Made by a program: the position numbers and the translations under genes
Shown: piece after piece, positions 1 to 32,332 of the stretch
Layout of the letters: each line of letters opens with the position of its first letter
Position numbering within the stretch: the stretch's first letter is position 1
Notes under the pieces: generated by a model
Seen by the model: the letters and a program-made list of their open reading frames with translations, nothing else
The model's database searches: none
Told to the model about the DNA's origin: nothing
Virus record (IMG/VR): IMGVR_UViG_3300023179_000326
Span: 1-32,332 of that record
Direction: 5' to 3' (one strand)
DNA length: 32,332 nucleotides
Source: a virus

Positions 1-55
1 TATTGATAGAATTTTTGTATAGTATATGATTGAGGTATTACCACATTATGAGTAT

Positions 56-92
56 ACTTGTTTAGAGAATAAAAACAAGTTTATTTTTTTTC
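56..92 (+). terminator. Possible rho-independent terminator (plus strand)
   Basis: An 8-bp stem (ACTTGTTT at 56-63 pairing with AAACAAGT at 73-80) with a 9-nt loop is followed by TTATTTTTTTT on the plus strand. It would end a plus-strand transcript entering from the left edge. It overlaps the tail of the minus-strand gene at 81-266. The stem is AT-rich, so it may be weak. Confidence 0.4.
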
Positions 93-266
93 TGGTAAGT
101 CTTTAACTGAAACAACGCCTTTATGTAGAAACAATCCTGTTGTGGGGTCAATGTAGTGTGCTTCAACGATTTCTTTATTGTCACGCACATATGTGTGCAG
201 TTTGGGTTTAACAGGCAGGCCGTTGTGTGGTGACATTACTGTTTTTCTGGGGTCTATAAAGTCCAT
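81..266 (-). CDS. Small conserved-looking protein of unknown function (61 aa), late gene
   Basis: I do not recognise this 61-residue protein. It is hydrophilic, has no membrane segment or signal peptide, and ends in a basic KDLPEKK. It has no Shine-Dalgarno. The start is supported by an exact T4-type late promoter octamer, TATAAATA, ending 5 nt before the ATG. This marks it as a late gene with a leaderless or nearly leaderless mRNA, and thus possibly a virion or assembly protein. It follows another small unknown gene (281-562) on the same strand, 14 nt away, but has its own promoter. Confidence 0.6.
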   Translation of the reverse strand: MDFIDPRKTVMSPHNGLPVKPKLHTYVRDNKEIVEAHYIDPTTGLFLHKGVVSVKDLPEKK

Positions 267-271
267 ATAGA

Positions 272-279
272 TATTTATA
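272..279 (-). promoter_or_regulatory. T4-type late promoter
   Basis: An exact TATAAATA octamer on the minus strand, 5 nt (TCTAT) before the ATG of the 61-residue gene. With the T4 late-promoter geometry, in which the octamer's last base lies near -6, transcription would start at or next to the A of the ATG. Confidence 0.7.
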
Positions 280-280
280 C

Positions 281-562
281 TTAATGTGTTTTAATCAATC
301 CAGGGTTGTAATTTTTGAGATACTGTTTGCGGCATACGCTGTAAATGCGCCTTGGCAATCTCTCTACTGTATCAATAATGCCGATTTTTAAGCCTAAATC
401 AAATTTATCTTGCGGTACATTGCGAACTTTCATTTCTGGTAAAGATAAAAACATGTAATCATTCTTTATTTTTTCCATGTATACAAACAATTCACCAAGG
501 TAAGTGCCTTTGGTTATAGCATATACAAATGCTTGTTTTGGATGTTTTCTAGAGAATATCAT
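281..562 (-). CDS. Hypothetical protein (93 aa)
   Basis: An unrecognised 93-residue protein, basic, with no membrane segment. It begins MIFSRKHPKQAF and contains a mixed beta-like middle (KGTYLGELFVYM). Its first codons overlap the last 14 nt of the RmlB-like gene (549-1502) on the same strand, which is typical of translational coupling in one operon with the two nucleotide-sugar genes. No independent promoter is evident. Function unknown; operon position is the only hint. Confidence 0.55.
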   Translation of the reverse strand: MIFSRKHPKQAFVYAITKGTYLGELFVYMEKIKNDYMFLSLPEMKVRNVPQDKFDLGLKIGIIDTVERLPRRIYSVCRKQYLKNYNPGLIKTH

Positions 563-1502
563 AATACCAATCTACAGTAGATTTTATATTATCTTCAAAT
601 GTATGCAATGGTTTGTAATTGGAAAGACGTCTGACCTTGGTGCTGTCAATTGCATATCGTAAATCATGACCAAGTCTGTCTTTTACAAATTTTATATCAA
701 ATTTAGACACATATTTTTTAGCGAGCATGTATTTGCCAATCATTTTTACCAAATCTATGTTTTGCATTTCTACAGATGATCCAATATTATAGATTTCCCC
801 GTGTTTTCCGTTCTCTAACACACTTAGAATCATTTCACAATGATCAACAACATATATCCATTCTCTTACATTAATTCCTTTACCATAGACAGGAACTGGT
901 GTTTCAGACAAGATAGATTTAATTATAGTGGGAATAAACTTTTCTGTGTGCTGATTTGGACCAAAATTGTTGCAGCATCTAGTGACTACAACATTTGACC
1001 CGTAGGTTTTGTAGAAACTTAAAGCTATTAAATCTGATGCAGCTTTTGTAGAAGAATAAACAGATGTGGGATCAAGTTTATCTGTTTCTTTAAACTTTCG
1101 CTTTTCTTGTAAAGTCAAAAAACCGTAAACTTCATCTGTGCTCACATGAATAAATTTTTTTGACTTGGTCGCATTTAGTAAATTAAATGTACCTACCACA
1201 TTTGTAGCAACAAAGGGCTCAGGGCAGGCAATGCTGTTGTCGACATGTGTCTCTGCAGCAAAATGCACAATAATGTCTGTTTTGTGATTTTTAAAAAAAG
1301 TGTTGACCTGCTTGGCGTTTGTAATGTCTAGCTTTGCAAATTTGACGTGTTTAGATTTTAGGACAGGCTTTAAAAACGAGATGTTTGATGCATAAGAAAG
1401 TTTGTCAACAACAGTAATTTCATAATTTGGGCGCTTAGCATGCAACAATTTTACAAAGTTGCTGCCTATGAAACCGCAGCCACCGGTCACTACTACTTTC
1501 AT
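549..1502 (-). CDS. rmlB: dTDP-glucose 4,6-dehydratase-like (RmlB family) short-chain dehydrogenase
   Basis: An extended short-chain dehydrogenase of the RmlB type, which converts dTDP-glucose to dTDP-4-keto-6-deoxyglucose with bound NAD+. Visible signatures are the Rossmann glycine motif GGCGFIG (residues 7-13), the RmlB catalytic triplet Thr-Asp-Glu in VSTDEVYG (about 122-124), and the Tyr-x-x-x-Lys pair in YSSTK (Tyr149, Lys153). The length of 317 aa is slightly short of bacterial RmlB (about 350). Its ATG overlaps the stop of the RmlD-like gene by one base, so the two are one operon. It probably makes an activated deoxysugar for phage or host-surface glycosylation. Related GDP- or UDP-sugar dehydratases are possible, but Thr-Asp-Glu favours RmlB. 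Confidence 0.85.
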   Translation of the reverse strand: MKVVVTGGCGFIGSNFVKLLHAKRPNYEITVVDKLSYASNISFLKPVLKSKHVKFAKLDITNAKQVNTFFKNHKTDIIVHFAAETHVDNSIACPEPFVATNVVGTFNLLNATKSKKFIHVSTDEVYGFLTLQEKRKFKETDKLDPTSVYSSTKAASDLIALSFYKTYGSNVVVTRCCNNFGPNQHTEKFIPTIIKSILSETPVPVYGKGINVREWIYVVDHCEMILSVLENGKHGEIYNIGSSVEMQNIDLVKMIGKYMLAKKYVSKFDIKFVKDRLGHDLRYAIDSTKVRRLSNYKPLHTFEDNIKSTVDWYYDIL

Positions 1503-2368
1503 TACTCTTTGTAGTTAGCAACAAACTTTACAATTGTATCTTCCAGTACATCATCTACAGAAGGCATTAATAGTGTTTCTGAAACTGCTTTTTGATCATC
1601 AAGCACGCAATTTGAGCGTTGAGCTTTAATGTTAAGTTCATTTAAATTCACAACCTTCCAATTGGGGTTCTTAAGGCCATGTTTAGCTAATAAATCTGCA
1701 ATTTTTTTACCGGTTATGACGCCAGGGTTAACAACATTTAACGGACCTGTTATTCTATTGAGTGCGTTAGTTACAATGAGGTTGTGTACAAATTCATTTA
1801 AATTGTCTGTGTTAGTTCCGCTGTTAGGGTAATCAATAATGTTGTCGTATTTTAAGATTTTGTAAATTAAATTTTTGGGCAAAGCTTTGCTGTTGAAAGG
1901 CATTCTGATGCGCAAGGTTATAGCATCAAAACTTGCAAGGTTGAGCTCGCATATATGCTTGGTTTTAGAATAAAAACTGCTATCTGGATTGTAAATGCCA
2001 AAGTTAGGTACATCTTTTTCTGTAAAATTTTTAGTATAGCCAGTATAGATGCATCCGGAAGAAACGTTAACAAATTTAATTTTTAGTTTTTCGCATATCT
2101 TAGCCATTTTGAGTGGCAATGATACATTGTAAAAATAACAGTTCTCTTTATCAAGCTCGCATGCATCAACATTTGGTGAGCCAGTGTACCCGGCACAATT
2201 AATCAGCACATTACAGCTGAGCGATTTGAGAGTATACTCAAGCTGATTGCCGTCAGTATAATCAAGATATGCTCGGTTGAATGTTGTTAAATTTATGTTG
2301 CGGCTGTTGAGATATTCGCTTAAAGAGGCACCGATAAATCCTGTGCCGAGTAACACGGGCTTGAGCAT
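1502..2368 (-). CDS. RmlD-like NAD(P)-dependent sugar-nucleotide reductase/epimerase
   Basis: An extended SDR protein related to dTDP-4-dehydrorhamnose reductase (RmlD). The N-terminus has GTGFIGASL (residues 8-16, dinucleotide loop). NCAGY (58-61) and VDACELDKENCYFYNV match the RmlD-like helix region. VSSGCIYTGY lies before the active-site Tyr133-x-x-x-Lys137 (YSKTK). At 288 aa it is a normal RmlD length. It sits directly upstream of rmlB in the same operon, so it probably reduces or epimerises the 4-keto sugar made by that enzyme. The enzymes between them in the rhamnose pathway (RmlA, RmlC) are not in the window. The exact substrate cannot be read from the sequence. Confidence 0.7.
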   Translation of the reverse strand: MLKPVLLGTGFIGASLSEYLNSRNINLTTFNRAYLDYTDGNQLEYTLKSLSCNVLINCAGYTGSPNVDACELDKENCYFYNVSLPLKMAKICEKLKIKFVNVSSGCIYTGYTKNFTEKDVPNFGIYNPDSSFYSKTKHICELNLASFDAITLRIRMPFNSKALPKNLIYKILKYDNIIDYPNSGTNTDNLNEFVHNLIVTNALNRITGPLNVVNPGVITGKKIADLLAKHGLKNPNWKVVNLNELNIKAQRSNCVLDDQKAVSETLLMPSVDDVLEDTIVKFVANYKE

Positions 2369-2391
2369 ATCATATTTTAATATGAGATTAA

Positions 2392-2760
2392 TTATTCTCC
2401 ACCGTCTTCTGCAGAATCGTTGTCACTTTGACGGTAATTAGAGCTTACAAAAAATTTATTTAGCAATGTTGCGAGTGAATCAGCTTCTTGTTGATTGTGC
2501 GCGGAAATCATTTTTACTGGAGTGCCTTCGTCGTCGTAGCCTATTAAAATAAAACTATTTAAAAATTCTAATATTGTTGCGTTTAAAGAATCTAAGTTCT
2601 TTTTTGCTTTGACCCTCTCGTGGGCTTGCTCTCTTAAGAAAGCTATAAAAGCCTGACTTGTTAATTCATTAATTGCATTATCTTCTTTTTTAACAGAAGG
2701 TGCACTTGAAGTTGAAGGCTTTTTAGAATTTTCGTCCTTCTTGCGGGGTTTACCCTTCAT
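2392..2760 (-). CDS. Hypothetical protein (122 aa), charged ends
   Basis: Unrecognised. The N-terminal 35 residues are Lys/Ser-rich and probably disordered (begins MKGKPRKKDENSKKPS). The middle is predicted helical (AFIAFLREQAHERVKAKKNL, then a short strand FILIGYDDEG), and the tail is acidic (DNDSAEDGGE). It overlaps the preceding gene (2750-3112) by 11 nt and so belongs to the operon downstream of the sliding clamp. A T4 gp33-like co-activator was considered, but the C-terminal clamp-binding motif of gp33 is not visible. Confidence 0.6.
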   Translation of the reverse strand: MKGKPRKKDENSKKPSTSSAPSVKKEDNAINELTSQAFIAFLREQAHERVKAKKNLDSLNATILEFLNSFILIGYDDEGTPVKMISAHNQQEADSLATLLNKFFVSSNYRQSDNDSAEDGGE

Positions 2761-3112
2761 TACAAGTATTTAATCTTTTTGTAATGAATCTATCACGACC
2801 TGGGTAGTCTTTGTTGTTCGTTACACCATGCTTGACTAAGAAGTTAATAATGACCTCAATACTGTCTGTTTTTAAATTGTAGTTCTTAGGAATGCGAAGA
2901 CCACCATCATTAAACTCAAATAAAATTTCATCCATCTCCGTTTTGTTTGAATAACAAGTAATGTATACAGATGCTTCACTAGGATTGACAAGCACTGTCC
3001 ATCTTCTTGGGTCACTTTTAGCGTAAATAGCAAATACTTTAACTACTATGAACCCGTTATCTCTCAACCTCTTGATAAAATAACTAGGCGTTTTAATTTT
3101 GTTTTTAGTCAT
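2750..3112 (-). CDS. Conserved-looking phage protein of unknown function (120 aa)
   Basis: A 120-residue mixed alpha/beta protein lying one base downstream of the sliding clamp gene, so translated from the same mRNA. Features are a basic helix (SYFIKRLRDNGF), the segment DPRRWTVLVNPSEASVYITC, and FEFNDGGLRIPKN followed by a helix IEVIINFLVKHGV. The pattern resembles small conserved proteins of marine T4-like phages, but I cannot name a function. It is not T4 RegA, which also follows gp45-type genes, because RegA residues are not recognisable. Confidence 0.65.
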   Translation of the reverse strand: MTKNKIKTPSYFIKRLRDNGFIVVKVFAIYAKSDPRRWTVLVNPSEASVYITCYSNKTEMDEILFEFNDGGLRIPKNYNLKTDSIEVIINFLVKHGVTNNKDYPGRDRFITKRLNTCNEG

Positions 3113-3113
3113 A

Positions 3114-3845
3114 TTAATTCATTAATGCGGATACTACTAGTTTAATAGAAGAATTAGTTTGTTGTATATCAAATAGTACTATATTCATAGATGTATTGAT
3201 GTTGGCATTAATACTGCTAAACTTCATAGAAGAAATTATTCTGAATACCTCAAAATTCAACGGCATGGGTGTACTAATTGCATTACCATCATAATCATCA
3301 GCAATATTCATTCCGTAAGAGTCAATGTTGGCACGACTCATGTCAGTCAGGTCACCTCTTACTACATTCTTGTTTGTTGATAGATAAATTTTATTAGAAT
3401 CTGTAGTAATAGTACTGCCCTTAATCAAGCTTGATATGGATGTGTTTTTAATTGAGAACTTTCCATCAAATTTAATAGTTTTTAATTTTTCAAAATTAAG
3501 ACGGGGTAGAGAAATGATGCCATCATCGTACAGGTGTATTTTAAATCGAGTTTCATTAGAGCTATAACCTAGGAAATTACTGCTAACATCAAATTTAATT
3601 TCTGTATCATTTAAACAAGATAATACTCTAACAAGTTTCTTAAGATCAGGTATGTTTAATGTTTTAGTTACATTAATTGCTGCGTCGTTGTATTGCGAGT
3701 GAGCTATTATAGTGTTGTCACTTGTAGCAATAGTGGTAGCAATTGTTCCGTTGTCGCATTTAAGTACTGCATTGTCAGATATTTTACTCAGCGGAACTAG
3801 AAACTCATTAAGCAGTAATTCTCTATTAGTAATACTGAGTTCCAT
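3114..3845 (-). CDS. 45: DNA polymerase sliding clamp, gp45-like
   Basis: A 243-residue protein with the two-domain beta/alpha pattern of a trimeric PCNA-like clamp, close to T4 gp45 (228 aa). The clamp encircles DNA, tethers gp43 polymerase, and in T4 also activates late transcription through gp55 and gp33. The internal repeat is visible as two similar halves, each with alternating strands. IPDLKKLVRVLSCLNDTEIKF in the first half matches the clamp strand-helix signature. Assignment rests on this pattern and on the position beside gp32; identity is low. The start is supported by a full consensus promoter ending 5 nt before the ATG. Confidence 0.75.
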   Translation of the reverse strand: MELSITNRELLLNEFLVPLSKISDNAVLKCDNGTIATTIATSDNTIIAHSQYNDAAINVTKTLNIPDLKKLVRVLSCLNDTEIKFDVSSNFLGYSSNETRFKIHLYDDGIISLPRLNFEKLKTIKFDGKFSIKNTSISSLIKGSTITTDSNKIYLSTNKNVVRGDLTDMSRANIDSYGMNIADDYDGNAISTPMPLNFEVFRIISSMKFSSINANINTSMNIVLFDIQQTNSSIKLVVSALMN

Positions 3846-3850
3846 AATGT

Positions 3851-3878
3851 ATTATAACTAAAATATATTAATTGTCAA
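3851..3878 (-). promoter_or_regulatory. Consensus sigma70-type promoter of the sliding clamp gene
   Basis: TTGACA (3878-3873), 16 nt spacer, TATAAT (3856-3851), then only ACATT before the ATG. Both hexamers are perfect. The predicted start of transcription falls on or within 1-2 nt of the ATG, so the mRNA would be leaderless. The promoter is embedded in the end of the gene at 3868-4263. Confidence 0.8.
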
Positions 3879-4263
3879 GCAATTTGCTAAGCTTTCTGTC
3901 GATGCTATCAAGCCTGTCAAAAATAAGTTTAGCATAATTGCAGTTGTTAAAGTCAAACTCTAGCTGGTTGGGATCATTTTGAATGATAGGCTCTGCTTGC
4001 TGCTGCGCAGGCTGCTTAAATATTTTTTCAACATTTATACCTGCATTTACTGTAGTTGTGTATTTGTTTGGAATGTTAGGTGAAGGGATAGTATCAATTA
4101 TAGCTTTTGCATTCAGATTAGAAGCTCGCAAATTGCTATTAGGCGAAATAATAGCCTGATCTATTGCTTTCATAGAGCTTGAAACATGTTGCCCTATGAA
4201 CTGCAGAGTTAAAAGCTTTAACTCATCAGGGTTAGTTACATCGTTGAATACTTCTTGGCTCAT
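3868..4263 (-). CDS. Hypothetical protein between gp45 and gp32 (131 aa)
   Basis: Unrecognised, 131 residues. It has a helical N-terminus (ELKLLTLQFIGQHVSSSMKAI), a low-complexity Asn/Pro/Gln middle, and a C-terminal segment NQLEFDFNN followed by a helix (IFDRLDSIDRKLSKLLDN). The QLEFDF stretch looks like a short hydrophobic clamp-binding peptide, which would fit its place between clamp and SSB genes, but that is inference. It starts 2 nt after gp32 ends, so it is co-transcribed with gp32. Confidence 0.6.
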   Translation of the reverse strand: MSQEVFNDVTNPDELKLLTLQFIGQHVSSSMKAIDQAIISPNSNLRASNLNAKAIIDTIPSPNIPNKYTTTVNAGINVEKIFKQPAQQQAEPIIQNDPNQLEFDFNNCNYAKLIFDRLDSIDRKLSKLLDN

Positions 4264-4265
4264 TA

Positions 4266-5117
4266 TCAGAGATCTTTTAGCAGTTCAGCTAAAGTCTCAT
4301 CTGAATCAGCACTAGCTTGCTTCGCTGCGGGCTTTGCAGCAACGTTGCTGGCTACTGCTTCTTTAACACTAGACTCAGCCTTTGTCTCTTCATCAGCATC
4401 CTCTGTGCAATGATAATGTTTAGCTAGCAGGTCTTGAATTTCTTCGTAGCTCTTAGAGGTGACATACTTTTCAAGATCGAACGCTGCATCATATATCTTC
4501 TTGTAATCTGCTGCAGCAAGACCTTCAATTTCCTTAGGTGTACCAAACTTTGAGGAAACGTATGTCGGATAATCTCCTTGCTTTTCAACTTTGATCTTCA
4601 AGCTGCATCCTTTGCCGGAAAGATCAAAAATGCGAGCTCCAAGTTCAGTAGCCTCTTCACCTTCAATGGCATCCATGATAATCTTGTATAGCTGTCTACC
4701 AAATCTCAAGATCTTAACTTTGCCATTGTTGTCTGCATTAACTGGATCGTTAATAACGTACACATTAACAAGCCAATTCTCGCGACGCTTCAATGCTAAA
4801 GCCTTTTCCTTTTCCTTTTCAGTACCGGTCTTCAATGTCTTGTATCGATACTCTGCAATAGGATCACGCTGGTTCCAAGTCGTGGGACTAACAACTGTGA
4901 CAAGCTGGCCAGTAGAAAAACTATTCCAGCCATAATTGTATGTATGGAAAAATGTCTTGGTGGGGTCTTTGACATTGGGTAGCAAGCGAACAGTGTAAGT
5001 ATTGCCTACTTCAGTCTTAAGAAAATCTTTGTACTTGCTGTTAGCAGAACCTTCGCCTGTATTCTTGGTTAAAGCGCCTTTGATACTCTCAAACATTGCA
5101 TTGGTAAATGTACTCAT
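4266..5117 (-). CDS. 32: Single-stranded DNA-binding protein, gp32-like
   Basis: A 283-residue homologue of T4 gp32 (301 aa). It coats single strands during replication, recombination and repair. The order matches the family: a short basic N-terminal cooperativity arm, an OB-fold core with LKRRENWLVNVYVINDP and NNGKVKILRFGRQLYKII (the T4 core equivalent is clear), and an Ala/Lys linker leading to an acidic tail (DSDETLAELLKDL) that recruits partner proteins in T4. The T4 zinc site (His64, Cys77, Cys87, Cys90) is not conserved: the aligned CPVC region is DPIA here and no cysteine pair is present. It heads the operon that continues into the 131-aa gene. Confidence 0.9.
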   Translation of the reverse strand: MSTFTNAMFESIKGALTKNTGEGSANSKYKDFLKTEVGNTYTVRLLPNVKDPTKTFFHTYNYGWNSFSTGQLVTVVSPTTWNQRDPIAEYRYKTLKTGTEKEKEKALALKRRENWLVNVYVINDPVNADNNGKVKILRFGRQLYKIIMDAIEGEEATELGARIFDLSGKGCSLKIKVEKQGDYPTYVSSKFGTPKEIEGLAAADYKKIYDAAFDLEKYVTSKSYEEIQDLLAKHYHCTEDADEETKAESSVKEAVASNVAAKPAAKQASADSDETLAELLKDL

Positions 5118-5123
5118 ATTGAT

Positions 5124-5151
5124 ATAATAAATGTATATTTGATTTAATCAA
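5124..5151 (-). promoter_or_regulatory. Sigma70-like promoter of gp32
   Basis: TTGATT (5151-5146), 16 nt spacer, TATTAT (5129-5124), then ATCAAT and the ATG. The same hexamers and spacer recur in front of the uvsY-like gene. The predicted leader is 0-2 nt. Confidence 0.55.
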
Positions 5152-5473
5152 CAGGTTTTTTTTGTTCTAACCTACTATTTTTTTGGCTAAGTAAGTTGTA
5201 AGCCTTAATAGCTTTTAAAGACGTAAAGTATTTTAAATCATAATAAGTTTCATCTTTATAAAGCTTGTATGGAGCTGAGAAGAATTCTTCTACATCTATG
5301 CTGTTATGATTTTTAAAAAACGTGGCAAGCCTCTTGAGACAAGCAACAGTAATATCATCCAAATTACTAAAGTCTTTTCTTAACCGGTATGGCTTGTTAG
5401 CAGACGTTCTAGCAGTTTTAAGAAAAGTATTGTAGATGTGTTTCTCGAAATCCGAAATCAATAGTACTTCCAT
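5144..5473 (-). CDS. Conserved-looking phage protein upstream of gp32 (109 aa)
   Basis: A 109-residue, Lys/Tyr-rich, probably helical protein with a recognisable ordered pattern: FEKHIYNTFLKTAR, then KPYRLRKDFSNL, then FFSAPYKLYKDE and a C-terminal KAIKAYNLL. The arrangement resembles a small family of marine T4-like phages, but I know no function. It overlaps the bS21-like gene by 16 nt and ends just before the gp32 promoter. It might be a replication accessory by position only; it does not resemble helicase loader gp59 and is half its size. Confidence 0.65.
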   Translation of the reverse strand: MEVLLISDFEKHIYNTFLKTARTSANKPYRLRKDFSNLDDITVACLKRLATFFKNHNSIDVEEFFSAPYKLYKDETYYDLKYFTSLKAIKAYNLLSQKNSRLEQKKPVD

Positions 5474-5667
5474 TTTTTATGTTGCAACTGTTTTTTGAGC
5501 TTGCGAAGCTGGCTCGGCTTGAGAAATCTGCTTTTGAGTCTCAGTTCTTCTAAAACTTCTGAACGCTGAACCTCGTTCATAAATTTTTTAACCATTTTAT
5601 CAAAATACACTTTATCGGTGCACTTTTTCTTGTCTAGCTTTACGCATGCGTTTACAATGTAGCTCAT
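5458..5667 (-). CDS. rpsU: bS21-like ribosomal protein
   Basis: A 69-residue, very basic protein with the layout of bacterial ribosomal protein bS21 (E. coli 71 aa). A helix FDKMVKKFMNEVQRS corresponds to the bS21 first helix. It is followed by the family's central VLEELRLKSRFLKPSQLRK, matching the VL-x-E-x-R...F-x-KP...R pattern, then a Lys-rich helix ending KKWKYY. bS21 sits beside the anti-Shine-Dalgarno of 16S rRNA on the 30S subunit, and phage copies are known in marine phages. It overlaps its upstream neighbour by 4 nt and its downstream neighbour by 16 nt, in the operon between gp41 and gp32, so it would be made early with replication proteins. It may replace or compete with host bS21. 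Confidence 0.75.
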   Translation of the reverse strand: MSYIVNACVKLDKKKCTDKVYFDKMVKKFMNEVQRSEVLEELRLKSRFLKPSQLRKLKKQLQHKKWKYY

Positions 5668-5951
5668 AAATTAATTTTATTCTTTTGGTTATTTAAAAAT
5701 TTCATAATGTATTTGCTTTTGTATAAACTGGAATCAAAATTAAGAAAAGATTTGACAGCAAGAAAGTCGCTTTTGATGTCACAATATTCTTTGTATAGAT
5801 TGAGTAAATCACGGTTCTGTAATAATAATAAGAACACATTTGCAAGATTCAACTTTTTTGTGTGCATAAGAGTAATGAGCGAGCAAAAAGACAGGAACAA
5901 GTGATTAAATTCATATTCATGAATGTGCCTGGATGGATCTATATCCTTCAT
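5664..5951 (-). CDS. Hypothetical protein (95 aa)
   Basis: Unrecognised, 95 residues, mostly helical and leucine-rich (LFLSFCSLITLMH and LANVFLLLLQNRDLLNLY). The hydrophobic runs are interrupted by polar residues, so a soluble helical protein is more likely than a membrane one. Its stop overlaps the start of the bS21-like gene by 4 nt (ATGA), which suggests translational coupling. It lies 38 nt downstream of the gp41 helicase gene. Confidence 0.55.
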   Translation of the reverse strand: MKDIDPSRHIHEYEFNHLFLSFCSLITLMHTKKLNLANVFLLLLQNRDLLNLYKEYCDIKSDFLAVKSFLNFDSSLYKSKYIMKFLNNQKNKINL

Positions 5952-5989
5952 TAATACTAATTAGAAGAAACATTGACAAAATCAACAAT

Positions 5990-7312
5990 TTAGATAGACA
6001 AATTGGTTAATGTGCTAATAGATGATGATGCTGCTTCTGTATCATTCAAGTGTTCATCTTCAAATATGGTGAGAGTCGAGTAATCAATTCTCATGATACA
6101 ATGGCCGAAATTAGGTCCAAATCGATTTTTCATGAGTCCCATTTTAATAACACCTAATTCTTTGTCTGTATCTTCTTGCCAAATACTCATAATAACGTCT
6201 CCAGTCATTGCCAAGCCAATACTTTCAGATATAGTTTTCAATCCAGGATCAGTAATAGAATAACCTTCTCGGTTTAACTGTGTAGCAGATATAATTGGGC
6301 AGTTGAAGGTGTATGACAGGGCTCTTAATTGTTCTGTGCAGCTTTTGATTCTTTCATAAGATGAATCACCTTGAGTGCTGTTCAAAAGATTAACATAATC
6401 TAAAACAATTGCGTCAATTTTAACACCTTTTTGAATAAGTTTTTTAACAAAAGCCTTTAAATGGTTGCATGTAATTGTTGCAGGTGGAAATTCTTTAATA
6501 ATAATTTTAGCGCCAGGCGATTCATTAGCATACTGTTCAATTTGTTGCTTTAAATTGTCACAGTCTATCTTGAGCTGACTCAGAGGTATCTTTGATACAT
6601 TAGCACACAATCTTTTAGCATAAATCAATTCTGGCATTTCGAGTGAAACAAGTAATACATTTTTACCTTGACTTGCTATATTAATAGCAACATTGCCTAA
6701 GAAAATGCTCTTACCAATGTTGGTTTCACCGGCAAACAAATAAAGCGATTTTCCTTGCTCCAAGAATCCACCGCCTATTTTATCATCTAACCACTTCCAT
6801 TTTGAAGGTATGTATTTTTCTGTAGAGTTGATACTATCAATAACTTTGTCTATGTCTTTGAAAAAATCTAATCCTGTTTCCGTAACAAGTGAGATGGAAC
6901 ACGCTTTTTCAAATTTTTCTAATATTTTAGATGTATCAACAATATTTTTACCTATGTCTTCTACTGTGTCCATCATTGCATAGTAAACTGCTTTTTCTTT
7001 TAAAAACGTTTCTGTATTATGATAGAGCTCATCTTCATTCAAGTTTTTATCTATACCTTGCAAAGATGTGACAACATTCTTTAAAGCATTGCGTTGATTG
7101 TCATCAGTTAAATATGCCTTAATTTCAGTGATGGTTGGTTTAGTGCCTCGTTTTTCAAAAAAGTTTTTTATGATAATAAACACATCTTTAATATCTTTGT
7201 TTTTGAAGTAGATAGGGTTGACTGCATCAATAATTGATGCTAAATAAGTTTCATCTGTTAAAGCTTTGTAAGCGATAATGTTTTCGAAATAATCTAAATC
7301 TAGCTTTGACAT
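5990..7312 (-). CDS. 41: Replicative DNA helicase, gp41-like (DnaB family)
   Basis: A 440-residue homologue of T4 gp41 (475 aa), the hexameric 5'-3' helicase that unwinds the fork and recruits primase. An N-terminal helical domain (about 1-150) is followed by a RecA-like core. This has Walker A GETNIGKS (195-202), the DnaB motif SLEMPELIYAKRL, Walker B with IVLDYVNLL, motif CPIISATQLNREG, and arginine-finger-region MKNRFGPN near the C-terminus. The primase (gp61) is not in the window. A near-consensus promoter lies directly upstream. Confidence 0.9.
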   Translation of the reverse strand: MSKLDLDYFENIIAYKALTDETYLASIIDAVNPIYFKNKDIKDVFIIIKNFFEKRGTKPTITEIKAYLTDDNQRNALKNVVTSLQGIDKNLNEDELYHNTETFLKEKAVYYAMMDTVEDIGKNIVDTSKILEKFEKACSISLVTETGLDFFKDIDKVIDSINSTEKYIPSKWKWLDDKIGGGFLEQGKSLYLFAGETNIGKSIFLGNVAINIASQGKNVLLVSLEMPELIYAKRLCANVSKIPLSQLKIDCDNLKQQIEQYANESPGAKIIIKEFPPATITCNHLKAFVKKLIQKGVKIDAIVLDYVNLLNSTQGDSSYERIKSCTEQLRALSYTFNCPIISATQLNREGYSITDPGLKTISESIGLAMTGDVIMSIWQEDTDKELGVIKMGLMKNRFGPNFGHCIMRIDYSTLTIFEDEHLNDTEAASSSISTLTNLSI

Positions 7313-7321
7313 TTAACCCTT

Positions 7322-7350
7322 ATTATATAATACACCAGCTTCAATTGCAA
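7322..7350 (-). promoter_or_regulatory. Sigma70-like promoter of gp41
   Basis: TTGCAA (7350-7345), 17 nt spacer, TATAAT (7327-7322), then 9 nt to the ATG. The predicted leader is only 2-3 nt, so the AAGGG in the gap would probably not be part of the mRNA. It overlaps the end of the glycosyltransferase gene. Confidence 0.65.
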
Positions 7351-8006
7351 TATTCTGCTAAAAACTTGGATTGACTTTGCATAAAATTTGAACTTTCAGG
7401 ATTAAGAAGTCCAGGTGATTTGTGAATGACCCAGATTGGCGCAACACCTAATTTCAATTTTTTTGCATTAGCGTCTATGCTACTTGCTATGTCATAATGG
7501 TGGAAGTCATAATTTTCGTTAAACTGCCATTTAGCTTTGAGTACGCGCTCGGTATTAACACTAATAAAAAGACCATCCAATATGGCTACTCTTGCAGGGG
7601 TAGGCCCAAAAGAGGTCATTGCAAACTGCTCATCTCTTATGTAGTGGGCTACTGCACCGCGTAATCTGCCGTTATGAAACCCACCACACATGAGATGCCA
7701 CAAAGCAGGTGCCTTAATAACTGGATCAACACCACCAGCTAATCCTACAATATCAAATTTTTTATGTGCGTCAATTAACTTCTCAATCGCATTCAAGTCA
7801 TCAACGTACACATCGTCATGCACGTACGTGATGGTGTCATACTCTTTGTTAAATTTATTTAGCGCTTCATTATACCTCTTGCTTAATCCAGTAGTGTTGT
7901 CTGCACAATACATCAAGTCTGCATCTTTTATTTTTATTAAAGATTTGTATGCTAATGTTTGTTCTGGTGTTTTGCTTCTGGTAGCAAAATAAAATAATAT
8001 TTTCAT
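7341..8006 (-). CDS. GT-A fold glycosyltransferase (family 2-like)
   Basis: A 221-residue protein with a small GT-A glycosyltransferase layout. A first strand, MKILFYFATRS, is followed by an SKRYNEAL helix and then the metal-binding motif HDDVYV (His63-Asp-Asp, equivalent to DxD). DGLFISV (an acceptor-side strand) and FHHYDIASS come later. The HDD...DGL...FHxYD order resembles the StrF-like branch of GT2. It would transfer a sugar from an activated nucleotide to an unknown acceptor. Its start overlaps the end of the class II amidotransferase by 4 nt, so the two are coupled. Acceptor unknown: DNA, virion protein or host glycan are all possible. Confidence 0.7.
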   Translation of the reverse strand: MKILFYFATRSKTPEQTLAYKSLIKIKDADLMYCADNTTGLSKRYNEALNKFNKEYDTITYVHDDVYVDDLNAIEKLIDAHKKFDIVGLAGGVDPVIKAPALWHLMCGGFHNGRLRGAVAHYIRDEQFAMTSFGPTPARVAILDGLFISVNTERVLKAKWQFNENYDFHHYDIASSIDANAKKLKLGVAPIWVIHKSPGLLNPESSNFMQSQSKFLAEYCN

Positions 8007-8689
8007 GGAGCAAAAAAAGGTGAGTTAGGTTTAAACTCACCAACAGAAGTTATACCTTCATTTGTGAGCAAATACAATACACCTTCTTTTAGTTCTTCAA
8101 AGTCCTTGTTAGGTAATGATGAAAAATCATTGGTGATTATGTTAGCATACAATGTGCTTCCTGATCTGGCTAGGTATGTATTTTTTGTACTGCCGTTATA
8201 AATCCATAAACCGAAGGTTCCTTCTAGCTTAGATAATACATTGCATATGCAAAATATTTCTCTGTGAGATTTAGTTGTTTTCTCGCAAACATGAAGTAGT
8301 CCAGGAATTACAGATGAATCGACTTCATTGTAGTAACTTTTAGCTAGTCCCTTTTTAAGCTGTTTATCATTTGTCAGGACACCGTTGTGCGCAACATTCC
8401 AATTACCGCAAACAAACGGATGTATAGTATCAGGTGTTGCTTTGCGCTTAGCACTTGTAGGTGCTTGTGTGTGCCCTAGGAAGAGATTGAAATCTGTAAT
8501 GTCCTTTTTAGTTTTCTTGTATTTTAATTGTAATCTGTTTGATAGCTTAATAATTCCAGGTGTTTTGATAATCGCATGTAGCTTGTTATCTGAGAACAAC
8601 CCGCCATAAGAAAATGTGCCTCTTTTCTTGTTTTGATCATACAGTTTAACGTATCTCTCAAAATCATTGGATCCAAATATGCCGCACAT
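8003..8689 (-). CDS. Class II glutamine amidotransferase (Ntn-hydrolase fold)
   Basis: A 228-residue stand-alone class II glutaminase domain that would release ammonia from glutamine with an N-terminal cysteine. The start is fixed by chemistry: MCGIFGS places the nucleophile Cys at position 2 after Met removal, so the in-frame ATG 63 nt upstream (a hydrophobic, membrane-like extension) is not the start. Other family signs are LGHTQAPTS, NWNVAHNGVLTN (the NG loop of the glutamine pocket), VDSSVI and LEGTFGLWIY. No synthase domain is fused, so a partner must take the ammonia. Candidates are the QueC 0.9 kb away or a sugar aminotransferase. It is coupled to the glycosyltransferase downstream. 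Confidence 0.85.
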   Translation of the reverse strand: MCGIFGSNDFERYVKLYDQNKKRGTFSYGGLFSDNKLHAIIKTPGIIKLSNRLQLKYKKTKKDITDFNLFLGHTQAPTSAKRKATPDTIHPFVCGNWNVAHNGVLTNDKQLKKGLAKSYYNEVDSSVIPGLLHVCEKTTKSHREIFCICNVLSKLEGTFGLWIYNGSTKNTYLARSGSTLYANIITNDFSSLPNKDFEELKEGVLYLLTNEGITSVGEFKPNSPFFAP

Positions 8690-8695
8690 ATATAG

Positions 8696-8701
8696 AATAT
8701 A
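8696..8701 (-). promoter_or_regulatory. Probable -10 box of the amidotransferase gene
   Basis: TATATT, then 6 nt and the ATG that encodes MCGIFG. No good -35 was found at 16-18 nt. It is listed because its spacing matches the other -10 boxes in the window. Confidence 0.35.
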
Positions 8702-8707
8702 TTGTAG

Positions 8708-8715
8708 TATAAATA
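8708..8715 (+). promoter_or_regulatory. T4-type late promoter
   Basis: An exact TATAAATA on the plus strand, 14 nt before the ATG at 8730, giving a predicted leader of about 9 nt. A second, 7/8 match (AATAAATA, 8715-8722) lies closer. The divergent amidotransferase starts only 40 nt away on the other strand. Confidence 0.6.
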
Positions 8716-8729
8716 ATAAATATTTCAAG

Positions 8730-9617
8730 ATGAATAAAGATTCAAAGCTCATATACGAACGTTATTTGCAGCATAAAAACAATGTTTTGCTTGAATATCC
8801 TATAGGTATGACTGGTGATATTGATGTTGAACCAGTAACAAAGAAAACTTTGCCAGGTCAAGGTAAAAAATATGGTGCAGGTGCAATAGCTATTGTAGCG
8901 CAACAAACAGGTGCCACAGAAGAAGATGTTGCAAGAGACATGGCGAGAACAATTTTAGATAATGTAGCTGAACGCAAGAAAGTTGGTGAAAAAGAGATAT
9001 TTTATTATCCTGGTGATCCAAAAACGTTCATTAATGAAATGGTTCCTATTTTTGTTCAAAAATATGGTGTGCCTGCTTCACAAGCTGGTTTTACTATCAA
9101 TTACATTTTAATATATCTTTTAAAGGCTGACAAAACTACCGGCGGTTTAAAGAAGTCCGGCGAACAACGTAAAGCAGAACGCGTACAAAAAATTAAAGCA
9201 GCTAAAACCAAGCCAGTAACAGTGTATGAGGTTAACAAAGCAGTTAAACTCAAAGACCCTGCACTTAACATAATTAAAAACGGGTTACCAGAAGAAGATG
9301 TACCTGAAAAAGAAATTTTGTCGGTAATTAAACAGGTAGCAGTTGAATACAACGATACCCCAGGATTAGACAAGTCCAAAATGCTTAAAATTAGCCCTAC
9401 AAAAGTGTTTGATTCTCTGGAACAAGCTGGTGTTTTAACTGCTAAAGAAGTTGCTCCTCAAGCTGAACCTGAAGCCGGCGTTGGAACCGGTGAAGTTGCA
9501 ACACCTGATGAAGAATTGCTGAGTGATTTGTCTGATGATAGAGAGTTTATTAACAAATACATTGATTTTCACGAGATGCCTGGCGATAAAGAATATATTA
9601 CTGATTACGGCAACTAA
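8730..9617 (+). CDS. Late protein of unknown function (295 aa)
   Basis: Unrecognised, 295 residues, Lys/Glu/Ala-rich. It begins MNKDSKLIYERYLQHKNN, an amphipathic helix like the leading helices of other late proteins here (28446, 29716, 31759). The middle (about 60-150) is helical with a PGDPKTFINEMVPIF motif. An acidic, probably disordered segment (about 245-275) precedes the C-terminus. An in-frame ATG at 8667 was rejected because it would run through the divergent amidotransferase start and the late promoter. A late promoter suggests a virion or assembly protein. It ends in a 20-nt tail-to-tail overlap with queC. Confidence 0.65.
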   Translation: MNKDSKLIYERYLQHKNNVLLEYPIGMTGDIDVEPVTKKTLPGQGKKYGAGAIAIVAQQTGATEEDVARDMARTILDNVAERKKVGEKEIFYYPGDPKTFINEMVPIFVQKYGVPASQAGFTINYILIYLLKADKTTGGLKKSGEQRKAERVQKIKAAKTKPVTVYEVNKAVKLKDPALNIIKNGLPEEDVPEKEILSVIKQVAVEYNDTPGLDKSKMLKISPTKVFDSLEQAGVLTAKEVAPQAEPEAGVGTGEVATPDEELLSDLSDDREFINKYIDFHEMPGDKEYITDYGN

Positions 9618-10356
9618 TCTGTTTGCACTTAAACTTAGCCCAAGGTATATTAATTTTATAGGGTAGTGGGTCTATGTATCCTGCATCGATAAATCCTTTT
9701 ATTCTCAAAGAGCAGGCAGTACATTCTCCGCAAGCTTGCTCTGCGCCCTCGTAACAAGTCCATGTTTGATTAAAGTTTACACCGTAATTGATACCTAATT
9801 TTACAATTTCTGCTTTTGATTTGTCAATAAGAGGAGCTAGTACTTTGATCTTGTTGCGTCGGTTTAACTCGCTTACTTTATTAATTTGAGTTAAAAATTC
9901 AGGGCTGCCATCCCAAAACCCTGCAACACTGTCGGCTTGTGCAGCCCCATGATAAACTGCACTTGCACCATAATTCTCTGCAATAGCTAGTGATATGCTT
10001 AGTAGCATCAAATTTCGATACGGCACATAATTTACAGTCTGAGGGTCACCCATAACATCTTTTGCCTTAGCAACTGCAATCTGGTTGTTAAGAAGTGAAG
10101 AAACTTGACAAATATCTTTAAAGAACGGCAATTTTATGTGTAAACTATCAACAGGTGAATCAACAGATTCAATCTGAAATGACGCGCAATTTATTTCTTT
10201 GTCACGGTGTTTTTGCCCGTAATCGTAATTAACAGTAATAATTCTATCATACCTACTTGCAGCTAAATGCAACAAGACAGTACTGTCCATTCCCCCAGAA
10301 ATGGGGACTACAGCTTTACTCGACGGGCTCTTCTTCGTTTTGCGCTTCATTTGCAT
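9598..10356 (-). CDS. queC: 7-cyano-7-deazaguanine synthase (QueC)
   Basis: A 252-residue QueC, the ATP-dependent enzyme that turns 7-carboxy-7-deazaguanine plus ammonia into preQ0. The PP-loop SGGMDS is at residues 20-25. NYDYGQKHRDKE matches the family's tyrosine/His region and VPYRNLMLLS follows. TWTCYEG and the C-terminal zinc motif CGECTACSLR give the four cysteines (Cys...CxxCxxC). In phages QueC usually serves DNA protection by 7-deazaguanine modification, but FolE, QueD, QueE and the DNA-inserting DpdA are not in this window. The first 41 nt overlap the end of uvsX, so it is expressed with the recombinase. Met3 is an alternative start. Confidence 0.92.
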   Translation of the reverse strand: MQMKRKTKKSPSSKAVVPISGGMDSTVLLHLAASRYDRIITVNYDYGQKHRDKEINCASFQIESVDSPVDSLHIKLPFFKDICQVSSLLNNQIAVAKAKDVMGDPQTVNYVPYRNLMLLSISLAIAENYGASAVYHGAAQADSVAGFWDGSPEFLTQINKVSELNRRNKIKVLAPLIDKSKAEIVKLGINYGVNFNQTWTCYEGAEQACGECTACSLRIKGFIDAGYIDPLPYKINIPWAKFKCKQISCRNQ

Positions 10357-11434
10357 TATATTTGTATTCTTCAGCTAAGCGCTTGTCGAGTTCAGGTATA
10401 ATGAATTCCTCGTAGAAAGCGGGGTCTTTTGCAAATGTCTTTGCATACCCAAGTTTATCGCCTTTCTTGTACTTGCCGCCAGTAACACCAACAGTGTATG
10501 TTGCACCATTTTGTTCAACGATGCCTCTTGCTGCTGCCATGCCAAGCAAACCACTATACTTGTTCAGACCGGTTTTAAAAGACAAATACATTTCTGTTTC
10601 TAAGAATGGTGGCAAAAAGCGATTCTTAACAGTTAAAGCTCTCAGAGTTGTGCCGCTGTACTTGTTTGCTTCAGCTAGCTTCTTGTCTTCAGCATCCATG
10701 GAATCACCTTCACCTTCTTTTTCATGTCGTTTAGCTAGTTGAACGAGAATACTAGCCATGTACACAGGTCCTGAGCCGCCAGCTTGATTCTTAACAAGGC
10801 TCGGAAACATGGCAGCAGGGTCATCATATGTATGATTAGTGAACAATATGGTAACGCCAGCTTTAGCAGCTTTAAATGTCAAGGTACGGAACATGCTTTT
10901 TAAAGATTTCGCGCGAAGTCCCATGTCTGCTGCTGATTTGTCTTTAGCAACATCATCAAGCTCTTTTTGTGAGGCAAGATTACCTAGACTGTCAATGCTA
11001 ATAATAAATTTACCTCTTGCATCATTTTCAATGATGCTGTCTAAGAGGGCACTAATTTGATTGCGACACTGATCAATTGTATCAACAGGGACATACTTGA
11101 CGTTCTCAGGATCTAGACCGACCCCTTTAGTACTGTTTTCATCAATAGCAATTTCAGTATCAAATATGACTGGTGTAATACCTCGCTTCTGAGCAGTCGC
11201 GAGAATTTTGTTTACAATAAATGTCTTGCCTGTTTGACTGGGGCCAGAGAAGCCTGTAATTCTACCTTTAGGAACTCCGCCACCGCGGCAACTCCCACCA
11301 AGAATAGCGTTTAATGCATAACAACCTGTATCAAACCATTCATCTACTTTGGATAATGCATTTTCATTTAGAAATGAAGCTTCACTGTTTAGCTTGTCAA
11401 GTGAAGCAAATATTTTGTTAAGATCTTTGCTCAT
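10316..11434 (-). CDS. uvsX: Recombinase UvsX (RecA family)
   Basis: A 372-residue homologue of T4 UvsX (391 aa), which forms filaments on single-stranded DNA and drives strand exchange for recombination-dependent replication. The core begins at about residue 35 (DEWFDTGCYALNAILGG). Walker A is GPSQTGKT (64-71), with Gln in place of the common Ser/Glu. The catalytic-Glu strand is VIFDTEIAID, Walker B is FIISIDSLGNL, and the DNA-loop region ends in FTNHTYDD. The C-terminal tail is acidic (NEAQNEEEPVE), as in other UvsX/RecA proteins. Partner UvsY is probably encoded at 28020-28409. Confidence 0.93.
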   Translation of the reverse strand: MSKDLNKIFASLDKLNSEASFLNENALSKVDEWFDTGCYALNAILGGSCRGGGVPKGRITGFSGPSQTGKTFIVNKILATAQKRGITPVIFDTEIAIDENSTKGVGLDPENVKYVPVDTIDQCRNQISALLDSIIENDARGKFIISIDSLGNLASQKELDDVAKDKSAADMGLRAKSLKSMFRTLTFKAAKAGVTILFTNHTYDDPAAMFPSLVKNQAGGSGPVYMASILVQLAKRHEKEGEGDSMDAEDKKLAEANKYSGTTLRALTVKNRFLPPFLETEMYLSFKTGLNKYSGLLGMAAARGIVEQNGATYTVGVTGGKYKKGDKLGYAKTFAKDPAFYEEFIIPELDKRLAEEYKYNANEAQNEEEPVE

Positions 11435-11440
11435 AGTCCT

Positions 11441-11468
11441 AGTATACTTGAATTGATGAGGAATTCAA
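11441..11468 (-). promoter_or_regulatory. Sigma70-like promoter of uvsX
   Basis: TTGAAT (11468-11463), 16 nt spacer, TATACT (11446-11441), then AGGACT and the ATG. The predicted leader is 0-2 nt, so the AGGA next to the ATG is too close and probably untranscribed as a Shine-Dalgarno. Confidence 0.5.
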
Positions 11469-11471
11469 CAA

Positions 11472-11837
11472 TTATTCTTTATCGTCAAAAAGCTTGACAA
11501 CCTTTTCCTTGGGCTGTGAAGCAGGAACAGCTGCAGAAAACAATTTATGATACTGATCAATGAGACGAGCATCATTGTCTACATCTTCACCAAGTACAAT
11601 ATTAGAAGCGTTAAACTTCCAAACAGTACCGTTAGCTCTGGACTTTTCACCGATGAACTCTCTGAAGTAAAGTGGGATGGTCTGAACATTAAGTTGACCT
11701 TGTTGAGTGGGCTGCACATGGATAATTGCAGGGTTTTTTACTGTTAAATAGCTGGTGTCGCTCTTAACAAGCTCTCCAATAATGGTGCGGCCAATGTGGT
11801 CAATAAATGTTACTACTGTAGATTCTTTCTTGCTCAT
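11472..11837 (-). CDS. Conserved-looking small protein upstream of uvsX (121 aa)
   Basis: A 121-residue, beta-rich protein. An N-terminal strand series (VVTFIDHIGRTIIGELVKSD, then YLTVKNPAIIHVQP) resembles a small barrel of the Sm/SH3 type, followed by LNVQTIPLYFREFI and a tail ending EKVVKLFDDKE. I do not know a function. The Sm-like reading is a weak inference from strand pattern. It lies 37 nt upstream of uvsX on the same strand and has its own -10 box, divergent from the large plus-strand block. Confidence 0.6.
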   Translation of the reverse strand: MSKKESTVVTFIDHIGRTIIGELVKSDTSYLTVKNPAIIHVQPTQQGQLNVQTIPLYFREFIGEKSRANGTVWKFNASNIVLGEDVDNDARLIDQYHKLFSAAVPASQPKEKVVKLFDDKE

Positions 11838-11845
11838 ATCTATAT

Positions 11846-11851
11846 GTTATA
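11846..11851 (-). promoter_or_regulatory. Probable -10 box of the 121-aa gene
   Basis: TATAAC with 8 nt to the ATG. The -35 is poor (TTGCAA at 14 nt). Confidence 0.35.
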
Positions 11852-11883
11852 CATACGTATCGATATTGCAACATGTAAAATTA

Positions 11884-11891
11884 AATAAATA
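11884..11891 (+). promoter_or_regulatory. Late promoter (7 of 8 match)
   Basis: AATAAATA ending 4 nt before the ATG at 11896. It would give a leaderless mRNA for the large Thr/Pro-rich protein. Confidence 0.5.
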
Positions 11892-11895
11892 ATAT

Positions 11896-14800
11896 ATGGC
11901 CTACAGGTATAATCAGCCGCATTACCGTAAAGCTTCTAATCCTAAAATTCCTAATTTTAGAGAGATTGACAGGCAAAAGAGGCAGAACTGGGGTATTGTA
12001 AAAAATGTAAACTCTTATCTAGCAAGTATTGATGGGCATGCAGTTCTGAAAAACTTGCTTCCACAGGTTGATTTACCAGAAGATTACACAGTTTCACCAG
12101 AAACAGAAGAGCGTAACGGTGGTCCTCTCACCATGATTGTTAGAGGTGTTGCTTCTTTTTATGTGCACCCTCTAGGGTCAGAATTCACACTAAAATTAGG
12201 TTATTTGCATGCATACACGTTAAGATTGCGCGTTGTAATGAATCCAGTAGATGTTGCTTATCCTTACATAGCTGTAACACTTGCGGATGGCAGTACTGAT
12301 GTGATAAAAGAAGGTGAAACTTTACCAATACAAATAACTGGTACCTCAGATGTGTATTTGGTGAAATATGTTTTGAATACAGGTGGTTTGAGTGTTGTTA
12401 CTGTACGTGAAAGCAATCAACCAGAGCCAATCTTGCCTCCTATAGAAGGTAGATTTTTTGTAACTTCAACGCCTTCACAAACACCAACATTAACCCCCAC
12501 AGAAACATTTCATGTCACACGCACAGTTACTGTCACACAAACTGTTACTTTATCTTATTCAAGAACGCCTACCGGTACACCGCCTCCACCACCTTCACCT
12601 ACACCAACAACAACATTTACAATTACGCCTACATTGACACGCACAGTTACTAGAACAGCTACACCCACGCAAACACGGACCCCTACCTACACACCTACTA
12701 ATACTCAGACTGTAACACCTACAAACACTTTCACTCAAACAGAAACTTCTACTCAAACTCCTACACCGACCCCTACACAAACAGTTACTCCAACAAACAC
12801 TGAAACGCCCACTTTAACGCCTACAGAAACGGTGACAGCTACTGTAACAGATACACCGACTCCGACACCCACGCAAACCGTTACACCTAGTAAAACCCCT
12901 ACTCAAACACCTACACCAACAGTGACAAGCACGCAAACTGTGACACCGTCTCCTACAAGTTTGTATGTGATTTTAGGTGATGGTGCATCAAGTTACGGTA
13001 CAACATGGGTGTCTGGAAGTAATTTTGGTAGCGGCATGGGTGCATGGAACATATATGGTGCATCAAATACTGGTGCATTTATTGCTAATGCATCTAATTC
13101 TGGTTATTTAAACACATTAGCTTTGGGTACTGCTGCATGGGGGTTGTCAGGCGCAGGTGCTGGTAATTATATTAACGCAGAAAGAACTTTGCTAACGGCT
13201 TTAACAGCGGGCGAAACGTTTTACATTGAGCTGGGCGCCTGGTTTACTAATGGTAACAAAGGTATAGATCTTTACTCTGGCGCCTCTTTTAATAACAATG
13301 ACAAACTTATTAATTTTAACATAGGTGCTGGTAGTTATTTTGTAGGGTCTACAGCTCTTAACTTTGGTTACCAAGGCAATTCGACATTTAAGCTGTATGC
13401 AGTTCAAAAAGAAGAATCATTAATGTTGTATGTTTCTAGAGGTAATCAGTTGTCTTCTTTTGATTTACCGGCATCCGTAAACGGAAGCGCCAAATTATCA
13501 AGATTTAAATTGTATTGTGGGGAAACAGATAACGATCAAATACAAAATGCATTGTTAGCTAACAACATTGAGATTTACAGAGATCGGCTAATTCCAACCC
13601 TAACACCAACGCCTACTAACACAAACACACCTACACCAACGCCTACTAACACAAACACATCTACACCTACAAATACAACCACACCAACGCTTACGCGTAC
13701 TGTTACACCTTCTAATACCCCAACAATTTCACTTACAACAACAGAACAATATTTTGTTCAAGGTGATGTTGCAAGTAATTATGGTGGTGTCTGGAACAAT
13801 GGTGACAATTATGGAACTGGTTTGAATGCATGGAACTTGTATACTCAGGGCAGTTCTTCTGGGTACAAGATAGTAAACCCGCAAGACTTGCAATACACTG
13901 GTTTAGGTACTGCTGCATGGTGCATGAGTGGGTTCAACGGTCAATATGTTAATGGTGAACGCACTTTAAAGCTTCCTCTTATTACTGGAGAACGTTTTGA
14001 AATAGACTTGAGTGTGTGGTTCACTAACGGCAATAAAGGCATAGATTTGTATGCTAACGGTTTCAGTGGTAATGACAAATTAATTACATTCAATGTGGGT
14101 GGGGGTACATATTATGTTGGTAATACTGCATTGGAAATTTTTGAATATCAAGAAAAATCTACATTTAAAATAATTGCAGTTCAACAAGACACTTCATTGT
14201 TATTAACTGTGTCCCGTGGCAATAAATTGTCTGCTTTTACAATACCAGCTGCTAATAATGGCAGTGCTGCATTAGACCGTTTCAAATTGTATTGTGGTGG
14301 TACAGACAATAATGCACGAGAAAATGTACTGTTAGCTAATAATATCGCTGTGTATGTTGATAAATTACGGCCTACACCAACTTACACCCCTACCGGCACT
14401 CCGCCGCCTACACCTACTAATACTAAGCCTACACCTACACCTACACAGACTTCTACTAATACCCCTACCATCTCTTTGACACGTACAGTTACAAGAACAG
14501 CTACACCAGCAATTGTTGATGTTCAAGATGAAGCTAAGAACTATCGTACACCCACACCTACACCTACGCGTACTGCAACAGTGGCTTTTGTTAATGTTCA
14601 GGATGAAGCTAAAAATTATCTTACACCAACACCTACTTTGACTAATACACCGGTAACTCCGACGCCCACAGTTACACCCACTTTGACTCAAACTAATACT
14701 ACAACCCCAACACTGACTTATACTGTCATGACTCCAACACCAACACTGCCTCAAGCAGTGTATATAGATACGTTGGAATATTTTCTTTTAGTCCCTGGTT

Positions 14801-15867
14801 TGTTTAACGGTAAAGTGCAGTATAATTCCCCAACGACTAATCGTTGGATAAGATGGAACAGTGCGCTTTCCATATGGGAATGCTTGAATGCTGATCTTAT
14901 TACTAGGCGTACTTACAGTACTTCTATATTAACCGTTGAAATTTTTGATGGGTCACAACCTTGGCATTATAGTTGGATTAGTATACAATGTTACCCAGGA
15001 TACGGTCCTTTTTGGGCTACAACACCTACACCTACTAATACACCGACAACATCTGTTACGAGAACACCGACTCCCACAAGCACGCCTACCTTGACACGCA
15101 CACCTGGGCTGCCAGAAGCAAGAGGCTTGAGACTTCGTGAAGTATTCCTGCCCGCCACTGAAAATATATATCTCTTTCAAGAAGATGTAACTACGCTTAT
15201 CAACGGGCGACCTATTTGGAAGCATAATGCATCACCTGCATTGTTTCAGATGTATTGGCGGGCAGTGAGTGGGCCGAGCGGCCAATGGGTATTACAGAGA
15301 CTTTCTCCATTAGTTGCAATTGCAGATACTAACATGCCGTTTACTCCTGGGTTAGTGGATCCTTGGCAATTTGCTTGGGTTACTACAAATTATGATGCTA
15401 CACTCCCTCCTAACTTGAGACAGGTTTTAGAAGGGTACGGGTCAATATTGCCTATCCCTACAACAACACCGACTGTGACAAGAACATTGACTTCTACACT
15501 GACATTGACTCCTACTGTAACTTTGACTCAATCTGTCACATTAACGCCTACACCTACAATTAATGCCGTTAACAATGCTTATTGTGTGAGCGGTATAACA
15601 ACAAAGCCAGAGTTGAATGGTACATATTATAAAAATTCCGGAACATATTATGATTTACGGTTTACAAAGATTAATAATGATGGCAGCAGATACAGTATTA
15701 TTATGCCTCCACCATATGATGCATGGTACATTCAAAATGCTGATACTGGTGAAAATTATTACACAAGCAACAATTTAGTCATTGGTAACAATGCATTAGT
15801 ACCAGCTGCCGGTTGGATGCCCAAGAACAGTGGTGAAACAGTCACAGTTACTGCAGGTACTTGCTAG
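11896..15867 (+). CDS. Large Thr/Pro-rich modular protein, probable fibre or adhesin (1323 aa)
   Basis: A mosaic of globular domains joined by long TPTPT/TQTVTPT linkers. The N-terminal domain (about 1-185) begins [13 protein letters not shown] and is probably the anchor. Linker 1 covers about 190-355. Two copies of a beta-rich domain of about 210 residues follow (about 356-566 and 614-825). They share [28 protein letters not shown]-x-TDN and LLANNI, a jelly-roll or lectin-like pattern. Then come two NxxQDEAKNY motifs within linkers (about 875 and 900), a Trp-rich segment (about 953-1042), another beta domain (about 1072-1185) and a C-terminal domain with [19 protein letters not shown]. No signal peptide or membrane segment is present. 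A late promoter precedes it. A receptor-binding or decoration role is inferred. Confidence 0.75.
12961..13590 (+). repeat. Duplicated beta domain, copy 1 (within the 1323-aa gene)
   Basis: The first copy of a duplicated domain of about 210 residues. It shares with copy 2 the ordered motifs [38 protein letters not shown] and RFKLYCG. DNA identity has drifted (for example aatggtaacaaaggt against aacggcaataaaggc), so the duplication is old and maintained at protein level. Confidence 0.75.
13603..13662 (+). repeat. 30-bp direct tandem repeat, two units
   Basis: Two adjacent 30-bp units (13603-13632 and 13633-13662) differing at a single base near the end. They encode [10 protein letters not shown] and [10 protein letters not shown] in the linker between the two beta domains. 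The near identity contrasts with the varied codons of the rest of the linkers and points to recent slippage. Confidence 0.8.
13736..14370 (+). repeat. Duplicated beta domain, copy 2 (within the 1323-aa gene)
   Basis: The second copy of the domain described at 12961-13590, with the same motif order ([35 protein letters not shown]). Confidence 0.75.
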
Positions 15868-15906
15868 TAAAACACACTTAAAAATTTACTAAATATTGTA
15901 TATACT

Positions 15907-18036
15907 ATGGCTCTGCCCAATCCTAATGATTTAACCAGAAGAAAGCGTGTAGCTGCTTATGAGCGACTGACTTATCAACAGTTTTTAGGTCGCAAATCAG
16001 GTGGTGGTACATACAGCCCTGCTTCTGAAAATGTATTGCCAATAGTAGCTTTGACACCTACAGCATCTGTCACACCAACTCCTACAGCTATTCCTACAAT
16101 CAATTTAACTCCAGAAAACAGCGTCATAACTGTAACTACAACTACAAACATCATAGTTGATACAGATGTTACAGATTTTACTGTGCGGTTTAGCGACACA
16201 CAATTTGTGGTGTTTACTAACAATTTTGATGTTAATAATTATTACAATTGTAAGATTACAGCATCTACAGTTAACAATGTATCTGTAGGTAAAAACCCTA
16301 TTTACGTAGAGGACAGCGGTATATTAACATCTTCTACAAATGAATTCATAACCATGTATTATGCTACAACTGGTTCTTTGATTTTGCTTGCAGCATTGAG
16401 TCAAACTGCACCAACACCTACAATAACAAGAACACCTACAGCAACACCCACACCTACTAAGACTGTTACTGCAACATCTACTGCCACAGCGACCATGACG
16501 CAAACGCCGACTGTTACACCAACTTTAACGCAAACAGCTACACCTACTCAAACTGTAACATGTACTCAAACCGCAACTGGTGAGCCTACTTCTACACCTA
16601 CAAGTACATCCACGTCAACACCGACTGTTACACCAACTTTAACAACTACTAGCACGCCGAACCCCACTGCAACACCTACACAAACTGTGACTCCTACTAA
16701 TACAGTTACGTTTACTGCAACATCTAAGGAAACAGCCACACCCACGCCTACTGAATCTGTTACAGCTACACCTACTCAAACTGTACAGATAATCTTGGAT
16801 GAAACACCGACTCCGACTCCGACTAAAACACCGACTAACACTCCAACATTAACTCCGTCAGTCACTCTTACTATTTCTTCTACACCTACAGATACTCCTA
16901 CTAATACCCCTACAGTTTCTAATACTTTAACGCCGGGTGCAACAAACACTTATACACCAGTTGCAACACAAACATCGACTGGTGCAATTTTAAATGGTTC
17001 TGACGAATCTAAGAACTATCGTACCCCTACCCCCACACCCACTATTACACCGACAATTACTATTACGAATACGCCAGAATTAATTAACAATTTGTTTACC
17101 TGCTCAAAAAATGTAGATACTGCTGAATGTTCAGCTATAAGCTTGAATAGTTCAGGTTGGACATTAGGTTCATATCAAACACGTGTAGAAAAAGTATTAG
17201 CACCTGATAACACATTAACTGCAGTGGCATACGAGTCACTTGCTAATAGTAATAGCTTTGTTTCACAAGGTTTTTCAAATTTTTGGCAGCCATTCACCAC
17301 TTATACAATTTCAATATGGGCTAAATTAATAAGCGGTGACGCTTCAATCGGTCAGATAATAAACGTTACGCGCAATTCAACAGATGATCGGGTGTTTCTC
17401 AATGTAAATGGTAATCTTACATCACAGTGGCAGAAATTTACTTTAACATTTACCACCGGTGGCTCATTTATCGGTAATTTTAAAACTGTGTTTTTCTGTG
17501 CAGATACACCAGCGGGGTGCCGGGTTGCATTGTGGGGTGCTGAGCTTTATTCCCCTGCTTTTCCAAGCCCTACAGCAACACCTACAATTTCAGTTACACG
17601 TTCTGTAACACCTACTGGTACACCGCCGCCAACATCTTCAGTGACACCCGGTATAACACCTACATTAACATACACAACTTCTAATGCAAATACATTGAAC
17701 ATAACAGTAGGTACTGGCGTGATAGAGCTTGATGTAACTAACAATGGATTTACTTATGATATTTCACAGTTTGGTACAAACAATCCAGAGCTAACATGTT
17801 ATCGTGATACAAATTATGATTTTATTATTAAAACAGCAAGTCATCCATTTGCTCTTAGAAACAGTTCATTACTTACCACAGCAGTACCTGGCACATACAA
17901 CAACAATCCTACATCAGGAAATGGATTAGGCAGTATAGTGATGTTTACTCCTAATAGCTCAACCCCCAATGAAATAATATATCAATGTACATTTCATCCT
18001 GCAATGAGTGGCAGAATAATTATTAAAGACTATTAA
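15907..18036 (+). CDS. Thr/Pro-rich modular protein with C-terminal cupredoxin-like domain (709 aa)
   Basis: A second modular protein of the same style. An N-terminal basic segment (MALPNPNDLTRRKR) leads to a small beta domain (about 70-160), then a long TPT linker (about 165-385) containing [12 protein letters not shown], the same motif as in the larger protein. A beta-sandwich of about 150 residues follows, with YTISIWAKLISGD and WQKFTLTFTTGG, resembling a carbohydrate-binding module. After another linker comes a cupredoxin-like domain (about 594-709). This has the four potential type 1 copper ligands: His646 (SHPF), and Cys694, His697 and Met700 in CTFHPAM. It lies 39 nt after the larger gene and is probably co-expressed. 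A virion fibre role is inferred. Confidence 0.75.
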   Translation: MALPNPNDLTRRKRVAAYERLTYQQFLGRKSGGGTYSPASENVLPIVALTPTASVTPTPTAIPTINLTPENSVITVTTTTNIIVDTDVTDFTVRFSDTQFVVFTNNFDVNNYYNCKITASTVNNVSVGKNPIYVEDSGILTSSTNEFITMYYATTGSLILLAALSQTAPTPTITRTPTATPTPTKTVTATSTATATMTQTPTVTPTLTQTATPTQTVTCTQTATGEPTSTPTSTSTSTPTVTPTLTTTSTPNPTATPTQTVTPTNTVTFTATSKETATPTPTESVTATPTQTVQIILDETPTPTPTKTPTNTPTLTPSVTLTISSTPTDTPTNTPTVSNTLTPGATNTYTPVATQTSTGAILNGSDESKNYRTPTPTPTITPTITITNTPELINNLFTCSKNVDTAECSAISLNSSGWTLGSYQTRVEKVLAPDNTLTAVAYESLANSNSFVSQGFSNFWQPFTTYTISIWAKLISGDASIGQIINVTRNSTDDRVFLNVNGNLTSQWQKFTLTFTTGGSFIGNFKTVFFCADTPAGCRVALWGAELYSPAFPSPTATPTISVTRSVTPTGTPPPTSSVTPGITPTLTYTTSNANTLNITVGTGVIELDVTNNGFTYDISQFGTNNPELTCYRDTNYDFIIKTASHPFALRNSSLLTTAVPGTYNNNPTSGNGLGSIVMFTPNSSTPNEIIYQCTFHPAMSGRIIIKDY

Positions 18037-18037
18037 T

Positions 18038-19297
18038 ATGAACCCCGTTACAACAGCATTAGAATTAATAGAAAGTATCATGAATGATAATTCCATCTCA
18101 TGGAAAGACAATTCAATGTATTTGACCTATGGTCCTAAAAAAGTTAATGGTGTGGAAACTGATGATTACAGCATAATATTTCATGTTAAAGATAAAAAGC
18201 CATTAAATGAATTATTGCCTGAGCAAATAATACCTTCTAGTTTTACAATAGATGATTTTGATGTTATATCTGATGTGCAAATAGGTGAGTTATGTAGTTT
18301 TTATCCTGCAGATTGTCATGATAGAACAACTTTTAATGCAGAGCCTGTTGCAACGAACAGAAGACGTACAAGACCGCTCAAAGGCGGTTCAAGCAGCATC
18401 AATTCATATGAAGGGGGGTATGTTGCTACATTAGGTTTGCTTGCTAGAGACAAATCTGATGGTCAGATTGTGGCGGTGTCCAACAATCATGTGTTTGCTG
18501 GGTCTACATTGCATCCTAGCTATCAATCTACTTTTTCCAACGTTCTGCCTTTATGCGCTATTCAACCAGCATACGAAAATGCATCATACAGAACTAATAA
18601 TGATTATATTGGTACTGTGAAAAAATTTGTACCGGTGGGCGATGTTGATTACACAAAATCTACATTAGCGGGTAACCCGCATCTGCAATATACATCATGT
18701 GATAGTGCTGTTGTTTCATTAACATCTTATGGTATTATAGATTCAAGTAGCGCGGGCATTGTTGGTTTTGACCCCGCTCCTCCGTACCCGTTTGCTACAG
18801 ATGCAGAGATTAATTCACTTTTAAACACTGGTTCTGTTAATTATGCTGCTCCTGTGTTTCGTTCTGGCAGAACATGCGGGCCAGTTGGATATCCAGGCAA
18901 CACATATTCATGTAGTTTAAGTGTATATCAGTTTGGTACGGCGTGGGTAGGTTTATACAGTGGTCACACTTCTTACTTCATAGATTCGATTTACTTGAGA
19001 GGTAATGTAACATCTGGTAGAGGCGGAGATTCAGGGTCACCAGTGCTTGCTCTAATAAACGGTACCTGGAAAGTAATAGGGCTGTTTTTTGCGGGTCCAG
19101 GAGATGTTTCTTACGGTATTGCTTGTAGAATCACTTCTGTGGCATCAAAATTAAACTTAACACATTGGGATACAAAAATGCCTACTGTGTCAGCAGTTTA
19201 CAAATTGCAGAATATTAATGCATTAGATTACGGTACAGCAAATGATGCATCTTATGTCACATTATCTGGTAGAAAATACTTTTTTGTGGCGAGATAA
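18038..19297 (+). CDS. Trypsin-fold serine protease (419 aa)
   Basis: A chymotrypsin/trypsin-fold serine protease. The catalytic triad is readable: His151 in SNNHVFAG, Asp222 in CDSAVV, and Ser332 in GRGGDSGSPV. RSGRTCGPVG (about 276-284) matches the family's KSGRTTG-like segment. An N-terminal domain of about 110 residues precedes the protease. RRRTRPLKGG (about 108-117) is a plausible basic processing or linker site. No signal peptide is visible, so it is probably carried in the virion or acts in the lysing cell. It starts 1 nt after the cupredoxin-like protein stops, so it is translationally coupled. Possible jobs are fibre maturation or host-surface digestion. The stop abuts the stop of gp43 on the other strand without a gap. 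Confidence 0.88.
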   Translation: MNPVTTALELIESIMNDNSISWKDNSMYLTYGPKKVNGVETDDYSIIFHVKDKKPLNELLPEQIIPSSFTIDDFDVISDVQIGELCSFYPADCHDRTTFNAEPVATNRRRTRPLKGGSSSINSYEGGYVATLGLLARDKSDGQIVAVSNNHVFAGSTLHPSYQSTFSNVLPLCAIQPAYENASYRTNNDYIGTVKKFVPVGDVDYTKSTLAGNPHLQYTSCDSAVVSLTSYGIIDSSSAGIVGFDPAPPYPFATDAEINSLLNTGSVNYAAPVFRSGRTCGPVGYPGNTYSCSLSVYQFGTAWVGLYSGHTSYFIDSIYLRGNVTSGRGGDSGSPVLALINGTWKVIGLFFAGPGDVSYGIACRITSVASKLNLTHWDTKMPTVSAVYKLQNINALDYGTANDASYVTLSGRKYFFVAR

Positions 19298-21889
19298 TTA
19301 ATCGCTAAGCAATTCAAATAAGTCTGTTTGAACTTGAGAGCCTGGCGATTTCAATTTCCAATTCACTGCTTCATAAAAACGCTCTATAACAGAAAAGATT
19401 ATTTTTTCAAACATTTTTTCATGGTCTGGTTCAAATAAGTCAGTAAATTCTTTTGGGTAGTTGTATTTGTATCCCATAACAGACAGTCCAAAACGGTTCG
19501 GTTGTTTCACGTAAAAATATCTAACTTTATCACCAGAAGAAAGTCTTTCATGCTTAGTACCCACATCTTGTTTATCGAGCATTAAATTGTAAAAATAAGC
19601 TGCTTTAACATGAATAGGCATGTGTTTGGCAGTATTAAAAAGGTTGCATTGTGCTGCATATTTTTCATACCCTTTAACGCCCATAACAAATGCAATGTCT
19701 TCTATGCCTAACGATTTAAATTTATCATAGGTTTCGTTAAATAGTTTATTTGTAGTTTGCAGGCTTCTAGTGAGCAACATCGTTTCAATAATCTTTTTTA
19801 CGTACGGTTTAATTGCTTTAGGCATAGTAGTTCTCACCACTTCGACACCTGTGTATTTAAATTTGTTGCATGGAATACCCTCTTCATCTAATACATGAAT
19901 AACATAGCGCTTTTTCTGTAAGAATAAGCCAGTATCTGCAATAACTTCTCTTTTAAAGTTTAGCCTACAATCATTTGAATTGAGAGAGCTTGTACCCCAT
20001 TTTTTTATTTCAACGTTTAAATAATCTTCAATGTTTTGCACTTCTTTCAAGTATTCATCAGTAACTTCATTCTTTTTGTTGAGCATTTTAATACCAAGCT
20101 TGTTAACAATGTGTTTAATAGAAATATAACTGGAATCTGTGTCGTTGTAGATGATGGGAGTGTCTTTTTCAATTTCAGCATCAGTTAAATTTGCTTTATT
20201 TTTAATATAGTCAATGAGTAATTTGTTTGATTGCTTGATGACAGCTTGTCCTGTCAAAGTAATAGATTCAGCCAACTCATCATCACCTAGCGGGCTGTGC
20301 TTATTGCCAAAGTATCCATAAATGGTATTGATTAAAATTTTAATTGTGTGTTGTTGAATATTGAGATTGTCAATATAATTCTTGTGCGATCTGTACTCTG
20401 CAGTTCCTTTTTCTAGAGCAAGTAACTTGCGCTTAGCTGCTTTTAATAATTTTTTAAGCTGTACTCGCTTTTCATAATAATGATCTACAGTTTCTGGTAT
20501 AATACCTTTTGTTTTCTGTGAAAACAATACTTTAGCTTTTGAAATGGCAATTTGCTCTTTCTTGATAAACTTGACAAAGTTCTCCTCTGAAAGTGTAAAT
20601 GATTGTCCGTTGACATGATTTATTACTACACCTTTTTCATTTTTATCAACAATTGTACCTACTTTAGTTTCTGGTGAAAGATTAAGTGTGATCATTACAT
20701 TGGGGTACAGACTGTTGGCATCAAATGACACAATGTGTTCTTGAAACCCGCGCAGTGGTTCACCCACATAAGCACCTGCATTTTGTTCATCATTACCGGG
20801 TAACAAACCTTTATTAAAGGTAGGGATACGCTTTTCATGGTGTCGGGCGCGGATAGCGCATAATCCTGTGATCACAGACAGTGAGCCAAGTGCACCTTCA
20901 AATGTTGTAAGCCCCGCATAAGCAATCATGCGAAGCAATTGCAAGTATTGTAATTTTTCTTCTAGCTGTACTAGAAGATTGACGTCTTGAATATTGTAGT
21001 CAACGAACAACTCCCAATTGTCGTCAGCTAAGCTAGACAAATTAGTATCACCATAATCTACTTTGTTTTTTCCTAATTCAATTTCGCCGATACTGTCTAA
21101 TTTGTATGATTCTCTCAATACTGGGCAAAAGCGTTTGTAAATGTCAAGATAATCAACACATGAAACACCTTCAATATGCCAATGTACTTGCTCTTTGCCG
21201 AACTTACCTGCAAACACAATAGGGCGTATGTATCTCACTGGTGAGAGTCTTTTTACTTCTTCTTCACCAAGAATTTTAGTTATACGGTTAATGATGTACG
21301 GAATATCAAAAAACTCTGAGTTCCAGCCTGAAAGGATATCTGGATAATCTGATTCAATGTAGTTTAAGAACTTAGACAGTAGCTCTTTCTCAGTCTTACA
21401 ATAGAAATACAGAGCATTGTCGTTCTTTTTTGTGTACGGTTTGAGCCCCCATGTTAAGAATTGCTTGGAAATAGAATCATAAACAGTTATGATGTTTATG
21501 ACGTGCTGGGGGTCATCTGGCTTAGGAAATTCATCAGGACTGTATGTTTCAATATCAATAAACACTGTGCGAATGTTGTGTTTGTTGAAAGACTCTTGTT
21601 CATTGTCTTTCCAGAAAGTATCAATTAGATATTGCTGCTGTACATTTAAGTTTTCAAATACTCTTGTGAGTTTATTGTCTTTAATGTATCTTGAGCGCTC
21701 AGCTTGATTACGAAATTTTTTTCTTTTAAGCTTGGTATCAAAGATGCTCGTAGTATCAGGTGTGTTGTTTGTTTCTAGATATATGTATGGTTCATATGTG
21801 GTATCTAGAGTAATGCGGTTGCCTGATTCATCCCATGTGAATAGGCGCATCAGCTGATCTCTAGGTAAATATGCTACATTTCTATACAC
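19298..21889 (-). CDS. 43: DNA polymerase, gp43-like (family B)
   Basis: An 863-residue T4 gp43-type replicative polymerase (T4 898 aa). The 3'-5' exonuclease has FIDIET with Asp112 and Glu114 (the same numbers as in T4), GWNSEFFDIPYI (Exo II) and DYNIQDVNLL (Exo III). Polymerase motifs are FDANSLYPNVM (motif A), KILINTIYGYFGNK (motif B) and YNDTDSSYI (motif C). The C-terminus QTDLFELLSD resembles a clamp-binding peptide. The start is GTG at 21889; it lies 6 nt from a TATAAT. No intein or split is seen, so it appears intact. Confidence 0.96.
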   Translation of the reverse strand: MYRNVAYLPRDQLMRLFTWDESGNRITLDTTYEPYIYLETNNTPDTTSIFDTKLKRKKFRNQAERSRYIKDNKLTRVFENLNVQQQYLIDTFWKDNEQESFNKHNIRTVFIDIETYSPDEFPKPDDPQHVINIITVYDSISKQFLTWGLKPYTKKNDNALYFYCKTEKELLSKFLNYIESDYPDILSGWNSEFFDIPYIINRITKILGEEEVKRLSPVRYIRPIVFAGKFGKEQVHWHIEGVSCVDYLDIYKRFCPVLRESYKLDSIGEIELGKNKVDYGDTNLSSLADDNWELFVDYNIQDVNLLVQLEEKLQYLQLLRMIAYAGLTTFEGALGSLSVITGLCAIRARHHEKRIPTFNKGLLPGNDEQNAGAYVGEPLRGFQEHIVSFDANSLYPNVMITLNLSPETKVGTIVDKNEKGVVINHVNGQSFTLSEENFVKFIKKEQIAISKAKVLFSQKTKGIIPETVDHYYEKRVQLKKLLKAAKRKLLALEKGTAEYRSHKNYIDNLNIQQHTIKILINTIYGYFGNKHSPLGDDELAESITLTGQAVIKQSNKLLIDYIKNKANLTDAEIEKDTPIIYNDTDSSYISIKHIVNKLGIKMLNKKNEVTDEYLKEVQNIEDYLNVEIKKWGTSSLNSNDCRLNFKREVIADTGLFLQKKRYVIHVLDEEGIPCNKFKYTGVEVVRTTMPKAIKPYVKKIIETMLLTRSLQTTNKLFNETYDKFKSLGIEDIAFVMGVKGYEKYAAQCNLFNTAKHMPIHVKAAYFYNLMLDKQDVGTKHERLSSGDKVRYFYVKQPNRFGLSVMGYKYNYPKEFTDLFEPDHEKMFEKIIFSVIERFYEAVNWKLKSPGSQVQTDLFELLSD

Positions 21890-21895
21890 AAAACA

Positions 21896-21901
21896 ATTAT
21901 A
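21896..21901 (-). promoter_or_regulatory. -10 box of gp43
   Basis: TATAAT followed by TGTTTT and the GTG start. The -35 region is poor. It fits the window-wide pattern of -10 boxes 5-9 nt from the start codon. Confidence 0.5.
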
Positions 21902-21913
21902 ACCGCTTTATTA

Positions 21914-23137
21914 TTATTTGCTAGAAATATTGTTGAGCTTGTTTAGCAACTTGCGATCCGGGTCGGCATACCCGTAATTGTACAGCTCATAATACATTTC
22001 TATATTGTCCGGATTTTCTAAGAACCTGTCTTCAGCTACTTTTCTGGCTTTGCTGCTAATGTTCATGTAACGTCCTTTCTTAGAAAGAACATCATCAATG
22101 ATATCTACCATTTCTTCCCCAGTTTTAAACTTAAATGGTGCATTTGCATATGTTACCATGTCCTGGCATGCTATAGGCAGCCCGTAGCAGCATGCTTCAA
22201 TATATTTCAAATCGCTTTTGGCTCTGTTAAAGATGCTGTCTTGCAACGGAGCCACCATCATGTTAACATTTAAATTATATATCTTTTCCGGGTAACTATA
22301 CAGTGTTTGCCAGGGGTGAAATTCAAATGTACCATTTCTTACTAATGGATGCAAAGATAGCGGGTATGCACCGAGAAATACCCATTGATATTTGTCTTTT
22401 GTCTTGGCAATAATATCTAACACATGTGCAAAATCATCATTTTGATTGACCCTGTTTTCTACATCAAAATGAGCCCCAGATCCGGCGTAGAGAATGCGCG
22501 GTTTCTTGATGTTGGCATCGTAACTTTCTGAAATTCTCTTTTCATTATAAAATCGGCCCATCCACCACTTAGGTGGAAAATTCGGTATTACAGTCACATT
22601 TTTGTTGCTAGTTTTGCTTGAATAATAATCTTTCATGAAATCGCATGTGACAGAAATTTCATCACACATTTCCATGATTTCTTGAGCTGTTTTGCGAATG
22701 GCTGGATCTGTAAATGCAGGTTTAAATTTATTGTATTCTGGAATGTCTTCAGCAAAACAGATATCATCTATTTCATATATAATTTTAAATCCAACTTTGT
22801 CGCTTATTTCGCGCAAAAACTTCATGAACCGTAATTGATGCGGTGTTGCTTGTCTCTGTACACGTACAGTTTTACACATTCTAAAATAGTTGGGGTCATA
22901 ACACATGACTGTGCTGCCATGTAAAATCATTCGTTGATTGGCATTTAGTAAATGTTCTGGCCATATTAAGCGCCAAAAACCGCAGCCGCTAAAATCGGCG
23001 TAGTAATTCAAGGCACGGGGTAAATTTAATTCTTGAGGAATGGGAGGTAAGTTATTGGTTTGCGGCTGCGGGCTTCCAATAACCGGCATTGGGAATGGAT
23101 TGGCAAATGGCGAAATAAAAGGACCAGGTGAGAACAT
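21914..23137 (-). CDS. GT-B fold glycosyltransferase (GT4-like)
   Basis: A 407-residue protein with a GT-B layout. A Pro-rich N-terminus (about 1-40) is followed by an N-terminal Rossmann half with FKIIYEIDDICF, the EIDD segment typical of GT4-like enzymes, and then VTVIPNFPPKWW, the inter-domain link. The C-terminal half has PRILYAGSGAHFD (start of the donor domain), WVFLGAYP, and the donor-loop region KSDLKYIEACCYGLPIA, matching the E-x(7)-E-like site. It lies between gp43 and gp46, an odd place for a glycosyltransferase in T4-like genomes, and points to sugar decoration as part of this phage's life cycle. Donor and acceptor are unknown. Confidence 0.72.
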   Translation of the reverse strand: MFSPGPFISPFANPFPMPVIGSPQPQTNNLPPIPQELNLPRALNYYADFSGCGFWRLIWPEHLLNANQRMILHGSTVMCYDPNYFRMCKTVRVQRQATPHQLRFMKFLREISDKVGFKIIYEIDDICFAEDIPEYNKFKPAFTDPAIRKTAQEIMEMCDEISVTCDFMKDYYSSKTSNKNVTVIPNFPPKWWMGRFYNEKRISESYDANIKKPRILYAGSGAHFDVENRVNQNDDFAHVLDIIAKTKDKYQWVFLGAYPLSLHPLVRNGTFEFHPWQTLYSYPEKIYNLNVNMMVAPLQDSIFNRAKSDLKYIEACCYGLPIACQDMVTYANAPFKFKTGEEMVDIIDDVLSKKGRYMNISSKARKVAEDRFLENPDNIEMYYELYNYGYADPDRKLLNKLNNISSK

Positions 23138-23144
23138 CGTATTA

Positions 23145-23150
23145 ATTATA
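23145..23150 (-). promoter_or_regulatory. -10 box of the GT-B glycosyltransferase
   Basis: TATAAT overlapping the stop of gp46, with 7 nt to the ATG. No good -35 was found. Confidence 0.45.
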
Positions 23151-24957
23151 ATGTATATTCTTGATAATCTACTCTTTTGGTGATGCCGTTGATCTTCTCT
23201 AAGAAGATGATGTCACCTGTTGCAGCTTTAATGCTTTCTTTACGATGGCTGATGATCATGATTGATTCATTGAACTTTTCTACACGTTCTTTGAGGATAT
23301 TAATAACTAATTCTACACCTTTTTCATCTAGACTTGAATCAAAAAGTTCATCATAAATGCTGAAATTAAATGACACATCTCCTTGTAGGCGACGTATGTC
23401 CATGAAAGCGAATAGGCAGGACAAATCTATGTTTTTTCTTTCTGCACCGCTAAAATTAAAGTATGAGCAAGGTTTACCTTTATTATCAATAATTTCTTCT
23501 TCAAAGTACTCATTAAATACGCAAGTGCAATTTGCATCCATCTTCTTGAGATAATATGCAAGCTTACTATTAAACAGCTGCAATATTTTCTTGACAATGT
23601 ATGATTTTACACCTTCTTCAGATAGCACAAATTTTGCAACATCAAGTGTGGCTAATGTCTTTTTAACTTTATCAATTTCTGAAATAATAGCGGCTTGTCT
23701 ATGTTGCTGTTCTTTGAGCAGCACATCAAAATTATTAGAATCTTTAACCAAATCATTTATGTCATTCTCAAGTGATGTCTGCCATTCTTGAAGTTGTTTT
23801 AATCTCTGTTCAAGTTCTGCTTTTTCCTTGATTTTAAATGCGTGAGCGTGAATTTGTTCCTTGATATCATGTATTTTATTTTCTAAGAGTTGTTGAGCTT
23901 TAATAAATTTAGCTTCTTCATTTTTGTATGTGGTGATTGCTTCATGTAGATTGGTAATTTCAGTTTTAACTTTTTGTTTTTCACTAGCAATATGTTTTTT
24001 ATCTACATCTTCTATACTGCGTAAACACACTGGGCATTTGTCTTTATCTGTACCAATAGAGTTTAACTTTTCTGTTAAATGTAGAATGGAGGTCTTGTTT
24101 TCTGAGATACTATGTCTGATATCTTGTAGCTTCTTATCTACAGCTGTAGATTTGTCATTAGCTGTTGTTAATTCAGTTTTTAATTTTGATGGGTCGCCTA
24201 TTTTAAAGTTGTTAAGTTTGGCCTCAATTTCAATAATTTCCTTGCTGTTGCTTTCTTTGCGGGTTTTGTATTTTTCATTCTTACGCTCCCTTTCTGCAGA
24301 AGCAGCTTCTTTTTGCTTCTCATAATTTTGTATAGTTTTTGTTACTTCATCATATTTTGCAGACTCAATGTCAAATGATTTTTTCTTTTCAGTCAGATCA
24401 AAACGAAGCAAATTAGTCATTTCACCGAAAATGCCGAGGTTAAAAATATCCTCAATAAACTTTCTCTTTTCAGCTTTTTTCTTGGCCATGAAAGGAACTG
24501 TGTTGTTAATAGTCATGATTACACAGTTTTGAAATATTTCAGGAGTGCAGTTAAAAATGTCTTGTATGTAAGTGTTAGTATTAGTTATGCTGTCTCTAGT
24601 TTTATCATCACCGTTAACGGTGATAAAACATTTGGATGGTTCTAAAGTGCGGGTAATAACTATGGTATCGTTCTTATTGGTGTCCTTAATAGATGCTTCA
24701 AGTACAACTTCGCAGTTTCTTTTATTGATATTGTTAACAATAAAGTCTTTCTTGAGCTCACGTAATGTTTCACCGAATACAGCAAAATAAACTGCATCTG
24801 CTATAGTCGATTTACCGACGCCGTTGCGCCTGTCTTCTTTATCTTTATTAACACCAGTAATAATGTGTAGCCCTTTCTTAAAGTCTACTGTTACCGGTGT
24901 AGATCCAACAGATAAAAAGTTTTTAATAGATATTTTATTAAAAGATATTTGTCTCAT
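23146..24957 (-). CDS. 46: Recombination endonuclease subunit gp46 (SbcC/Rad50-like)
   Basis: A 603-residue SMC-type ATPase, partner of gp47 in DNA end resection. The Walker A region is RRNGVGKST. Two long coiled-coil arms flank a zinc hook CPVC (in DKCPVCLRS). The signature is FSGAERKNIDLS and Walker B is FNFSIYDELFDSSLD, then ISHRKE with the D-loop/H-loop region. The start at 24957 makes an ATGA overlap with the gp47 stop and gives MRQISFNKISIKNFLSVG, matching the T4 N-terminus. An upstream ATG (24987) would add ten residues inside gp47 and is less likely. Length is close to T4 gp46 (560 aa). Confidence 0.94.
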   Translation of the reverse strand: MRQISFNKISIKNFLSVGSTPVTVDFKKGLHIITGVNKDKEDRRNGVGKSTIADAVYFAVFGETLRELKKDFIVNNINKRNCEVVLEASIKDTNKNDTIVITRTLEPSKCFITVNGDDKTRDSITNTNTYIQDIFNCTPEIFQNCVIMTINNTVPFMAKKKAEKRKFIEDIFNLGIFGEMTNLLRFDLTEKKKSFDIESAKYDEVTKTIQNYEKQKEAASAERERKNEKYKTRKESNSKEIIEIEAKLNNFKIGDPSKLKTELTTANDKSTAVDKKLQDIRHSISENKTSILHLTEKLNSIGTDKDKCPVCLRSIEDVDKKHIASEKQKVKTEITNLHEAITTYKNEEAKFIKAQQLLENKIHDIKEQIHAHAFKIKEKAELEQRLKQLQEWQTSLENDINDLVKDSNNFDVLLKEQQHRQAAIISEIDKVKKTLATLDVAKFVLSEEGVKSYIVKKILQLFNSKLAYYLKKMDANCTCVFNEYFEEEIIDNKGKPCSYFNFSGAERKNIDLSCLFAFMDIRRLQGDVSFNFSIYDELFDSSLDEKGVELVINILKERVEKFNESIMIISHRKESIKAATGDIIFLEKINGITKRVDYQEYTL

Positions 24958-26000
24958 CTTGCAGCCTTTTTGTATATATCTAAACAATATTCTGATGCAT
25001 CTTTTTTATTGTCGATGTCAAGTAAATTAATAAATTCTTCTATCGCGCTTTGAATATCTACACCTGTAGGGTCGTAATTAGCATCATCTGCAGTAGGTTG
25101 TAGATTAATTAGAGAATAATCCACTGACAGAGAGAATGGTTTTGTGTTTGTAATTTTTTCAATTAAATCGTCTATGTTATCTGCTTCTGTTTTTTTATCA
25201 ATTATAAGCTTAATAATATTATTAGTTGTATTAAGTTCATTCTTAGCTTTTTTATCTAGTATTTCTGTCAGCGTCAATTTAAGATGCTTTGGTGAATGAA
25301 TGTTTTCATGAAATGTGTAGTTAAGTGTGTTTAAGTTAAGAATATAATATCCTTTCGTTGTCCCGGAGTCACCGAAATCCATTTCAAATGGATTGCCTAC
25401 ATAGATAATTTTACCTTTATCATACACTCGTTCATCACGTAAATGAAAATGACCTGACATAATAAACGGTGCAATTTTAAGTAAATCTTTAGTCTTGAGA
25501 CCTTTGTCACAAAGTTTAAAACTATTCATTTTAAAACTTTCAATTTCTAAATGACCAAATATCATATCAGCTTTTTCAAGCTCGTTAACATTTGCACCCC
25601 AAGGCAAGAACAACGCTTTTTTACCGTAAAGTGTGTGTATTGAAGATGAGCTAATTACGTTGATGTTGTCCCAGCCGTTGAGGATAGAAAGTGAATTAAT
25701 ATCAGATCTGTCCTTGTAATAAGCATCATGATTGCCTACAACTATAGTAATATTAAAATCTTTCCAAATGGTAAATATCTGATTTACTACATGAATTGTG
25801 TTGACAGCAATTTCATCTCTGTAATGATATACATCGCCTAAGATAAAAATGTCTTTTATTTTTTTACTAATCAATTCAGATTTGAGCCATTCAGCCCATT
25901 TGAGTGCGGTTTCATGCCAGAAAATACTATTCTGATGTACACCGACATGCATGTCGGCAATACAACATACGTTTTCTGATGATGTAGTTACGTCTTTAAT
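24954..26000 (-). CDS. 47: Recombination endonuclease subunit gp47 (SbcD/Mre11-like), probable ATT start
   Basis: A calcineurin-like metallophosphoesterase nuclease that pairs with gp46. Motifs are ADMHVG (motif I Asp-x-His), LGDVYHYRD (motif II), VVGNHDAYY (motif III) and GHFHLRD (the late His motif), with IFGHLEIE before it. The first ATG in frame (25952) lies inside motif I, after its Asp, so translation must start earlier. The frame is open only back to the gp55 stop, with no ATG, GTG or TTG. An ATT at 26000 lies 8 nt after AGGAG (26013-26009), giving 348 aa and a complete first strand. The ATT start is therefore proposed. A sequencing error or readthrough of the gp55 TAA, which is in the same frame, are the alternatives. 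Confidence 0.9.
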   Translation of the reverse strand: MKDVTTSSENVCCIADMHVGVHQNSIFWHETALKWAEWLKSELISKKIKDIFILGDVYHYRDEIAVNTIHVVNQIFTIWKDFNITIVVGNHDAYYKDRSDINSLSILNGWDNINVISSSSIHTLYGKKALFLPWGANVNELEKADMIFGHLEIESFKMNSFKLCDKGLKTKDLLKIAPFIMSGHFHLRDERVYDKGKIIYVGNPFEMDFGDSGTTKGYYILNLNTLNYTFHENIHSPKHLKLTLTEILDKKAKNELNTTNNIIKLIIDKKTEADNIDDLIEKITNTKPFSLSVDYSLINLQPTADDANYDPTGVDIQSAIEEFINLLDIDNKKDASEYCLDIYKKAAR

Positions 26001-26003
26001 AGA

Positions 26004-26609
26004 TTATTCTCCTGTGGAGTTGTAATTGTCGTCTGTAGGCTCAGTGTATATGTGTGCGTTTTCACCAACAATATCAGGATTAAGCATTAAATCTGTGTAC
26101 ACTTTTTCTTTGTATTCAGTAATGCAGGTGTGGTGTTTCTTCTCTTTTTTGATCCTGTTAATAAAAGCATGAAAAGCAATTGTTGTGAAGTATGAAAACG
26201 GGCTAAAACCTGAATCAAGCTTAAACTTTTTATTTCTTAAAGCTGAGAACATTTTTACAATAGCATCGCCAATCATGTCATCTTTGTATGAATAATTGAT
26301 GAAGTTTGGTGCGTAAGATAGACCGTGTGCAATCTTGGTTATACTTTCACCTAGCTTCACAGACACATCTCCGGTCTTGTAGTATGCACGTATTTCTTCT
26401 TCAAACTCACGGCTGTTAACATAATGTAATTTTTCTTTAGGTTTGAGTTTGCGTGGGGCGGCATCTGCAGCTGCAGCAGCTGAATCTAAAATAGGTAATA
26501 TTTCTTTGATGGCTTTTGTTGCATCAACATCTTCAATATCTTCTGCTGGCTTAGTAGCTTTACGCTTGGGTAATTTTTTTAGAGCTTGTTTGGATGTTTT
26601 CTTTTTCAT
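26004..26609 (-). CDS. 55: Late-transcription sigma factor gp55
   Basis: A 201-residue homologue of T4 gp55 (185 aa), the sigma-like factor that directs host RNA polymerase to TATAAATA promoters. The N-terminal 55 residues are Lys/Ala-rich and not conserved. The sigma region 2-like core (about 75-160) has YVNSREFEEEI, then YAPNFINYSYKDDMIGDAIVKM and GFSPFSYFTTIAFHAFINRIK. Its targets are visible in this window as late promoters at 272, 8708, 28711 and 29703. The first 50 nt overlap the end of uvsW. Its 3' end carries the AGGAG that serves gp47. Confidence 0.94.
   Translation of the reverse strand: MKKKTSKQALKKLPKRKATKPAEDIEDVDATKAIKEILPILDSAAAAADAAPRKLKPKEKLHYVNSREFEEEIRAYYKTGDVSVKLGESITKIAHGLSYAPNFINYSYKDDMIGDAIVKMFSALRNKKFKLDSGFSPFSYFTTIAFHAFINRIKKEKKHHTCITEYKEKVYTDLMLNPDIVGENAHIYTEPTDDNYNSTGE
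26009..26013 (-). promoter_or_regulatory. Shine-Dalgarno for gp47 inside the end of gp55
   Basis: AGGAG followed by an 8-nt spacer (AATAATCT) and an ATT codon at 26000. It is one of the few strong Shine-Dalgarno sites in the window and decides the gp47 start. Confidence 0.6.
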
Positions 26610-28023
26610 AAAGTTTTAAACGTTTTTCTGAATGAAGCCTGCTATAATGAAGGTTATCATTGATGTCGAATATTATAAGCTTATCCTTGTTAATATGCAA
26701 TCGTAAGCCTCTGCCGACAGATTGAATTATTTTTACCTTAGCTTTGCCGCCGCATGCAAATATAATATAATGTAAGTTCTTGATATTGATACCAGTTGAA
26801 AATATCTTTGATATGGCCACAACAACTACATCATTGCATTCTTCCATTAATTTGCGAACTTTGTCGCGCTCTTCTACCTCCACTTCACCTCTTATAAAGT
26901 ATATTTTTTTATTAGGGCACACTTCTTTAATTGCATTGTACAATAGTTCCCCGTGTTCAATGTAGTCAACTAAAACCAGGGCATTGTTGTTTAATTTGCA
27001 TGTTAATTTAGATATAACATCGTTTCTAAATTTATTACGCATTAAAAATGTGACTTCTTCTCTGTATTTGTTTATGTTATCAACCTGGCGCGGGCGATCA
27101 TTAGGACTGTATTCTAGCTCTACAATTTGCACAGCAACCCCTGAAATGTATTTTTCTAAGCGTAATTCGTAACTAGATTTTTCATATATAACGGGACCAA
27201 TCTTTCCTATTATATTCCATTGATCAAGCAGCCCTTCCGGCATGGTACCAGTAAAACCAAAGCGACATGGTGTTTTAATTTTTTTTAAAATTTTATTTAC
27301 CTCATTTCCTCTGCGAATTTTATGAACTTCGTCAACTATTAAAACATCTATGTCCTCAATCCAGCTCAAATCTGTGTTTTTACTTTGCAAAATACCTAGA
27401 TTAGCAACAACAACATTTGCAGGAAACAGAGTGTCTGTTTCTAGAGCGTGGCTACCAGTCCATTTTCTCACTGTAAAAGGTACATTATATGATATAAAAT
27501 CTGATGATGTCTGCTCAACTAAGCCTAGATCTGGTACAATGTATAAACACTTAAATGCTGATCCGTGTAATACAAACAGTTTTGTGAGCAATGAAGCGGC
27601 AGTTAATGTTTTACCACCGGCAGTGGCAAGCACAATTGTGCCTCTCCCAATACTGTAAGCTTTTTTAACAATTTCTTCTTGGTAATCCCTAAGAGGCAAA
27701 GACAGCGGTACAATGTCTTTGGTAAATTTATGAGATGTTTGCCACTTGCGTGATGGCATAATAATATCTAAAAATTCATTGTCAGTTTCGATAGGCTCTT
27801 TATATTCTGTTTGTTTTAAATATTTGTATATTTCAAAATAAAGACCAGGTTCAAATTTACCAGTGGGAGTAATGGTATATGTACGCTGCGGTGCAAATCT
27901 ACCGTACCTGCGCATGAAAAACGCAGCTTCATTCTTAACTGAGAAGTTTTCTCTAATTTCTTCAACTAAATCACCCTTCAAGACGCCTAGTTGTTTTTTT
28001 GCGTCATAACTAAAATTAATCAT
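26560..28023 (-). CDS. uvsW: UvsW-like helicase (superfamily 2)
   Basis: A 487-residue homologue of T4 UvsW (503 aa), which regresses forks, migrates branched DNA and clears R-loops that act as early origins. The N-terminal region (1-105) precedes the Q-like LRDYQEEI. Motif I is ATAGGKT (133-139), motif II is DEVH (231-234), and motif III lies in FGFTGTMPEG. Motif IV-VI features are ALVLVDYIEHGELL, FSTGINIKNLHYIIFA and QSVGRGLRL. The start overlaps the uvsY-like stop by 4 nt, matching the T4 order uvsY-uvsW. The end overlaps gp55 by 50 nt, so the three are coupled. Confidence 0.92.
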   Translation of the reverse strand: MINFSYDAKKQLGVLKGDLVEEIRENFSVKNEAAFFMRRYGRFAPQRTYTITPTGKFEPGLYFEIYKYLKQTEYKEPIETDNEFLDIIMPSRKWQTSHKFTKDIVPLSLPLRDYQEEIVKKAYSIGRGTIVLATAGGKTLTAASLLTKLFVLHGSAFKCLYIVPDLGLVEQTSSDFISYNVPFTVRKWTGSHALETDTLFPANVVVANLGILQSKNTDLSWIEDIDVLIVDEVHKIRRGNEVNKILKKIKTPCRFGFTGTMPEGLLDQWNIIGKIGPVIYEKSSYELRLEKYISGVAVQIVELEYSPNDRPRQVDNINKYREEVTFLMRNKFRNDVISKLTCKLNNNALVLVDYIEHGELLYNAIKEVCPNKKIYFIRGEVEVEERDKVRKLMEECNDVVVVAISKIFSTGINIKNLHYIIFACGGKAKVKIIQSVGRGLRLHINKDKLIIFDINDNLHYSRLHSEKRLKLYEKENIQTSSKKITQA

Positions 28024-28409
28024 GTTGTTTCTAGTTTAATAATATCAATAATATTCTTTAAATCGTATGATGTAGAGCTTAATGTCTTTTCAGCTTTTTC
28101 TAAAAGCTCAACAACTAATGTTAATTCAGTAATCTTCTTATCTAATGCGCACATCTCTGGGTGTCGGTCTGCGTGTCGCTCTAAAACAGGTACTGATAAT
28201 TTTACAGCGCCTTGCTCTTGCAGTTGTTTAACTACTTCTTTTTTAAGAGATTCTTTAGTAGCCTTTATGTTGGCCAATTCTAGTTTGTGCCTGATACACC
28301 TGCCAGCCCACTTATGCTTGATGCCTGGCAATTTAAGCTGGTAGTCTTTCAGATTGAGTTCATCAATCTTTAAATCTGTCTCTAACTCTTTGATATATTC
28401 TTCTAACAC
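28020..28409 (-). CDS. uvsY: Probable recombination mediator UvsY
   Basis: A 129-residue helical, charged protein. Adjacency to uvsW is as in T4, where UvsY has 137 aa. From the GTG at 28409 it reads VLEEYIKELETDLKID, which aligns with T4 MRLEDLQEELKKD. HKWAGRCIRHKLELANIKA matches the T4 W...H...K.E region, and the end DLKNIIDIIKLE resembles the T4 tail. UvsY loads UvsX onto gp32-covered DNA. An ATG 21 nt upstream (28430) would add seven residues, but a TATTAT box lies inside those codons 7 nt before the GTG. The GTG start is therefore preferred. Identity is low, so the name rests on alignment, size and order. Confidence 0.7.
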   Translation of the reverse strand: MLEEYIKELETDLKIDELNLKDYQLKLPGIKHKWAGRCIRHKLELANIKATKESLKKEVVKQLQEQGAVKLSVPVLERHADRHPEMCALDKKITELTLVVELLEKAEKTLSSTSYDLKNIIDIIKLETT

Positions 28410-28411
28410 AA

Positions 28412-28419
28412 AATAAATA
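28412..28419 (+). promoter_or_regulatory. Possible late promoter (7 of 8) for the 81-aa gene
   Basis: AATAAATA on the plus strand, 26 nt before the ATG at 28446. It would give a leader of about 21 nt. It overlaps the minus-strand uvsY promoter. Confidence 0.35.
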
Positions 28420-28444
28420 ATAGTATACATTGTAAGAAAATCAA
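28417..28444 (-). promoter_or_regulatory. Sigma70-like promoter of the uvsY-uvsW-gp55-gp47-gp46 operon
   Basis: TTGATT (28444-28439), 16 nt spacer, TATTAT (28422-28417), then 7 nt to the GTG at 28409. The hexamers and spacer are the same as in front of gp32. Confidence 0.55.
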
Positions 28445-28445
28445 T

Positions 28446-28691
28446 ATGAATATGTTTGCAAAAAAGTTTTATGAAGCGCTTGTGACAGAAATGAACGATT
28501 CAAGCGTTCTAACTGGAGCTCCAGGTACTGGTGGTGGATTTGGCAATTCTGACTCTTGGAACCCTGGTGATACTCGTTTTGCTGTAGCAATAGGTACAAA
28601 TACGAAAATTCCTATGAAAAATGTTAGTGCATCAAAATCTAAAAAGAAAAAGAAGATAATTTACGCTCGTAGACCTTTGAATGCTAACTAA
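28446..28691 (+). CDS. Small basic late protein with N-terminal amphipathic helix (81 aa)
   Basis: Unrecognised, 81 residues. The first 15 residues, MNMFAKKFYEALVTE, form an amphipathic helix ending in an acidic residue, like the capsid-targeting peptides of T4 internal proteins that end at a gp21 protease site (LxE-like). A Gly/Ser/Pro-rich middle follows. The end is strongly basic (KSKKKKKIIYARRPLN), which suggests DNA binding. A packaged internal or DNA-associated protein is a reasonable inference. It is divergent from uvsY. Confidence 0.65.
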   Translation: MNMFAKKFYEALVTEMNDSSVLTGAPGTGGGFGNSDSWNPGDTRFAVAIGTNTKIPMKNVSASKSKKKKKIIYARRPLNAN

Positions 28692-28710
28692 TTGTAATTT
28701 TTTATTGCTA

Positions 28711-28718
28711 ATTAAATA
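28711..28718 (+). promoter_or_regulatory. Late promoter (6 of 8)
   Basis: ATTAAATA followed by CTTTA and the ATG. The TAAATACTTTAATG string is identical to that at 29705-29718, which supports it despite the two mismatches in the octamer. Confidence 0.5.
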
Positions 28719-28723
28719 CTTTA

Positions 28724-29140
28724 ATGTCAGATACTGGCCATTGGATACTGTCTGAAGGTGTTGTTGTCAATGACACAACTTTTGGCTTTATTTATGAGAT
28801 TACAAATACGGTAACAGGCAGAAAATATATAGGTAAAAAACAATGCAAACGCAAATTAAAGAGACAGCCTTTAAAGGGCAAGAAAAACAAACGAATTGAA
28901 GAAAAAGAATCTGATTGGAAAGAGTATACTAGTTCGTCTACAGAATTAAATGATGATATAAAAAGGCTTGGTAAAGATAAATTTATTTTTAAAATTTTGC
29001 ACACATGTGCCTCAAAATGGGAGCTTGCTTACCGGGAAATCAAGGAACAGCTAGATAGAGAAGTACTTTTAAAACCTGAATATTACAACGGTATAATCAA
29101 TGTACGAATTGGGCGGCCTCCTAAGAACTTCTTGACTTAA
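28724..29140 (+). CDS. GIY-YIG nuclease-like protein
   Basis: A 138-residue protein with a GIY-YIG fold. GFIYEITN (21-28) and KYIGKKQ (34-40) make the two strands with the YIG triplet, and basic residues follow where the catalytic arginine lies. YTSSSTELNDDIKRLGKDKFIFKIL matches the family's later helix-strand pattern, and LAYREIKEQL carries a candidate metal-binding Glu. It is too small to contain a separate DNA-recognition domain, unlike most homing endonucleases. T4-like phages carry related Seg-type enzymes. The late promoter at its start is unusual for a homing enzyme and may mean a packaging or genome-maintenance role. Confidence 0.72.
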   Translation: MSDTGHWILSEGVVVNDTTFGFIYEITNTVTGRKYIGKKQCKRKLKRQPLKGKKNKRIEEKESDWKEYTSSSTELNDDIKRLGKDKFIFKILHTCASKWELAYREIKEQLDREVLLKPEYYNGIINVRIGRPPKNFLT

Positions 29141-29165
29141 ACATAATTTCATTTAAACTCATGTT

Positions 29166-29702
29166 ATGAGTCTGAAGTTTGAGCAGTATAATTTAGATAT
29201 TATTGACTTTCAAGATGTTTATGGCCTTATAGAGCTCGGTATGATGAATAGTCTTGCAGGGTTTGATTTGTTGCGTAAAAAAATTAATACTGACATAAGA
29301 AGATTAATAACACATCACATGATTGTGGGTATATGCGGATACACTGCAGCTTTAAAAAACAAACACAAAGTGGTATATTATGTAAATCCTGATATAAAAG
29401 CAGAACTATCAGAATACTATGATGCTGTTAAAGTAAAGAGGTGTTTGTTCAAAGTTTTAAAAAATATGAAAAGGCTGCTGCCTATCAAACTCTACTTTGG
29501 GTCAGAGTCTTTTAGTGATGTATGCAAAGATGAAGGTAAGATGCAGGAAACTGTTAATTTAATACGAGCTTACATAGATAAGCATGATACTCATAAATTT
29601 ACATTCAGTAAGGCAAAAAATTACGGTAGAAAATATGGTTTAAATATCATTAGTAAAGACTATTTTAACGATTTAAATCTGAAGCATTTAGTGTTTAATT
29701 AA
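29166..29702 (+). CDS. Hypothetical protein (178 aa)
   Basis: Unrecognised, 178 residues, mixed helix and strand, basic. An N-terminal helix (LIELGMMNSLAGFDLLRKK) is followed by MIVGICGYTAALKNKHKVVYYVN and a basic middle (VKRCLFKVLKNMKRLLP). The C-terminal half is Lys/Asn-rich. No catalytic motif was seen. It lies 25 nt after the GIY-YIG gene and is probably on the same late transcript. Its end overlaps the late promoter for the next gene. Confidence 0.55.
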   Translation: MSLKFEQYNLDIIDFQDVYGLIELGMMNSLAGFDLLRKKINTDIRRLITHHMIVGICGYTAALKNKHKVVYYVNPDIKAELSEYYDAVKVKRCLFKVLKNMKRLLPIKLYFGSESFSDVCKDEGKMQETVNLIRAYIDKHDTHKFTFSKAKNYGRKYGLNIISKDYFNDLNLKHLVFN

Positions 29703-29710
29703 TATAAATA
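29703..29710 (+). promoter_or_regulatory. T4-type late promoter
   Basis: An exact TATAAATA followed by CTTTA and the ATG at 29716. TATAAATACT matches the T4 late consensus well beyond the octamer. With T4 geometry the start of transcription is the A of the ATG. Confidence 0.75.
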
Positions 29711-29715
29711 CTTTA

Positions 29716-30192
29716 ATGCGGTATTTAGATTTGTTGAATCATTACAAAAGTCTTGTATCTGAAGCTCCTCAAGATGCTGCTCAGCCAGATATTACTGGCG
29801 GTGCTGCTGTACAGACACCGGTTGCAATGCCTGTGCCTAATGCAGGTCAAGGGGGTTCTGCTGGTGATCAAGAACAGACTGCAACAGTTCCACCAGAAGG
29901 CTATGTGGATCTTGTTAGATTATTAGCCAAAGCTTTAATTATGAATATTCCTGCAGGTTCTATTGATGATTTGTGGACCATGCAGGTTAATAAAGAAAGT
30001 GCAGAGTCTATTAGAGAAGCCATTTCAAATACAATAAAAGAAAATGAAAATTATGAGGACAATCCTGAGCGCTTGCAAAACCCTCACTTTAAAAAATTCT
30101 ATGATTCAATTAATGAAAATAATTTTACTCAGAAATACAAACAAATTCTGGGTATCATGAAGCGTTTTAGTAAAGATCCCAAGCTAGGATAA
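29716..30192 (+). CDS. Late protein with capsid-targeting-like N-terminus (158 aa)
   Basis: Unrecognised. It begins MRYLDLLNHYKSLVSEAPQ, an amphipathic helix ending in VSE-A, close to the T4 gp21 prohead-protease site (L/I-x-E before a small residue). A disordered Gly/Pro/Gln-rich stretch (about 20-60) leads to a helical domain with GYVDLVRLLAKALIMNIPAG (about 61-80) and a C-terminal FKKFYDSINENNF. It heads a late operon with the 521-aa protein (4 nt gap). A scaffold, internal or packaged protein is inferred; no enzyme motif was seen. Confidence 0.65.
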   Translation: MRYLDLLNHYKSLVSEAPQDAAQPDITGGAAVQTPVAMPVPNAGQGGSAGDQEQTATVPPEGYVDLVRLLAKALIMNIPAGSIDDLWTMQVNKESAESIREAISNTIKENENYEDNPERLQNPHFKKFYDSINENNFTQKYKQILGIMKRFSKDPKLG

Positions 30193-30196
30193 AACT

Positions 30197-31762
30197 ATGG
30201 CTGAGCAAAAGAAATATAGACGTCTTGATGAGGTCTACTTAAAAGAGTCTTTTGCTAAACATGTACCGCCTCTTCCAAGACAAACAATTTTAAATGAACA
30301 GCCTGGCATGGCAGAAATACTCATTCAAACGGATGATGATAAAATTATAGGGCCTACAAAAATTCCTACTGAATTAGCTGACAGGGTTTTAGATATAATT
30401 AGCAAGCAACAGAAAATCAAGAGTAAGAGTGGCAAGGAATTTACTGTTAATGAAGTGGTATTAAAATGTCTTCAAATAGATGGATGGGTTACAAGTGAAA
30501 AAGACCCGTTGTATGATGCTATAAACAACATTTTTTCTAAAGCAAAAATTAACTATAATAATTTTTCGGCATTAGAAGACATACAAACATCAGCAGATAA
30601 CCCATTACGCACAAAATTACTTAACACTCCCCAAACTGTTATGTCGCTTTCTGATTTAATTCCTCAAAGTTTTAGAGAATTGTTTGTCAACCCTGCTGAT
30701 GCAGAAAAGGTGGTTATAGCTTTATGGGGTATAGAGCCACAGAAAAAAGGTGCAAATGTGGGTCCAGGAGAAATTGCATTGAGTTTAATATCTGATGCTA
30801 TCAAGGGTGACAGAGGTGACCTTGAAATAAAAGATATTGGTAAAATAGAAGTAAAAGGTGCAGGTGCAAGAATGGGAGGGGATAATTTTGCGGTAGCAGG
30901 TACATTGCAAGAGTTAAATGCAATTTTAAAAGATAGAAAACAAGGTGTAGCATCTGTATCTGCGCAAACTCTTGGTCTTCTTAAGAAGCAGCTAGTTACT
31001 CTTGTAGAAACAGAGCTGCAAGTTCTTGAAAGGCAGACTACAAGGAAGTTGCATCCTGGTCATTTACAACTCATACAAAGACAGCTTCAGCAATTAAGGG
31101 GAATAGAAGAAAAAATTAAAGCTGCTGACAATCTCGAGGAAGTTGTAGCAGATGTAGATGCAGCTATAGAGCTGGATAACAAATTTAAAAAAGGATTTCC
31201 TGCAGCAGGTAAAGGTGAGTTAAGATTGAAAATGAAAAATTTAATAGGTCGATATACAGCGGTAAAGAAAGGTGAAAAACACGGTTCTTTAAGAGGGGCT
31301 AAATTTTCATTTGGACCCTCTGTTAAAGACTTTTTCTCTATTTCAGACTTATCAGTTAAAGAAAAAGTTGAAGGTATAGTAGCAGCAAGGTCTTATACTA
31401 ATACCCCTGGCAATAGTATAAAAAATGCAATTGCAGCTTTAATTAAAGATCATGGTGATAAAATATTTGTTTCATCAGCTGGAGGGGATGATGAAGATGA
31501 TGGTTCTCCTGTAGCAAGGGTTATTGCTGCAATTCATATGGCGGAATACCAGCAAAACCAAGGATTTAATTATTTTATACTATTTAACACTTTGGGTAAA
31601 GAAGATAAGGGTACTCCTGACAAGATTATATCTTATCGTTTTGATTCTAATGATTTAGCTTCAAATATAGTAAATCTTTATAATTTTCTTACATTGTTTC
31701 GTGCAAAGATTAATTTAAGCATAGATAACACACGTCATTCTGTTGGAGTTAAGTTGCAGTGA
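30197..31762 (+). CDS. Late protein with probable PD-(D/E)XK nuclease-like core (521 aa)
   Basis: A 521-residue late protein. In the middle (about 195-235), GPGEIALSLISD and GDRGDLEIKDIG followed by KIEVKGAGARMGG give the order Glu, then Asp-Leu-Glu, then Glu-Val-Lys. This is the pattern of PD-(D/E)XK nucleases with a trailing basic residue. The regions before and after are helical, with a coiled-coil-like stretch (about 265-345) rich in Gln, Leu and Lys. AGGA lies 7 nt before the ATG, and the stop overlaps the next gene. It could be a virion-associated nuclease or a non-catalytic structural relative. The family is not one I can name. Confidence 0.6.
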   Translation: MAEQKKYRRLDEVYLKESFAKHVPPLPRQTILNEQPGMAEILIQTDDDKIIGPTKIPTELADRVLDIISKQQKIKSKSGKEFTVNEVVLKCLQIDGWVTSEKDPLYDAINNIFSKAKINYNNFSALEDIQTSADNPLRTKLLNTPQTVMSLSDLIPQSFRELFVNPADAEKVVIALWGIEPQKKGANVGPGEIALSLISDAIKGDRGDLEIKDIGKIEVKGAGARMGGDNFAVAGTLQELNAILKDRKQGVASVSAQTLGLLKKQLVTLVETELQVLERQTTRKLHPGHLQLIQRQLQQLRGIEEKIKAADNLEEVVADVDAAIELDNKFKKGFPAAGKGELRLKMKNLIGRYTAVKKGEKHGSLRGAKFSFGPSVKDFFSISDLSVKEKVEGIVAARSYTNTPGNSIKNAIAALIKDHGDKIFVSSAGGDDEDDGSPVARVIAAIHMAEYQQNQGFNYFILFNTLGKEDKGTPDKIISYRFDSNDLASNIVNLYNFLTLFRAKINLSIDNTRHSVGVKLQ

Positions 31763-32332
31763 TATCTTTTAAACAATTTTTAACAGAAGGTGGTGCAGCA
31801 GGTCATATGGATCATCCGTTTGATTTACCTTCTGCAAACACCGGTAATGATTTAATAAAAATATTTCAAAAAGCTGCTTTAAGTCTTAGAAATAATCCTG
31901 CAGCAGTTAAAATAGATGGCATAAATTGTTCATTAAAATTAATAACAACTCAAGATGGTAGCAAAGAGTTTGCTATGGATCAAGGCTCTAAAAAAGAAAT
32001 AGATATAGCGGGCATTACAGCTAGAAACATAGAACAGCGGTTTCAGCCATCACCTAGCGGGCAACCTCATGGTATGATTGCAAAAGGCAAATTAGTATTA
32101 GACATTTTTAATGCTGCTCTACCATCTATTACAGAAGAACTTAAAAAATTAGGATTGTATAACAATGACCATCTGATGCTTAACATGGAATTTGTGGAAG
32201 GCCATACTAATGTTATAGGGTATGCAAACAACTTTTTAGCAATACATGGTGTAAATGAAATTTCTAAACTTGCTAGCCTGGCGCGTGGTAGCGGTAAGCG
32301 CATGACTTCTGAAGTTAAGTTTGATAGAAAGG
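31759..32332 (+). CDS. KxDG-motif protein, possible nucleotidyltransferase/ligase-like (partial, 5' end)
   Basis: The gene runs off the right edge. It starts at GTG in a GTGA overlap with the preceding stop, reading MISFKQFLTEGGAAGHM. FLTE-G is a good T4 gp21 cleavage-like site after an amphipathic helix; an ATG at 31807 (codon 17) is an alternative. VKIDGINCSLKL resembles motif I (KxDG) of the ligase/nucleotidyltransferase superfamily. LNMEFVEGHTNVIGY could be a later Glu-containing motif. Most of the fold is outside the window, so the ligase reading is tentative. It is on the same late operon as the PD-(D/E)XK-like protein. Confidence 0.6.
   Translation, partial: MISFKQFLTEGGAAGHMDHPFDLPSANTGNDLIKIFQKAALSLRNNPAAVKIDGINCSLKLITTQDGSKEFAMDQGSKKEIDIAGITARNIEQRFQPSPSGQPHGMIAKGKLVLDIFNAALPSITEELKKLGLYNNDHLMLNMEFVEGHTNVIGYANNFLAIHGVNEISKLASLARGSGKRMTSEVKFDRK

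What the first reader, a model, noticed from the sequence alone, without database searches (positions are those of the whole stretch)
3844..3878. Replication-gene promoters sit 5-9 nt from start codons: leaderless or nearly leaderless early mRNAs
In front of gp45 there is a perfect TTGACA-N16-TATAAT only 5 nt from the ATG, so +1 falls on the start codon. The same geometry recurs at gp32 (TATTAT, 6 nt), gp41 (TTGCAA-N17-TATAAT, 9 nt), uvsX (TATACT, 6 nt), gp43 (TATAAT, 6 nt to GTG), the GT-B gene (TATAAT, 7 nt), the amidotransferase (TATATT, 6 nt), the gene at 11472 (TATAAC, 8 nt) and uvsY (TTGATT-N16-TATTAT, 7 nt to GTG). Shine-Dalgarno sites are mostly absent. T4 itself uses ordinary leaders, so a phage-wide short-leader design would be unusual and would imply a host, or a phage-modified ribosome, that initiates well on leaderless mRNA.
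Basis: partly seen in the sequence, partly recalled or inferred. Interest (0 to 1): 0.75.

Follow-up and report, generated by a model that had tools for sequence, protein, structure and literature searches.

The report
T4-like phages with leaderless mRNAs
A family of freshwater T4-like bacterial viruses places its promoters almost exactly six bases before the start codon and has no ribosome-binding sites, so most of its messages should begin at the start codon itself, a design known for one hot-spring phage but, as far as I could find, not for the T4 group.

Summary
Observation confirmed and extended. Relatives in viral contigs keep the geometry TTGATT-N16-TATAAT-N6-ATG while flanking sequence turns over. 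Bipartite promoters 4-9 nt from the start occur in 29 of 35 non-redundant gp32 upstreams (0.5 expected), 22/31 for uvsX and 38/41 for gene 11472; for gp43, 17/17 have a -10 at 6-9 nt. T4-type late promoters (ATAAATA) also sit 5-6 nt from ATG, so this is not only an early-gene trait. In four long relative contigs 26-42% of unit-leading genes carry one of the two geometries, against 0-12% in T4, P-HM1, Melnitz and HTVC008M. Shine-Dalgarno sites are near background. The base before ATG tends to be a pyrimidine, as expected if transcription starts at the A.

Best explanation: leaderless or near-leaderless mRNAs across the phage. No 5' end has been mapped and the host is unknown. Thermus phage phiYS40 is the closest precedent; HTVC008M has eight late genes of this kind. 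The window also encodes a bS21 ribosomal protein, so a phage-altered ribosome is possible but untested.

The parts
3844..3878 (-). Promoter of the sliding clamp (gp45-like): TTGACA 3873-3878, N16, TATAAT 3851-3856, 5 nt, ATG at 3845
   Evidence: 21 of 28 non-redundant relatives keep a bipartite promoter at 4-9 nt, 0.4 expected
3114..3845 (-). Sliding clamp (gp45-like), leaderless by prediction
   Evidence: AlphaFold2 pLDDT 93; Foldseek PCNA E 8e-14, TM about 0.74; no Pfam or PHROG match
5118..5151 (-). Promoter of gp32: TTGATT 5146-5151, N16, TATTAT 5124-5129, 6 nt, ATG at 5117
   Evidence: 29 of 35 relatives, 0.5 expected; gp32 = phrog_224
5458..5667 (-). Phage-encoded ribosomal protein bS21, inside the operon between gp41 and gp32; candidate factor acting on initiation
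   Evidence: PF01165 32 bits, cut-off 27; 27 loci of the window and its relatives carry it; profile matches bS21 of solved ribosomes, E 7e-7
7313..7350 (-). Promoter of gp41: TTGCAA 7345-7350, N17, TATAAT 7322-7327, 9 nt, ATG at 7312
   Evidence: 16 of 40 relatives, 0.4 expected
8690..8701 (-). -10 of the amidotransferase: TATATT 8696-8701, 6 nt, ATG at 8689 (MCGIFG start)
   Evidence: relative G001 has a sigma70-type promoter at the same place before MCGIFG
8715..8722 (+). T4-late-type box AATAAATA, 7 nt before ATG at 8730; shares a 40-bp divergent intergenic region with the amidotransferase promoter
   Evidence: relatives keep AATAAATAATTCAAG-ATG
11435..11468 (-). Promoter of uvsX: TTGAAT 11463-11468, N16, TATACT 11441-11446, 6 nt, ATG at 11434
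   Evidence: 22 of 31 relatives, 0.65 expected
11838..11871 (-). Promoter of gene 11472-11837: TTGCAA 11866-11871, N16, TAACAT 11844-11849, 6 nt, ATG at 11837 (corrects the 8-nt reading)
   Evidence: Rule-based hit at gap 6; 38 of 41 relatives, 1.2 expected
11884..11891 (+). T4-late-type box AATAAATA, 4 nt before the fibre gene start at 11896
21890..21901 (-). -10 of gp43: TATAAT 21896-21901, 6 nt, GTG at 21889
   Evidence: 17 of 17 non-redundant sequences (window and relatives) have TATAAT or TATACT at 6-9 nt, 13 of them at 6
23138..23150 (-). -10 of the GT-B-like gene: TATAAT 23145-23150, 7 nt, ATG at 23137; no good -35
   Evidence: 12 of 36 relatives bipartite, 0.3 expected
26004..26609 (-). 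Late sigma factor gp55, expected to read the ATAAATA boxes
   Evidence: phrog_234 E 5e-26
28410..28444 (-). Promoter of uvsY: TTGATT 28439-28444, N16, TATTAT 28417-28422, 7 nt, GTG at 28409
   Evidence: 9 of 16 relatives, 0.2 expected
29132..29165 (+).
   Evidence: Read; rule-based hit
29703..29710 (+). T4-late box TATAAATA, 5 nt before ATG at 29716
272..279 (-). T4-late box TATAAATA, 5 nt before ATG at 266

Best explanation
This is a T4-like phage lineage, sampled largely from freshwater, in which transcription units are built to give leaderless (0-3 nt leader) mRNAs. Host RNA polymerase reads TTGATT-N16-TATAAT promoters whose -10 ends about 6 nt before the ATG, so +1 is the A of the start codon. 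At late times gp55-programmed polymerase (with the clamp) reads ATAAATA boxes ending about 5 nt before the ATG, with the same result. Ribosomes load directly at the 5'-terminal AUG/GUG without Shine-Dalgarno pairing; downstream genes that overlap their neighbour are translated by coupling. Shown here: the elements, their fixed distance, their conservation, both promoter classes, the lack of Shine-Dalgarno signal. Inferred: the start sites, the route of translation, the coupling. The likeliest reason is a host whose ribosomes accept leaderless mRNA well.
For: Positional peaks: TATAAT at 6-8 nt and TTGAT 29-32 nt before ATG in 637 upstreams of 34 gene clusters, no Shine-Dalgarno peak. Per gene against dinucleotide shuffles: gp32 29/35 vs 0.5, uvsX 22/31 vs 0.65, gene 11472 38/41 vs 1.2, clamp 21/28 vs 0.4; gap mode exactly 6 (95 of 218), spacer mode 16. 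gp43: 17/17, mostly with GTG starts. The gap-6 peak is present at every distance down to 61-65% uvsX identity. Long contigs: 26-42% of unit-leading genes vs 0-12% in four control T4-likes; overlapping genes only 3-8%; Shine-Dalgarno in leading genes 2-8% vs 26-54%. Late boxes peak at 5-6 nt in all four. Base -1 is a pyrimidine in 72% of gap-6 genes vs 46% without promoter, and T in 85% of late gap-5 genes, as for an initiator at the A. Positive control phiYS40: 12 hits at 5-9 nt vs 0-5 in the 5-nt bins at 10-49 nt. Independent criterion: TA-like signals about 12 bp upstream mark leaderless genes in bacteria (PMC3160421).
Against: No 5' end is mapped. Readthrough from upstream promoters could give leadered copies of the same genes. 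58-74% of leading genes in the contigs show neither motif at 4-9 nt, partly because starts were called naively. Some discriminators are purine-rich (AGGACT, AAGGGTTAA in the window; AGGAGT in G008), though too close to the ATG for ordinary Shine-Dalgarno spacing. The host, and how well it translates leaderless mRNA, is unknown. Loci share descent, so counts overstate independence.
Confidence: 0.85

Rival explanations
1. Compaction only: promoters lie near the ATG because intergenic space is minimal and Shine-Dalgarno sites are not needed in this host (as in Bacteroidota). Translation is by ordinary SD-independent 30S initiation; mRNAs are short-leadered without any functional need for the A to be +1.
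For: Very short divergent spacers (36, 40 and 58 bp); the -35 of gp32 overlaps the end of the upstream gene; no SD peak.
Against: The gap is sharply peaked at 6 rather than spread, the -1 base shows an initiator preference, and late boxes of a different sigma factor converge on the same start point. The -10 hexamers are TATAAT-like, not the TAnnTTTG that Bacteroidota use (general knowledge), which argues against that host.
Confidence: 0.2
2. The phage-encoded bS21 replaces host bS21 and shifts ribosomes towards leaderless phage mRNAs: a phage-altered ribosome.
For: bS21 lies in the early operon between gp41 and gp32 in the window; 27 loci carry it and 11 of 16 long relative contigs have one. 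Virus bS21 enters E. coli ribosomes and strongly lowers their activity (PMC6375957). bS21 alters SD use in F. johnsoniae (PMC9976891). A KW(K/R) C-terminal motif is almost invariant here.
Against: HTVC008M and Melnitz encode bS21 yet use Shine-Dalgarno sites. Early genes must be translated before much phage bS21 exists. No evidence links this bS21 to leaderless initiation; no IF3 gene was found.
Confidence: 0.2
3. Wrong start codons: the true starts lie downstream, so the mRNAs have normal leaders.
For: Starts are not experimentally known; gp43 and uvsY need GTG starts.
Against: N-termini are conserved from the first codons in uvsX, gp32 and gp41; in codons 2-6 third positions vary more than second positions in all five genes tested.
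Confidence: 0.04
4. Chance in AT-rich intergenic DNA.
For: Upstream regions are 27-30% GC, so TATAAT-like hexamers are common.
Against: Shuffles give 0.4 against 8 observed in the window. Control phages with upstream regions of 30-33% GC lack the peak. The -35 and spacing are conserved too.
Confidence: 0.01

Closest known systems
Thermus phage phiYS40 (middle/late transcripts reported mostly leaderless)
   Same: Large lytic phage; -10 elements about 6 nt from many starts in my re-scan; leaderless middle/late mRNAs reported (PMC3594737).
   Different: Not T4-like in its replication genes (its DNA polymerase is type A, PMC9324360 abstract), and no gp55-type late promoters are known to me in it. 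It keeps Shine-Dalgarno sites in 36% of genes (12% control). Its mRNA starts are experimental; here they are not.
Pelagibacter phage HTVC008M (T4-like)
   Same: Nearest named T4-like by gp43 (30%); encodes bS21; eight late-type boxes exactly 5 nt before ATG.
   Different: Otherwise Shine-Dalgarno-led (about 45-48%), with other late boxes 18-30 nt away followed by an SD; no sigma70 peak near the ATG.
Leaderless genes with ORF-adjacent -10 (Deinococcus-Thermus, Actinobacteria)
   Same: TANNNT box with first T about 12 bp before the start and no SD (PMC3160421, PMC12340547).
   Different: Cellular genomes; in Deinococcus mostly without a -35. Here a clear -35 TTGATT is present.
T4 and cyanomyoviruses (P-HM1)
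   Same: Same replication and recombination genes and a gp55 late sigma factor.
   Different: Leadered and SD-led; no promoter peak at 4-9 nt.
bS21-encoding phages
   Same: PF01165 homologue in an aquatic phage.
   Different: The freshwater clades of PMC9723584 carry bS21 beside structural genes and are predicted to infect Bacteroidota; here it lies among early replication genes.

Membership tests
Leaderless genes of bacterial type (TA-led) | TANNNT/-10 box with first T about 12 bp upstream of the start | tested here: met
   Gap mode 6, so first T at -12
Leaderless genes of bacterial type (TA-led) | No Shine-Dalgarno signal before these starts | tested here: met
   2-8% in leading genes, near the background windows
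Leaderless genes of bacterial type (TA-led) | Transcription start at the start codon | not testable with these tools
   No transcript data; indirect support from the -1 pyrimidine
T4-like phages | T4 core genes gp32, gp41, gp43, gp46, gp47, uvsW, uvsX, uvsY, gp55 and a sliding clamp | tested here: met
T4-like phages | TATAAATA late promoters | tested here: met
   ATAAATA 4-9 nt before 18-25 genes per long contig
T4-like phages | SD-led, leadered mRNAs as in the T4-likes checked (a habit of relatives, not a strict definition) | tested here: not met
   against controls
phiYS40-type leaderless expression | Leaderless geometry for late genes | tested here: met
   in silico only
phiYS40-type leaderless expression | Part of the genes still SD-led (36% of phiYS40 genes) | tested here: not met
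   Here the sigma70-type units also lack SD
phiYS40-type leaderless expression | Shift in host IF2/IF3 during infection | not testable with these tools
   Only shown: no IF3_C match in 16 relative contigs
bS21-encoding phages | PF01165 domain over the curated cut-off | tested here: met
   32 bits, cut-off 27

The most novel reading that the evidence does not exclude
A lytic T4-like lineage has given up Shine-Dalgarno initiation in all its transcription units, and its early bS21 makes host ribosomes favour 5'-terminal AUG, so that leaderless mRNA acts as the phage's translational identity tag.
Probability: 0.18. Interest if true: 0.87.

Novelty: new variant of a known kind. Interest (0 to 1): 0.63.

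Why it matters
Leaderless initiation is usually treated as a minor route in phages (lambda cI, P2), with phiYS40 as the exception. A widespread freshwater T4-like family with both promoter classes fused to the start codon gives a natural, genome-scale system for asking how ribosomes choose leaderless messages and what phage bS21 does. It also has a practical consequence: gene finders and late-promoter searches that expect leaders or Shine-Dalgarno sites may misplace starts. The pelagimyophage survey reports that its late-promoter prediction was unsuccessful (PMC7029224), whereas HTVC008M clearly has such boxes 5 nt from ATG.

Tried and rejected
Host identification failed. Two genome-contig scans (uvsX, bS21) found no relative; no whiB, psbA or IF3 in 16 relative contigs. 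These absences are weak evidence against actinobacterial or cyanobacterial hosts. The phage tRNA-Met genes looked like possible initiators but read, by eye, as elongator/Ile2 type. No near DNA match in the phage collection; no Rfam or tRNA hit in the window. A simple -10 weight matrix on naively called starts gave a weak, uneven signal; requiring a -35 or using orthologous starts made it sharp. Foldseek on the bS21 model gave no significant hit, so that assignment rests on sequence profiles. Papers: none of the library searches returned a description of phage-wide leaderless design in T4-likes, but most subscription journals are not held and the original phiYS40 report was not read.

Full report
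What was checked. The window is a 32,332-base virus record carrying T4 core genes: gp32, gp41, uvsX, gp43, gp46, gp47, uvsW and uvsY, gp55, and a sliding clamp recognisable only by predicted fold. It has no near DNA relative among 50,697 phage records for the 9-kb stretch tested. gp43 is about 30% identical to HTVC008M, Melnitz and cyanophages. uvsX finds 80 loci in viral contigs at 61-99% identity; I recognise several of the sample numbers as lakes, from memory.

The elements. The gene at 29166 (+) has the same geometry, and T4-late-type ATAAATA boxes lie 4-7 nt before four further starts.

Chance. A fixed rule (TTG-type -35, spacer 15-18, TA---T -10 with at most two mismatches, gap 4-9) hits 8 of 34 window starts; shuffled upstreams give 0.4 on average and never more than 3 in 2000 trials. 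One hit (start 562) is not kept by relatives.

Conservation. The rule was then applied to relatives, using upstreams that differ at 12 or more of 45 positions. Hits against dinucleotide shuffles: gp32 29/35 (0.5), uvsX 22/31 (0.65), gene 11472 38/41 (1.2), clamp 21/28 (0.4), gp41 16/40 (0.4), uvsY 9/16 (0.2). For gp43, read at its GTG/ATG start, 17 of 17 have TATAAT or TATACT at 6-9 nt. The commonest -35 is TTGATT, the commonest spacer 16, the commonest gap 6. Operon-internal genes (gp46, gp47, gp55, uvsW) have none. The peak at 6 persists in the most distant group, 61-65% uvsX identity. Flanking sequence turns over while the boxes stay.

Long contigs. Stretches covering nearly all of four long relative contigs (140-193 kb) show both a TATAAT peak at 6 nt and an ATAAATA peak at 5-6 nt. 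Of genes that lead a transcription unit, 39, 33, 26 and 42% have one of the two at 4-9 nt; in T4, P-HM1, Melnitz and HTVC008M it is 0, 0, 8 and 12%. Shine-Dalgarno motifs precede 2-8% of leading genes against 26-54% in the controls. Overlapping genes show 3-8% promoters, consistent with translational coupling, which is inference. Among the late-type genes one 761-aa protein looks like a tail sheath and others like tail tube proteins, by eye only.

Why leaderless. Sigma70 promoters start about 7 nt after the -10 (general knowledge) and T4 late promoters about one helical turn from the TATA box (PMC2988020). Gaps of 6 and 5 therefore put +1 on the A of ATG. Two sigma factors converging on one point, a pyrimidine at -1 in 72% (gap 6) and T in 85% (late, gap 5) against 46% pyrimidine elsewhere, and coding-type variation in codons 2-6 all fit. 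Annotated starts of phiYS40, whose middle/late mRNAs are reported leaderless (PMC3594737), give the same kind of peak. The published genomic criterion for bacterial leaderless genes, a TA-like box about 12 bp upstream (PMC3160421), is met.

Precedent inside the T4 group. HTVC008M has eight genes with ATAAATA exactly 5 nt before ATG and no Shine-Dalgarno site between box and start, while others have the box 18-30 nt away followed by AGGAG-type sites. The window lineage looks like the extreme form of a mixed system already present in a cultured relative.

bS21. Gene 5458-5667 (-) is a bS21 homologue, found in 27 loci including the window and in 11 of 16 long contigs, one of them below the curated cut-off. 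It sits among early genes, has a near-invariant KW(K/R) C-terminus, and is too distant to place among bacterial bS21s. Phage bS21 can enter ribosomes (PMC6375957) and bS21 affects Shine-Dalgarno use in F. johnsoniae (PMC9976891). It is a candidate for a phage-altered ribosome, but HTVC008M and Melnitz carry bS21 without this design, so presence alone explains nothing.

Limits. No 5' ends, no host, naive start calling (first ATG), related loci counted as if independent, and contigs of unknown completeness. The 4-9 nt window was set after reading the finding, but the relatives are independent of the window's own sequence.

Verdict. Novelty is a new variant of a known kind, because phiYS40 and bacterial leaderless genes came first.

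Noticed in passing
window 5458-5667 (-): A bS21 ribosomal protein gene with a near-invariant C-terminal KW(K/R) motif in relatives, placed among early replication genes rather than beside structural genes.
   Followed up: yes
window 8690-8729, 11838-11895, 28410-28445: Divergent gene pairs share intergenic regions of only 40, 58 and 36 bp; in the first two, early and late start-adjacent promoters face opposite ways.
   Followed up: partly
L083, L132 (HTVC008M): Eight genes of this cultured pelagiphage have ATAAATA exactly 5 nt before ATG; others have it 18-30 nt away with a Shine-Dalgarno site. Two late-expression modes in one phage.
   Followed up: partly
window 11896-18036 (+): Two large fibre-like proteins with long TPTPT repeats and duplicated internal domains, followed by a protein with a trypsin-like GGDSGSPV motif (18038-19297), which Pfam does not recognise.
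   Followed up: no
window 9598-10332 (-): QueC homologue (PF06508, 189 bits), near an amidotransferase: possible 7-deazaguanine DNA modification.
   Followed up: no
window 28724-29140 (+): SegE-type GIY-YIG endonuclease (PF19835), a possible homing endonuclease near uvsY; a degenerate late box (ATTAAATA) lies 5 nt before its ATG.
   Followed up: no
L097 283-688 (-): A relative (G001) encodes a tmRNA with an unusually long predicted tag peptide.
   Followed up: no
L105-L107 (G009): A relative at 76% uvsX identity carries 22 tRNA genes, whereas G001, G003 and G008 have one or two.
   Followed up: no
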